64,000 nt of DNA from Nitzschia sp. DOCU1 (taxonomy: Eukaryota; Bacillariophyta; Bacillariophyceae; Bacillariales; Bacillariaceae), in contig OX595990.1 in NCBI GenBank assembly GCA_951394045.1, forward strand, positions 1,736,001-1,800,000, in the 5' to 3' direction. Positions 1 through 64,000 of the stretch are shown piece after piece. A model generated the notes under the pieces. It saw only the letters and a list, made by a program, of their open reading frames with translations. It ran no database searches and had not been told where the DNA came from. Position 1 is the first letter of the stretch. Every line of letters starts with the position of its first letter. The translations under genes and the position numbers were made by a program.

Positions 1-903
1 GCCGGTGACTACGTGTGAATACAATAATAATAGTGGTAAATTGAACGATTACACTAGTTTTAACCATAGGGACGATGTCCAATACATGGAATCATTTTAC
101 AATAGCGATAGCGTTACGAGCGCAACACAAAATTTGCAAAAACCACACTCAAGCAGGAATTTCGTTAAACTAACGAAATCTCGAAGTTTCAGCTCTCTCG
201 ATGCATGTCTGGCGGAAGCACAGCGCGAGCGCGAGCGCGAGCTTTACTTATTGAACACGATTCGAGGTAGTCGAACTGTAGGCTCAAACAAACGACAAAA
301 ATCCAGTCATCTAGTACCGATCACGTTTGCACATGTTAACCAACGCAGCGGACGTCGGCAACAAGTAGTAACCGTCAAGGCACTTCTTGACTGGCGGTAG
401 TGGCTGTCTCTGGAAGAAGAGCAGCGCTAGTAAACTAAAAATAAAGACCCAAAAGGCGACTACCCTATTCACGACTATGAGCGGTAGTTATAAGTGTACT
501 GAACACGTGACCACGCAACTCAGTCTACCAGAACTACACGACGATCGATTGATTGAGTGGGACTTTCACCTAGCGGACGATCTAGGTAACTATGATATGA
601 TTATAGGCAGAGACCTCATGCAAGAGCTAGGTCTAGTGATCGACTTCAAAGCTATGGAAGTAGAATGGGACGATGCACGTATGCCAATGAAAGAAATAGA
701 TGCGACGACGGCGACGTCGTATCATGTACATGAACGCGGACACGTCGACGAGATGTCGGACCGCGTCAAGGAAATTCTCGACGCCAAGTACGAGAAAGCC
801 AATGCGCGTAGCATCGCTAGAGAGCAAACTCACCTTAGTAAGGATGAGCAAAGCAAGCTAGAACAACTACTAGCAAAATACCAGACCCTATTCGATGGTA
901 CCA
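1..903 (+). pseudogene. Truncated Ty3/gypsy pol fragment (protease region)
   Basis: This is the amino-terminal part of a gypsy pol polyprotein. It is nearly identical to the same region of the inner element whose pol lies at 16038-19358 on the minus strand. It starts at the window edge, just downstream of where gag should end, and homology stops abruptly after the residues YQTLFDGT near 903. Relative to the intact copy it has lost two bases at about 390, so the protease active-site motif LLDSGGSG reads LLDW and then hits a stop. A second frame (387-1037) carries on with the correct downstream sequence. It cannot make a working protease. The bases after 903 do not match gypsy sequence. Confidence 0.9.
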
Positions 904-1229
904 TGCCGGGAGCAATAGAAGACATCAGACAGTGTCTTTCGCTGGGAAGTCGGTGGATTCACATCGACGAGGTAGAAAATATCCTCTGTGAATCACGGGA
1001 TGGTCGTCTGCCACAGAAATTTGACGTATTTTTCTAGGGGCAGGCGTTGTTTCGGCTATCTGATGCAGGCTCCCCTCGGGTGAAATTTTATGGTGAAACG
1101 GTTTGGGGGGATGTGGTGTTGGTGAGGTGAGGAAGACCATGTCGGATATAACAATTTAGGTATATAATATAGTACAAGTTAATGTGCTACCAGAAAACCT
1201 CTAAATGATGATACCATGTGTAAAAGCAT
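904..1229. other. Unassigned DNA between gypsy fragment and satellite
   Basis: No gene is visible here. The open frame that leaves the gypsy fragment runs only to 1037 and looks like chance sequence beyond 903. The stretch is rich in G and T at 1080-1140. No second copy of it was noticed in the window. Confidence 0.4.
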
Positions 1230-2150
1230 GTGGTTCATACCGTGCTGGAAACGAGCAAAGCTATTGTAGAATTGATAGACTATGACTGTGAAAGTACTCC
1301 TGACTAGATTAGGGCTATGGTGGGGAAGTAGTACTCACAAAGGCGTAACGCAGTCGCATAGAGCTCGTACCACAGCACCGAAATGGACCATATCGTGGCT
1401 ACAGAGCTACAGGTGGGATGTAATGTGCTAGAAACGACCAAACATATTGTAGAATTGATAGGCTATGACTGTGAAAGTACTCCTGACTAGATTAGGGCTA
1501 TGGTGGGGAAGTAGTACTCACAAACGCGTAACGCAGTCGCATAGAGCTTGTACCACAGGGCCGAAATGGACCATATCATGGCTACAGAGCTACAGGTGGG
1601 ACGTAATGTGCTAGAAACAACCATACCTATTGTAGAATTGATAGACTATGACTGTGAAAGTACTCCTGACTAGATTAGGGCTATGGTGGGGAAGTAGTAC
1701 TCACAAACGCGTAACGCAGTCGCATAGAGCTCGTACCACAGCGCCGAAATGGACCATATTGTGGCTACCGAGCTACAGGTGGGACGTAACGTGCTAGAAA
1801 CGACCATACCTATTGTAGAATTGATAGACTATGACTGTGAAAGTACTCCTGACTAGATTAGGGCTATGGTGGGGAAGTAGTACTCACAAACGCATAACGC
1901 AGTCGCATAGAGCTCGTACCACAGCGCCGAAATGGACCATATCGTGGCTACCGAGCTACAGGTGGGACGTAACGTGCTAGAAACGACCATACCTATTGTA
2001 GAATTGATAGACTATGGCAACGCAAGTATTCCTGAATAGATTGGGCCGCAGGTGGGAGAATTGTACTCACAAACGTGGGGCCAGCCGAAAAGAACTCGTA
2101 CCACAGCGCCGAAAACAGGCCATGTCCTAGCAACTAATGCAGGATATGGT
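1230..2150. repeat. 183-bp tandem repeat (satellite), about five units
   Basis: The anchor ATTGTAGAATTGATAG recurs at 1263, 1446, 1629, 1812 and 1995, giving an exact 183-bp period. The first four units differ by only a few bases. The fifth, after 1995, is clearly diverged, for example CTATGGCAACGCAAG replaces CTATGACTGTGAAAG. A partial degraded unit precedes 1263. The units have no long open frame. It is a short minisatellite array between a dead gypsy fragment and a dead Crypton. Confidence 0.93.
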
Positions 2151-2201
2151 TGGGATAATGATAGAGTAGTAGTAGGTTAATGAGAAGCTATGTAGAGTGG
2201 A

Positions 2202-4646
2202 CTAAGATTGAAATGATTCGATACAGTGGGGACAGCTGGGCGGAGATTTGATAGACCAGTCGGGATTGGCTTCAATGAAGCTTGTGACGTTGTTGGCGTG
2301 GCATGATTTGATGCAGTGATGGAGGCTATTTAGATATCTGGTAAAGACGTGTCTGGAGGGTCGACATTTGGAACGTCCAAGCCAAAACAGCTCATCGAAG
2401 GAGAGTGGAGGTTGCTGGCCGTCAAATGCAATGCTGGCCACTTCATGAATGAGGCGATACAGCACCTGTATGACCAGCTCCCCGCGGTGTTTCTTAAGAC
2501 TAGGGAGTATTTCGGGGTTGACCTTGTAGATTGTGCATCCATAGGGGTTGGTGCCAGCAGCCATAAGTATCTCCAGGGGAATAATGGAACCATGCACAGA
2601 TACACCTGAGAAGTGAAAACCAGGTAGACGTGGTGGTGGCACAGTGGGGATGGTTGAAACGTTTGTAGCTACAGAGTTGGTGGTAGAAGCGGACACGGCA
2701 TGGGTGGATTCTTGTTGGGATGGGTTGTTGTGACTGGGTGCTGCAGGTTGGGTGGTGGAGGTGGTTCCGGACACGCTTTGGGGATTAAGTTGTTGTGTAA
2801 CGCCTTCTTCCACTGCCCGGTGGAAAAGGGCAAGTGCAGTTTGTTGTTTCTCGGCCGGAACAAATTCCTCCACAAACTCCAGGTACTGTGAGGTGGCAGT
2901 ACAGTCGGAAAAGTTTCGTAGGTAGGCGAGGTTGCAAAGATGCTTTGCGTCCCTGTACACGGGGCTACTGGGCGGGACGCCAAGCATCTTCGTGATGAAA
3001 AATTCGGAAGCGGCGACAAGGCTGGGTAATTCAATGGGTGGATTTCGAGAGAAGTGTCCAATGCGCATGAGCAAGACTCCGGCTTGGTGTAAGAGACGGT
3101 CCTGTGCTGGCCAGATTTGTTGGTCGCTTGCCACCTTTGGATCGGAGCGGATTGTTTGGGCTAGGACTTGTGAGTCAGCGTGGTAAGAGGCGGCGGTGGC
3201 AAAGTCCTTGTGACGAGCGTTCCTCTTGGCGCCTTCAAATACGCCACCGCCTAACACCCAAAAAAAATAAAACGTCCGCCAAAAGGAATGAGTACCCCAC
3301 TTGAGCACTCCCGGCTGGAGGCTATGATGGCAATCGTCTTTCAGGCGTTTGCGGATCCAATTGTGCAAGTGGGAGTGCGGAACGGGATTGTCACATTCAG
3401 GGATATCTACTCCAGTGGATTGATCGTGTGGCCCACTCTCAATGGCGGGAGCAGTGATTCCGTGGGGATAAACGTGACGTCGGAAAACGTGACCAGAGTC
3501 ATGACTGACTCAGTGGACAAAAATGAGAAGGTGGTGTAGGTAGCAGAGAAATGGGAAATCATCCTTGAACGAGACCTTATAGAGATACACCTGGTTGTCA
3601 TTCTTTTCCTTTACAGCTTGGGCAAGGTAGTGGATTCCAGTGCTATTGACATGCCAAAGACGCCTCACATCTTCACTGTCAAAGTCAGCAAAGCTAACCT
3701 CATGGAGGCCATCGAAGCGAAGTGAGCCATCAAGTGCGTTAAGTAACATGACGTAGTACTGGAGGGTTGTCAAGTCAAAGTTCTGTTTGACAAGATGTTT
3801 CTGAATGTCCTTGAGGTCCGATGGGAACAGGACATCTCGTTTTCTGGAACAGTAGTTTCTCGCCTTGTGCTCTGCCACCAACCACTTTCGTAGTTGGGCT
3901 GTAGGGTTTCCTCGATTAGAAAATAATTGGGTGGGATGATACTGGCATGGATTGGTGCGCTTCAATGCAAAGTTGCGGTAACATTGCTCGCAGGCGGGGT
4001 TGTAGTCAGCACCGTTGTTGTGCAGCGAGCAGATGTAGGAAACAGCAGCAAAGAGGGCTTGAAAACATATGTGGTTCTTCGTAGTGCCCTCAGCTTTTAT
4101 GGCGTCACCATTGATGTCACAGAGGAATTCTTGGGTGGTCCCAGGGCGATATAGGGGGGAAAGGGGGGGGAGAAGGATGAGCATACTATCGTAGTCGCCT
4201 ATCATGGCCAAGAAGCACCATAATTTGTTGAGATGCTCTTCGTATGATGTGGTGGTGGAAGGCTTGTGGTGGGACCCACGGAAGCAAGGGGATTCGCTGA
4301 CCACTGTGTGCTTTAGCGAGAGTACACGGGCATGGCGTTCTTCCATTGGCATTCGAACAAGAATATCTTGATTCAGATTGTCGGCAGTCTTGCGATCTCC
4401 CGGATGGGCATGGAGCTTGAATCGACCATTGTGTTCCTCGAGCCACTTTAGGCTTTTGTCAGGAATTGTCAAATGAAACTTTATCGCCGAGGCAATTAGA
4501 CCACGGATGACGTGTTGTCCCAGAAAGCGTAACACAAACTCCTTCAAGCAACGGGCATCAAGAGAGTGAAGGTAGTCAGTTTTACACCTAAGGGGTTCTT
4601 GGGGTTGGGAGCTAAGGAGGGAGTTGTTATTATTGGATCGAGGCAT
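2202..4646 (-). pseudogene. Crypton-type tyrosine recombinase, with in-frame stop
   Basis: One reading frame of about 814 codons starts at the ATG at 4646 (MPRSNNNN) and is broken by a single TGA at 3510-3512; the frame is open on both sides. The C-terminal half has the order expected of a Crypton tyrosine recombinase: an Arg box (GSLRFDGLHE), then a THSFWRT motif where the family has H-x-x-R, then a tyrosine box (ARHKDFATAASYHADS). The Arg usually three residues after His is Trp here, although an Arg follows at the next position. Cryptons move as circles using this enzyme and are known in diatoms. The Pro/Ser/Thr-rich tail after the Tyr is unassigned. The family call rests on motifs only. 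The TGA and the Trp suggest a dead copy. Confidence 0.7.
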
Positions 4647-5392
4647 CTTGTTGTTGGGAGGGAGGTGAGAGGGTAAATGTGTGGAAGGATGGCAAACGAG
4701 TGTGATTATGACCGGGGACCCCTGGAGGGATGATGCGAGGAGCGTTGAGTGTGGGCTGAGGAAACGTACGGGAGTCGTGAGGGGGGGGGGGTTGCCGGTG
4801 GCAATCGGTGGCAATCGGATAGAGATATGGGGGGAGGAATTGCGCGCAGGAAGGCGAAAGTAGGGGGTGGAAATTTTTATACCAAAAAAGAATCGTTTAT
4901 ACAAGTATCATACTAGGTTCGGAGTCGAAGCACTTTCTAGCTGAACTCTTGACTAACTTGACCGGACCTCTCATGCCGAAAGTGAAATCCTAGTAGTCAG
5001 TCGGAAGGCTGGAGGTGCATGCTAGACGACTAAATGGACTGCCGCCGGCCAGCCTCGCTGATGACGTCGACAGGTCATTTTCCAACGCGCAATTCTGTTT
5101 AGAAAAGCGGGACACGGGCATAGCCACCACGAACAAAAATGGGCGCGCCGGGGGCTCCTGCTGACGAAGATCTCGCACCCCCACCCCGACCCCCCGCCAC
5201 TGCAAAAGATCTCGCGGGGCATACCATCGGCAACGGAAGCAACTACTCTGTACACTCCCGCCAAAATATATTGAGAAGGGTTGAGCACCATTGCACGAGC
5301 CAAGTCTCTTCAAGACACCAGATCAGTTGCCGACGACAGTGGCTCCTTCACTACAGCCACCATAATCTGGCGAGTCCAAAAGTGTTGCAATA
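4647..5392. other. Intergenic region between Crypton and tail-anchored gene
   Basis: This stretch lies upstream of both the minus-strand Crypton gene and the plus-strand gene at 5393, so promoters for both should lie here. A G-run occurs near 4780-4790. No gene is supported. GAAGATCTCGCAC and AAAAGATCTCGCG form a short direct repeat near 5166 and 5204. Confidence 0.4.
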
Positions 5393-6660
5393 ATGTCAGA
5401 CGACGGAGAGCCAGAGAAACGAAGAAAAAAGAAGGGGCTTTTCGGCCGCAAGAAGAAATCGAAATATGATGACGACGTCGCCGATGCGGGCAGTTTCATG
5501 TCCATGGAAAAGAGCATGGTAGCTGATAAAACTATGAACAGTGAGACCAAAAAGAGTCGAGGATTAGGAAAGCGCATCAAGCGCATTGTCGGAAGTGGTC
5601 GGAAGCAGCGCGTCAAGAAGAATGGCAGAGTCGATCAAAGCAACGTCAGCTACCTCGGAGTGGACGATGACGAGTTCAAAAATGCAGGCCCCCGAACAGC
5701 GCTAGATCCGGACATTCTCGCCGCGGTCATGGAGGATGATCCAAATGATAGTATGCGTTCACGCACGCAATCGTTTCAGCCGAAGGGAAGAACTGCTTCG
5801 AAGGTTGACGACCGGATTGATGAAGAAGGCGAATTCGACGACGAAGACGACATGGACATGATGTCGTATGGTCAACCTGAAAATAATGCGGAGGATGCGG
5901 ACATGGGGGACTTGAATCTGCCAGTTTCCCTAGTCCTACTTCTTGTTGACCCAGAAACGTTGAGATTTGAGCTTTTGCAACTTGACTTTGAAACCCCGGA
6001 GGCTGCCAAAGTGATGGATGTTCTCGACCAGATCAAAGACAGTGTAACGGAGCCAGTCATTCGAAAGCAAGACTTTTATGCTGTGGTGGATCGCAGAGGA
6101 AATCAATTTTCTGCTGCAACGAGTCTTCCAAAGGCGTTAACAAATCGCAGGCACAATCGCGACATTTTGATAGGTCTTAGCAGAGGCGTCTCTGCGGATA
6201 AGTGTGGTCGCTTGGCCCGGTCAATTTTGGGCGATGCCAAGGTCATTGGTATGGTACGTATTGCAATACTACTGATGGCGCAAAACGTCGCTTGCTTGGG
6301 TATGTGTGAGCACAGAAACTTACGTTATGATTGTGTTCCCAGCTAGAAAACCATGGGTATGAAGTGAAAGGTTGGTCAAAGCAAAAAGGGGAAGAATCGG
6401 AGCTCAAAGACACCAACCCCGACACCTTTGCGGTTGCAGAGCGAAAACGTCAGCTAAAAAATGCCACAATTTTGGTCGGTGCTTTCTTGGCGGTGTATAT
6501 TCTCTATCAAATCTACCAGTTTTTGTTCGGCTCCTCACCTGCCGCTCTACCGATCGAAGATGCCATGGCCGAAAATCTAACGGTCGAGGTCGAGATCGAG
6601 ACCGAGGCCGCTTTGGAAGGGAATGAAACCATGGAAGAAGCCGTGACGGAGGTATCATAA
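5393..6660 (+). CDS. Hypothetical C-terminally membrane-anchored acidic protein
   Basis: Two exons: 5393-6253 and 6343-6660, with an 89-bp GT-AG intron (GTACGT...CCCAG). The product is 392 aa. The ATG follows an in-frame TAA directly. The N-terminal third is strongly basic (KRRKKKGLFGRKKKSK and later RIKRIVGSGRKQRVKK). A strongly acidic middle follows (DEEGEFDDEDDMDMM), then a globular region of about 120 residues. One hydrophobic segment (ILVGAFLAVYILYQIYQFLF) lies near residues 325-350, with a short acidic tail. This predicts a single-span, tail-anchored protein facing the cytosol. I do not recognise the family. Confidence 0.8.
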
Positions 6661-6897
6661 GTCAAAGGAAGAGAAGATACGAATTTGCTGACTTTCTGCG
6701 CTTTGAATTTGCTAATTCCTTGGTCACCCGCCGCGCGCGTTCACAATATTTTCCAATTTTTCCAATGGGTGAGATGCTTGCTTCGCCCTCATCGTACTGA
6801 ATGTAATAACTACCGAAATACTACATTTCGCCGTTAGCCCCGGAGCCGAAGCACATCCATTCTGACAGTCGAATTTCATCGAAGAACTCAATTTGCC

Positions 6898-8567
6898 ATG
6901 TGCTCCGACGAGTTCAAATGCGACCGGCTAGTGATTGCACAAGGATCAAGGCCTGCGCATTCTCCGGGGACGAACGGGAATCCGGATTCAAGTAGAGGGG
7001 CAATACATGCCGAAAAGGCGGAAAAAAGCTTCAGCCAACGAAGAGCTAGAACGTTGCTTCTGTCGAAGGAAGACAGCCTTCGATGTTTTGACGAGAAAAA
7101 TGCAAAGAATTCGTTGGGGATTCGAACATGCCCTTTGGATGCCTCTTTTCGCCGCAAAGCCGAGTCAGAGGCGAGATTGATCACGCAGGAGCGATTCAAG
7201 AAGTCAGACTTAGCGAGGAAAATCAACGAAATCCCAAAGTTCCACTCTGGGGAAATTATCTTGGGGAAGCGACTGGGGCGAGGTGGTTTCTCAAACGTCG
7301 ACGAAGTGCGAGCGATTCATATCGGGAAACAGCCTCGCAAAGGTACTCCGATCCGGGGTTTTCCAGGGCGTCTCACCAAGCTAGGGAGATCGGACACCGT
7401 TGCCATTAACGACAAGGAGTCTCGCAAGTTCATTGCGGAGCATTGCTACCGAAGGTCAGGCGATGCTCGCTATGCGATCAAAATGCTTCGGAAGGATACT
7501 TTGCAGAGCGAAGACCTAATCATTCTTGGACTTTGTGACTTGGCAATCGAAACAAGATTTCTTGCAAATTTATCTCATCCGAACATTATCAAGCTGCGAG
7601 CGATATCCTCGTCAGATCCATTTTCTGGTGAATACTTTATTATTCTTGATCGACTGTACGATACTCTGGCAAAGCGGATTGGAATTTGGAAAGCTAGCTA
7701 TCGCAAACTTTACTCTTTTTGGGGCAGGCTAAGGGACAGAGGGGGCAAGAAGCGAGTAGAATTTTACGAGAGCAGAATCGAGAAGGCTTTTGATCTAAGT
7801 GCTGCCATTGAGCACTGCCATGCATATAACATCATCCATCGTGATTTGAAGCCTGACAATATTGGCTTTGATGTCCGCGGCGACGTAAAAGTGTTTGATT
7901 TCGGCCTTGCTAGGGAGCTCAGTAGCGACGAAAGGCTAGAAGGTGGCACTTATAATCTTACGATGAGGACTGGGTCGTTGCGATTCATGGCGCCTGGTAA
8001 GTCTCTATTGCTACCGTACCGAGAAGAACCAATACTATGTTGTGCTCAATATGTTGAATTGTTGGATCAGAGGTTTGGATGGGAAAACCGTATAATTCGG
8101 CATGCGATGTTTACAGCCTTGGGGTCATCTTATGGGCCATTATTGCGTTGAAACAACCATACTCCTTCTGCAAATGGACAGACGAGAATCATTTTGCAAG
8201 GGAAATTCTTTCCCCGGTTGGCAAGAGACCAGACATGGGGACACGGTGGCCTCGAGCGTTGAAAGATCTCTTCAGTCAGAGCTGGATTCATAACCAGCAC
8301 GAAAGATTGTCAGCAAAGGACATGACGAAAGGTCTTCGCGATGAGTTAGTCCGTTTGCGCCACGGTGACGAATCCTTCATCCCTGATCACAAAAGGCGAA
8401 GATCAACTTTTATTTTCGAGCCTACTAACCACAGCGAAGACGAGGATCTTCCGGAATCAAGCTACGCTGACTTTCTAGATAGGTCGATGAAGTCGCAGAA
8501 CTCGATGCATCAGTCCTCCTTGAGGTCGCTGGGCTCAGACAAAGACGCTGGAAGTCAGAAATCTTAA
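6898..8567 (+). CDS. Serine/threonine protein kinase
   Basis: Two exons, 6898-7996 and 8071-8567, with a 74-bp intron that splits the APE motif (GCGCCTG / AGGTTTGG, giving APEVWMGKPY). The product is 531 aa. Kinase motifs run in order: a Gly-rich loop GRGGFSNV, the ATP-binding Lys in YAIKMLRK (about residue 195), the C-helix Glu in ETRFLANLSHPNII, the catalytic loop HRDLKPDN (about 314), DFGLAR (about 334), then DVYSLGVILWAI. All catalytic residues are present. The first 110 residues and the Ser-rich last 60 are outside the domain. There is a long insert between the Gly loop and the Lys. The subfamily is unclear and no substrate can be inferred. It converges on the CDKA gene. Confidence 0.9.
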
Positions 8568-9014
8568 CCGAGGTGGTCTCAGCGCAACTCATCTGCAATC
8601 CATACAATCAACTTTCGATTAACGCTGAAAGTAGGAACAGCAGTAGGCATTCATTTTGATTTAAGTCTCTCAGCCCATGCATTTCTCTCGAGTCAAAACA
8701 CAGCAGTTGAGGATGATCCTCCCCGCGCACGCCTTTGTGATCACGACCAATGTGCAACAACTTAGGGCTGTATCCACGTCGAACCAGCTAGAATCCTGTA
8801 AACATCAGAGACCGCAACACCAGAAGTCGAGGAAACAGCAAACCTTCTGCAGGTAGCCAAATGCTTTCCTAAATGTTAAGTCGAATAGTCCTGCGATGGA
8901 CACGTCTGTGGATACGCTGCTCAACGGTTTGAACTGATCTCTGAGCATGACGATTGGACTTAACCATTCGTATGTGAGAATCGCCGTGAGCAAAAATTGA
9001 AATTGGTATCAATT
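8568..9014. other. Intergenic DNA between convergent kinase and CDKA genes
   Basis: Both flanking genes end here, so it should hold two 3' untranslated regions. No gene, repeat or clear polyadenylation signal was identified. Confidence 0.5.
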
Positions 9015-10145
9015 TCAGATATTTTCCTTGTCCAAATCGTCGAAGTAGGGATGATTCAACGACTCCTTGGCGGTGATGCGGTCTTTTGGGCTGTACGCAA
9101 GGAATCGCTCAAGCAAGTCCAATCCCAGGTGATCCAGGTGATCGGTGACATTCTTTGCAAATGGAACCTTGGACCAGTTTGGGAAGGCAGTGTTCCAGTC
9201 TTGTAGCTGGCTGACACCGGGCCAAACTTCATCGGTTGGAGTGCCAAGTTGACGGAAGATCTTGAAGAGCTGGTCGATCTCGGAGTCCCCTGGGAAAAGA
9301 GGGCGCTTGGTGACCATTTCTACGAAAATGGTGCCGATGGCCCATACATCAACGGGCGGAGCATAGGTCTGTGAGCCCAGCAAGATTTCAGGGGGTCTGT
9401 ACCATAGCGTGACCACTTCGTGCGTCAACGGTCGAATCGGAGGGCAGAAGGCTCGCGCAAGTCCGAAATCAGCAAGCTTCAGACGACCATCACGGGTCAC
9501 AAGCAGATTTTGTGGTTTCAGATCTCGGTGCATCACGCCCCTGGCGTGGCAAAAAGCCAGCCCACGACAGCATTGGAACAAGTAGCTTTTGACGAGTATC
9601 GGCGAGAGCAATCCGCTGCACGATTCCATATACTTTTTCAGGTCCTTGTCGAGAAATTCAAACACCAGGTAGAGTTTTCCATCCTCCTGAACGCAATCCT
9701 TCAATTCAACGACGTTTTCATGGCTCAATTCCCGTAGAAGGCTTATCTCACGCAATGCCGTCGACGGAATCCCCTCGTCTTCGACCTCGAGCCGAATGCG
9801 CTTCAAAGCCACAATTTCGTTCGTTTGACGATCCCTGGCCTTGTACACAACCCCATAAGTCCCTTCGCCGAGAGCGGAGTCTGGCTTCTCAATCTTTTGA
9901 TAGCTAGATCATAGAGTTGCATTGTTAAACGCGTTAGAATTCTGCTCAGAAATCACAAAAGGGCGCTGGCCACCCCAGTACTAAGTTACGTAGAAACCAA
10001 CGACGACCGTTATCACGGCCGATAAAGTTAACAGCAACAACAACAGCCAGGTATCATTGCCAAAAGTACGACGGATCTGCTCCTTCCATCTACAAAATAA
10101 CTACATGGGGTAGTCCTTGATAAGAATACTGACTTACCGTTCCAT
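9015..10145 (-). CDS. CDKA2: A-type cyclin-dependent kinase with PSTALRE helix
   Basis: Exons are complement(9015-9903) and complement(10138-10145). The first coding exon is only 8 nt (ATGGAACG). It splices with GTAAGT over a 234-bp intron to give MERYQKIEK, the standard CDK start, and a 298-aa protein, the same length as CDK2. Visible features are [12 protein letters not shown], the cyclin-binding helix [31 protein letters not shown], the activating Thr in [13 protein letters not shown], and [16 protein letters not shown] is intermediate between plant CDKA PSTAIRE and CDKB PPTALRE, and I recall it being reported for diatom CDKA2; the symbol rests on that. The enzyme pairs with mitotic cyclins in the nucleus. 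An alternative acceptor in the same intron is described under findings. Confidence 0.93.
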
Positions 10146-10502
10146 GTTTACTTGGTCAATGTGTTCCTTTAGAATAGAAGAGATGGCAACAAACTGAGCG
10201 TTGGTCGATGTTGTGAAAGGGTGATGGAGCGTCGGATCATCGCATCCATGGACGTGTAGGCTTGCGCGAAGCCGTTATTACATTTTACGATGAATCGTCT
10301 GCATCTGCCGAGGCCGCAATGCTAAATGCGCCCGCCAGCGTCGAAATTTGAATTGAGACTATTTCTGTGCCCGTTTTTTTCGGATTCCAGTCTTTTCGGG
10401 ACTGAACCCGCGAGCCAGCTGGGGACTGATTGGGTCATTCCAAGTAATCGTAGTACTTTTATTTCCAGTATCCGTCAGTATATGTATTACTAAGTTCTGG
10501 AT
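10146..10502. promoter_or_regulatory. CDKA upstream region / 5' UTR
   Basis: This stretch lies between the CDKA start and the stop of the ABCG gene, both on the minus strand. It must contain the CDKA promoter and leader. A 27-codon upstream open frame starts at an ATG near 10252 (MDAMIRRS...) and ends before the CDKA start. No core promoter motif can be named. Confidence 0.4.
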
Positions 10503-13179
10503 CTATTGCTTTAACTGGGGAGGGTCCATGACTTGGAACTTCTGCCTTGTCAACGTAAGTCCAAGGAAGCTGAGGAACCAACAAGCGCCGGTGATGATAG
10601 TCTGAGCTTTGACTACATCCCCAAGTTTTTTACCGTCCAAGCCAAACCTCGAAAGTGCTTCCTCCCCGTTTCGCGCCACTGGTCCACGCCGTGGACCTTT
10701 GGTGTCAAACTCAAGCCCTTCGAACTCGTTGAGACAGAGTCCTTCAAAACCCCATCGAATCAAACCTACCTTCGGAAGCCACCGCAAAAGCCTAGGGGTA
10801 TTCTCTTCAGAAATGTTCTTACCATCGAAAATAATGTTCAGAACCATTATGGCCGGGAAAAGCGCAAGTGCTGTGTCTGAGTTTGGACTAATGGCGCCAA
10901 TCACAAGACCTGCAGACTGCGCTGTAAGACCGTGAAGCGAGTTAAGACCAAGAAAGCGGCGTAGCTTAGTTGCATTGTTGTTGAGGCCAGTGAATGCCGA
11001 TACGAGGAGACCAAAGAGGGAATTGAAGAAAGCAGTTTGAGGGATTTCGGAGATCGCCTTGCCAATGAAATAAGGCAACGTTCCGTATAATTTCGCCGCC
11101 AACTCGGTGGAGATGATTGCCTTTTCTTTTGGGAATGCTCGGAGCGTAGACGCCATGGCCATGTTGGCGGAGCCGATCGCAATCAGCGAAAGAATACCAA
11201 AACGATCTTGGATCGACGCCTGAAAAAAGAGTTAGTGCATGATACATTGAAATCGCGGAGACAACATAGAAACTTACTTGATTGGTACCCATCGTGTAAA
11301 TACCACCGTAGATGAGACCCAACGAGACCTGCTGAACGGTCTGAATTATCAGTTTCGCCTTGCTACGGAAATTTTCTCGAAAGGCACGTCGAAGAAGCAA
11401 CTTAAATTGAACAAATATGCCAGCTCTGGGTCCTCGACCACCGTCACCTGAGTACCGCTTTAGCTCTCCCCCGATTTCGCCGATGTCGAAATTCTCGGAT
11501 CTAGCAAGAGTGGCGAGCTTGAGTAAGCGTTCCTCTGCCTCCTCTACGGATTCCCCAAACATCCGAGCCTTCGAAATGCAATCCAGGATATGTTCGGCTG
11601 TGCCCATTTCTGCTGGGGCCTTTGTAACGTGAAAGTCCATGTACTTTCTCACGCTTCCTATTTCCCCGAAATACATCTGTTTTCCCTCCGAAACAAGGAG
11701 CAAGTCATCAAATGCTGCAAAGACGTGCTGACTCGGCTGGTGAATGACAGCAATGATTGTCTTCCCCGAGTCCGCAAGACTTCGGAGCGTTTCCACAAGG
11801 CTGGTCGCTGCGGTGGAATCAAGACCAGACGTTGGCTCATCTACATTTTGGACAATGCGTGAGAGGCTGAAACGGCTTGCCACAATGCTCAGTCACTGTG
11901 TATAGTTACCTAAAAAAATAACACTTGGGCTGCTGACAAGTTCGCAAGCAATAGCTAGCCTCCGTCGTTCCCCTCCACTGATGCCCCGTACTTTGGCATC
12001 ACCGACGATGGTATCTGCAGCCTTCTCCAACCTCAACTGAGCGATGAGGTCATTGACTAACGTAACCCTCGACTTCTTGCTGATCCGACTACCTAACTTG
12101 AGCTCCACGCGAAAGCTAAGAGTCTCGCGAACAGTCATGTGCGGAAAAAACGTATCCAGGTTTTGCTCGACCAGTGCCGACGGGACCATCGAGTCGCCTG
12201 TTATCGGGCTCCCATTCACATATCGGATCCCTTGAAGGGTTAGCTTCGAACTCTCCTTTATCCTCCCTGCCAACGCATGGAGGACGGTCGATTTACCTGG
12301 TGCATCAATTCGTGTTAGGAAGGCTGTATGCAATTCACATAGCAGCAAAAACTATCTGCGAATCCCGTACCTGCCCCGCTGTAAACAACGAAAACGCGAT
12401 GGCTCTTTAGCTACACGTATAGACGCACAACAAAGAAGAATTTCTATCGTACCTTGGACCCATGATCGCCAACATTCGACCCGGCCTCGCTCGTCCTCGA
12501 ATACTACCATCCAGCAACACTTTCGTTCCAGATTTTCCTTTCAATTCCATGCGAATGTCGCTAAACGCGAGATCAACGGAGGAGAGACCCCCCATCGCAC
12601 CTAGTTGGTCATCCTGCGTTCGGTCGGTGCACAACCATCAGACGAGGCCGAGACAACGAAACCTAAATCCATGTTTCATTCCCTACAAAAAGTCGCTTAC
12701 CTTGATAACAACGTCATCTAATGCACAAGTCAATGAAAACGCGTGAGAATCCACAACCGCAGTAACCGAGACGCATTCAGGCAGACTATGATGTAATCTG
12801 TAAGGCTCATACTTCCGATCGACGAAAACTCACCCTCCTCTTCTTGATGCATTTTGTTTGCTGAGGAGGCTGCAATGTATATTGTTGCCACAAAGAAACA
12901 GCTAGCGATCAATGCCATTGACCTCCAATCATTGATCACGACAATACAGGCTTCGATGGAGAACGACGACACACGTTTTTCCTCACCTTCGACAAAATAT
13001 CCTCCGTCGGACACCTTGGACCCGCTTTTGCCAAATCGCTTGAGTTTTGCCCCGAGAGAGGCAATGGCGCGTTGGGCATTTGCGATGTTTAGAATATTGA
13101 GGGCAATCAAAAATAGAGCCACACGACGAAAACGGAAAGTACTCGTCCATGCAGTACTAGGAGGTTGAAGGCGGTCCAT
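10503..13179 (-). CDS. ABCG-type half-transporter with micro-exons
   Basis: Seven exons on the complement: 12834-13179, 12701-12717, 12453-12613, 12371-12378, 11910-12296, 11278-11840 and 10503-11219. Together they give 732 aa. Every junction is GT-AG and restores family sequence. The 8-nt exon CGGGGCAG supplies the middle of the Walker A motif GPSGAGKST. Walker B (VIFLDEPTSGLDS) is also split by an intron. The signature is GISGGERRRLA and the H-loop IAVIHQPS. A hydrophobic N-terminus (VALFLIALNILNIANA) may be a signal or first span. Membrane segments follow the ATPase domain, giving the reverse NBD-TMD order of ABCG lipid/sterol or drug exporters, which dimerise. The substrate is unknown. 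A Harbinger end lies about 180 bp upstream of the start. Confidence 0.92.
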
Positions 13180-13360
13180 GCTTTGAACTTTCGGATCTTC
13201 GTTGGCTTAGTTGCTTGGAACGAATCCACTTATTTTTCGTCGGATAAGTTGGCAAGAAGTGTTATGCTGCTGTCACCCCAAAAGCAAACTGTGTCGTACC
13301 TCTCATTGTCTCACGAGGATTGTTTTCCGTCCCCAATCCATTCATCCGCGGGGTGTCTGC

Positions 13361-13387
13361 GCTTGTTAGCACTTTCGTAATTCCGTA
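13361..13387 (+). repeat. Left terminal inverted repeat of Harbinger element
   Basis: It starts GCTTGTTA and ends GCACTTTCGTAATTCCGTA. It matches the reverse complement of 31448-31474 at 26 of 27 positions; the one difference is A versus T at position 8. Confidence 0.88.
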
Positions 13388-13428
13388 CCTTCGTAGGGCC
13401 CATAACCGGTTTTTTATTAATCCAAGTA

Positions 13429-13546
13429 TTCCAGGGGTACGATTTTCATTTCTTCGCCGGCTTCTTTGGGACCGGGAAAAACCATAGGGTCCTGAAGCAT
13501 CAAGAATCGTACCCCTTCGAACCGGACCGACATACCCCCCTGGAAT
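13429..13546. repeat. Nested subterminal inverted repeats of Harbinger element
   Basis: AGGGGTACGATT (13433-13444) pairs with AATCGTACCCCT (13505-13516). Outside them ATTCCAGGGG pairs with CCCCTGGAAT near 13537-13546. They lie just inside the left end, upstream of the plus-strand gene. A role as transposase-binding or promoter sites is possible but is inference. Confidence 0.7.
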
Positions 13547-13571
13547 CATTTGACTGAGGACGGCGGCGCCA

Positions 13572-14695
13572 ATGACAATTCAAAAACACGGCGGTGCCAA
13601 TGACAATGACAACACAAAGACAGCCACACTACAACGATATTATTCAACAATGGCTACGACCAATGAAGATGATGACACTTCTGTTATCCCAGAAGATTCT
13701 GGTGAACCTGGAGTACCAAAAACTGCCAAAGAGATCTATTATATCAGTGTATGCTTCGATCCAAAGAAGCTTGCTTGCATGGCAATTGGGTTGTATGTTG
13801 ATGATGACAAAACGTCACCCCTGATGGATGTTAACAACTGCACTCCTTTTAAGGAACAACCCAAGAAGCATTTCAAACCAAGGAGTGCTGATTTGGTTGA
13901 AGAGATCACTCGTCGCTGGCGATTGTATTACCAGGAGATAATTAAAAAGGAGCCAGCACCAAATCAATGGAGGCAACACAAGCTCGAAGATTGGCTGCAA
14001 GCACACCCCATCACAAACCCAGAGAGTATTCTCTACATTCGCCGGAGGGTTGCATTTATGTCCTGTACATTGTCGGCTGAGTTAGAGGCCCGTAAACTAG
14101 AAGAAGATGCAATGGATGCTAGTTGGAGATCGCCCCAACCGTGGCTACGACTGTTCCATTGTATCCTGGAAGATGACTGCAAGAAAGCTTTCCTTGAAAA
14201 AGATAATGTCCTATCTCGTGCACAGCTTGATGGACGTAATTCGGACTGTCGGCCCCCCACAGCCTATGAACTAATTGCCAACAAATGGAATGATCCTGAT
14301 TTCAATCCCACTACTCTTGTCATGACCTGCCATGAAGACTTCACCAGGCCCATCGACATTGGCTGGGAAGTTTGCAGCAAGTATCGAAAAGCAACACCAG
14401 AAAATGTGGCAAATCATCTTACTCAAATTAAGTCTCCCCTCTATCGTATGATCAAAAACTGGGAAAGGAGTGGCCAAGGGGAGGGGGGCCGCATTGATGT
14501 CGACGAAGACGAAAGCTTTGAAGATTCTGAACATGGCCTTAAATCAGCTACCCAGCTTGGGCGCCTAGAGGGATGCAGTCAATTGGCCCTTGACCAGTGT
14601 CGAAACTTCTGCCAGAACAATAAGGCACCATTGCCCACCTATTACTTGTATTTGTGGGAACTGTTCGACAAATATAACCCTCTCCAGAATTGCAT
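13572..14695 (+). pseudogene. Harbinger second gene, 5' part (disrupted by gypsy insertion)
   Basis: This part encodes about 374 residues. It includes a region ending in TPENVANHLTQIKSPL and KNWERSGQGEGG, then an acidic stretch. The open frame runs into the gypsy LTR at 14696 and stops at once. Skipping the insertion and one copy of the 4-bp duplication GCAT puts it in frame with 29488-29983 and gives a 539-aa protein. In PIF/Harbinger elements the second gene usually makes a DNA-binding partner needed for transposase entry or action. I could not identify a clear Myb/SANT fold here, so that role rests on position. Trp-rich helices near NWERSG would fit. Confidence 0.75.
14692..14695. repeat. 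Target-site duplication GCAT (left) of outer gypsy element
   Basis: GCAT directly precedes the LTR at 14696 and recurs at 29484-29487 directly after the LTR ending at 29483. The reading frame of the host gene is restored when one copy is removed, which confirms the duplication. Confidence 0.93.
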
Positions 14696-15149
14696 TGCAC
14701 TACGCTGAAAGTATGATGAAAAAGTTGTAGTGGAAATAATTGTGAGATCTAAAGTTATCGCTGATTCTATCGCTCCTAGACCACCAGAGTCTTTGCTCAA
14801 CGCATCCTGCATGCATTGGATACAACTCCCACCAATCTAGCTTCTCGGATCTCTTCAAGGTCTATGGCTAGATACCGTTGGAACTTCTAGTCCAGTAGTA
14901 GACGTCGATGGCTCGCCACGCTCGCCGTTGTCGTCATTGCTCGTCAGCCACGCCGGCCTTGCCCGTCCGTCCGTGTGTCCATGGACGTTCGACCAAGTTG
15001 ACGTCAGCAGGTATGTATCTAAGGTATGTTGGTACTACACGGAGGCCATTGTGTGTACTCATCGTTCGAAAATTCTAACATTGCAATGTTACAACATTCT
15101 AACGTTCTAACTACTTGTTAGATCTATTGGGGTATTCTAGTGTACTGCA
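14696..15149 (-). repeat. 3' LTR of outer gypsy element
   Basis: 454 bp, with TG...CA ends (TGCA at both tips). It pairs with 29027-29483. It carries about 38 bp (CATTGCAATGTTACAAC region near 15080-15110) that the younger same-family LTRs lack. Confidence 0.93.
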
Positions 15150-15336
15150 TGCGCCCCCATGACAAGGGCTTCTAAGAGCTCACTCATCAGTAGCATCGCG
15201 TTCCTCGTACGGATGCAGATTCCGGATATTGTATGTTTGTTGTACTGCTCCTTTCCTAATGCGAATAGAGCCATTGTCATTAATGAACACGATCTCATAC
15301 GGACCGCTATACGGATTTGTCCCATACTTGCGGGAT
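15150..15336 (-). pseudogene. End of outer gypsy pol (GPY/F region) and polypurine tract
   Basis: This is the last part of pol and the 3' leader of the outer element. The minus strand encodes a GTNPYSGPYEIV-like stretch, the GPY/F module of gypsy integrases, but in a different frame from the main pol. The purine run TGGGGGCG next to the LTR at 15149 is the likely polypurine tract. The nested element follows at 15337 after GGAT. Confidence 0.8.
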
Positions 15337-15753
15337 TGCACTACGCTGAAAGTACGATGAAAAAGTTGTAGTGGAAATAATTGTGAGATCTAAGTTATCG
15401 CTGATTCTATCGCTCCTAGACCACCAGGGTCTTTCCTCAACGCATCCTGCATGCGTTGGATACAACTCCCACTGATCTAGCTTCTCGAATCTCTTCAAGG
15501 TCCATAGCTAGATACCGTTGGAAGTTCTAGTCCAGTAGTAGACGTCGACGGCTCGCCGCGCTCGCCGTTGTCGTCGTCATTGCTCGTCAGCCGCGCCGGC
15601 CTTGCCCGTCCGTCCGTGCGTCCACAGACGTTCGACCAAGTCGACGTCAGCCAGATATGTATCTATGGTATGTAGGTACTACACGTAGGCCATTGTGTGT
15701 ACTCTTTACTCTAACTACTTGTTAGGTCTAGAGGGGTATTCTAGTGTACTGCA
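15337..15753 (-). repeat. 3' LTR of inner gypsy element
   Basis: 417 bp with TGCA tips, nearly identical to 20593-21010. The adjacent purine-rich TGGGGGCG on the minus strand is the likely polypurine tract. Confidence 0.94.
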
Positions 15754-15783
15754 TGCGCCCCCATGACAAGGGCTTCTAAGAGC

Positions 15784-16037
15784 TCACTCGTCAGCAGCAT
15801 CGCGTTCCTCGTACGGATGCAGATTCCGGATATTGTATGTTTGTTGCACTGCTCCCTTTCTGATGCGAATAGAGCCATTGTCATTAATGTGCACGATCTC
15901 ATACGGACCGCTATAAGGATTTGTCCCATACTTGCGGGATTGTTCATTATGGACCATTACCTTCTGTCCTACGCGATACCGGGAACTCTTCGCATCTTGT
16001 TTTCTGCTTCGTTATTTTGGATAATACGAGATTGTTT
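15784..16037 (-). pseudogene. Out-of-frame integrase C-terminal tail of inner element
   Basis: After the TGA that ends the main pol frame, the minus strand still encodes a sensible integrase tail, but about 40 bases downstream the frame changes: a KQSRIIQNNEAENK stretch is followed in another frame by SSRYRVGQKVMV and then the GPY/F motif NPYSGPYEIV, ending at TGA 15784-15786. The outer copy shows the same frame break, so it predates this insertion. Either the family has been mobilised in trans, or the tail is reached by frameshifting. Confidence 0.7.
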
Positions 16038-19000
16038 TCATTCCTTAATTAATTTCCAGTTAGCTTTGAACCGGGTATTGAGAATAGCATCGCGGCCAAA
16101 CACTAGCTGTGTTGGCGTCGCTTGCATCGTTGTGTGATACGTTGCGCGTACTGCGAACATAGTGGCTGCAAGGACTCCGTCCAGTGACTCCGTGTCTTCG
16201 GAGTTTTGCAACTCGAAAGTGCGAATCATGTTCCCTATGGTTTGGTGAACTCGCTCGAACACTAGCTGTGTTGGCGTTGCTTGCATCGTTGTGTGATACG
16301 TTGCGCGTACTGCGAACATAGTGGCTGCAAGGACTCCGTCCAGTGACTCCGTGTCTTCGGAGTTTTGCAACTCGAAAGTGCGAATCATGTTCCCTATGGT
16401 TTGGTGAACTCGCTCGATAATTGAATTAGCCTGCGGGTTTCGCGCTGTAATTGGCTTGGTCATTACGCCGTAGTCTTCGCGCACCATTCTTCGGAATTCT
16501 CCCATGAATTCAGTTCCGCGGTCATAAATAATCTTTTGTGGCCACGGGTATCTCGTAAACCACGCCATTTCGGCCGCACTGGCTATCGAAAAGGCTTCTT
16601 TGTTTGCTATACGTACCATCTCGAACCATCCGGTTGCGGGATCTATCATAGTGAGACACCATAGTTGTAGTGTCTTTTTACTACCTAGTTGTTTTATCTT
16701 ATATGGACCTATCAGGTCGACACATAGCGTATCCCAAGGGTCTATTTCTGCCGCCTTGGGTGGAAGATGCCCGTACTTGATTGTCTTTCGATTTGTCAGC
16801 TGACAGGTCGGACAGGACTTGCAGATCCGCTCGACATCGCCGCGGATGTTCTTCCAGTAGAAGTGTTGTCGAATCGTTTGTTCGGTACGCGTTTCTCCTG
16901 GGTGACAGAGCATCTCGTGATACCACTTGACGCACCGCTTCTGGAGACTCGTTGGGAGAACAATCTTGTCCTCGCGTACTATTAGTTCTCGCTTCTTTCC
17001 GCCCCCACGATAGACTTTGACTGAATATCGCGGGTTTGTACGTACTTTAGATAATAAGGCACGGTCGGCATTCTGCATGCTCGCTATGTTCTTGTAAGTG
17101 AGGGGGAATGCATCGCGCGGTAATTCGTCGCCCGCCAAAAACTCATTTAAGTGAGATTCGGGGAAAGCTCTATCGTCGAGATCGAGTCGACTAAGCGCGT
17201 CCGCAACGACGTTGTGTTCGCCCTTGATATAGACGAGTTCGGGGCCAAACTCCTCGATTAAGAGGCGCCAACGCATGACGCGCTCCGTGTTAAATTCTTT
17301 ATACGTAAGATTTTTATGGTCTGTGAAGACTCTGATTCGCTGTCCCAAAAGGATATTGCGAAATTCCTTAAGTGTTTCGACGATAGCTAAAAGCTCTCGT
17401 TCCGTCGTAGTATAGCGCGTTTGCGCTGGGTTCAGCTTTCGACTATAGAACGCAATCGGTTTTCCGCGTTGCGATAACACTGCACCTAGCTGAGTATGAC
17501 TAGCATCGGTGTGTATTTCGAATGGTATGTTGAAATCGGGGTATGTTAGTAGTGTCTGCTTACTTATAATTCGTTTCATCGTGTCGAAGGCATTCTGCTC
17601 GACCGGACCCCATTGCCATTTGGCTTCTTTAGAAGTTAGCGCACTCAGAGGGGCTAAAACTTCAGAGCGACGAATCCACATGTCGCGGTAGTAGTTAACT
17701 ACGCCTATGAACTTACGTAGCTTGCGTTTATTGGTAGGTGCTTTCATAGCGTGAATAGCCTCTACTTTCTTTGCGACTGGTTGGATTCCGTCTCGCGTTA
17801 TCCAGTACCCAAGGTATTCTAGTTCGCCACGGGCGAAGAACGACTTTCGGGCGTTCACCTTAAGACCGGTGTCTTTTAGACGTTTGAAAATGACTTCTAG
17901 TTTCTCTAGGTGGTCATCAAAATCGCCTTTAGTTAGTTCTAGTAGATCGTCGATGTACACTCGTACGTACTCTAGATCCTCAAAGAGGGTGCCCATTTTC
18001 TCTTGGAAAATGTCGGGACTATTCGAGAGCCCCATCGGCAAGCGTTGCATTTCGTACTTACCCCAAGGGAGTACGATAGTACATAGCTTCTTACTGTCTG
18101 GGCTTAACTCTATGTGGTAGTAACCCATGTTGAGGTCGAGACTCGTCGCGTACTGAAAGCCTTCTAGCTTCATCAGTAAGTCCTGAATCTTCGGGATTGG
18201 ATACGGCTTGCGTTTAATCCGTTTGTTCAACTCTCTGAAGTCGTTGATGAATCGAACTGTTCCATCCTTTTTGGGGATGATAAAGGTGGGCGCACCCCAT
18301 TCGGAGCGGTTCACCTTTTTGAGTACTCCGACTTGACAGAGTCGTTCGACTTCATCGCGCAGGGTACGCTCGTACGCTTTCGGTACAGGGTACGCTCTAG
18401 CATGGTACGGCTTGGCACCTTCTACTAGTTCAATGTCATAGGGGGCCCCACGCCATCGGCCGAGGGTACCATCGAATAGAGTCTGGTATTTTGCTAGTAG
18501 CTGTTCTAGCTTACTCTGCTCATCCTTACTAAGGTGAGCTTGCTCTCTAGCAATGCTACGTGCATCGGCTTTCTCGTACTTGGCGTCGAGAATTTCCTTG
18601 ACGCGGTCCAACATCTCATCAACGTGTCCGCGTTCATGTACATGATACGACGTCGCCGTCGTCGCATCTATTTCTTTCATTGGCATACGTGCATCGTCCC
18701 ATTCTACTTCCATAGCCTTGAAGTCGATCACTAGACCTAGCTCTTGCATGAGGTCTCTGCCTATAATCATGTCGTAGTTACCTAGATCATCTGCTAGGTG
18801 AAAGTCCCACTCGATCAATCGATCGTCGTGTAGTTCCGGTAGACTGAGTTGCGTGGTCACGCGTTCAGTACACTTATAACTACCGCTCATAGTCGTGAAT
18901 ACAGTAGTCGCTTTTTGGGTCTTTATTTTTAGTTTGCTAGCACTGCTCTTCTTCCAGAGACAGCCACTACCGCCAGAGTCAAGAAGTGCTTTGACGGTTA

Positions 19001-19358
19001 CTACTTGTTGCCGACGTCCGCCGCGTTGGTTAACACGTGCAAACGTGATCGGTACTAGATGACTGGATTTTTGTCGTTTGTTTGAGCCTACAGTTCGACT
19101 ACCTCGAATCGTGTTCAATAAGTAAAGCTCGCGCTCGCGCTGTGCTTCCGCCAGACATGCGTCGAGAGAGCTGAAACTTCGAGATTTCGTTAGTTTAACG
19201 AAATTTCGACTTGCGTGTGATTTTTGCAAATTTTGTGTTGCGCTTGTAACGCTATCGCTATTGTAAAATGATTCCATCTGTTGGACGTCGTCCCTCTGGG
19301 TAAAGCTAGTGTAATCGTTCAATTTACCACTATTATTATTATTTTCACACGTAGTCAC
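16038..19358 (-). CDS. pol: Gypsy Pol polyprotein (protease, RT, RNase H, integrase)
   Basis: A frame of 1106 codons. In order: aspartic protease (LLDSGGSG), reverse transcriptase with VYIDDLLEL, RNase H (EIHTDASHTQLGAVL), integrase zinc finger (HPGETRTEQ...CKSCPTCQ) and the DDE core (LCVDLIGPY, IIYDRGTEFMGEF, NSIIERVHQT). It has no good ATG: the frame is continuous with gag through a single TGA at 19371-19373, so it is probably made as Gag-Pol by stop readthrough. A 53-residue block of the integrase is repeated in tandem. Compared with the outer copy a CGA codon has become TGA at the end, removing the integrase tail. Confidence 0.92.
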   Translation of the reverse strand: MTTCENNNNSGKLNDYTSFTQRDDVQQMESFYNSDSVTSATQNLQKSHASRNFVKLTKSRSFSSLDACLAEAQRERELYLLNTIRGSRTVGSNKRQKSSHLVPITFARVNQRGGRRQQVVTVKALLDSGGSGCLWKKSSASKLKIKTQKATTVFTTMSGSYKCTERVTTQLSLPELHDDRLIEWDFHLADDLGNYDMIIGRDLMQELGLVIDFKAMEVEWDDARMPMKEIDATTATSYHVHERGHVDEMLDRVKEILDAKYEKADARSIAREQAHLSKDEQSKLEQLLAKYQTLFDGTLGRWRGAPYDIELVEGAKPYHARAYPVPKAYERTLRDEVERLCQVGVLKKVNRSEWGAPTFIIPKKDGTVRFINDFRELNKRIKRKPYPIPKIQDLLMKLEGFQYATSLDLNMGYYHIELSPDSKKLCTIVLPWGKYEMQRLPMGLSNSPDIFQEKMGTLFEDLEYVRVYIDDLLELTKGDFDDHLEKLEVIFKRLKDTGLKVNARKSFFARGELEYLGYWITRDGIQPVAKKVEAIHAMKAPTNKRKLRKFIGVVNYYRDMWIRRSEVLAPLSALTSKEAKWQWGPVEQNAFDTMKRIISKQTLLTYPDFNIPFEIHTDASHTQLGAVLSQRGKPIAFYSRKLNPAQTRYTTTERELLAIVETLKEFRNILLGQRIRVFTDHKNLTYKEFNTERVMRWRLLIEEFGPELVYIKGEHNVVADALSRLDLDDRAFPESHLNEFLAGDELPRDAFPLTYKNIASMQNADRALLSKVRTNPRYSVKVYRGGGKKRELIVREDKIVLPTSLQKRCVKWYHEMLCHPGETRTEQTIRQHFYWKNIRGDVERICKSCPTCQLTNRKTIKYGHLPPKAAEIDPWDTLCVDLIGPYKIKQLGSKKTLQLWCLTMIDPATGWFEMVRIANKEAFSIASAAEMAWFTRYPWPQKIIYDRGTEFMGEFRRMVREDYGVMTKPITARNPQANSIIERVHQTIGNMIRTFELQNSEDTESLDGVLAATMFAVRATYHTTMQATPTQLVFERVHQTIGNMIRTFELQNSEDTESLDGVLAATMFAVRATYHTTMQATPTQLVFGRDAILNTRFKANWKLIKE
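16099..16416 (-). repeat. 159-bp in-frame tandem duplication in integrase
   Basis: The sequence starting AACACTAGCTG at 16099 starts again at 16258, so the unit is 159 bp (53 codons). It covers the catalytic-Glu motif ERVHQTIGNM through TPTQLVF. The two units differ at about one base (GGCGTCGC versus GGCGTTGC). The outer element and the plus-strand gypsy lack it. Confidence 0.93.
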
Positions 19359-19370
19359 CGGCTCACATCG

Positions 19371-20555
19371 TCAATCCATTTCGACATCGCTGTCGCTACT
19401 GACGCTAAGCTTATCGAAATCCGGGAGATCATTGAGATCATCCATGTCATAGTTGAAATTGTCCATCGACGGAGGATCTTCGGCCTTGCGCTTCTTGGCA
19501 GATTGCTTGACCGCGTTGTCCACCATAGACTTAATGTAGGCATGAAGCTCGCCTGTTTTCTTCTTCTTCTCGCCGTCGCCATCGTTGTTGCTGTGGCGCC
19601 AAGTTTTGTTTTCAAAGCGGGCCTTTTTGAAACGACCTCCGACGTTGGAGTGGGCAGATGCCATCTTCTTCGCCTGGTCCTTTAAAATAAGACAATCATG
19701 GGAAGCGTGCGTGTTGTTAGCTCCATGATACAAGCATTCATACTTTGCAGCCTTACCGTCGGTTCCCGCTCTCGGGCCTCCGCGCTTCCTCTTCGAGGGA
19801 TTTTCGTCATTCGACTTGCCATGCTTATCCGCCTTCTTGCTAAGGGCTTCGTTGATTTCCTCAGTAGCTTCCAGCCGTTCGCAGAAGTCTACGAAGTCTT
19901 GAACCGTGTGTTCCACCGGCTCGAATCCTTGTAGGATCATCTCCTTGCGCCACTTGGCGGGGATCCCAAACTCGCAATTCTCCATGAGCTCGTCGTCGGG
20001 AATTTTGTTTTTCTCGCCTTTCTCGTCGAATAGGGCGAGGTACTCGTTTAGCTCGCGGAGCCGAGCCACATACGCCTTCATTGTCATCGTTGGGGGCTTT
20101 CGGCAGATCCGACGCATATAGCGCTTTTGAAGTTGCACTGCGCGTTTTGGGAGAACATACGCCGTAACCGCGTGCAAACTTTTCTCAAAACTCTCAGGAG
20201 TTTCGGCTTCGAGTTCCGAGGCCTTCGCGTTGAACGCGGCCAATACCTGGCCTTTCAGCAAATTGCGTGTTAACGCAAATTTCTGAGGTCCCGTAGTCAA
20301 GTCCTGACCTGCGATCACATCCTTAAGTCCGATAAGGAAAAGGAACCACTCTTCGGGCGTTCCGTCAGTGAAATGCGGTTGTTTGACGCGTCGCGTCAAC
20401 GACTTTTTATCTTTTGGGTCAATGCGCAAGTCGTATTGACTGTACGCCCCATCTTTGAGCTCCTTTGGCTTGGGTCTTTCGATACTGACCGGTGCTGATT
20501 TGAAGCCCTGCTTCTCGGCAGCGGTCTTCTTCGGGATGCTGTTTGCAATCTTCAT
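19371..20555 (-). CDS. gag: Gypsy Gag protein
   Basis: Starts at the ATG MKIANSIPKK, the first ATG after the LTR, and gives 394 aa. It has a capsid-like helical core (PHFTDGTPEEWFLFLIGLKD; LLKGQVLAAFNAKA) and a basic linker. A short Cys/His motif (CLYHGANNTHASHDC) stands where retroviral zinc knuckles lie, and the tail is acidic. The frame ends at TGA (context GAT TGA CGA) and continues open into pol with no further stop. The homologous outer copy is split in two pieces. Confidence 0.9.
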   Translation of the reverse strand: MKIANSIPKKTAAEKQGFKSAPVSIERPKPKELKDGAYSQYDLRIDPKDKKSLTRRVKQPHFTDGTPEEWFLFLIGLKDVIAGQDLTTGPQKFALTRNLLKGQVLAAFNAKASELEAETPESFEKSLHAVTAYVLPKRAVQLQKRYMRRICRKPPTMTMKAYVARLRELNEYLALFDEKGEKNKIPDDELMENCEFGIPAKWRKEMILQGFEPVEHTVQDFVDFCERLEATEEINEALSKKADKHGKSNDENPSKRKRGGPRAGTDGKAAKYECLYHGANNTHASHDCLILKDQAKKMASAHSNVGGRFKKARFENKTWRHSNNDGDGEKKKKTGELHAYIKSMVDNAVKQSAKKRKAEDPPSMDNFNYDMDDLNDLPDFDKLSVSSDSDVEMD

Positions 20556-20592
20556 CTTTAGCTCACGCGTGTAACGTGGAGTGTTAACACTG

Positions 20593-21010
20593 TGCACTAC
20601 GCTGAAAGTACGATGAAAAAAATTGTAGTGGAAATAATTGTGAGATCTAAGTTATCGCTGATTCTATCACTCCTAGACCACCAGGGTCTTTCCTCAAGGC
20701 ATCCTGCATGCGTTGGATACAACTCCCACTGATCTAGCTTCTCGAATCTCTTCAAGGTCCATAGCTGGATACCGTTGGAAGTTCTAGTCCAGTAGTAGAC
20801 GTCGACGGCTCGCCACGCTCGCCGTTGTCGTCGTCCTTGCTCGTCAGCCGCGCCGGCCTTGCCCGTCCGTCCGTGCGTCCACAGACGTTCGACCAAGTCG
20901 ACGTCAGCCAGATATGTATCTATGGTATGTAGGTACTACACGTAGGCCATTGTGTGTACTCTTTACTCTAACTACTTGTTAGGTCTAGAGGGGTATTCTA
21001 GTGTACTGCA
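20593..21010 (-). repeat. 5' LTR of inner gypsy element
   Basis: 418 bp, TGCA tips, nearly identical to 15337-15753. The bases just inside it contain the perfect palindrome GTGTTAACAC (20581-20590). No primer-binding site starting with TGG is evident next to it. Confidence 0.94.
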
Positions 21011-22404
21011 GGATTGTTCATTGCGGACCATTACCTTTTGTCCTACGCGATACCGGGAACTCTTCGCATCTTGTTTTCTGCTTCGTTATTTTGGATAATA
21101 CGAGATTGTTTTCGTTCCTTAATTAATTTCCAGTTAGCTTTGAACCGGGTATTGAGAATAGCATCGCGGCCAAACACTAGTTGTGATGGCGTCGCTTGCA
21201 TCGTCGTGTGATATGTTGCGCGTACTGCAAACATAGTGGCTGCAAGGACTCCATCCAGTGACTCCATGTCTTCGGAGTTTTGCAACTCGAAAGTGCGAAT
21301 CATGTTCCCTATGGTTTGGTGAACTCGCTCGATAATTGAATTAGCCTGCGGGTTTCGCGCTGTAATTGGCTTGGTCATTACGCCGTAGTCTTCGCGCACC
21401 ATTCTTCGGAATTCTCCCATGAATTCAGTTCTGCGGTCATAAATAATCTTTTGTGGCCACGGATATCGCGTGAACCACGCCATTTCAGCCGCACTGGCTA
21501 TCGAAAAGGCTTCCTTATTTGCTATACGTACCATCTCGAACCATCCGGTCGCGGGATCTATCATAGTGAGACACCATAGTTGTAGTGTCTTCTTACTACC
21601 TAGTTGTTTTATCTTGTATGGACCTATCAGGTCGACACATAATGTATCCCAGGGGTCTATTTCTGCCGCCTTGGGTGGAAGATGCCCGTACTTGATTGTC
21701 TTTTGCTTTGTCAGCTGACAGGTCGGACACGACTTGCAGATCCGCTCGACATCGCCACGGATGTTTTTCCAGTCGAAGTGTTGTCGAATCGTTTGTTCGG
21801 TACGCGTTTCTCCTGGGTGACAGAGCATCTTGTGATACCACTTGATGCAACTTTTCTGGAGACTCGTTGGGAGAACAATCTTGTCCTCGCATACTATTAG
21901 TTCTCGCTTCTTTCCGCCCCCATGATAGACTTTGACTGAATAGCGCAGGTTTGTACGTACTTTAGATAATAAGGCGCGATCGGCATTCTGCATGCGCGCT
22001 ATGTTTTTGTAAGTGAGTGGAAATGCGTCGCGCGGTAATTCGTCGCCCCCGAAAAATTCATTTAAGTGCGATTCGGGGAAAGCTCTATCGTCAAGATCGA
22101 GTCGACTAAGTGCATCCGCAACGACGTTATGTTCGCCCTTGATGTAGACGAGTTTGGGGCCAAACTCCTCAATTAAGAGGCGCCAATGCATGACATGCTC
22201 CATGTTAAATTCTTTATACGTAAGATTTTTATGGTCTGTGAAGACTCTGATTCGCTGTCCCAAAAGGATATTGCGAAATTCCTTAAGTGTTTCGACGATA
22301 GCTAAAAGCTCTTGTTCTGTCGTAGTATAGCGTGTTTGCGCCGGGTTCAACTTTCGACTATAGAACGCAATCGGTTTCCCACGTTGCAATAACACTGCAC
22401 CTAG
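21011..22404 (-). pseudogene. Outer gypsy pol remnant (RNase H end and integrase)
   Basis: An open frame of about 450 codons carries the C-terminal RNase H (RLGAVLLQRGKPIAFYSRKL), integrase zinc finger and DDE core (CVDLIGPY, YDRRTEFMGEF, IIERVHQT). Protease and reverse transcriptase are missing because of the deletion at 22404/22405. The second DDE motif reads DRRTEF where the inner copy has DRGTEF. It ends RRVPGIA at the same frame break seen in the inner copy. Confidence 0.88.
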
Positions 22405-22697
22405 CCGATGTTGGAGTGGGCAGACGCCATCTTCTTCGCCTGGTCCTTTAAAATAAGACAATCATGGGAAGCATGCGTGTTGTTAGCTCCATGATACAAG
22501 CATTCATACTTAGCGGCCTTACCGTCGGTTCCCGCTCTCGGGCCTCCGTGCTTCCTCTTCAAGGGATTTTCGTCATTCGACTTGCCATGCTTGTCTGCCT
22601 TCTTGCTGAGGGCTTCGTTGATCTCTTCTGTGGCCTCCAATTGTTCGGAGAAGTCCACGAAGTCTTGAACCATGTACTCCATCGGTTCGAATCCCTG
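22405..22697 (-). pseudogene. Outer gypsy gag, middle part
   Basis: Encodes GFEPMEYMVQDFVDF through the Cys/His motif to ASAHSNIG, where the deletion junction creates a TAG. It continues the gag piece at 28364-28991 once the plus-strand gypsy is removed, reading MILQ-GFEP across the CCTG target. Confidence 0.88.
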
Positions 22698-23217
22698 TGC
22701 AGTAGGCACGATAATGCCTGAAATGGCGTGACAGGACTAACAGGACTAATGTAGACTAACAGGACTAGCTATAACGCATAGCATATAACCTAACATACGT
22801 ACGTACAAATATATACTGCCGACGGACTGACACAGAATTCACGTGACGTCGTCGAGCATGCCGGATGGCGCGCTTGCGCACAGAAAGTGCGACACACATA
22901 TATGGTCGGAGCGAGGCGACGACTATGTCTATCTTGATGCTAGTCTTGACACTAGGCGTCAGGACCTAGGGTCATGCTATAGGTGTTAGAAGGTCATAGG
23001 ATGCTAGGCGTCACTAACTAGAGCAGTCACAAAGAAACACAACACTGCTAGTTAGGGACGGGCATGTCTTACCTTCTTGACGACTATCTTGTCTACTAAG
23101 ATATATAGTCGTGATCACAATCAGATGGGAAGATGGAGTCGATACAACAATAGATCTACTTTTAAAATAGTCTCACAATTTCCAAAAACAATTTACTGCA
23201 GTTTCTAGCCTAGTGCA
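22698..23217 (+). repeat. 5' LTR of second-family gypsy element
   Basis: 520 bp, TGCAGTAGGC...CCTAGTGCA. It contains a repeated GACTAACAGGACTA motif near the start. It pairs with 27844-28363. Confidence 0.96.
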
Positions 23218-23255
23218 CTTTGATCAAAGACTTGTCAGTCTAGAGGATAAGTATC

Positions 23256-24572
23256 ATGCGTCTCGCTTTCAACTCGTTCGTTGCCGCTCGTGGCGTCATC
23301 CCGTTGTACCCGCCTTGCAAGTGGAAAACTGGCTCGACGGGCTCGTCTGACGGCGCCGGCGACGCCGACGAGGATGGCTTTCGTTCGGTGAAACTCGAGC
23401 TTCGTTCCGTTCCTGGGGATGCGACCTCCCCAAAATACTCCGAAAAGTTCTATGTGTTTGAATCGGGAACCCCCGAACAGTGGTGTCGCTGGAATGACGA
23501 TCTCGTTAAGGTTTGGACTTGTTTGAGCCTCACCAATGGCCCCGATCGTCGCGCTATGACTCTTACGCTTCTCGCGGGTTCGGCGAAGGACACGTTTGAG
23601 GAGTATTTCGCTCGTCCGAGCGTCACTGCGACTGTCGATCATGTGTCTCGTGCGTTGCGTTACGTCGCGGCTCGGTTCTTCCCTGATTATGCCGCCCAGA
23701 ATCAGACGTCGTACCTCTGCTACGAGGGTCGTAAGCCTGCAAAGATGTCTGCTCGCGGATTGGCTACTCGCTTGCGCCAGGTCAATAAGTGGTTCGATTA
23801 CTTCCCCAACGATGGTGGCAATCGTACTGACGTGGTTGATCGCCTGAACGAGACCGAACTGCCCCTGATCTACCAGCGCATGTTGCCTGCCGCGTGGCTG
23901 AGTGTTAAGGAGTTGATGTTCCACGATTATTGCCAGAACCGCTTCAACTTCGAGAAGCAGATTGATTATGCAGAGCAACTTGAAGTGTACGAGATGCGTC
24001 ACGGTGTCACCGGACTGCTTGCCTTTGGCTCGAGCAAAGCCAACAAAGGGCGTAAACCCGGGGAAGCTGGCGTCGCCAGTGGAACCAATGCAGGACCCGA
24101 ATTGGGAACCCTGAACCGCGGTCGGAAGACGAACCGTGACTCCCCTTCTAAGAAGGGCAATAATGGTAACAACTCAAAGAACTGCCGCTTGCACGGAGAA
24201 GGCTGTGGACACAGCGACTCTGAGTGCAAGGTCTGGCTCAATCATGCGTCTAAGGTCGCTGCGGTCCGTAAGGCCCAGCACCCCAGTACGCTCAAGAAGG
24301 CGCCCCACAAAGGGCGCACAACTCACAACAAGACTTGGCGTCGCGGAGAATCCAATGGCGCGAACCGCGGAGAACGCACTTACACTTCCAAGGAGGTCCT
24401 GGCCATGGTTAAGGCCGCGCGTGCCAGCGTGGAAAAGAAGGCCAAGGAAGACTCCGACGAGGAGATGGAACTTAACAACATTGAAGAAGACGAGGATGGA
24501 ATCTTCGAAGAATCAAGCCCCGAAGATGAGGCTCAGCTTGAGGCCTTCATCAACGAGAACACCAACGAATGA
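23256..24572 (+). CDS. gag: Gypsy Gag protein (second family)
   Basis: 438 aa from the ATG at 23256. The central region (ESGTPEQWCRWNDDLVKVW; VSRALRYVAARFFPDYA) is capsid-like and helical. A basic Gly/Asn-rich linker leads to a Cys/His motif CRLHGEGCGHSDSEC. The C-terminus is very acidic. The single TGA at 24570-24572 separates it from pol in the same frame, with no other stop in the 14 codons before the pol ATG. Confidence 0.92.
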   Translation: MRLAFNSFVAARGVIPLYPPCKWKTGSTGSSDGAGDADEDGFRSVKLELRSVPGDATSPKYSEKFYVFESGTPEQWCRWNDDLVKVWTCLSLTNGPDRRAMTLTLLAGSAKDTFEEYFARPSVTATVDHVSRALRYVAARFFPDYAAQNQTSYLCYEGRKPAKMSARGLATRLRQVNKWFDYFPNDGGNRTDVVDRLNETELPLIYQRMLPAAWLSVKELMFHDYCQNRFNFEKQIDYAEQLEVYEMRHGVTGLLAFGSSKANKGRKPGEAGVASGTNAGPELGTLNRGRKTNRDSPSKKGNNGNNSKNCRLHGEGCGHSDSECKVWLNHASKVAAVRKAQHPSTLKKAPHKGRTTHNKTWRRGESNGANRGERTYTSKEVLAMVKAARASVEKKAKEDSDEEMELNNIEEDEDGIFEESSPEDEAQLEAFINENTNE

Positions 24573-24614
24573 TCACACTACATATGTAATAGCGACTTAA
24601 TTAATAGGAAACGA

Positions 24615-27600
24615 ATGGCCGCACAATGCCCCGCCGAATGTCACATTCTCTCTAGCCTACATAGGCCGAGGAAGCGACAGAAAACGCAGCGTTCGCCAGA
24701 GGTGCTAATCCTGGTCCCGTCTACAGTACCAGGAGGCGCGCCAATGGTGTTACGTGGGCTTGTTGACAGTGGTTGCACAGGAACCATCATCCTAAATGAC
24801 TTCACAGCTCGGCACAAAACCTGGAAGGATCGCACCGGACAGTGGACGACGAAGGGTGGTACATTCTGCACCACGAAGAAGGCAAAGATACCACTGATAT
24901 TCGCAGACTTCACAAGACAGAAGCAAATAGAATGGGAGTGCCACGTGGACACCCAGTCTAAGTCCAAACGAGAGAACTACGATATTATACTCGGTAAGGA
25001 CATACAACAATACATGGGCTTAGATATACTAAATAGTAGCCTCACCCTCAAATGGGATGGAATAGAAGTACCCATGCGAGAGTTCGGAGCGCTACGCGAC
25101 CGTAGCAGGGCTATGGAAGTATACAACCTCTCACAAGAGGCGGAGTCTACCGCCGAATTAGCCAAGCGCACCACCGAGATTTTAGACGCGCACTATGAAA
25201 AAGCTAACCTAGAACAACTGTGCAAGGAGCAGTCGCACTTGTCAGAGGCGGAACAAGGCGACTTGCTACGACTACTTCGCAAATATGAAACACTATTTGA
25301 CGGTACACTCAGCGAGTGGAAGGGAACCGACATTGAGTTAGAACTGAAGGATGATGCCAAACCATATCATGCACGTCCTTTTCCCATACCGCAAGTACAT
25401 GAAGGCGCTATGAGACGCGAGGTCGAACGACTCTGCGCGTTAGGCGTCTTGGAAGAAGATAATGATAGTGAATGGGGGGCACCCTCGTTTATTATCCCCA
25501 AAAAGAATGGAACCGTACGATTCATAAGCGACTTCAGAAAGTTAAACACGATGCTAAAGCGTAAGCCGTATCCTATCCCTAAGATTCAGGACATGCTATT
25601 GAAGCTGCAAGGCTTCCAATATGCGAGTTCCTTAGATCTGAACATGGGGTACTATACCATACGTTTAAGCCCTGCGGCGTCAAAGCTATGTACTATTGTG
25701 CTGCCCTTCGGCAAGTACAAGTATAAACGCTTACCCATGGGAGTGGCTGGTTCGCCAGATATCTTTCAAGCAAAAATGTCCTCCCTGATGGCAGGACTCG
25801 AATTCGTGCGAACCTATCTCGATGACGTACTCATAGTCAGTTCAAGTACCTTTAACGATCACCTCACCAAGCTAGAGAAGGCCCTAGCGCGTATAGCCAA
25901 AGCTGGGCTCAAGATCAATGCGCAGAAATCCTTCTTTGGGCGTGGCGAGATCGAGTATCTTGGATACTGGGTAACTAGGGAAGGTGTCCAACCTCTCCCC
26001 AAAAAGGTTGACAGCATCTTGGCAATGAAAGCGCCGAAGAACAGAAAGGAACTTCGAGGCTTTATTGGTCTCGTCAACTATTACCGCGACATGTGGAGAC
26101 GTCGTTCACACGTGCTCGCACCATTAACGACTATGACATCCAAAAACGTCCCTTGGCGATGGGGCGAAGAACAGCAAAAGGCCTTCGATGAGGCGAAACG
26201 TATAATTAGTAAGGAAGCTATACTAGCATTCCCAAATTTCTTAAAACGGTTCGTTATCTACACGGACGCTTCTAAGTACCAGCTAGGTGGCGTCATCACG
26301 CAGGACGGACGTCCATTAGCGTTCTACAGCAGGAAACTGACCGACGCGCAGACGCGCTACACGACAACCGAGCGTGAACTGCTCTCAATTGTCGAGACTC
26401 TGAAAGAGTTCCGTACTATTCTTCTCGGACAGAAGATAACAATCTATACAGATCACAAGAATTTACTATTTAATGATCTCAAGATGGATCGCGTGTTACG
26501 CTGGCGTCTACTAATTGAAGAATATGGTGCCAACATTGAGTACATCAAGGGCGTCAACAACGTCGTCGCTGACGTGCTCAGCCGCTATCCTCGTTCTGAT
26601 ACTCCAGTCGTTCCGGTCAGTGCGCCGACGCGAGAACAAGCGCACGAGCTCTTCGCGGGAGATAGGCTTCCAGCCGACCTCTTCCCGTTGAGCTTTCGCG
26701 TCATTGCTGAGTATCAACAACGGGATTTGCAAATGCAACAGCTCACGGAATCTCACCCGGACGTCACACGGAAGATATTCCGTGGGGGCGAACAGCTGAT
26801 TTGCTATAAGGATAAGATTTACATTCCGCGCATACTACGGAACCATGTCATCAATTGGTACCACGAATACTTAATGCACCCAGGAGAATTACGAACGGCA
26901 GAAACGATTGCCCAGCATCTCTATTGGCCAGGTATTAAAGCCGACGTTAAGAAAGTAGTTCAACGTTGCGACCCATGTCAAAAGGGTAAAACGAAAAGGC
27001 TTAAGTACGGGAAGCTTCCAGAGAAGCTCGCAGAAGCCCAACCATGGGAACATTTGTGTGTCGACACGATTGGACCCTATAAGATCAGACGAAAAGGAAA
27101 GAAGCCGCTAGAATTCATGGCACTAACGTTTATTGATCCTGCGACAGGATGGTTCGAGATGACAGAGATCAAGAACAAACAAGCCGACAACATCGCGAAC
27201 ATGGTAGAGAAGCAATGGCTCTCGCGATATCCTTGGCCGGAGCTCATCACATATGATGCAGGCCCCGAGTTCAAGGCCGAATTTCAAGAGTTAATTAAGA
27301 AAGAATACGCGATCAAGGCGAAGCCTTCATCAAAACAAAATCCCCAGTCAAACGCCATTCTCGAGAGAGTACATGGTACTATTGGGAACATGATTCGCAC
27401 CTTCAACTTCGACAACGTCGATGACGACGAACCGTTCGCCGGACTGGTGAGCGCCGTATGCTTCGGGATTCGGAGTACTTATCACACGACACTCAAGGCG
27501 ACACCAGGACAATTGGTGTTCGGCCGAGACATGATCTTCCCGATCCAACATCAAGCGGATTGGCAGATGATCGAAGAACAAAAACAGCGACGAATTGCTG

Positions 27601-27815
27601 AAAACAACAAAAGAGAAAATGAACGACGAGTCGAACACGACTACGCAGTGGGCGACCGCGTGCTGAAGCTAGTAGCTGACCCAAACAAGGTAGAACCCAA
27701 ACGTGAGGGTCCTTGTACTATTGAACGAGTACATGCGAATGGTACGGTCACACTACGCTTCGGCAATATTATCGAGAGACTTAACATAAGACAGATCGTC
27801 CCGTATAAGTCGTAG
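24615..27815 (+). CDS. pol: Gypsy Pol polyprotein (second family)
   Basis: 1066 aa. Protease active site VDSGCTG, reverse transcriptase FVRTYLDDVLIV, RNase H VIYTDASKYQLGGVI, integrase zinc finger HPGELRTAE...CDPCQ, DDE motifs CVDTIGPYK, TYDAGPEF and AILERVHGT, then a basic tail ending NIRQIVPYKS. All motifs are intact. The ATG at 24615 is in the gag frame, so either reinitiation or TGA readthrough could express it. A purine run (CAGGGGGGCGAG) before the 3' LTR is the likely polypurine tract. Confidence 0.95.
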   Translation: MAAQCPAECHILSSLHRPRKRQKTQRSPEVLILVPSTVPGGAPMVLRGLVDSGCTGTIILNDFTARHKTWKDRTGQWTTKGGTFCTTKKAKIPLIFADFTRQKQIEWECHVDTQSKSKRENYDIILGKDIQQYMGLDILNSSLTLKWDGIEVPMREFGALRDRSRAMEVYNLSQEAESTAELAKRTTEILDAHYEKANLEQLCKEQSHLSEAEQGDLLRLLRKYETLFDGTLSEWKGTDIELELKDDAKPYHARPFPIPQVHEGAMRREVERLCALGVLEEDNDSEWGAPSFIIPKKNGTVRFISDFRKLNTMLKRKPYPIPKIQDMLLKLQGFQYASSLDLNMGYYTIRLSPAASKLCTIVLPFGKYKYKRLPMGVAGSPDIFQAKMSSLMAGLEFVRTYLDDVLIVSSSTFNDHLTKLEKALARIAKAGLKINAQKSFFGRGEIEYLGYWVTREGVQPLPKKVDSILAMKAPKNRKELRGFIGLVNYYRDMWRRRSHVLAPLTTMTSKNVPWRWGEEQQKAFDEAKRIISKEAILAFPNFLKRFVIYTDASKYQLGGVITQDGRPLAFYSRKLTDAQTRYTTTERELLSIVETLKEFRTILLGQKITIYTDHKNLLFNDLKMDRVLRWRLLIEEYGANIEYIKGVNNVVADVLSRYPRSDTPVVPVSAPTREQAHELFAGDRLPADLFPLSFRVIAEYQQRDLQMQQLTESHPDVTRKIFRGGEQLICYKDKIYIPRILRNHVINWYHEYLMHPGELRTAETIAQHLYWPGIKADVKKVVQRCDPCQKGKTKRLKYGKLPEKLAEAQPWEHLCVDTIGPYKIRRKGKKPLEFMALTFIDPATGWFEMTEIKNKQADNIANMVEKQWLSRYPWPELITYDAGPEFKAEFQELIKKEYAIKAKPSSKQNPQSNAILERVHGTIGNMIRTFNFDNVDDDEPFAGLVSAVCFGIRSTYHTTLKATPGQLVFGRDMIFPIQHQADWQMIEEQKQRRIAENNKRENERRVEHDYAVGDRVLKLVADPNKVEPKREGPCTIERVHANGTVTLRFGNIIERLNIRQIVPYKS

Positions 27816-27843
27816 GATTAACGGCTTCGATCAGGGGGGCGAG

Positions 27844-28363
27844 TGCAGTAGGCACGATAATGCCTGAAATGGCGTGACAAGACTAACAGGACTAATGTAG
27901 ACTAACAGGACTAGCTATAACGCATAGCATATAACCTAACATACGTACGTACAAATATATACTGCCGACGGACGGACACAGAGGCCACGTGACGTCGTCG
28001 AGCATGCCGGATGGCGCGCTTGCGCACAGAAAGTGCGACACACATATATGGTCGGAGCGAGGCGACGACTATGTCTATCTTGATGCTAGTCTTGACACTA
28101 GGCGTCAGGACCTAGGGTCATGCTATAGGTGCTAGAAGGTCATAGGATGCTAGGCGTCACTAACTAGAGCAGTCACAAAGAAACACAACACTGCTAGTTA
28201 GGGACGGGCATGTCTTACCTTCTTGACAACTATCTTGTCTACTAAGATATATAGTCGTGATCACGATCAGATGGGAAGATGGAGTCGATACAACAATAGA
28301 TCTACTTTTAAAATAGTCTCACAATTTCCAAAAACAATTTACTGCAGTTTCTAGCCTAGTGCA
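27844..28363 (+). repeat. 3' LTR of second-family gypsy element
   Basis: 520 bp, nearly identical to 22698-23217. Differences seen by eye include GACAGGAC versus GACAAGAC and GAATTCACG versus GAGGCCACG. Confidence 0.96.
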
Positions 28364-28991
28364 CCTGGAGGATCATCTCCTTCCGCCACTTGGCGGGGAT
28401 TCCAAACTCGCAATTCTCCATGAGCTCATCATCGGGAATTTTGTTTCTCTCACCTTTCTCGTCAAACAGTGTGAGGTATTCATTTAGCTTGTGGAACCGA
28501 GCTACATACACCTTCATCGTCATCGTCGGGGGCTTTCGGCAGATCCGATGCATATAACGCTTTTGAAGTTGCACTGCGCGTTTTGGGAGGACATAGGCCG
28601 TAACCGCGTGCAAACATTTCTCGAAATTATCAGGGTTTTCGGATTTGAGTTCCGAGGCCTTCGCATTGAAAGCCGCCAATACCTGGCCTTTCAGCAAATT
28701 GCGTGTTAAAGCGTATTGCTGAGGTCCCGTGGTTAGGTCCTGACCCACGATCACATCCTTAAGTCCGATAAGGAAAAGGAACCACTCTTTGGGCGTTCCG
28801 TCAGTGAAATGCGGTTGTTTGACGTGTCGTGTCAAGGACTTTTTATCCTTTGGATCGATACGCAAGTCATATTGACTGTACGCACCGTCCTTGAGCTCCT
28901 TTGGCTTGGGCCGTTCAATGCTGATCGGCGCTGACTTAAAGCCCTGCTTCTCGGCAGCGGCTTTCTTGGGGATGCTGGTTGAGATCTTCAT
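28364..28991 (-). pseudogene. Outer gypsy gag, 5' part
   Basis: Starts at ATG MKISTSIPKK and runs to KEMILQ, where the plus-strand gypsy element interrupts it. It closely resembles the inner gag, with scattered substitutions. The remainder of gag is at 22405-22697. Confidence 0.9.
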
Positions 28992-29026
28992 CTTGCTCAC
29001 GCATGTAACGTGGAGTGTTAACACTG

Positions 29027-29483
29027 TGCACTATGATGAAAGTACGATGAAAAAGATGTAGTGGAAATAATTGTGAGATCTAAAGTTATCGCTGATTCTA
29101 TCGCTCCTAGACCACCAGAGTCTTTGCTCAAAGCATCCTGCATGCGTTGGATACAACTCCCACCGATCTAGCTTCTTGGATCTCTTCAAGGTCTATGGCT
29201 AGATACCGTTGGAACTTCTAGTCCAGTAGTAGACGTCGATGGCTTGCCGGGCTCGCAACTGCCATCGTCATTGCTCGTCAGCCGCGCCGGCCTTGCCCGT
29301 CCGTCCATGCGTCCATGGACGTTCGACCAAGTCGACGTCAGCAGGTATGTATCTAAGGTATTTTGGTACTACACGTAGGCCATTGTGTGTACTCATCATT
29401 CGAACATTCTAACATTGCAATGTTACAACGTTTTAACGTTCTAACTACTTGTTAGATCTAGAGGGGTATTCTAGTGTAATGCA
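29027..29483 (-). repeat. 5' LTR of outer gypsy element
   Basis: 457 bp, TGCA tips. It is noticeably more diverged from its partner (14696-15149) than the LTR pairs of the nested elements. GCAT follows at 29484-29487. Confidence 0.93.
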
Positions 29484-29487
29484 GCAT

Positions 29488-29983
29488 TCAGGTCATGTAT
29501 GATGCAACATCTACCAAGGATGGGGTTTCTCCTCCTGTTGTTGGTGATAGTGGAAGAAAGCGTCGCAAACGAGGTGACAGCCCAAGCACCACTTTCAGCG
29601 AAGACTACGATGATGGTGCCCGAAAGAAGATTGCTCGTGCAATGGACTCTATCGCAGAGGAAAGCCGTGAGACACGCATTAGTGCTGAAAAGGAGAGCCA
29701 CCTTACTTGCCTTAGTCAGGAAAAGGAGGGTCGCCTCAACTGCTTGGAGGGACGTGCTGCCCGCGTTAGTGCAAGGAGAGACCTCCTTGAAAAAAGAATT
29801 GGTGAGTTGAAGGCAAATGTGAGGAACTTCATGAGCGACATTGGAAAATGCGAGGATGAAGGCATCAAACAGCACTACCTGTCATTCATTGAGGAAGACA
29901 CCAACGCCATGAGAGTTGCGCAGGCAGAATTGGAGAAAACGGTGAAACAACTTGAAGAACTTGAATCTTTGTTTGAGAACTAA
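29488..29983 (+). pseudogene. Harbinger second gene, 3' part
   Basis: Continues the frame of 13572-14695 (NCIQVMYDATST across the insertion). It encodes a basic patch (GRKRRKRGD), then a long charged helix rich in Glu, Arg and Leu (KRIGELKANVRNF; AELEKTVKQLEELESL), which is a probable coiled coil for dimerisation. It stops about 20 bp before the convergent transposase gene ends. Confidence 0.8.
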
Positions 29984-30004
29984 TGTTATTAATTTACTTA
30001 CCTA

Positions 30005-31308
30005 CTACACCGCTACCCTAAGCGTAGGCCGAACAAGTCCCCGGTCCTCAACAGAAGCGTGTAGTCTCTCCCTTGGCAATTGCTGACCTAGGGGGGCAGC
30101 TAATCGATTCCTACTGTGTTGGCAATATCTCTCCCTCTTATCCATGTTGTCAGCATGATGTCCTGCATGTAGAAGCTGCTCAGGTACTTGGCCATGCCTC
30201 GTCTCAACAAGTGGAACTGCCCCATAGCAGACAAGGTTGCCTTCATTTATTGCGTAAATGGTGACGAGCTTATCGGATTGGTCAATGCAATAATTGTGTA
30301 GCCTTATGGCAACACTCACCAAAGCAACAGTCTTCTTGATGGAAATGCCCCTGGGCATGCACCGACGCAATAAACCCCATCTTTCTGTGAGTATGCCGAA
30401 GGCACACTCGATCCGGATCCGCAGCTGAGAATGATAGAAGTTGTAGGCATCACGAGAACCCTGAGAGGAAACGTAGGGGGTTGCCATGTATGGTGAGTTG
30501 ATGTATGCATTGTCGCCAAAGAGACAAAGGTTGGGGTGGAGGAGTCCATTCTCAAGGCGCTCATATAGCCCCATCGATTCAAATGCCAGACAATCGGAAG
30601 CAGATCCAGGATGCATAATGGCAAAGTCTAGAAACTTGCTCCTGCTATCGCATACAGCCTGTAGGTTGAGGCCATACTTTCCTTTTCTCCCACAGAAGTA
30701 TTTACCATTGGCGACACCAGATTCTTGGCAGCAGGCAGGGGACGGTTTTGGGATCCAGACAAGCATCCCATCAATGGCCCCGGCACAGCAGTCGAAATCT
30801 GCAGCAGATTTTTTCTTGAATCCGTCCGCAATCTTCATTTGGGCTTCGGTAGAGGCTGGGTATTGAACGTTCAATGAGGGCCATCTGTTGATTGCTTCTG
30901 CAGTCTCCCATAAAGAACGGAATACCTCAGTGGGGAAGACACCAAAGGTGGTAGCGATGTCGTATGAACTTCCACCAGCAAGGAAGCGTAACAAGAAGGC
31001 AACTCGAGTTGAGGCAGGGATGGGCCCACTGTTTGTAGCACAATCATTCCGTCGATAGCGCATGAAAGGGGCTACCAGCTTCACCAAAGAGCAGAAGTTT
31101 TCATAGGTCATCCGATAGGCACGCTGGAAGTAAACAGCGCCAAGCAAATGATAGACATCGGCAACGGACGGCGGAATCTTTTCACTTTCTTCTTTCGCCC
31201 AATTCTGAGGCGATTCGGTAGGCGATGGCGGCGGTGGCTCCTCTCGTCATCAAGGAGAGCCTCAAATGCCGCTGCATAACAAACAGCATGAGCGAAGGTA
31301 GTCTTCAT
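30005..31308 (-). pseudogene. PIF/Harbinger transposase (DDE), frameshifted near N-terminus
   Basis: The main frame (from 31147 down) holds the catalytic core: CCAGAIDGMLVW (first Asp), CLFGDNAYINS (second Asp) and RIRIECAFGILTERW (Glu). This is the standard nuclease of the family. The N-terminus starts at ATG 31308 (MKTTFAHAVCYAAAFEALLDDE) in another frame. The two agree if two extra bases (AG near 31240-31246) are removed, after which a proline-rich linker leads into NWAKEESEKIPPSVADVYHL. So this copy probably cannot make a full-length protein. Downstream core residues are intact. Confidence 0.9.
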
Positions 31309-31447
31309 CTGTTGTTATTGTATTGTAACAGTTATCATACGTGTTTTGGGGTGGGGGGTACAGAATTACGGTGGTATGATTTGCGTTTGAGCAAAAGTAC
31401 AATGGTGGCGGATTTCTGGCGGGAAATCCAAATCGTACGTATAAAAT

Positions 31448-31474
31448 TACGGAATTACGAAAGTGCAAACAAGC
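31448..31474 (-). repeat. Right terminal inverted repeat of Harbinger element
   Basis: Reverse complement reads GCTTGTTT followed by GCACTTTCGTAATTCCGTA, matching 13361-13387 with one mismatch. A direct repeat of AGCAAAAGTACAA lies on both sides of it (near 31392 and 31471). Confidence 0.88.
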
Positions 31475-32285
31475 AAAAGTACAAGCTCTAACGGCAGCGC
31501 ACCACTTCTATTGTCTCTGTGGCAATTGACGTGTTTACTCTCTCTCTAGCAAAGGGGTCCCACGAACGCTTTGACTCATTCGAGTGAACTTTTCTCGCTT
31601 TCCCAGTTCTTGCTATCAATAGCAAGAAATAAAAAGTTTATGGCTGTTGTTGTTCAACTCGTAGTAGTCTTCTTCTCCTACCTCTTCTTTCTTCCTTTTA
31701 GTAGGTCGGTAGAAGGGTAGTTCTGAATTCCATCTGGGTTCCCGGCAGTCCATTCACCATCTGTTCATTCCATGGTTACTAGCAGTATCGTATGCTGCAC
31801 GCGCAAGCAAGGATGGAAAGATTGCAAAATCCTTTTCAAGATATCCCACCACTTTTTTTTTTAAGTTCCCCCCGTGCAGAACTTAACGTACCATCGTGTA
31901 CCGGCATTACGGAAAAAAGTTAAGTTCCAAATCAGGGGAACTTAACTGCCTCACCCCTGAAGTAACGACCAATGGTAATTTATGGTTGGACCCCCCTCTG
32001 AATGACAGGGGGGGGGGGCGCATGTCGAGTCCGTGCATTGGATCCATTGGATCCATCATCGGCACGAAAGGCACGAAACGCTGTCCACACGACCCACACA
32101 TTCATTTGACAACAACAACTACTACTACTGGCACCAACCCTCCATCCTGCTCAAAGCAACAAGGGGTGGGACGGTTTGGGTAAATGCTGGTGGCATGTGG
32201 AGAGATAAGTTCACCTGCATATAGGGCCTGCTGTGAACTTTTCTCATGGCAACACCGCCCCTACAGTAACAACCTAAAAAGTATT
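31475..32285. other. Intergenic DNA between Harbinger and copia elements
   Basis: No gene is supported; the short open frames overlap both strands. It contains a small hairpin (CTTGCTAT CA ATAGCAAG near 31611), two AAGTTCC hairpins (separate entry) and a run of G near 32010-32020. Confidence 0.5.
31861..31946. repeat. Two AAGTTCC hairpins
   Basis: TTAAGTT pairs with AACTTAA at 31861-31887. GTTAAGTTCC (31919-31928) pairs with GGAACTTAAC (31937-31946) across an 8-nt loop. The same 10-bp arms recur at 39742-39768, on the other side of the copia element. Confidence 0.85.
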
Positions 32286-32477
32286 TGTCGAACGAATCGG
32301 TTCACGACCGAATCACGCGTGACGTCACGCGACGAAAAGAACAAACGAACATTGCCGAAACTCCAAAACGCCGCACCGTGACCGTTGCTTTGAAACTTGA
32401 CAGCCGAGAAGTCTCATTCCGTTTAACAATTAGATTATTGCATTGCATTACTCTAGCTGACTCGGAGTCACTTGACA
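32286..32477 (+). repeat. 5' LTR of copia element
   Basis: 192 bp, starts TGTCGAACG and ends CTTGACA. The following GGTTACGAGCCCAA is complementary to an anticodon-arm-like sequence, so it could be a half-tRNA primer site as in Drosophila copia; this was not tested. Confidence 0.94.
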
Positions 32478-32622
32478 GGTTACGAGCCCAACTACGATTT
32501 CAATCGCAAAGAGCATCAAGATCTACGGATTTCGGTGTTAAGAACGAGGAGAATCGAAGCAGCAAGCAAAATAACTGAGTCCACAGCAACAACAACGATA
32601 ACGAGAAGCTTCTCACTCAGCA

Positions 32623-34740
32623 ATGACAGACTTTGGACTGATCAACGACTATTAACTTCGATTCATCAAGCATCCGGCCGATGATACCATCCATGGACAC
32701 TTGAACGCCATCTACGGTGGATGGATGGAAGGAACTGAAACTTTCTTCGCTGACCCACTTGACATGAAGACAGTCATTGCCGGACCGCCCCTTTTGGATG
32801 CACTTCGCAACATCATTGTCGATACGATGATCGCACCTCTAGCGACGCAAACTCCAAACGCTGCTGCAACGATCAGACCGCTCATCAACAGCTGCCCGTT
32901 CACCATCACCTACGGATCGTCCAATGCAAAGTTCAACACTGCCGGATTGACCAGAGCCTTGGAATGGTGTCTGCAAAATCAAAAGACCACGGTGACCATC
33001 AACGTCGGAATCAATCACCTCTTCTTTGATACCTCGAATGGACCGCTTACTTTCTTGGATTGGAGATTGGTTTCAACCGTGGCGCCTGCCGGGCACACTT
33101 CAGCCCCCCCGGCCCCTCTGACTGCAGTTGATATTGCGACCGCTGTTGCTTCGAGCATTCCTGCTCCAATGACCGCTCAGCAACTAGCCACCGAGCTTGC
33201 GAACGCCATGGCCACGACTTTTCCGGCCCCAGCTAGTGCTGCAACTGTGCCTGGGCCCTCCAGCGCTCCTACTACGACCTCGTCCGCTGCGTACCTTGCC
33301 AGCAGACAGACCTTCAACCATGGAGCCCTCCCTGCAGACGTGGAAAGCCGGTATTTGAACAAAGACAAGAAGAAGCTCCTGGTGGGATCCACCATCAAGA
33401 CACCCTTCTCGTCCGGTCACTACTACCACATGGACGGTCTAGACCGCCTGATCCTTGCGGATGGAACCCTCTACGTCGTGCAAAATCCGGATGAAAAAGG
33501 GTTGATGAAGGCAAACGTCAATTGCCTTGATGATTCCCATGCGGGCATTAGGTCTTGGTACCAAAGCTTCACTAGAGCTTGCCATGACTACGGTTTCTAT
33601 GTTCACCCATTCTGGTGCTTTCGCCCCGACCATGGCGGAGACACAGGCTTCGTGATCGGAAACGACCCTGATGATGACCTTCCGGACAACATGCGGATCC
33701 CCATCTCCCACATGGCAAGCCCGTTGTATCGGCTCTTGATCAAGAAGGACATGTTCCCCTCTGGCAGCCGGTTCCCGGACATCGTCAACTCGTCGGACTG
33801 TGATGGATATCGTGCGCTGAAGAACATTATCTTCGACTCCCATCCTGCCATGGTCGAGTCCCCAGCGCAGATGGTGAAAGCTTTCCCCAAACAACGCAGT
33901 CTTACGATGTTACAGTACTACAAGGTCTTCACCGACTACCTACAGCTTTTGGCTTACATCAATGACTCTACGCTCACCATGGACCATACTTCCGTCCTGG
34001 ACATCTTCATTGACAACGCTAAGTATTCCGATCATTTGCAGCGCGTCACCAGAGAAGAGCGTCGCCTCCAGTCCAACCGGAAGAAGTACAGTGGTCAACA
34101 GCTGGTGGAAACGTTGACTAAGTTCCTCATGGCCGCCGACAGCCCGATGCGACTGGAACAACGAGCCCAAGCCAAATCGAAGATTGCAAGCGACGATGCT
34201 GGAAATGCAAAGTGGAAGAAAGTCCAGTACCGCAATTATCGATCGCCCTTGAGACCTGCCCGAGTCAACAGGATCTTGTTGGAAGCCGAAGAGTCCAACG
34301 ATGACATCTCTGCCAAAACCTCTGGAAGTGGGGAAGAAATTGGAGACCCTCAAGCCAAAGTTGAAAGTGGAGCAACTGCGACTCTCAACTCTATTCGAGT
34401 TCCCAATGACAGCCAATCACAGCATTTATTCCATGTCTATGCTGCTGCGATCCATCGTATTCAAGTTGATCCGAAGTCTGCCTCAGCGCCCGAATGCATC
34501 TGCTGCGGCAAGCATCATCGCTTCGAAGACTGCTCAGTCCTCAAAAACACTGCCTTTCTTCGATCCCATTTCATTCGCTCGTGTCAGCATATGAAACGGG
34601 AAAAGAAAGCCCAAGCCGCTGCTTTCGGAAAGGACGATGTTCCTGTAAACTTAGTAACCCAGGAGAACTTTGTCTCCGACAGCGAATCCGACACCGACGA
34701 GGATACTGTCAAACGCGGATCCAAATCGGATTTTCGCTAA
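32623..34740 (+). pseudogene. gag: Copia Gag, early in-frame stop at codon 11
   Basis: The frame opens at ATG 32623 (MTDFGLINDY), meets TAA at 32653-32655, then stays open through FIKHPADDTIHGHLNAIYGG to 34740. Translation could restart at ATG 32725 (MEGTETFF), giving 671 aa. The protein has a Pro/Ala/Thr-rich hinge (about residues 125-180 of that product), a long helical capsid-like region, and a CCHC-like knuckle CICCGKHHRFEDC near the end. Because the codons between the TAA and ATG 32725 look like protein, I read the TAA as a mutation. The LTRs are almost identical, so it is recent or tolerated. Confidence 0.8.
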
Positions 34741-37700
34741 GGCCGCTTTTCGGCTTGGAAAAGCGCCGCCTTCCAGCAAAATCCCAAGTCAAAACGCATG
34801 AACGCGGGGCAACGCCAGAGCTGCCACCCAGGTTGCCTCCCGCCGTCCTCTCTGGCCACGAAGGTGCTCCTCTTTCTCATGCCACCCATGTCTCGCATGA
34901 GGGGAGAGTAAAGCCACCTTCGAAGAAGCAAAAGCGCAAGCGCAAAGTGAAACCATCGGATCGGATGCCCAGGCAAACCCTGGTTCCCGCTACAGTTACG
35001 ATTAGCATCCCCAGAAGGATCGATCCTAGCTCAGAAGAACCCCATGAAGGGAGAGCGATCGACGGCGACGAAATCGAGAGTCTTGGCGAGCTTTCGGCTG
35101 CTGGAATCAATGCTGTGGACTTGCAACTTGGTCCTTGCATCGAACTTGCGGACGTGACCTCTGTATCTGTGGTCGAAGAGGACGACGTTCAGGACATTCG
35201 TGCGCAGATCGATACAGGTGCATTCGTATCGGTTACCGATCAGAAGCACCTCCTTCATCACTTCGTGGAGTTTGGTCCGCAAAGAAAGAGTCCAGTCAGG
35301 CTCCTTCCTGCAACTGTGGGTTCGGACGCGGTCCCAGTCGGATATGGATACTTGTGTGTCCCGGCGCCAACAGCGGAAGGATCTGTGCTTGTGAAGATGT
35401 TCTACACGCCCGAGCTGAGGACGACAGTGATCGATGAGCGAGATTTTATCCGCGCTAGCGGCGGAAATCATAAAGATTACTCTTCGTCCAGAATCGTAAA
35501 ATATCATGACTCGAAACGATTCACCTTTGAAGCATCCCACAAGCGGAACTCGTCTAGAGACGTCATCGTCCACGGAATCCTCCGAGACGAAAAATGCTAC
35601 ACTGGAGTACTGATCCCGCCGTGTACGGACCAAGCCATTGCGGAACTCAAGGCATCGGATGAAGATTTTGAAGCAGAGTGTGCCAAGGCTGTTCTCTACC
35701 ATGTCTACCTTTATCAGGAGAACGAGTATGCCAAACTGCGAGAAGAAATGAAATCCCTTCCGTTCATGCATCACTCGATACCGTTCCATGAATTTATTCA
35801 GGAACATACTCCTGTGCATGCCCTACGTCAGGAAACGGAGAGACTGCTTTGGCATCAAAGACTAGGTCACCCTTTGGACCGGTATCTCTTCAACGCTCAT
35901 AAGCATATCACGGGCGTGCCAAGGTTCAAGCATCTAGACCCGGTACTGGATCGCTGCCCCACTTGCATACGAGCAAAGCAGACCAAGGAGCCCAGCGGGC
36001 CCAATTCGACTCGCACAGCCACTGTTCCTTACCAAGGTCTTTCGGTAGATTTCTCTTTTGCCGGTGTCCGGTCCAAGGATCCTGGCCGTGCCAAAGATTT
36101 TGTCGGCCTGAATGGGGAGACGTGCTGGATTTTGGTCACAGACCACTTCTCTCGCATGAAGCATGGAGACACGCGGATTTCGAAGGCGGCCCCTATTGCC
36201 TGGCTCAAGGAGTTTCTTGAAAAGCATGCCCCCAATTGCGATGACAAGTACGTGTACATGGACCAAGGTGGCGAGCTCTACCAGAACCCAAAAGTACGGG
36301 CACTGTTCCGGGAGTTTGGTTATGAGCTAAAACCCACGGGTGCCGACGCTTCTAATCAGAATGGTCCCGTCGAACGAGGACATTTGACGGTGGCCAATGC
36401 GATGCGTGCCATGCTCGTAGGTGCCAATCTCGATGTCAAGTTTTGGCCGTATGCGTTCCATCATTGGCTACGCATCGACAATTCTCTTCCTTTGCAAGAT
36501 CAAGATTCGTGTCCTCTGAAGATTGCCCTCGACAAGACCGATGACTTTACCCATTTCCGAACGTTTGGTTGTCGTGTATGGGTTCGTCCTCCCGGATTTC
36601 GTCGGGCAAAATTGCTTCCGAATTCGAGAAAAGGAGTCTTTCTGGGATTCATCCCAAATACCACCAAGAATATTCTTTGGTATGACCCCGAGACGAATAG
36701 AGTCAAGATTGCAAAGCATGCTAGGTTTGACGAGGGTATGAACGACTTGCCTTTGACTGACGTTCCTCCCAATGTGATCCATCTGCAGCGCACTCAGCTT
36801 GGCATCCCGATTCCGATCGAAGAAGATATATCCTCTGTCCCGCTTTTTGACATTGGATCCACACCTTTTGTGCACACGTTCAGGAAAACTGTGGATGTTC
36901 GATGCCGTGACGAGAACTTTGGCATGAGGATTGAGACCGACGAGCTCAACAATCGTGCCTACGTCTCCGACATCAAGCGCAATAGCAGTGTTTCGAAGTT
37001 GTTTTCCACCCCAAAAGCTACCAATAATAGGATCCGTGGTTCCTACATCATCAAGATTGACGGTGTTCAAGTGTTTTCGAAGGACGAAGTTGTTCGAGTG
37101 CTCCGCGATCTCCAAGCTCGAAAGGTCAAGTGGTTCGATGTCGAGTTTGCCCCAGAGCCGAAACAAAGTGCGGAGAAAGTGCGCCGTGCAGCTCAAGAAC
37201 TGGACATCTTCCTGCCCAGCGACGATGCTGATCATGCTCATGTACATGCTCTCAGCGTTGCGGATATTCGAGCCATTGCTGCGGCTCGTTTTCCCGATGA
37301 TGATTTTTCGATCGAGGCCCTTTCTCATTCGGAAGCTGCCCTTGCCATCAACGCGATCCGTTCGAAAGAGACCACTGCGGCAGAACAATCGCTAGGCCAC
37401 TTTACTCGTCGCAAATTGAAAACCTTGGATACTTGGCCGCTATGGGAAGCGGGCGAGCGCAAACAGCTCGATCAATTCCATGCCCTGGGGATGTACGGCG
37501 CTCCTGTGCCCAAACCTCCTGGTGCTACAGTACTACGCCAGCATTCGCAATATCACATAAAGCGTGATGGCACCCGTCGTGCCCGCAACTGCTGCGATGG
37601 TTCCCCAAGGGCTGCCCCTGCTCTACATCGATTTGTTGAGACTTACTCCTCTTGTGTGGAGCAACCTGTGCAGCGTCTCTTCTTCGCTATTGCTGCCGAA

Positions 37701-39125
37701 GTTGGATATCGTATTTTCGGAGGCGATGCCAAAGATGCCTACGCACATTCACCGCCACCCGAGCACCCCACTTTTGTTCAAATCGACGATGCGTACGCGG
37801 ATTGGTATGCCCATCGCTTTGGCCAAAACGTCGACCGTTCTTTGGTGTTGCCTGTTCTACATGCGCTTCAGGGCCATCCAGAATCGGGCAAGCTTTGGGA
37901 GCGCCATATCACTGCTATCTTAACTTCTGACAAGTTTGGATTCCGCTCTACCGTTCACGATCGGAATATCTATCGCGGTGATTTTGAGGGAAAGCCAATC
38001 TTTCTTCTTCGACAAGTTGATGATTTCTCTCTTGCCGCCCCATCGGAAGATCTTGCGAAGCGTATCTACGAGCAGATTGGTATACTTCTTCAATTGCCAT
38101 CTGAGGACAAAGCTCCGTTCAGTTACTTGGGCCTTGTTTCGGATTTCAATGGCGTTGATGTGCACCAGTATCGCAATTGCACAGTCCTTTCCTGCGAAAC
38201 ATACATCGATCGAGTCATGCGCAGCCATGGATGGAGTAAGCCCTCGCCGCACGATGATGTCCCCGACGGGAAGCCTTTCGCTCCCATTCCGGATGATGCC
38301 ATCAAAACTATGTATACGATGGACGGTCACCTTGAAGGCACCCCAGAGCACCAGGAAATGATTCGTCACTTCGGCTTTTCCTATCGAACACTCCTTGGGG
38401 AATTGTTGTATGCATACGTTACTTGCAGGCCCGACATTGGATATGCTGTGATCACCCTGAGCAAATTTGCTACCCAGCCTGGCCCCTTTCACTTCCGCAT
38501 GCTTAAGAAAGTTGCAAAGTATCTCCGGCGCACCCGTACGTGGGGCATTCACTTCAAGCGTCGGATTCTTGACCCTGGGCTTCCCCCGAGTCCCTTTGAT
38601 ACATTGCAAGCGGATCCGAAGTTGCCCAAGTTCCCTGGTCTGGAGTCTGGTATCTCTCTTACGTGCTTCTTGGATGCCGCTCATGGAAACAAGCTTCGAC
38701 GCCGGCGTTCGACAACTGGCCACGCTGTTCTCCTTGCTGGTGGTTGTATTTCGTATCGCTGCAAGACGCAACCACTCACTGCTACTTCGTCCACAGAAGC
38801 CGAGTTCTACGCCGCTGTCAGCGCTGCCAAACAAGTCCGTTACCTTCGCTCAATTCTGCATGAGCTGGGGTTCCCGCAATCTGCACCCACACCCCTTTAC
38901 TGTGATAATCAATCGGCTATCAACATGATCAACGCACGCATTCCGACCGAACGCTTGCGACACATCGACATTCAATTCTTCGCGATTCAAAATTGGAAAG
39001 ATCAAGGCGACATTGTCATGCGCCACATTCCAGGGATCCTCAACCCGTCCGATGACCTGACCAAACCCCTCGGGTGGATCCTCCACGAGCGTCATGCACG
39101 CCGCCTCATGGGTCACTATGGCTGA
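34494..39125 (+). CDS. pol: Copia Pol polyprotein
   Basis: The frame overlaps the end of gag and lies -1 to it, so expression probably needs a -1 shift shortly before the gag stop at 34738-34740; I see no perfect slippery heptamer. In order: protease AQIDTGAFVS, the pre-integrase zinc finger LLWHQRLGHP...CPTCIRAK, integrase core (LSVDFSF, YMDQGGELYQN, NGPVERGH), a PDZ-like segment (about residues 806-887 counted from 34494), reverse transcriptase (GDAKDAYAHS, LRQVDDFSL) and RNase H (CFLDAAHG, SSTEAEFYA, YCDNQSAINM). All catalytic residues seen are present. The true N-terminus is not known. Confidence 0.93.
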   Translation: MHLLRQASSLRRLLSPQKHCLSSIPFHSLVSAYETGKESPSRCFRKGRCSCKLSNPGELCLRQRIRHRRGYCQTRIQIGFSLRPLFGLEKRRLPAKSQVKTHERGATPELPPRLPPAVLSGHEGAPLSHATHVSHEGRVKPPSKKQKRKRKVKPSDRMPRQTLVPATVTISIPRRIDPSSEEPHEGRAIDGDEIESLGELSAAGINAVDLQLGPCIELADVTSVSVVEEDDVQDIRAQIDTGAFVSVTDQKHLLHHFVEFGPQRKSPVRLLPATVGSDAVPVGYGYLCVPAPTAEGSVLVKMFYTPELRTTVIDERDFIRASGGNHKDYSSSRIVKYHDSKRFTFEASHKRNSSRDVIVHGILRDEKCYTGVLIPPCTDQAIAELKASDEDFEAECAKAVLYHVYLYQENEYAKLREEMKSLPFMHHSIPFHEFIQEHTPVHALRQETERLLWHQRLGHPLDRYLFNAHKHITGVPRFKHLDPVLDRCPTCIRAKQTKEPSGPNSTRTATVPYQGLSVDFSFAGVRSKDPGRAKDFVGLNGETCWILVTDHFSRMKHGDTRISKAAPIAWLKEFLEKHAPNCDDKYVYMDQGGELYQNPKVRALFREFGYELKPTGADASNQNGPVERGHLTVANAMRAMLVGANLDVKFWPYAFHHWLRIDNSLPLQDQDSCPLKIALDKTDDFTHFRTFGCRVWVRPPGFRRAKLLPNSRKGVFLGFIPNTTKNILWYDPETNRVKIAKHARFDEGMNDLPLTDVPPNVIHLQRTQLGIPIPIEEDISSVPLFDIGSTPFVHTFRKTVDVRCRDENFGMRIETDELNNRAYVSDIKRNSSVSKLFSTPKATNNRIRGSYIIKIDGVQVFSKDEVVRVLRDLQARKVKWFDVEFAPEPKQSAEKVRRAAQELDIFLPSDDADHAHVHALSVADIRAIAAARFPDDDFSIEALSHSEAALAINAIRSKETTAAEQSLGHFTRRKLKTLDTWPLWEAGERKQLDQFHALGMYGAPVPKPPGATVLRQHSQYHIKRDGTRRARNCCDGSPRAAPALHRFVETYSSCVEQPVQRLFFAIAAEVGYRIFGGDAKDAYAHSPPPEHPTFVQIDDAYADWYAHRFGQNVDRSLVLPVLHALQGHPESGKLWERHITAILTSDKFGFRSTVHDRNIYRGDFEGKPIFLLRQVDDFSLAAPSEDLAKRIYEQIGILLQLPSEDKAPFSYLGLVSDFNGVDVHQYRNCTVLSCETYIDRVMRSHGWSKPSPHDDVPDGKPFAPIPDDAIKTMYTMDGHLEGTPEHQEMIRHFGFSYRTLLGELLYAYVTCRPDIGYAVITLSKFATQPGPFHFRMLKKVAKYLRRTRTWGIHFKRRILDPGLPPSPFDTLQADPKLPKFPGLESGISLTCFLDAAHGNKLRRRRSTTGHAVLLAGGCISYRCKTQPLTATSSTEAEFYAAVSAAKQVRYLRSILHELGFPQSAPTPLYCDNQSAINMINARIPTERLRHIDIQFFAIQNWKDQGDIVMRHIPGILNPSDDLTKPLGWILHERHARRLMGHYG

Positions 39126-39206
39126 ATCCACATCCACTTACCACTCTTGTTCTCATTCATTCGTTCTACTATATGATCAACTTTGGGATCGTTGATCAGG
39201 GGAGAG

Positions 39207-39398
39207 TGTCGAACGAATCGGTTCACGACCGAATCACGCGTGACGTCACGCGACGAAAAGAACAAACGAACATTGCCGAAACTCCAAAACGCCGCACCGT
39301 GACCGTTGCTTTGAAACTTGACAGCCAAGAAGTCTCATTCCGTTTAACAATTAGATTATTGCATTGCATTACTCTAGCTGACTCGGAGTCACTTGACA
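39207..39398 (+). repeat. 3' LTR of copia element
   Basis: 192 bp, identical to the 5' LTR except AGCCAAGAAG for AGCCGAGAAG. The polypurine tract CAGGGGAGAG directly precedes it. Confidence 0.94.
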
Positions 39399-39431
39399 GT
39401 TTCAAGAACAACCAAGTATTTTTCCTCCAAT

Positions 39432-39710
39432 TTAGTTATTTCTAGCCAGCCATCCTTGAATGCCCTTGGTGTCATCTGGGATACTATCCAGAGGGATGGG
39501 ATTCAAAGGTCTTGTTGTGCTCGAGGCATGATAGAGAGATGGCTGGGTGAATGAGGGTTGTCTCTGCGCGAAAAATGAAAATTGTGCAAAGTCAAGCGCC
39601 AATTCCTCAGCATTGCTCATCTGGAAACCGGGATTTCTTGATGCAACTTTCTCCGAACAGTGTCGATGAATGGAATGGAATCGTTGAATCAGGGAATGTG
39701 GAATGTTTGC
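39432..39710 (-). other. Possible orphan coding exon
   Basis: On the minus strand, a CTTTTTAG acceptor-like site is followed by about 92 open codons (LANIPHSLIQRF...FAQFSFFAQRQPSF...) ending at TAA 39432. Composition looks protein-like, but there is no partner exon nearby. It may be the tail of a gene damaged by the copia insertion, or chance. Weak evidence. Confidence 0.25.
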
Positions 39711-39741
39711 CAGCTAAAAAGAGATGATCTAAAAGAGTACA

Positions 39742-39768
39742 GTTAAGTTCCACGCCGCGGAACTTAAC
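39742..39768. repeat. AAGTTCC hairpin, 10-bp stem and 7-nt loop
   Basis: GTTAAGTTCC (39742-39751), loop ACGCCGC, GGAACTTAAC (39759-39768). Same arms as 31919-31946. It lies about 344 bp from the copia 3' end, while its partner lies about 340 bp from the 5' end. Confidence 0.88.
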
Positions 39769-40041
39769 GCATTCGACTAAAATTGGTTTGAGTCGAACTT
39801 AAAAAGTGCATGGCGGATTTTTTGACGCCGACCACCTCGACTACGAGTACCTCATCGGGCCTAGTTTTGTACCAGTATACTATGCTATATATAATATACA
39901 TACAGTATTGTACATAGTTTAAAATACATCAGTTTGCATGCCGTGCAATCTTGGCTATTCACAATGCCAAACGCGTGATAAGTTTACCATGAATTATTCG
40001 TTCATTTGTCGTAATCACCGCTCGGTCTGATTACTTCAACG
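39769..40041. promoter_or_regulatory. Upstream region of TMTC-like gene
   Basis: AT-rich DNA with ATATATAATATACATACAG near 39885-39905 could serve as a core promoter. No motif can be assigned with confidence. Confidence 0.3.
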
Positions 40042-41916
40042 ATGAAGACAGCTGCCAACGCCCCCGAAGACGCTGACGCCCAAAGGGAACAGGCTGATCG
40101 AGTGGCCAGCGGCAAACCTACAGCAACGCCAGCCTGGGCCCTGGCACTTCAAATTCTCGTCCACTTGTTTTGCTTGGCGTTGTACTTAATTCCAGTGCTT
40201 TCCCCAAACCCATACGGTGGCCCTACATTAGACGAGTTGCACATAATGAGCCCAGAAAACAAAGATACGCAGGGGAATTCGTCGCTGGTGGAAATCTTGA
40301 AGAACGACTACTGGGGAAGGCCAATGCAAAGCGAATCGAGCCACCGGTCCTGGCGTCCGCTGACTGTTTTATCGTTCCGTTATCTCAAAGGTCTCTACAC
40401 AGGATCACAGTTGACGATGCACCGCTGCGTCAATGTCTTCACTCACGCGGCCGCCGCCGAAGTTGTAGGCATTCTCGCAACCCGCTTGTTTGCGCCTGAA
40501 TCTCGGCAAGATTCCTTGGCGCTGAAGATGATTACCAAGGTTGTCTTTGCTTTGCATCCAACCCACGTGGAGGTGACGGCCAATGCGGCAAATCGGAATC
40601 ATATTATGGCAGTTCTCTTCAGCACGATTCTTTGCGATCCGGAATGCCCGCTGTGGTTTTTCGTCGTAGCTCTACTGTCGGGCTTTCTCTGCAGCGAAAC
40701 TTTCCTTTTTCAAGTGCCAGCTGCCACGGTCACTCTGGTCGTCATTCAATACTACAAAGAGAGACGAAGAAAAGATCCAGGAGAGAGGCAAGCGCCCGTC
40801 TCCCTGATTTCTGTCATTTTCGACTACTTGTCGGCAGCCCTTCATGTCGTCCCGAGAATTGTCTTTCTGGCATTGGCGGTAGCAACTTATTTGGGTGGTC
40901 GGGCCTATTTCGACACGCTCAACATCCCAGAAGGTCTTATCCGACCAGCAGAGAATCCCTTCTATAACTTTGAAGGTGAACATCGTGTTCGTAACTATCT
41001 CTACATTGTGGCCGTTCATATTGGGAAGTCTTGGGGAATTGATCCAATTGGGTTCTCCCATGAATACGGGTTTGATTGCGTGCCAGCCTTGGAGGATTGG
41101 AACGACCCGCGGCTGTCCTTACCGTACGGCGTCGGGGCCTTGCTTTTGCTCTCTTTGGTTTTGGCATTGGTATTTCCAAGGGCGCTGCTCGGCCCCGTAG
41201 CCATTCACTGGAGCTGGCTATTAACCTTGTTCCCAATAAGTGGCATTGTCAAAGTGGGCACGTTCATCGCCGACAGAATTGCAGTCCCGTCCACAGTCAG
41301 TGTATCATTGTGGATAGGGGCAGCACTTTACTTTTGGTACACCAAGGGAAGGCAGTACCTACCTGCAGCGCCATTTCAGTCGATACTGGTTGGATGGCTG
41401 CTTGCCATTAGCTACTTGAAAGTTCATTCACGTACCCAGCAGTGGATGGATTCTGTGTCATTGCTGGAGTCAAGTGTGCTCACAGGTCCGTGTGGACGTT
41501 TCGCCAAGGGATTAATGGAGTTGTCGAAGATCTCTTCCGGGTTATACCCAGATCAATTCAACCTTTCTAGAGCAAGAAAGTATTTAGAAATGGCGCGAGA
41601 AATCGATCCTAATATGTGCGACCTTCACCAACAATTCGCCCATGTCTCCATCCAGGAAGGGCGATATCGAGAGTACGAAGAAGAGTTGACGCAGGCCGTC
41701 TTGTGCCCATTTACTCTTGGTGGAGCATTTCCCATGTGGCAACAGTATTGGCAAGTTGCTCTGAGCAGCGCAACCAGTTCTCAACAGCGAATGGAGGTGC
41801 AACAACGACAGGAAAAGTATACCCGCATAATTCAAGAAGCAGTAATGGAAGCACAACAAAAAGAGGCGCACGAGGACAGGAAGAAGGAATCGCCGATAAT
41901 TGGTTGGGGGAAATGA
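40042..41916 (+). CDS. TMTC-like multispan membrane protein (putative O-mannosyltransferase)
   Basis: Single exon, 624 aa. After one N-terminal span (LALQILVHLFCLALYLIPVL) come motifs of the TMTC family in order: NDYWGRPM, SHRSWRPLTVLSFRYL, MHRCVNVFTHAAAAEV and VVFALHPTHVEVTANAANRNH. About eight hydrophobic segments follow, then a soluble C-terminal region that could form one or two TPR-like helix pairs (residues about 510-590) rather than the long TPR array of animal TMTCs. TMTC proteins act in the ER and transfer mannose from dolichol-phosphate mannose to Ser/Thr. The activity here is inferred from the family only. Confidence 0.8.
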   Translation: MKTAANAPEDADAQREQADRVASGKPTATPAWALALQILVHLFCLALYLIPVLSPNPYGGPTLDELHIMSPENKDTQGNSSLVEILKNDYWGRPMQSESSHRSWRPLTVLSFRYLKGLYTGSQLTMHRCVNVFTHAAAAEVVGILATRLFAPESRQDSLALKMITKVVFALHPTHVEVTANAANRNHIMAVLFSTILCDPECPLWFFVVALLSGFLCSETFLFQVPAATVTLVVIQYYKERRRKDPGERQAPVSLISVIFDYLSAALHVVPRIVFLALAVATYLGGRAYFDTLNIPEGLIRPAENPFYNFEGEHRVRNYLYIVAVHIGKSWGIDPIGFSHEYGFDCVPALEDWNDPRLSLPYGVGALLLLSLVLALVFPRALLGPVAIHWSWLLTLFPISGIVKVGTFIADRIAVPSTVSVSLWIGAALYFWYTKGRQYLPAAPFQSILVGWLLAISYLKVHSRTQQWMDSVSLLESSVLTGPCGRFAKGLMELSKISSGLYPDQFNLSRARKYLEMAREIDPNMCDLHQQFAHVSIQEGRYREYEEELTQAVLCPFTLGGAFPMWQQYWQVALSSATSSQQRMEVQQRQEKYTRIIQEAVMEAQQKEAHEDRKKESPIIGWGK

Positions 41917-42083
41917 AGGTTGGGCTACCTACTAACGGCATCTAGGTAGTTGTGTGACAGCCTAATCCTGTAGCAAGAAGCAACATGCATGCTAGTAGTA
42001 CAATGATACAATGAAATGATGGGATCCGGTAATTTTCACACTTAGCCCAAGTGTCGACCAAGAGACTGTCCTTTCCCATGATG
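41917..42083. other. 3' region between convergent genes
   Basis: Short spacer containing the 3' ends of the TMTC-like gene and the small minus-strand gene. Nothing else is seen. Confidence 0.4.
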
Positions 42084-42536
42084 TCAGTTGGTTTGCTCCT
42101 TTGAACAATCGCTTTCATTCGAATCGTCCTGATAGAAGAGAAAGCTCAGCGAACCCGATCGGTCCAATTCTGGAGCTACGAGTTCATCGTCGAGTGCAAG
42201 TCTCCGTATCTGTGGCGGCTGAGCAATGCCATACGCGCCGTTGCCCTGCCCCCGCCTGGGAGTTTGGGGCTCGAGGGAAGACACCATTTGAGCAGACCTT
42301 TTTCCTCCTCTTCGGGAACCCGCCTTGTAAGACCCCGGGCACTGGCCGGGGCGACAGCAGCCTCCAAATATAGTTGAAAACAGGGTTTCGATCATTCCAG
42401 TACAGTGCAAAGGGTTTTGGCTCCTGTTGGATCTGGCAGTGGGTGATGTCGAAGAGGTCGCTGACATCTCATCATCTGCGATGTAGTCGATGTGAACAAG
42501 CGGATGGCTAGGATCAGATCTCTTGTAGGAAGGCAT
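42084..42536 (-). CDS. Hypothetical small protein
   Basis: 150 aa from ATG 42536 (MPSYKRSDPS). A short hydrophobic Cys-containing stretch (MIETLFSTIFGGCCRPG) lies mid-protein, then a basic segment (SYKAGSRRGGKRSAQ), and the end is acidic (FLFYQDDSNESDCS). The paired Cys might be lipidated. No recognisable domain. It could be a diatom-specific gene; the long frame and the lack of a competing frame support it moderately. Confidence 0.55.
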   Translation of the reverse strand: MPSYKRSDPSHPLVHIDYIADDEMSATSSTSPTARSNRSQNPLHCTGMIETLFSTIFGGCCRPGQCPGSYKAGSRRGGKRSAQMVSSLEPQTPRRGQGNGAYGIAQPPQIRRLALDDELVAPELDRSGSLSFLFYQDDSNESDCSKEQTN

Positions 42537-43303
42537 TTCAGTTCGACGACCGGGGAACAAACGAACAATAGGGATATTATTGTCGTTGAATGATACCGTC
42601 GGGAGCTTTCCGATTTAACGACTGACCAAACTACTGAAAGATAGCTCTTCGCCCTGGGAAACAACTTTTCTACTTTCGATGACCACGCTGCTGAGCAGAC
42701 AACAAGCACAGTCCGGGCCGCGAAACGACATAAAGCTTAGCCGAGAGACGAAAGGGCGCAAGAGATTGATTCCTTTTCATATTTTCACAAGTAGTACCGG
42801 TTTCCGACGACGGATGCCTGCTTTTCCAAAATTTTCCGAAAACTGGGCGGGAAATTCAAATGTAAACGCGGGAACGGTCGACGGGCGCGACTGAATCCCG
42901 CGCGCGCCGGCGGGCATGAGTAATATCTAGGTATAGGTATCTATATGGGTATTATACCAGTCTCCATTAATAGATATCTGGTAGAATTTTGTCTGCGTGC
43001 GAAAAGGTACCCTCTACGCGTTTACTAAAAAATGGCATGGTATGATATTCGGGCCGGGAGGGAGCCTTTCATCGGCAGCCACGGTAGTAAGCCGCAGGCA
43101 TACATCAGGAAAGGTAAGATCAACCATGATGTAGCAGGTTTTGCTGATGCTCCGTTAACAGAACTAACCATTGATCGCTCCAAACCCCCAGATTTGAGCA
43201 TAGGCCTCTTCTCGCTCCGGTTAAATCGTTGAAATTGCCTCCCAGGGACATTCAGCGTCCGTAGCGTACTTCTCTCCATACTATCGAATCGAACTACACC
43301 ACC
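42537..43303. promoter_or_regulatory. Divergent upstream region of small gene and RPLP0
   Basis: A GC-rich palindromic stretch (CCCGCGCGCGCCGGCGGG, near 42897-42914) is followed by an AT-rich TATATGGGTATTATACC segment near 42942. The sequence from about 43030 on is probably the RPLP0 leader. No gene was found. Confidence 0.35.
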
Positions 43304-44354
43304 ATGCCTCTCTCTCAGCAACGCAAGGAAGAGTATTTCGAAAAGTTTAAGGGTTACCTTACCAACTACACGAAATGCTTCATCGTCCAAGTTGACAATG
43401 TTGGGTCAAAGCAACTCCAAGACACGCGCAGAGAGTTGCGAGGAAAGGCAGGTAAGATTGGCATGAGTTGATGCGGTGTAGCAAAGTAGATTTACGAAGC
43501 TTTGTTCTCATTATTTCTTCATCTTATTAAAAGATGTACTCATGGGAAAGAATACCATGATGCGCAAGTGCATCAGGGACTACCTTGAGGCCAATCCTGG
43601 AAGCCCTGTCGAACAGCTCGTCGAAGAATGCCGTGGAAACGTCGGTTTTGTTTTCACCAATGGAGATCTGGGTAGTGTGCGCGAGATCCTGGAATCCAAC
43701 ACCCGTCCTGCCCCTGCGCGTGTCGGTGCTGTCGCTCCTTCTGATGTGATCGTTCCCAAAGGCCCTACTGGTTGCGATCCTGGTCAGACTGCTTTCTTTC
43801 AAACGCTCCAAATTGGAACCAAGATTACCAAGGGCCAGATTGAAATCACTAACGATATCCAGTTGATTAACACCGGAGAAAAGGTCACGGCTTCTCAAGC
43901 AGCCCTTCTTCAAAAGCTTGGTATTGAACCTTTCACTTACGGTTTGGTGTTGAAGTCTGTGTACGACAATGGATCCTTGTTTGATGCGAAGGTGTTGGAT
44001 ATCACTGATGACGTCTTGACGGCCAAGTTCGCAGAAGCCCTCAAGAAGTTGGCGGCGTTGTCTTTGGCTTTAGGCATCCCCACCCAAGCTTCTGTTCCTC
44101 ACTCTATTGCCAACGCCTTCAAAGCGATTCTTGCCGTGACGATTCAGCTACCTACCTACACTTTCGACAAGGCCGACCAATACGAGGAGTACTTGAAGGA
44201 TCCTTCCAAGTTTTCTGGAGGCGGCGGCGGCGGTGGTGGCGGCGGAGCTGCAGAAGCTGTGAAGGAGGAAGAGCCTGAAGAGGAGGAAGAAGCCGAAGTT
44301 GGTGGTGGTATGGACATGTTTGGCGGAGGAGGAGGCGGCGGTGGTGATTACTAA
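43304..44354 (+). CDS. RPLP0: 60S acidic ribosomal protein P0 (uL10)
   Basis: Exons 43304-43451 and 43534-44354 with an 82-bp intron, giving 322 aa. The N-terminal L10 domain includes [33 protein letters not shown], the [23 protein letters not shown] region and [15 protein letters not shown]0 anchors the stalk on the large subunit and binds P1/P2 to recruit elongation factors. The tail is Gly- and Glu-rich and ends [14 protein letters not shown], lacking the usual DDDMGFGLFD. An early intron is common in highly expressed ribosomal genes. It ends 57 bp from the convergent TypA gene. Confidence 0.97.
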
Positions 44355-44411
44355 ATTGCATCTTCTTGCAGTAGTTTTGCTACGAGGTGGGCAGCAAGGA
44401 AAACTAGAATT

Positions 44412-46896
44412 TTACTGCTTCTTATTTGTCTTGAGAGAATCTTGCTGCTGCTTTTTGATTCTAGTCGTCTTTCGTCTTTCCACGGGGTCAAGCTCGGCTT
44501 TGCGAAGACGAACGCTTTGCGGTGTCACCTCAATTACTTCATCGTAAGACATGTAACCAATTAACTCTTCCAAACTCATTCGTTTGGGAGGGGCAAGATA
44601 GGCCTTTTCGTCTTTGTTTTGGGTACGCATATTGGAAACCGCCTTTGCTCGCACTGTTGTAAAGAATCGAAGAGGTGAGAGGAGGCATCATCAACACGCG
44701 GGGATAGCAGCAACCACATACCTGGGTTGATCTCAAGATCGCCCTGCTTGGCATGTTCACCAATGATCATTCCGGGATATACCTTTTCACCTGGTTCGAC
44801 AAATAAAACCCCGCGGGCTGACAACGAAGCCAAAGCATAGAGTGTCGCTTTGCCCATTTCACTGCAAATTAGCTTTCCTTTCTCTAGCCCGTCCCCAAGC
44901 GGGCCAACATGCTTTCGATCTTCTATGAAGATATGGTTTACCACAGCAGATCCACGCGTAGCCGTCGCAATCTCAGAATGGAAACCGAGTAGACCGCGAC
45001 TGGGGACTTCAAAGCGCAATCGCGTTTTTCCATTGAATGACTCAACGATTTCAAGCAGGGTTCCTTTCCGGTCACCGGTGAGTGCACTCACGACGACACC
45101 TGAGAACTCACTGTCTACATCAACCGTGACTTCTTCGAAAGGCTCCATCACCGTCGTACCATCTTCGGCCAATTTTGTCAAAATTCTTGGGGGGCTTATA
45201 ATGAGTTCAAAACCTTCCCGCCGCATTGTTTCGATCAAGATGCCTAGTTGAAGTTCACCCCGTGCAAAAACTGTGGTTTTTTCGCCATCTGTCTCGGATG
45301 CTTGAACGTTCAAGGTAACGTTGTTATCCGTTTCCGCTATCAATCTGCCCCGGATCTTCGACGGTGTAACTTCTTTTCCTTCTTGCCCCGCAAGTGGACC
45401 ATTATTAGCTCCGAATTCCATACAAAGTGTGGGTGGTGCTAGTGGCGGTGTTGATATCGGCTCTGTAACGGGGGCTGAAGTGCTCGTAAGCGTATCTCCA
45501 ACTGCAATGGTATCAGGTACTCCTGCCAACTGCACTATATCTCCGGCATGTGCAACTCCAGATTCCAAAGACGTTCTAGAAATGCCACGGTTCACAAAGA
45601 TTCCTCTGAGAGTTGTGCTATCATTGATCGCATTTGATCCTTGGTCACCAATGTGCTCCTTGGTCTCCCGTCGTCGCAGGAGTGTGAGCTCGTCATTAAC
45701 CGCGACAGATCCAGAAACAATACGCCCCATACAGGTTCTTCCCAGGTAAGAATCGTAACCGACTGTGACTGCTGCAAGAGAAAATCGGTCACCCTCGAAC
45801 GATTTGCCTGGTAACGCGGTGTGGTTTTTGTCTAGGTGCAGATCATAGCAATGAACAGTGGGCTCGGGGATCGTTTCCAAGATACGGTCGAGCAAATTCG
45901 TCATCGCAATACTTTCTTCCAGATCGCCCGTAATTCCCTGCCGGAGAATGCGTTCGACCGTTTCCACGTTATCAGTGACCCAACCTTCTCGGGCACTAGC
46001 ATACAAAGTGTGATACTCCATCTGGTTTTCATCCGCCCCCAAGACATCAAATAGGTCCAACAATTCAGTCTCTGTTTCACCGGATTCGATTCGGCTCCAA
46101 CTATCTGCTCGATCGACCTTGTTGAGGATCACCATGGGACTCAAACCGAGAGTCAACGCGCGACTCAGAACGTATTTGGTCTGAGCCATTGGACCCTCAG
46201 CAGCGTCCACTACTAAACAAACACCATCGACCAATGACAGGATCCGATCGACCTCGCCTATGGTCGAAGAGCCACGTCGTTATATGTCAGATCATGTAGT
46301 CAGATCATGTAGAGCAAGATCGAAGCTACCTTGTCGTGAATTGCACGTACCACAGAAATCGGAGTGTCCTGGAGTGTCGACGATATTCACCACCGTGTCT
46401 CGATAGTCACACCTGGTTACCTTCGAGGTTATTGTTATGCCCCGCTCTCTTTCAAGCTCACCACAATCCAACAGCCTATCTTCGGTCTGCTTGTCACCAT
46501 TTGCCGACGAAGCTCGCAAAAGTTGATCCACCAATGTCGTCTTTCCTGTAAAGTACCGAAACCGTACACAGACGGTCATTGTTGGGCCCCAGGACAAACA
46601 AGAACTGTACTGGCTCCACCGCAAAACTCACCGTGATCAACGTGGGCAATTATAGCGACGTTCCTCACTCCATGTCTTCGACGTATAACATAGGGTCTTT
46701 CGGCGCCATCTTCTCCAGGAGATACTACACTGGTCGACAACCACTTATAGTTACCGAAGCAGACACCGCTGTTACCAACAGCATGGGGACGGCAGGAACG
46801 AAATGGGTGATGATTCTTCCTTCCGACCACGAGATGAAATTGTCTTGCTGACTGTAGAGTGCCGCGATTTCCCAGCAAAGAAAATATCATTGGCAT
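44412..46896 (-). CDS. typA: Organellar GTPase TypA/BipA
   Basis: Exons on the complement: 46632-46896, 46351-46545, 44722-46257 and 44412-44653, giving 745 aa. All introns (86, 93 and 68 bp) are GT-AG; the first splits the P-loop (AHVDHG/KTTL). G motifs are AHVDHGKTTL, DTPGHSDF and NKVD. Elongation-factor domains and the TypA-specific C-terminus (PRGLLGFHSEI; SNMRTQNKDEKAYLAPPKRMSLEE) follow. TypA is a bacterial-type ribosome-associated GTPase important under stress. The first 70 residues are rich in Arg and Ser with few acids, which suggests import into mitochondria or plastid; a diatom plastid ASAFAP motif is not evident, so mitochondrion is favoured. Confidence 0.94.
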
Positions 46897-47363
46897 GAAG
46901 TTCGAGAGGAGAGGCGTCAGAAGTGCCTTCTGTAGCAAAGTAGCGGTGCAGATACTATCGGACCAGGTGCTCTTCGTTTGTTTGTTTCTATTTTCGGCGT
47001 CTCGTCATTTTCTCAAAATGTAAAAATGGGTGGGCGCGAAGAAAGCCCTGAATGATGGAGCCGCAGTGGTCTTGCACCCGGAGGTAGTTATATGAAACGG
47101 GCGAGATCATATACCACTTTCATGGCAATTTTTAGATAAGGAAGTCTCTGTCAACGAAAATTGTGATATGTTGAAAGCCCGCATCTCAAAATTTCACCGG
47201 GACTTTTTATCCAGTAATGTGGATAATTTTTTGTTCCAAATGTCCTGCAAAGTATTCTAGAAAAAAAGTATGTTATATTTGTAATGTTATATTCGTATTG
47301 ATATATAGTAATGTGGTCTGTGCGACATCGTTGGGACGGTCTTGAGGCACATGTGTCGAAGTA
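46897..47363. other. TypA upstream region
   Basis: Intergenic DNA with an AT-rich part (47220-47310, TATATAGTAATG). No gene. The hairpin repeat cluster begins at 47364. Confidence 0.4.
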
Positions 47364-47392
47364 CGACCTATTGCAGAAAGTGCAAAAGGTCG
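47364..47392 (-). repeat. Hairpin repeat P1
   Basis: CGACCTATTGC, loop AGAAAGT, GCAAAAGGTCG. One stem mismatch. On the minus strand it sits in the wider unit ACGTAATACCGACC... Confidence 0.93.
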
Positions 47393-47418
47393 GTATTACG
47401 TTTGTTATCGCAGGAACC

Positions 47419-47483
47419 ATGCAAAAGGCTGAGCAACATTCGCATCTCGACCTTTTGCGGAACGTGCAAAAGGTCGGTAATAC
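47419..47483 (+). repeat. 65-bp copy of the first Helitron intron (contains hairpin P2)
   Basis: This 65-bp segment is identical to the reverse complement of 50710-50774, inside an intron of the Helitron gene. It contains the hairpin CGACCTTTTGC, loop GGAACGT, GCAAAAGGTCG at 47448-47476. Confidence 0.95.
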
Positions 47484-47497
47484 GTGGTAGGGACTGT

Positions 47498-47580
47498 GAG
47501 GATGTTCTTGTCTTGTTCTTTGATAATATTCTTCCCTGATGTGTCTCCCATATCAAATGTTGTAAATCTTCGATTGACTG
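47498..47580 (+). repeat. Patchwork of Helitron-derived fragments
   Basis: 47499-47522 (GAGGATGTTCTT, then TCTTGTTCTTTG) resembles 47739-47763 inside the helicase exon. 47537-47578 (GTGTCTCCC ... TTGTAAATCTTCGATTGACT) resembles 51533-51580 inside the Rep exon. So pieces of two exons have been copied next to each other just downstream of the gene. Confidence 0.7.
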
Positions 47581-47618
47581 AACAAAGAGGCGTCCGTGGA
47601 AAGGAATGACGATTTTGA

Positions 47619-50600
47619 TTATCTTATGGGTGCTGTGGGGAGGGTGCTAATGGTATCATCGCGCGTGTTGAGGAAAACGTTGTATTGGGCAATAATGTTA
47701 TCAAGGGTTTCCTTGTTTTGCTCAGAAGTGTTCATCCATGTGAGGATGTTCTTTTCTTGTTCTTTGGTATATGTCACTTTCCTGTCATTCCCGTCAAGAT
47801 ATGAGGTCCAGGCGTCTCTCTTGTAGACGCGAAGAAACCTTGTCCCGTTTTGTTGGTGTATCATGTCTCTAACCCTTTCTTTTGACATGTTGCTCCCGGT
47901 GAAATAAATTGCTGATGATTGTGGGTCATCATTTGTACCAATTGTTGTACCTCGCGAGCAAGCTGAGTAGAACAACCCTGGGCTGTGGCCTTCGAAATGT
48001 AGAGTGCCAGGGTCAATTATGATCGATGGGGCTTTGAATTTGCGATCAGGTTGATCAGGACCAACTGTAGTTCCTTGGAAGGTATGAATTGTCTGACCAT
48101 ATGCGAGTCGTAGCGGTATTTGTGTTCGTGTGCAGCACATTCTCTGGCAAGAAACTGTTATGGGTGCTATAGGAACGTACGTCGGATGATCTGGAATGAA
48201 GGGGGGGCCTGTGTAGCTTGGGAAGTCAACCAAGACGTATTTTGGGAGATGTTTTGTGTTTGGTGATTCACCTTGGTTGAACACCATATCGATGACAGTC
48301 CCTGGGGTATTGTTGTACAAACCCCATTCTGTCTTGAGGTTCCGACCTGTGAGACAGACCCAGGATTTTCTTGCCAGTAGTGTAATCTTTGGAAGTTGAT
48401 CGTCTTTGAAATGACTTTTATACCTCCCTATGTCCTGAGATCGTATTTTTGCTACTGGATTTTGCGATGAAGTATCAATGTACAGTTGTTTCAAATTGTG
48501 TGCTCGCATTGGTTCGGTATTGGCAAATATGTGGATTGATTTCGATCGAATATGTTGTCGGTCAGTGTTTGAGAATCTGCCATTATCAAGATGAAGGTCC
48601 ATCAGCCTAGAAGCGGACGCATCTGACATCATTCCATTGTATGCTTCTTCTAGTATTTGACGGTAGGTGCCCTCGTTGTCCTGTTGCCGATGATTCCTTG
48701 TTAGTGTTCTGACTTCTTTCCCCATCTGTTTGAATGTCTGCAATCCTTTATAGCACTGGGGGGATACGTCTGCCAATTCTGTCACAAAGCAATCAAATGC
48801 TCCTTTCCCTACAGATCCCAGTTGACCATCGTCTCCTATGAACAATGCTGCGGGTATATTGCCAAGCCCTTCTTTGGCATCAGCGTTTTTCCCGTTATGC
48901 GCCGTTTGTTCGATATAGCTTGCTGTAGTCCCAATGTCTTCAGCCGCCGCCATGCTTCTTTCATCCAGAATTAATAGCACAAGACGCTGGTTTTCTTTGA
49001 GCATCATGTTCATCTTTCGAGGGCTAAGGGCAAGAGGATTTTGTCCCACTGAAAGATGGAAACGGTTATGAATGGTTTTACCTCCGGCATTGTTAGCCGC
49101 ACAACCGGAAGGACATACAACAGTCACACAGTCATCTGTCCCAAAGAGTTCTTTGACAAGCGTAACAAGCGTGTTGATCAAGGTCGTTTTGCCCGTCCCT
49201 GCCCTCCCACGGATTGTGAGTCGCAAAGGCTTGTAGGCTTTCATACCTTCAGGGCTGTTGATCGACTCAACCCATTCCCGGATATTGTCCATGACTTCCA
49301 ATGCAATATCTCGTTGCACACCTTCAAGGTCCTCAAACTCGAATTTGCCACTTGGAGTGCAATGGTTCTTAGGCAAGTGTACCCTGCCGTCATCTTTAAT
49401 TTCTGACATTTCTATTTGTATATTTAGCCAAACGGGAGCCTCGTCTTCATTGAAAGGAAGCTCTGTATGACGTTGTGACCAGTCATAGGAAACTCCAAAG
49501 TCGTAGTCGTAACCTCCCGTCTCTGGAGGCTTCATATTTGTAGGGACAACAGCATAGGCTTCAACAGCTTCCTTTGTGGTTGGGTCAATGTCAGGATCGT
49601 TGTCATCCTCATCGTAGGTGGTGTCTGTTGGCTCTGTTACCATGTTTTCTGCGTTGTATTTGTCTCTCTGATATGCCTGCTTTAAAGATTCCGGGCACTC
49701 CGCTGATAAAAGAAAATACCGCAGCCCTTTTTTGAAATTTGACTTTTGAAGTGGTTCGTTCTTTGACCATGGTTTGTGTATCATTAATAGCATACGGGCA
49801 GTGTATTCAGAGTAAGGGTAAACTGATGTTCCTTTCCCCGGGAAATGGGGGATATATGTTTTCCAAACCGTCTCTGTCTTGAGTTTTCTCCGTGCATGGT
49901 TCTGCATGTACCACGCAAGAAGAGACTTTCGAGGGTGCTGTCAAATGGAATTCATTTTTGTAGAAGAAAATTAGGTGACATTCGCAAAAATTGTTCTATC
50001 CCGACCTTTTGCAGATTCTGCAAAAGGTCGATATGTCGACCTTACCTCAAGGGGGCGCTCATTGTACAATTTGAGAAATCTGTTAGTGCCCTTCGTGCCA
50101 GTATTGTCCAGCCTTGTGTATCCTGAAAGGCTTATTCTTTGGAAATGTTCACTACAGATCCACAATTCGAGCCCTGCGAGTTGCACCATGCATTCCTGTT
50201 TGGAAATCAGCTTTTCCCCAAGATATCTATTTAGGAGTTTTCGTGCAAGTGAAAACAATTCATCTTGGCACCCAGTGACCTCTTCCGCTGCCAAAATTAG
50301 GGCTCGCATAGATGATTTTTCCTCTTCTAGAGTTTCTTGTCCTTTCGAGGCATATGATACAATGTAGTTTGTAACTGTCGCGATATCTTTGGGGTCAGGA
50401 TTTTGAGGGTCACTTTCATACAACAAAATTTTCACGTCACAATTGGCCCTCCACCCATGGAGTAGCGCCATTGAGGAAGGAATGATGTTCCTTCGAGGCT
50501 TTGGAACACGCCGTGCAAATTCAAGCTTCTTATGTCGCCCTTGACCTTGATTTATTATACAGGCATTGTTGTACTTAGGGAACCCCGGGGTATCGCAATG

Positions 50601-52800
50601 CCCGGGTGTTTTCTCAACACCACATCCTGTGCGACAGATCCTTCGTTTTTTGCTTTCCTTTGTTTCCCCCTTGATGCTGGTAAATGTTGTGAGAATCTTG
50701 ATGGTTCAGGTATTACCGACCTTTTGCACGTTCCGCAAAAGGTCGAGATGCGAATGTTGCTCAGCCTTTTGCATACTTACAAATACTTTCGTTTTCGCAT
50801 ACAATTGTTGGTGCACACATGATTCTGCGTGGTGAGTTGAAAATTTATGCCGTCTTCTCTCAGGGAAGAATGCGGTACATCTCCAAGTTTAATGCTAGCA
50901 GGGTGGTTGTCCTTTGATGGCATCTCGTGACATGAAAGGTCAAAATCTTTTGGCAGATTAGCTGTCATTGCAAGCTCTTCCTCAGCCCATTTTTGGTAGA
51001 TCGCAGCCCTTTCATATTCTAAATCTTTGAGAATATCACGCTTGATAGCGTCCTGCATGGTGGCATAAGCTTCCTTTTGCATCTCGAGATTATCGCATAT
51101 GAGAAGACAATGTGCATGTATCTGCCCCCTCCCTGGTGCAAATTCGAATCTTAGCCAATAATGCTTTACTTTGAAGACATTCTTTCCCACAGTATCAAAC
51201 CAATTTTTGACACGAGTCTGGAAAAATTCTTGTATGACCAGAGTGTAATCATGTAGGAGTGATGGTGGAATCTTTCCAGGTTCCCCATTGCTCTGTTGTT
51301 GATCCTTTGCCAGGCCAGGATTGTTTTCAAAAGAACAGCGTTCCTGGAGAAGACGTTTAACGTCGGGCCAATAATGCTCTGCACAGCTTAGGGTCATAAA
51401 CAATGATGGTGCTCCATTTCCCATCAATACGTGGTATTGAATCCACGAATGTATCTCGTCCCTTCTTTGTCGCCAGTAAGCGCTGCTTCCCCGTACCGTG
51501 TTGCCAAAGTAGCAGATCTTATCGATCCATGTTGTGTCTCCCTTCTTTATCAGATCTTGTAAATCTTCGATTGACTTAGGACTGTCATGACCCGCAAAAT
51601 CTCGAATAAAGTATGACCCCTGAGACATGTTGCGTCGTCTCTGAACAAAATTAAGGGCATAGAAACACCAAGACTTATCTTTGGCGAACCTTCCATCTTC
51701 ATAAAAAAGCAGTTTCTTTGCCCAATCTTCGACCTTGATTCGTTTGGATTGGGGTAAATCGTCCCAATCTCCTACCCCCCCAGGAAACAGCCAAGGAAAT
51801 CCCATACTGAAGAGGTGTAAATTCTCGTCGTATTCGCTTAATGCTTGACTTCCAACCTCTGGAAAGCAAATAGTTCCGTGACTATCATTGACTCGTTGTC
51901 CTTGTGGGGATTGTTCTTTTGCAAGTTTTTCCAACGCTTCGATTGTCTGTATGGTATCAATATCCTTTTCTTTTGGTAGACCTGCCGCATGATCATGGGA
52001 AATAATACCGTATACAGCAATGTTGTCCCCCTCATGTTCTCTTTGACCAGGGTCTTCCTCAGGGGAGGACTGTCGGTTTCGTTCCACAATAGTGGGAAGT
52101 AGTACCGCCTCCTCTTCCCCGTCCATCCAGGCAAGATTATCTTCAACTATATCTATATCACTGTAGTGTTTGTTGTACTTCTTGAGCCAAATTAGTGCGT
52201 TCAACACGACGGAACGTCTGATAGTGAACGACTTTTCTTCAATCTGGTTGTCCTTGTCAATGTACCTGCGAATCACCTTGATTGCCTCGACCTTCTTCCT
52301 GGGTAATTCAGACACGAAACCCTCCATTTTTTTGGGAAAACAACACACATGACCCTTTGCTCCGTGCGACCCTCCTTTCAGATATCGTAACGGCACATAG
52401 GTCGATACGCGTTGGATCAGCAACCTCTCCCCCTCACGGAGCACACGCAAGCATTCTGGCACCGTATAATTAACGGTTCCATGTTCGTCAGTCCATGTCG
52501 GTAACCATTCAGGAATGTATCCAGGATTCCCCTTAGATATCATGTGACACTCCTTGCAAACATTCAGATTTTTTCTCAGATCCAGGTTAATAGAAACCAT
52601 ACGGCATATTTTACATCGCTTATGATGTATTTCGGCATTCATTTCCTCAAACAATAGATTTGTGGAATGGGCAGTTTTATGGTGGATATACAAAGAAGAC
52701 CCGTCCTGTGTATCATCGTTTGATGCATCGCTGTCCCCACGTGGACGCTTAATTCGTTTCTTTTTGTTTTGCCGTTTGGCTTTTGAGCGAATGGCATATC
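47619..52800 (-). CDS. Helitron Rep-helicase protein
   Basis: Three exons are visible: complement(50781-52800), (50046-50676) and (47619-49937), joined by 104- and 108-bp GT-AG introns, giving about 1656 codons. The 5' end is open: an acceptor at 52801-52803 implies a further upstream exon I cannot place. Motifs: SLFMTLSCAEHYWPD (Helitron-like N domain), HUH motif GQIHAHCLLI, two-tyrosine motif NYIVSYASKG, then a Pif1-type helicase with GRAGTGKTTL, LLILDERSM, LTRNHRQQDN and AYGQTIHTFQGTT. These drive rolling-circle transposition. All catalytic residues look intact. Both introns carry a hairpin repeat. Helitron ends (5' TC, 3' CTRR) were not found. Confidence 0.92.
49938..50045 (-). other. Helitron intron 2 with hairpin P3
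   Basis: 108-bp intron from GTAAGG to TTGACAG. Exons join as NERPLE/HPRKSLLAWYMQNH with no loss of frame. The hairpin lies 15 nt from the donor. Confidence 0.88.
50002..50030. repeat. Hairpin repeat P3
   Basis: CGACCTTTTGC, loop AGATTCT, GCAAAAGGTCG. Perfect 11-bp stem, inside Helitron intron 2. Confidence 0.95.
50677..50780 (-). other. Helitron intron 1 with hairpin P4
   Basis: 104-bp intron from GTAAGTATG to TTTACCAG. Splicing joins RKRKYF to IKGETKESKKRRIC and restores the Helitron frame. 65 of its bases recur at 47419-47483. Confidence 0.88.
50717..50745 (+). repeat. Hairpin repeat P4
   Basis: CGACCTTTTGC, loop ACGTTCC, GCAAAAGGTCG; flanks TATTAC and AGATGCGA match the other members of the ACCGACC...GGTCGAGAT subfamily. 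Confidence 0.95.
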
Positions 52801-52938
52801 CTGTTCACATGAGAAACAATATTGTTTAGTTTACGGTTATGACAACAAGGGTAGTCCACAATTTCCTACATATCGCAGATATCGCAAGATCCATTCCCTT
52901 GGCAAATATTTCACGAGGTTTGACGAAAAGTCCAATCT

Positions 52939-52967
52939 CGACCTTTTGCAGAAACCGCAAAAGGTCG
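52939..52967. repeat. Hairpin repeat P5
   Basis: CGACCTTTTGC, loop AGAAACC, GCAAAAGGTCG, flanked by CT and AGGTTGATG (second subfamily flank). Confidence 0.95.
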
Positions 52968-53003
52968 AGGTTGATGTTAATGTTTGACAAATACTCCACA
53001 GTA

Positions 53004-53032
53004 CGACCTTTTGCAAAAACCGCAAAAGGTCG
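53004..53032. repeat. Hairpin repeat P6
   Basis: CGACCTTTTGC, loop AAAAACC, GCAAAAGGTCG, 65 bp after P5. Confidence 0.95.
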
Positions 53033-53067
53033 AGGTTGGTGGGTCGCGACATGAAAGTAAACGAGAT

Positions 53068-54366
53068 CTAGCCTCTCCCGTACACAAACATCTTGAGGCC
53101 ATCGGGGATGCGACCTTTCTTCACATCTTCCTCGGTGACGTCTTCTGATGGTGCCATGTACTGGAGGGCAGCAACGATTCCCTCCGATGTCAAAACCTTG
53201 TCGAGGGACTGATGTTCAACAATCACGCAATTATCTTCCAATGCACCCTGCAACATGGACCAGTACTTTCCATCGGTAACAGATCCATCGGAAGGATTGG
53301 AAGGCGTAAGCATACCACTGGCAGCCGATGCAGGATCAGAATTCCCCATGTAGGCAATCTTGTAGACCTCCTGGACCTGCCTGTCCGTGAGTACAGGCCT
53401 GAAGGCTCCAAGGAGATACTTTTGAACCTGTGCATTGACTACGGCCTTGGGAATGCATGCCAAAAACACATCCTGATAGAGCTTCATGGACCCATTTCTT
53501 CCCTTGGTTGTCATAGTGGCAGGTTTGTCATCGCCATTAGGGTCTCGCAACCGGACCGATTTCAAATACGAGAGGAAGTTGTTGATGTGACCTTTGCCTT
53601 CGGGGCTGTCTTTAAAGATATTGAATACCTCCACCCACTTGGGAGGACGATGAAGCCAATGAGTGAACTTCCTGGTCGGACTGATGAAGTCGATAACAGC
53701 CAAACGAACACAAGCAAATCCTGGCTGGACCTTTACCAGATGGATGACGGCTTGCATTCCGGAGTTTTTAACCGACTCTCTCATCCTCTTGGCAAAAACA
53801 TCAGATGTCCCCGGAGGGTCGGGAGACAATTGCCTTGCAGTTTTAACATGCGGTAGTTCAGGCAAACCAGAACCATCGAAGATTTCAGCCTCCTTGCACG
53901 TGGCCTTGGGAGGTTTCTGCAAGACAGGCAGGTCATTACCAAACTCTGTGTCCTTGCCAACAGTCTCATTTGGAGTTCCTCCATCAACAATCAAAGGTGC
54001 TTTCGCTTCATCTTGTTTTCGCGGGGTGACAACAGCTGCCATTTTCATTCCATCGTCTTCCACATCCTCCGTCGTCTTCATCATGCCTTCCTCCTCTTCT
54101 TCTACCAACAGTGCCGCCTCGGCAGCTTCCTTTGTTGGAAAACGGACAATTTCAACCCTTGCATTTGGGTTGTCACCAATAATCTTCCCCCACTCAGGCA
54201 TGACATCTTCCGCACTTGGAAGCAAAAGCAACTTTCCATCAACCCTCAAACAGGTTTGCCCATCATCTCCTTTGCCAGTCGCAGCCTTATCTGAAGGAGC
54301 CCCCTTCTTACCTTGCTTTGCAGCCTTTGCTTTAGCAGATTTTGGTTTGTGTTTCCTGGTCTCCAT
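53068..54366 (-). CDS. Hypothetical 432-aa protein
   Basis: Single exon from ATG METRKHKPKSAK. The first 40 residues are Lys/Ala-rich (a nuclear-type basic tract). Then a short folded unit (LRVDGKLLLLPSAEDVMPEWG...ARVEIVRFPTKEAAEAALL), an acidic low-complexity linker, and a larger C-terminal domain (HLVKVQPGFACVRLAVIDFISPTRKFTHWLHRPPKW through PDGLKMFVYGRG). I do not recognise the family. It lies head to tail with the Helitron gene, and two hairpins separate them. It may belong to the same mobile unit or be a host gene. Confidence 0.65.
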   Translation of the reverse strand: METRKHKPKSAKAKAAKQGKKGAPSDKAATGKGDDGQTCLRVDGKLLLLPSAEDVMPEWGKIIGDNPNARVEIVRFPTKEAAEAALLVEEEEEGMMKTTEDVEDDGMKMAAVVTPRKQDEAKAPLIVDGGTPNETVGKDTEFGNDLPVLQKPPKATCKEAEIFDGSGLPELPHVKTARQLSPDPPGTSDVFAKRMRESVKNSGMQAVIHLVKVQPGFACVRLAVIDFISPTRKFTHWLHRPPKWVEVFNIFKDSPEGKGHINNFLSYLKSVRLRDPNGDDKPATMTTKGRNGSMKLYQDVFLACIPKAVVNAQVQKYLLGAFRPVLTDRQVQEVYKIAYMGNSDPASAASGMLTPSNPSDGSVTDGKYWSMLQGALEDNCVIVEHQSLDKVLTSEGIVAALQYMAPSEDVTEEDVKKGRIPDGLKMFVYGRG

Positions 54367-54902
54367 GATTTGATTTTATGAGCAATCGAGCCAACCAGCA
54401 AATATTGACATACCAAATTCTCCCGTATCTTCCCGAAAAATTATCTGGTTGGTACATTATGGGTCCGTTGGGCCTGCTGTTTAGTCAAAATGACCAATAA
54501 ATTTTGCCTGCCGCTCTATGACTGTATTGTGTCCCAAAAATTTTCCCACAAATCATAAGAGTAAAGGGCAGGCGTGCCTCAACGTCTGTCAAAATTTGAA
54601 TACAATGGTGATAGAAGATGGTAACATAGAAACAGGAAGCCTTGTCATTTCCCTATTAAGTCAATCTATTAAAGCCTCGAACGGAACTGTGATAGCAGTT
54701 TCATTGTCGGTTCGACAACACATGCAACAAAAATTCTCTCTACCACCAGGTCTGCCAGCAGCTGAAATTTTCGGTCAGATACCCCCCTTCCTCACCTCGC
54801 CTTACGATCCTTTTTGGACTCAAACATTCGTGACAATGAAAACAGCCAGAGCCAGAACAAAACCACGACAGCACATTCCTACATCCGTCAAAACAGCCGA
54901 AA
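54367..54902. promoter_or_regulatory. Divergent upstream region of 432-aa gene and cyclin
   Basis: A 138-codon plus-strand frame at 54518-54934 overlaps the cyclin start in another frame and is probably leader sequence. No motif was assigned. Confidence 0.35.
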
Positions 54903-55992
54903 ATGCCGAATGCTCCGATATTGAGAAGATCTGAACGACTGGCAGCAAAACGAAGAAGGCATAAGTCTTGGAAGATGTCAGATGCCACAGCCAGCATCCC
55001 CTCACATCCAGCACAAATACAACCTTTACGGCAACTGAAGGATTTCCATGCGAAGGAAGATCAAGATCCTGAAGATGTAGCTCAACTCTTTCAACACCTG
55101 TTTCAAAGAGAGGTAACGTCCATGCCAATCCAATACATGGAACTGCAGCCTTCGCTGAACATGTGGCTCAGAGAATTTCATATTGATTGGCTGGTCAATA
55201 TCCATGCCAGGTTTCGTCTTGAACCTCAAACCTTGTTTCTTTCTGTCAACATTCTTGACAGATTTCTTTCCCGGAAGACTATTACTGTCAGAGAACTCCC
55301 TTTGGCGGCAATCGTTGCCTTATGGATTGCTACGAAATATGATTCAAAGTTTCCTTTTGAAGTGAAGGATTGCCAGTACGTGCTGACACGACACAACGAA
55401 ATCCTGTACACCAGGGAGGAGATTGTTGACATGGAGACGGAAATTGCCATGACCTTGGGTTTCACGTTCACAATCCCAAGTGGACACACCTTTCTACATC
55501 GTTTCCTCGACGTAGCAGATGCCCCAGAAGACGTAAAAGCCCTATCCAGCTATTATGTGGAAAGAATGCTTCAGGATTACACAATGTTATCCTTCAGACC
55601 ATCGCAAATTGCTGCTACTGCAGTTTGTCTTGCATATTGCAACCCTGACAGAAAGGTATTTGATGATGTCCCGAACAACACAGATCCAACATTACATCCA
55701 AGGCTGGTACGTAAAATATCATACTCATTATCACTACCCCCAATTCTAACACCTTTTCAAGCCACAGGTCATACTGGACTATACAGGTTATCACATTAAC
55801 GAAATAGAACGGACAGCAAAGGTGATGACCTCCATAATGGGAGCAAAAGAAAAGGAACAACCGATGACCATGGTCAAAGAATTATATGCAACTGTTAGAC
55901 GACTGAGAGTATCAGTGCTATACAGAAACCCACAGGTGGAACATTTAAAATCCATCCCAAAATGGGACGACCTAGACCCTGTGACAGTATAA
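54903..55992 (+). CDS. B-type (mitotic) cyclin
   Basis: Exons 54903-55706 and 55768-55992 with a 61-bp intron, giving 342 aa. The N-terminal cyclin box contains LNMWLREFHIDWLVNIHARF, QTLFLSVNILDRFLSRKTI and AAIVALWIATKYDSKFP. The C-terminal box contains TLGFTFTIPSGHTFLHRFL and SYYVERMLQDYTMLSFRPSQIAATAVCLA. The N-terminus is short and basic (RRSERLAAKRRRHK) and shows no clear RxxLxxxxN destruction box, so its degradation may differ. Mitotic cyclins activate CDKs such as the one at 9015-10145. Diatoms have many cyclins; which subfamily is not settled. Confidence 0.92.
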
Positions 55993-56140
55993 TTCACGTT
56001 AACCAGATAGCAAATGCATTATCTCGACGAAAATGGCCACCACGGCAATTAAACCGACTAAAACGGCGATTACGCTCCCCCGCTTTTAATTTTACGGGGC
56101 AACACCCGACCGCAATAGGTCGAATTCAAGGGATCTATCT

Positions 56141-56169
56141 CGACCTTTTGCTGATTATGCAAAAAGTCG
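56141..56169. repeat. Hairpin repeat P7
   Basis: CGACCTTTTGC, loop TGATTAT, GCAAAAAGTCG; one stem mismatch. Confidence 0.93.
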
Positions 56170-56197
56170 AGGTCAAAGGGCATCTGAAAGGGCATCA

Positions 56198-56226
56198 CGA
56201 CCTTTTGCAGAAGAAGCAAAAGGTCG
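56198..56226. repeat. Hairpin repeat P8
   Basis: CGACCTTTTGC, loop AGAAGAA, GCAAAAGGTCG; perfect stem, 57 bp after P7. Confidence 0.95.
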
Positions 56227-56252
56227 AGGTTGAAGGGCATCGCGACCTCTCT

Positions 56253-56281
56253 CGACCTTTTGCTGATTATGCAAAAGGTCG
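56253..56281. repeat. Hairpin repeat P9
   Basis: CGACCTTTTGC, loop TGATTAT (same as P7), GCAAAAGGTCG; 55 bp after P8. Confidence 0.95.
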
Positions 56282-56388
56282 AGGTTAAAGGGCATCCCTT
56301 CTGAAAAAGGTCGAGGTGGTCGTCGATCCCAAGATATCTATGATTTGCGTATAGTACCACCGAAAACAAAACAATGTCATCCGAAATT

Positions 56389-57666
56389 TTACGGCAAAAC
56401 AATGGGTTCATAATAAAAAGAGCTCATGATCGCTTCTTCCGGCAATTCCACAACTGCTTTTGCAGATTTAAAATCGCCTTGGTTGATCATTGATGCAATT
56501 GTACCGCCCTTACTCCAATCAGACCCAGAGATGCCATTACAAATGTCATCAATCTTTCTCCAGTATTCTTCGTTCCAAGTCACCGTCTTTCCACCTTCTT
56601 CACGCTCCGCCTGTACGGATGGCGGATACTTTGCCGTCACAAACTCAAAGATAGCCGCCTCTAGGGCAATTGCAACAGTGTCTGTATCGACACCAACAAC
56701 ACAATCTATATGTTGTAAACCCCAATCCACAGCTTGTTGCATGAACTCAACACCCAAATTGCGAGGGTCATAAGAGGGAATCTGCCCACAAGGAGGCAAA
56801 ACCCAATCAGGCATTTCGTTTCTTATCACCGGCGGTTTCACCGGCGCTTTCTCGACAGCAGAAGTTTTTGCAACGACGCTAGTAGAGCTCCTCCCACCTG
56901 CTGCTTCAAGGAGATTCCTGAGGAACCTACCCTTAGGCTTCGGTCCTGATTGTTTTTTGAACACCACGGCCTCTTTACCGGAATTACCATTTGTCCCGTC
57001 TTTTGTTCCAGAACGTGCAACGACACCAAATGCGACACCCTTTGGCGATTGTTTTTCGTGGACCACGGGATTGGTTTCAGGTGTTCCGATAGATGCAACC
57101 TTGGAAACAGTAGTGCTGGTCCCACAATGTCGAATCTCGACCTTTTGCGGAAAGTGCAAAAGGTCGGTATGACGTGGCAGAGAGTGTGAAGATGTTCGTT
57201 TCTTGTTCTTTACTACAGGATCATCCATTTTGCGAGTAGATTGCGAAAGATTCTTTGGCCGGAACGATGCTTGATTCCCGGGTCTCTTGCAGTCGTAAGA
57301 AGGATCTCGTGGCATCTCATCCGCCTGTGCATTCGGCTTCCAACCATCGATAATATCCCCCCTAACAGATTCGTAATGAATAGAGAGGGCTTCAACGATT
57401 CCATCGAACAACACCACGTCCGTCACAATGGCCTTAGACTGCAACAAATATTTAATCTTGATTTCGGGCATGAGCCCCCAATGGACCTTTGAAACCATGG
57501 AAGCGAGATCGTCAAAAACAGCAACAATATCGTTTTCGTCCTTACGTAAGATCGCATCGCCCCACCTCGTCAGAACATCGTCCATGATGCTGACGCTTCT
57601 CTTGTATTCGAAGTCCGCAACATCCCACGGGGTCTCATTCCTTGCTTTCTTTCCTGGACGTGACAT
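56389..57666 (-). CDS. Hypothetical 425-aa protein containing a hairpin repeat in frame
   Basis: From ATG 57666 (MSRPGKKARNE). The N-terminal part looks helical (RRSVS-like start, MDDVLTRWGDAILRKDENDIVAVFDDLASMV). A low-complexity basic middle and a C-terminal acidic domain (VDTDTVAIALEAAIFEFVTAKYPP; EEYWRKIDDICNGISGSDW) follow. Around residues 165-180 the hairpin unit P11 is translated as TDLLHFPQKVEI with no stop; it could instead be spliced out. I do not recognise the family. It converges on the cyclin. Confidence 0.65.
   Translation of the reverse strand: MSRPGKKARNETPWDVADFEYKRSVSIMDDVLTRWGDAILRKDENDIVAVFDDLASMVSKVHWGLMPEIKIKYLLQSKAIVTDVVLFDGIVEALSIHYESVRGDIIDGWKPNAQADEMPRDPSYDCKRPGNQASFRPKNLSQSTRKMDDPVVKNKKRTSSHSLPRHTDLLHFPQKVEIRHCGTSTTVSKVASIGTPETNPVVHEKQSPKGVAFGVVARSGTKDGTNGNSGKEAVVFKKQSGPKPKGRFLRNLLEAAGGRSSTSVVAKTSAVEKAPVKPPVIRNEMPDWVLPPCGQIPSYDPRNLGVEFMQQAVDWGLQHIDCVVGVDTDTVAIALEAAIFEFVTAKYPPSVQAEREEGGKTVTWNEEYWRKIDDICNGISGSDWSKGGTIASMINQGDFKSAKAVVELPEEAIMSSFYYEPIVLP
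57138..57166 (-). repeat. Hairpin repeat P11 (inside a coding frame)
   Basis: CGACCTTTTGC, loop GGAAAGT, GCAAAAGGTCG. The 90-bp surroundings on the minus strand (AAAGAACAAGAAACG ... CCACGTCATACCGACC ... GAGATTCGA) also resemble the P2 surroundings. Confidence 0.94.
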
Positions 57667-57796
57667 CGCAAACCTCCTCCACCAGGCAGGGAGCACACAT
57701 CGTTGCCAGCCGCGACGATTTATGAACGACGAAGGTACCGAGAGGGACGCCGGCACTTCCGAACACGCCCACACAGCTGTATTCAACGATCGTCCC

Positions 57797-57930
57797 TTAA
57801 ATAACGATCCTTCCGTTGACTGTCACGATTACCTAAGTAACAATCCTTCCGCCGACCGTCACGATCAAATAAGTAACAATCCTTCCGTTGACTTTCACGA
57901 CCACATAAGTAACAATGTCACGACCACCTA
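57797..57930. repeat. 36-bp tandem repeats, about 3.5 units
   Basis: Units share (G/A)ATCCTTCCG(T/C)(T/C)GAC, then TCACGA and TAAGTAAC. They lie between the divergent 425-aa and 1036-aa genes, so they may be part of a shared promoter. Confidence 0.8.
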
Positions 57931-57995
57931 AGTACAGAATACCCACATGAAAATACATATACAACCCTTCAATAAAACATACAAACAGTAATACA

Positions 57996-60900
57996 ATGAT
58001 AAACCTTAGCGATGAAAGCCACAAGACACAACAAATCTTGCCCCCAGGAAAACAAACATTTCCGCCGTCGACACAAACCACCAACACATTTGACCATCAT
58101 CCGAAACGATCACAATTGGAAACGACGACAATCCCCACCATGACTACAACGGAGGTCACGACCGACTACAATAAAATCCTCTTTTCGGACGAGATGGAGA
58201 GCAAATTCCTCATTTACGAACAAGGCTTTGGTCCTGACAAGACCGGCGTCTTGAAACCATCAGCTCACGGAAAGCCTGCCTTGATGACAGCACACAATGA
58301 GGCGCATAAGCGTATCAAGCATTACCTTGACGGCAGGAAACAGAAGACCACATTCGTAGAAGGGAAGAACTCTTTCAGTCTTAGATATGACAGTAAGTAC
58401 CATTGTCCATCAACGACATTGCTGCGACAACGAATTCCCTGCAACGTAATACCGACCTTTTGCACTTTCCGCAAAAGGTCGAGATACGACATACGAATTC
58501 CCTTCCACGTCATACCGACCTTTTGCACTTTTCGCAAAAGGTCGAGATACGTCATGCAGCGGGAGCACAACCTTATGTATTCTTCAAAACGTGCCCTTCA
58601 TAGCCTACACTCACGAATCTCATGTCCACATGTCCTTTCGTTGACCAGCCGAATATCACAAGCTAATTGACAGAAATGTCAATGAGTATTCTAAGCTTGT
58701 CACCGAGCCAAATCGTATCTTTGAAAATGACCAACTGGCTCTCGTGGTAAGCAAAAAAAAAGACTTCTACGAACAACCAAATGTTGCTCTTTCGCCTTTT
58801 GCATATTGGCTACTACAAGAACAGGATACTATGGGACTCGGAGTACTAGTATCACCCCATGTCAACCAACGCCGAACTGAGCAGATTGTATTCCAGAAAG
58901 GGAAGGAAGACCTGACGATGAAGCTCTTGAACGGGTCGGATGAAAGCGATCATATGTGGCTTCAAAACGGAATCATTGTCGTGTTACCTTATGTTTTAGC
59001 CAAAGATCCCAATCCCTACGCGCCGACAAAAACGCACCTCGATCACCTCAATTCGACAGCATCAGTATCCTGGCAATACCCGGAAAATGAAACACGGGGC
59101 CAGGTCGGGTTGATAGTCAAAGGAGCCGCTGTCGGGCGACCCACAAACAGGGTATTCACGGGCCTTGCAGGATTCTTCGGGTATCACCTCGATGACAACA
59201 GGCATTTCAAGATAGGAACCACCGACAACAAAATCGATATGGAAATGCTCATGGAAAAGATCCTGAGGACGCCTATTTCTTCTATAGCGGACTTGAATCG
59301 ACTCCTAGACAGCCTGTGCTTCCACTTCAGATACAAACAGGAAGACATTGACCCCAACGACGACGACGCAAAGAGTCGATTCTCCTATGCCATTCGTCAC
59401 TTTTCCGCATTCTTCAGGATGATAACCCCCCTCCGTCTTGCGGTTATTGAGGGCGGTCACCGTTCGTTTCTACTGAACCGTGTCATCCAAGGCTACACAC
59501 ATACAACGACAGTACCACTACCTGCTCCGTGGAACAAACCGTCCCACGCGACATTGCCATCGACGGGAACGCTGGTGGCAAGGATCACGATACGCTTCAT
59601 TTACCTCCACGACAATAAGGCCCGTGATGAACATTACACAATGACAGGCATTGACGATAACTACACCCCCAAGGATTTAGAGACATGTCGTGATTACAGC
59701 AAAAGAACGCAGGATTTCAAGGAAGAGGTCTTCATTGACGACTACTCCCAGATTCTCGGAGAAACGCTAAAGCAAATCACAACATTCTTCGACAATGACA
59801 AGACTTACTTCCTGACGGATAAGGAACAACTGTACGGAGATACGAAGGCGAGCTTTGGCGGAAGATTCCGGGACATCAATGAATTCTTCATTAACAAGCT
59901 TTTCAGGAAGAAATCGTGCTGTGTGCCACACACAAAGGACAACCTGCAGCGAAAACACGACGATGCACTTAGACTCTTCGTCCAAAATGACAAGGGAGAT
60001 CTGCTGCCCACGCTCTTTGGAAGAAAGAAAATTATCACGCCTGCCTACCCAAGCACAATGGAAGACACTCATGACCACAAATACTACAGGAATGACGACC
60101 CTGTCGTCCCAGACAGACTGTCAAACAAAGGCCAATTCCACCTTTACGTGGGCATCTGGTTTATAAAAGTATGTCTCATCAAGAAGACAACAAACGATGC
60201 CGTCCAAAACTTCTTTGGCAACCACAAGTTCACCCAACTCCGTCTTGCGAAGTGGATGCACGATGCCATTATACTCCCTGTCGAACACATAGTCAAGCAC
60301 CTGGTGCAGCTCAAAACAAAGAATAAAGGTGACAAACGAAAGGAAAAACTCAAGAACCTTCTGCGTTGTACCGCTCTCGAGATTCACCTTCAAAATCTGT
60401 CCCAATTGGATCTTCCTCTCAAATACGTAGACGAAGAGATTGACGAAAAGGAAGAAGAAAGACTTACGATCCGACAACACATACTCAATTGTTACGGAAA
60501 CAAGGACATACGTCATCTACTTCGGCAACAACAGGATGCCGGCAGGACAGCGGGCACAGACAGTGATGACCCATATCCAGCACCAACCCTGGCTGCGCTA
60601 TGTGCGTTGTATACGATTTACATCCGCAAAACCATAACAGCTGATCCCTTTGCTGATGTCTACAGTTGGTTGGAACAATCTGCTGGAAACCTAAAGAAGG
60701 TACACATGGACAAAATCGAAGAACTTCTCCGCATAACCGATCTGACAAGAGTCTTCCGGGAACACAAGGTGCTTTCTTTCGTAGACTTTGTCAAAACAAA
60801 GATTACCCCAAACAACATGCCGGCAGAGCCCATCATATCCCCCACCGATGACATCTCGACCACATCAGACGACGAACAAAGGGAAAACAACGAAGACCAC

Positions 60901-61362
60901 GCAAACGATGAAGACGACCCAAACGATGAAGCATACTCAAACGATGGAGACGACGTAAACGAAGACAACGAGGCTGATGACGCGCATGACACACCCGTCA
61001 GACCAACAAAGAAACGAAAGCCGAACGAAAGAACACCAACACCGCGCAAGGCCAGAGAACTCGACGTCGCCTCACGGACGGGACTTGAAACGGTTATTGC
61101 CAGTCTCAATACAATTCTCAAAGTAAAGACGTCCAAGAACAAAGATATCAAGAGCGCAACAGTCGACCTCAAAGCCAACAAAGACCTTTGTCTTCGTTTC
61201 CTCAACAGAGCACACAACCTCGACATACAATACATCGGAGAACAATTTCTCATACAGGAAAACGTCCCCGGAACGCAAGCAGACCTCGCCGATGCACAGG
61301 ATAACAACACCGGCAACGACAACGAAAACGACCAAGACAGCGACATCCACAACGACAATTGA
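57996..61362 (+). CDS. Hypothetical 1036-aa protein
   Basis: Exons 57996-58392 and 58649-61362, joined as SLRYD/TEYHKLIDRNVNEYS across a 256-bp GT-AG intron that holds two hairpins. There is a large folded region to about residue 780. A motif LRLAVIEGGHRSFLL (near residue 397-403) resembles the (D/E)GxHR signature of ParB/Srx- and DGQHR-type proteins. The region from about 820 is acidic and Asn/Asp-rich (NEDHANDEDDPNDEA), followed by a basic nuclear-type tract (RPTKKRKPNERTPTPRKAR). The function is unknown; a DNA-associated role is a guess from composition. Confidence 0.75.
58453..58481 (+). repeat. Hairpin repeat P12
   Basis: CGACCTTTTGC, loop ACTTTCC, GCAAAAGGTCG. Loop is the reverse complement of the P11 loop. 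Confidence 0.95.
58516..58544 (+). repeat. Hairpin repeat P13
   Basis: CGACCTTTTGC, loop ACTTTTC, GCAAAAGGTCG; 63 bp after P12. Confidence 0.95.
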
Positions 61363-61918
61363 CCACGACCTTAATGACAGCACCTTACCTAACAGATAAC
61401 ATTCCCTTATTCATTTACCACACAATCCCGACCTTTTGCTTTTTCTGCAATAGGTCTGACTGCTCGTCTCTTCCATCGACATAGCTTCATTGGCAGAGCC
61501 ACACATATGCAAAACAATACAACATCCATTGCCACGACAAACACAGACCTATTGGCAGAGCCACCCCAAATGCACCTATATGGTGTCGCAGACGTGTCTT
61601 CCCCATGTCGTGTGATCAGCAAGAATGATCAGCAATCAGTACCCACTGCGGCGTGAGGGGTCCCCCTATTTGCCGGAGGCACACCATACCCTCCTGCCTA
61701 CCCCTCACGCCTGGCTCCGCGCGCTTGACGGGACCACCGCACCCAGGACCACCTACCTTAGCGCCACTTGTAGTATCGTACGTACGAGTACCTGGTAGCA
61801 TCATAACGTACCTTATTATCATAGTACTCGTACTATACCTACCGGTAGCGTCGTCGCTCGGCCTTCTGCGACAAGCTCGCCTGTCGTGCGACCAGATAAA
61901 TAAGATTGCCGAATATGA
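61363..61918. other. Intergenic DNA with hairpin P14
   Basis: Contains P14, a direct repeat of ATTGGCAGAGCCAC (near 61488 and 61550), and GTACGTACGAGTAC / GTACTCGTAC inverted motifs near 61780-61835. No gene is supported. Confidence 0.5.
61429..61457. repeat. Hairpin repeat P14 (degraded)
   Basis: CGACCTTTTGC, loop TTTTTCT, GCAATAGGTCT; two stem mismatches. The 7-nt loop length is kept. Confidence 0.85.
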
Positions 61919-62344
61919 ATGAATAATTCATCGACCGAAGCAACCCACCACCGGTTCCTGCGATGGATGCTGAACCTGAGCATTTATGATGTGAAAGATT
62001 TACACATCAGCAATACTCAAATCAGGGAAGAACTCGGATGCAACACCCTGACACAATCGATGGAACTGCGGAGAGCCAGGTGGCTGGAAAAGCTTGCCAA
62101 CATGCCCGAAACACGGAACCCCCGGAAAATACTCGTTGCGTGGACACCCAACCCCCGACCCACTGGTAGACCTGCTCAAACAATCCGACACGCCTACGCA
62201 CACACGTTGGAAAAAGAACTGAATATCAGCTCACAGCTGAAAGTATGGATACCAGAGGCGCGAAACCACGAGAATTGGGCACAACGCGTCGAACACTCGC
62301 TTGACCTCGCGAAAGGCACGTACAAACCGTACAAACCCCGATGA
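61919..62344 (+). pseudogene. LINE reverse-transcriptase C-terminal remnant
   Basis: About 141 codons. RRARWLEKLANMPETRNPRKIL and PTGRPAQTIRHAY resemble the far C-terminus of non-LTR retrotransposon polyproteins, where an arginine-rich RRLRWLGHxxRM segment and a GRP segment follow the reverse transcriptase. No endonuclease or RT core precedes it, so it is a 5'-truncated copy, as is typical of LINE insertion. The ATG at 61919 is probably not a true start. Confidence 0.7.
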
Positions 62345-62719
62345 ACGAAACCCCGCGCAATGACCAAAAAACCCCGGCGAACACAAAAGTACACGAGAAC
62401 ACAGAACCTGGAGGTACTGGCTGAAATAGTACTAAAATAGGCGTGCACTCTCTCTCTCTCTCTCTCTCTGGCCGGCGTCATCAACGGCAGGCAACCGCGC
62501 GCGCCAGTGTATCGAAAAACAGCGGCAAAACGTGAACCACCGCAGCGCATCCCGCCAGCAGGTGAAACCGCGAAGCGTTAACGTTTTAACAAAACTCTTC
62601 ACAAAAAACCATTCTTTTTGTCGTGGCAACGAGCTCCTCACAAGATCCAAAACATTCCATCGCCTCGCTCACCGATACAGTGTCGTTGTCGAAACAGAGC
62701 AACGCCAACACAACTCCTG
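62345..62719. promoter_or_regulatory. Upstream region of START-like gene
   Basis: Contains a (CT)11 microsatellite at 62448-62469, which is a common pyrimidine-rich promoter feature, followed by GC-rich sequence. The coding frame extends upstream of the ATG at 62720 but without another ATG. Confidence 0.4.
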
Positions 62720-63853
62720 ATGGCACCACTTTCGACGTTGGTGGTTGATACAAAGCCATTTCCAGGTAATTCGATCGGGCGCGGGAGTCTTTCGCCGGAG
62801 GGTGTTGTGGTTGGCTTTAATTCGGATCTTCTTGCGGCTTCCCCCGGGCACTCGGCGGACGGACCCAGGAGAAGGAGAAGTCCCCAAATGAGCATTTCAC
62901 CGCAGAAGCTCGCTACACGATTTCTCCGCAAGTCGAGTTCCTTCCTTCGGGTGGCCGACTTGGAAATCGATGTAAAGACTGCATCCATCACGACGCAAGA
63001 GTCGGAGGAATCACAGCCGGGCTACCACCATCCATCGTGTGAGCCCCCGCCAGGAATTGCGCATGACCCCAAGGAGCAATGGGTCGCTCTGAATGACAGC
63101 GATGGAATTGCCCCGATCGCGCCGATCGCCATTGAACGTCTTGCTGATTTCGGCATGAATGCAACGATGAATCGCCCCATGTGGTGCCCAGATAGCAAGA
63201 CGGAGCGCGCGTTGCAGCGTGGGAGCTGCCCCCGTTGGATGAAAGATACGTTCAAGCCGGGATGTGTAAAGCTCCAAGAGTCGGACAGTCTGGCGACGGA
63301 TGTTCTTGTGTGGTCTGGCAGCTTCAAGCACGGACTCTACGGGAGCGACTTACCGGCCATTCGCGCGGCAGGCATCATCAACATGTCCGCCAGGGCCTTG
63401 ATGGAGCTTCTTGTCGATAGCGACAGAGTCAAGGAGTACAACAAAATGAGCCTGGGACGAACTGACCTTCAAATATTTCAACATGACATGTCACTGGGGC
63501 CTTTCGGAGGCGTCACGAAGGTCATGAAGAGCGAGACAAAACCTCCAATGGTCAGAAAGAATCTTGTTTTTGTTTCAATATTGCACGCGAAAGAACTCAT
63601 TGATGGCAGTGGATATCTCCTTGTCACGCGAGCAGTTCATCATCCTGAACAGCAAGGGACGTCAAATGCCATCCAGAGCGAGATATTGATTGGAGTCAAT
63701 CTCATACGCAAGTTTGAAGGGGCAGAAGATAGCCGATGCTTGATGATCAACGTTAATCACATTCGATCACCAATGGTTCCCATGATGATCGCAAAGCGCA
63801 TTGGCGTATCGGCTGCCATCAGCTTTATAAATGATATCCGTGCAATTTGTTGA
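62720..63853 (+). CDS. START-like lipid-binding domain protein
   Basis: 377 aa from ATG MAPLSTLVVDTK. The first 190 residues are Ser/Pro/Arg-rich and probably unstructured. The C-terminal 190 residues look like a START fold: VLVWSGSFKHGLYGSD, IINMSARALMELLVDSDRVKEYNKMSLGR (the helix and strand at the start of START domains), GYLLVTRAVHHPEQQ, then a final helix MIAKRIGVSAAISFINDIRA. START domains bind sterols or phospholipids. The assignment is by pattern, and the ligand is unknown. Confidence 0.7.
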   Translation: MAPLSTLVVDTKPFPGNSIGRGSLSPEGVVVGFNSDLLAASPGHSADGPRRRRSPQMSISPQKLATRFLRKSSSFLRVADLEIDVKTASITTQESEESQPGYHHPSCEPPPGIAHDPKEQWVALNDSDGIAPIAPIAIERLADFGMNATMNRPMWCPDSKTERALQRGSCPRWMKDTFKPGCVKLQESDSLATDVLVWSGSFKHGLYGSDLPAIRAAGIINMSARALMELLVDSDRVKEYNKMSLGRTDLQIFQHDMSLGPFGGVTKVMKSETKPPMVRKNLVFVSILHAKELIDGSGYLLVTRAVHHPEQQGTSNAIQSEILIGVNLIRKFEGAEDSRCLMINVNHIRSPMVPMMIAKRIGVSAAISFINDIRAIC

Positions 63854-64000
63854 TCAACAAGCAGCAGTATCGTCTCTCAGTACCAAATCATTCACACAAA
63901 TGATTCCCTGGTAACCGGGTCTTAATTTCGGCTCACGTGGGCAAATGCCATCAAAGCTAAATTGAAAGAGTCACTTCCACTGCAGCTGCCTTTTACGTAG
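63854..64000. other. 3' region of START-like gene
   Basis: Short non-coding end of the window. Nothing else is seen. Confidence 0.4.

Follow-up and report, generated by a model that had tools for sequence, protein, structure and literature searches.

Dispersed palindromes of fixed spacing, each specific to a reader encoded by the element that carries them, are familiar from ParB-parS, the EBNA1 repeats and subterminal transposase sites. Bacterial REP sequences, which work with RAYT nucleases, are dispersed hairpins tied to an HUH-type nuclease. In Helitrons, as far as the cited accounts go, published palindromes lie at or near the ends (PMC3627910, PMC5148889, PMC4067079, PMC4778049). The account of Helraiser describes a single palindrome of 19 bp that lies 11 nt before the 3' end and acts as terminator; changing its loop lost activity and swapping its stem kept about 90% (PMC4778049).

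Here we describe 13 palindromes in a window of 64,000 nt (the whole stretch of DNA analysed) from Nitzschia sp. DOCU1, all of them internal to one mobile element. The element and its genes are as follows (coordinates in the window, strand, feature).

47056..61771, no strand assigned, whole mobile element, 14.7 kb, a non-canonical Helitron that contains all 13 palindromes
47619..49940, minus, helicase part of RepHel, PIF1-type, stop-to-stop ORF (PF05970, 1.2e-11)
49971..50705, minus, middle part of RepHel, without Pfam match
50777..52804, minus, Rep part of RepHel, Helitron_like_N (PF14214, 1.3e-23; PF20209, 3.7e-19)
53068..54375, minus, 435-aa orphan protein, conserved in relatives
54840..55799, plus, cyclin (PF00134, 9.5e-32), with relatives in type-3 copies
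56389..57822, minus, 477-aa orphan ORF
57951..58392, plus, probable first exon of the 905-aa gene (match in the related locus L029 before the main exon; splice-like motif)
58645..61362, plus, 905-aa orphan protein, first candidate palindrome reader
61643..61660, plus, right-end motif CCACTGCGGCGTGAGGGG
61713..61718, plus, GGCTCC, inverted relative to GGAGCC at 47057-47062, with which it forms a probable asymmetric terminal inverted repeat

The element ends are TGGAGCCGCAGTGG on the left and GCGCCACTTGT on the right. Homology to copies on contigs C15 and C1 breaks off at 47056 and 61771, beyond which the flanks are unrelated, and each end motif occurs at 37 genomic places, as against 0 for the reversed controls. 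The Rep domain (PF14214) followed by a PIF1-type helicase (PF05970), in neighbouring ORFs on one strand, places the element in the Helitron superfamily. Among solved structures, its cyclin best matches cyclin B1 (5.5e-26). The nearest relatives found for its Rep, on metagenome contigs, are 54-58% identical. Pfam detected no DNA-binding domain in the 905-aa protein; its EGGHR stretch is reminiscent of ParB-like motifs, for which Pfam gave no match. Structure predictions for a 296-aa part of this protein and for the 435-aa protein reached pLDDT values of 37 and 38, too low to be of use. With the best 7,999 candidates by shared words scored, a single-sequence query retrieved no homologue of the 905-aa protein, and a three-sequence alignment query retrieved one entry, 99% identical. 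Protein searches of viral and prokaryote collections gave no relatives of the element, and no contig of the viral collection held the palindrome pattern (spacers of 3-14 nt). Matches with 11-nt spacers on two contigs of a single Thermoleophilaceae MAG were set aside (GC 71%, no element homology, an estimated ~0.2 matches expected by chance).

The palindrome reads CGACCTTTTGC-N7-GCAAAAGGTCG. Its 13 copies in the window (up to three mismatches allowed) are listed below, with strand denoting orientation by the T at spacer position 5; 100 dinucleotide shuffles of the window yielded a mean of 0.00 matches.

P1, 47364..47392, minus, 3' of the helicase ORF; one stem mismatch
P2, 47448..47476, minus, 3' of the helicase ORF
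P3, 50002..50030, minus, inferred RepHel intron (about 50045-49938) that separates the middle exon from the helicase exon
P4, 50717..50745, plus, inferred RepHel intron (about 50780-50677) that separates the Rep exon from the middle exon; orientation opposite to transcription
P5, 52939..52967, minus, gap that separates the Rep ORF from the 435-aa ORF
P6, 53004..53032, minus, same gap as P5
P7, 56141..56169, minus, gap where the cyclin and 477-aa ORFs converge with their 3' ends; one mismatch in the stem
P8, 56198..56226, minus, same gap as P7
P9, 56253..56281, minus, same gap as P7
P11, 57138..57166, minus, within the 477-aa ORF, in a middle part without match in L029
P12, 58453..58481, plus, inferred intron (about 58393-58648) preceding the main exon of the 905-aa gene
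P13, 58516..58544, plus, same intron as P12
P14, 61429..61457, plus, 3' of the 905-aa ORF at a distance of 67 bp; two mismatches in the stem

The earlier note had listed these copies, and our search reproduced them together with its count of perfect stems (10/13) and its reading of P10, a decayed half-site near 56303. It had also noticed none in the first 47 kb, where the sole match, at 26147, has five mismatches and a 16-nt gap (up to five mismatches and gaps of 0-39 allowed). The constant 7-nt loop that it reported was found in 13/13 window copies and in all 20 exact-stem matches genome-wide, from a search that admitted 4-14 nt. The stems differ between window copies by 1.4% and 4.0%, as against 46% for the spacers and 53-54% for the flanks. 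The loops do differ widely, as had been claimed, but they are not free: once the copies are oriented, spacer position 5 is T in 13/13 and position 6 is C in 11/13. As the palindromes occur in both orientations, there are fewer distinct loops than had been listed, some being reverse complements (GGAACGT = ACGTTCC; GGAAAGT = ACTTTCC). P3 gives T5 C6 whichever strand is read, and its stem extends into the spacer (13 bp with a 3-nt loop). Of the earlier argument for selection or copying on the hairpin itself, the fixed spacing and constant stem stand in support of one or both, but the free loop does not.

All 34 genome-wide matches to the window motif (34/34) fall within copies of one Helitron-type element; 24 of them are in end-paired copies (n = 30) and 10 in copies bounded by hand (C24, C1:4893k, C1:5543k and C60). 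Element copies make up 0.35% of the genome. A stand-alone dispersed repeat, as originally described, is ruled out, since every copy of the window motif found is in the element. Confinement to segmental duplicates, which the note had named as a possible refutation, applies to the window sequence but not to the wider pattern, which recurs in relatives. The end-paired copies shorter than 0.8 kb (8/8) have none of the listed palindrome matches, so transposition does not always require the sites.

Divergent relatives bear palindromes of other sequence, namely type 2 (contig C2), type 3 (C1) and a weaker type 4 (C8); further relatives lie on C3 and C12. Matches to type 2 fell in element copies in 35/41 cases (33/41 for end-paired copies alone), and those to type 3 in 25/25 of the places listed and retained (likewise 25/25 for end-paired copies alone; 81 places were counted, 50 listed and 31 not placed, and 25 of the 50 were excluded because a GTT/AAC spacer marks another repeat, present at window positions 160 and 19185). 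Type 4 is weak genome-wide (9/35 in element copies, and the same for end-paired copies alone). Strict palindrome families numbered six at locus L028, eight at L029, five at L030 (where a six-member family, a 49-bp tandem array, ranked above the family used) and just two at L031, compared with no more than three in any of four 10-kb controls and no more than two in eight first-order random resamples per locus. The palindromes of types 2 to 4 are mostly imperfect. Some occupy homologous non-coding places: the first intron of the 905-aa gene, the region 3' of that gene, the cyclin/477-aa gap, the 435-aa/Rep gap and the P3 intron. The paired stem changes that the earlier note had named as support occur between element families, whose palindromes differ throughout, but not among the 13 copies. 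Palindromes of other sequence at matching places suggest that each family of elements has a recognition site, and a reader, of its own.

Our preferred reading, to which we give a probability of about 0.5, is that the hairpins serve a large non-canonical Helitron as palindromic recognition sites, specific to each family and probably bound as duplex DNA by an element protein. A dimeric protein encoded by the element would bind each palindrome, and site and reader would have changed together as the families diverged. The many bound sites along the element could coordinate its gene regulation, or the assembly or maintenance of a rolling-circle form. The 905-aa orphan, whose gene alone among those tested was found in the palindrome-bearing C8 copy with both ends, is the first candidate for the reader. 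With regard to gene regulation, the palindromes of the window element adjoin gene ends or occupy inferred introns and its two head-to-head gaps hold none, which is odd for operators.

That placement (12/13 window copies in inferred introns or beside gene 3' ends) is what would be expected if the hairpins acted as RNA in transcripts, bound by an element or host protein for splicing, export, stability or self-marking, an alternative that we consider less likely but still a serious rival. Spacer orientation likewise matches transcription in 12/13 copies, with P4 opposite, P3 readable either way and P7-P9 assigned to the nearer 477-aa gene, and four window hairpins fold at -13.9 to -19.4 kcal/mol. 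However, of the palindromes in relatives, five give weak folds (-3.6 to -8.6 kcal/mol), and L029 has palindromes in a head-to-head gap. Among one-sided stem changes, read on the presumed transcript strand, 10 G-T and 7 A-C were counted by eye, which is little wobble bias (8/13 type-3 copies, whose strand is not assigned, are excluded). Palindromes are also kept, partly as 150-bp arrays, by copies that gave no match to any gene of the set, where gene absence means no match among the best-scoring candidates of the genome searches and is not proof of absence.

It is improbable, in our view, that the Rep nuclease uses the palindromes as single-stranded DNA hairpins in rolling-circle replication, either as additional terminators or to start the second strand. 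The element does encode Rep, the Helraiser terminator sets a precedent, and in seven copies that were measured a palindrome lies 308-361 bp in from the left end. Yet the palindromes are not terminal, their orientation is mixed along the element strand, and the deletion junctions of other copies miss them. Conservation is also the reverse of that described for Helraiser, which needs its loop and tolerates a stem swap (PMC4778049).

Improbable to a similar degree is neutral self-copying, in which template switching spreads palindromes within the element without function. Copying itself has occurred: a 68-nt inverted repeat (47419-47486 and 50707-50774, 99% identity) joins the P2 and P4 regions, and three other copies lack P4, having about 20 nt of different intron sequence in its place. 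On this comparison, P4 arose recently from the P2 region by templated, inverted copying. The 55-65 bp spacing within P5/P6, P7-P9 and P12/P13 and a 25-nt insertion at a stem of C1:5543k are also in line with copying. In C1:5543k, an older copy, the stems have no clear conservation excess, which counts against our preferred reading. Function-free spread is at odds with stems that stay near-identical while spacers and flanks have diverged by half, and with relatives that hold palindromes of different sequence at homologous places. For the recognition sites that we favour, templated copying inside the element would be the source of new sites, as P4 exemplifies. Tyrosine-recombinase sites (no recombinase match among 10 ORFs at E 0.001, no junction on a site), a known RNA family (no Rfam match at gathering scores in the window) and hairpin-driven breakage (no pattern in the deletion junctions) were rejected.

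If one protein does read the palindromes, the element families of this one genome would be natural site-reader pairs, in which self-recognition by a eukaryotic transposon is directly testable. A second family has kept the cyclin with gene order unchanged, which suggests that these elements may respond to the cell cycle of the host or act on it. More tentatively, we consider it possible that this is a large rolling-circle lineage whose own cyclin, orphan reader and dispersed palindromes form a self-contained replication or maintenance system, with site and reader co-evolving and each family reading only its own DNA.

Many fixed-spacing palindromes per replicon are shared with ParB-parS, EBNA1 and subterminal transposase sites, with the reader here a candidate only. 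Compared with REP/RAYT, the palindromes are confined to the element and not spread over the host genome. The canonical Helitron (Helitron1) ends, 5'-TC and CTRR-3', are absent (the element ends are TGGAG and CTTGT). Target-site duplications, which the Helitron superfamily lacks, were looked for by eye in the flanks of three copies read at both ends, and none stood out. As described in the cited accounts, Helitron2 and Helentron resemble our element in having Rep and helicase, T as first base and, probably, an asymmetric terminal inverted repeat; their RepHel may run opposite, and extra genes and non-autonomous tandem-repeat copies are known (PMC3627910, PMC5148889, PMC4067079). Our element differs in that its inverted repeat (GGAGCC from base 2, GGCTCC 53 bp before the right end) is 6-8 bp by family, against 8-15 bp for Helitron2, and in that it carries a cyclin. 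Helitron2-type hairpins were not found at its ends, where four terminal stretches fold like shuffles (z 0.31, -0.04, 0.35 and -0.91), and the helicase ORF gave no Pfam match to a Helentron-type endonuclease domain after the helicase. In the accounts of Helitron2 and Helentron, palindromes or hairpins are terminal or subterminal (PMC3627910, PMC5148889, PMC4067079), and that of Helraiser is single with an important loop (PMC4778049), whereas here there are 13, internal and family-specific, with the stem conserved. The many internal, family-specific palindromes at conserved places have no counterpart in these accounts.

The earlier note had described a dispersed hairpin family, and its 13 copies of CGACCTTTTGC-N7-GCAAAAGGTCG were confirmed at the coordinates claimed, with perfect stems in 10 and 1-2 mismatches in three (0 matches in 100 dinucleotide shuffles). 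The fixed 7-nt spacer also held throughout the genome (52.1 Mb, 63 contigs), where all 20 exact-stem copies carried 7 nt when spacers of 4-14 nt were searched. At spacer 7 with <=3 mismatches, 34 genome matches were found versus 0 for the reversed pattern. The feature is real and constrained, but it is reassigned here from a hairpin repeat to a system of cis sites belonging to a Helitron lineage that is large, gene-rich and non-canonical. All 13 palindromes lie inside one mobile element, bounded where homology to other copies ends and the flanks become unrelated. Its parts, drawn from ORFs, splice-like motifs and homology, are as follows.

Features of the window element
Window 47056-61771: mobile element
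Minus strand: Helitron Rep and PIF1-type helicase (RepHel; Pfam)
Window 54840-55799: cyclin (best solved match, cyclin B1)
Three further proteins (905, 435 and 477 aa): no Pfam match at E 0.001
P3, P4: palindromes in predicted introns of RepHel
P12, P13: palindromes in a predicted intron of the 905-aa gene
P1, P2, P5-P9, P14 (n=8): palindromes in gaps adjoining gene 3' ends
P11: palindrome within the 477-aa ORF

With the 13 copies so placed, the two head-to-head gaps of the element hold none. A 36-bp tandem repeat (TAAGTAACAATCCTTCCG..., window 57798-57934) lies in and beside the 477/905 head-to-head gap. Outside the element, perfect palindromes GTTAAGTTCC with 7-8-nt spacers occur at window 31918-31947 and 39742-39768 (n=2).

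The two end motifs of the element each had 37 genome matches (reversed controls, 0). Pairing them on one strand within 25 kb gave 30 copies of 0.6-21 kb, which together span 180.6 kb (0.35% of the genome). These end-paired copies contain 24 of the 34 palindromes, and the other 10 lie in three half-known copies or fragments, bounded by hand from homology. In one copy a 6.4-kb insertion (C1:4064641-4071065) interrupts the helicase end, and the element sequence overlaps there by 7 bp (window 47640-47646).

Divergent relatives of the 905-aa and Rep proteins are present in the same genome. Four of these loci, when searched under strict criteria for gapped palindromes whose copies share their arms, gave families of other sequence (types 2-4; the window palindrome is type 1).

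Palindromes in relatives
C2 locus: 6 copies of GTTAATGG-N6-CCATTAAC (type 2)
C1 locus: 8 copies, 13 including looser repeats, of TTTCGTTA-N3-TAACGAAA (type 3)
C8 locus: 5 copies of TATTGTAC-N3-GTACAATA (type 4); a tandem array ranked above the family used
C24 locus: only 2 copies, of the C2 type

The same search gave 3, 2, 2 and 2 in four 10-kb window stretches taken as controls and <=2 in eight first-order resamples of each locus; palindrome copies in the relatives are mostly imperfect. Element copies contain 35/41 type-2 genome matches (reversed control 12), 25/25 of the type-3 matches listed, with one unrelated repeat left out, and 9/35 type-4 matches (reversed control 11). A constant-spacer form of the type-3 motif, TTTCGTTAGTTTAACGAAA, lies at window 160-178 and 19185-19203, one per copy of another repeat family that takes 25 of the 50 type-3 places listed. 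In a Thermoleophilaceae MAG (GC 71%), exact stems with an 11-nt spacer occur on two contigs (L033:1450-1482, L034:5482-5514), embedded in a longer palindrome GTTCGACC...GGTCGAAC; these matches are probably unrelated.

Some of these different palindromes occupy corresponding places. The C1 locus has the gene order of the window (905 gene, 477 ORF, cyclin, 435 gene), with Rep further along the contig, and its palindromes lie as in the window in the 905 first intron, on the 905 3' side and in the cyclin/477 gap; unlike in the window element, a head-to-head gap there also holds palindromes. The C2 locus has them on the 905 3' side, between 435 and Rep, and in the counterpart of the P3 intron; its P4 intron has none. 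In three type-1 and four type-3 copies the distance from the left end to a palindrome is 308-361 bp. A 1-kb type-3 copy has one at 484 bp, and the type-2 and type-4 copies measured have theirs deeper inside. The cyclins of the type-3 relatives (C1:604806-605345, C3:2793458-2793997) are 48% identical to that of the window element, with the same gene order; additional cyclin relatives (C9:434890-435408, C5:1135548-1136219) contain stop codons.

Among the 13 copies, mean pairwise difference was 1.4% and 4.0% in the two stems, 46% in the spacer and 53-54% in the 10-nt flanks on either side. Adding nine less related copies gave 2.0% and 5.6%, 43%, and 52-55%. The older copy C1:5543k, whose first 460 bp are 86% identical to the window element, offers two comparable palindromes with no clear excess of stem conservation, which would count against stem constraint. 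P4 lies within an inverted 68-nt segment 99% identical to the P2 region. At its site, two copies keeping the intron, and the deletion junction of a third, hold ~20 nt of different sequence, so that P4 is a recent templated insertion. The remaining palindromes may have spread by the same process.

Palindromes also occur in end-paired copies with no reported genes. Of one 5.1-kb copy, the 4.0 kb scanned (L032, C3:1933301-1937300) are mostly made up of tandem units (12.7 of 150 bp, 2.2 of 172 bp) that bear GTTAATGGACGCTACCAAAAAC or a close variant, and contain no stop-to-stop ORF >155 aa.

Arrays in end-paired copies (units ~130-170 bp with type-2 or type-3 palindromes)
L032:1197-3495
C1:4951308-4952082
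C1:5137335-5146002
C3:4244608-4247991

Another end-paired copy, C1:2715k, has four type-4 motifs. Neither there nor at C1:4951k, C1:5137k and C3:4244k did the gene searches report a match to 905, Rep, 435 or cyclin. This favours a cis role as DNA, although non-autonomous Helentrons are known to carry tandem repeats (available text of PMC4067079) and no end-paired copy <0.8 kb (0/8) had any listed match. These eight copies, 0.6-0.8 kb long and MITE-like, lie at C7:2551065, C9:967589, C10:2359998, C11:724184, C11:2049984, C13:1977254, C27:44398 and C6:3446148.

We propose that the palindromes are duplex DNA sites bound by a dimeric element-encoded protein. This fits the fixed spacing, the constant half-sites, the tolerance of one-sided mismatches and the copies with no reported genes. 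The first candidate reader, we infer, would be the 905-aa protein, because the C8 copy, which has both ends and palindromes, matched it; that copy had no match to Rep, helicase, 435, 477 or cyclin. The main rival is that the palindromes act as RNA hairpins. The window hairpins fold well, and oriented spacers (T at position 5 in 13/13, C at position 6 in 11/13) follow transcription in 12/13, P4 excepted, a count in which P3 is readable either way and P7-P9 are given to the nearer 477-aa gene. However, the palindromes of the relatives fold weakly, and their wobble bias is small (10 G-T vs 7 A-C, counted by eye).

By its Rep and helicase the element is a Helitron, and by its ends (TGGAG...CTTGT) not a canonical one. 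Among the open-licence papers accessible to us, we found none that describes a cyclin carried by a Helitron, or internal palindromes specific to a Helitron family. The element is not filed as Helitron2, because no terminal hairpins were found and its inverted repeat is only 6-8 bp. It nonetheless resembles Helitron2, as described in the available text of PMC3627910 and PMC5148889, in starting with T, in a RepHel that runs the opposite way and, apparently, in the asymmetry of its inverted repeat. For extra genes there is a precedent, in the accessible part of PMC4067079, in the SET-domain protein of a 14-kb Phytophthora element.
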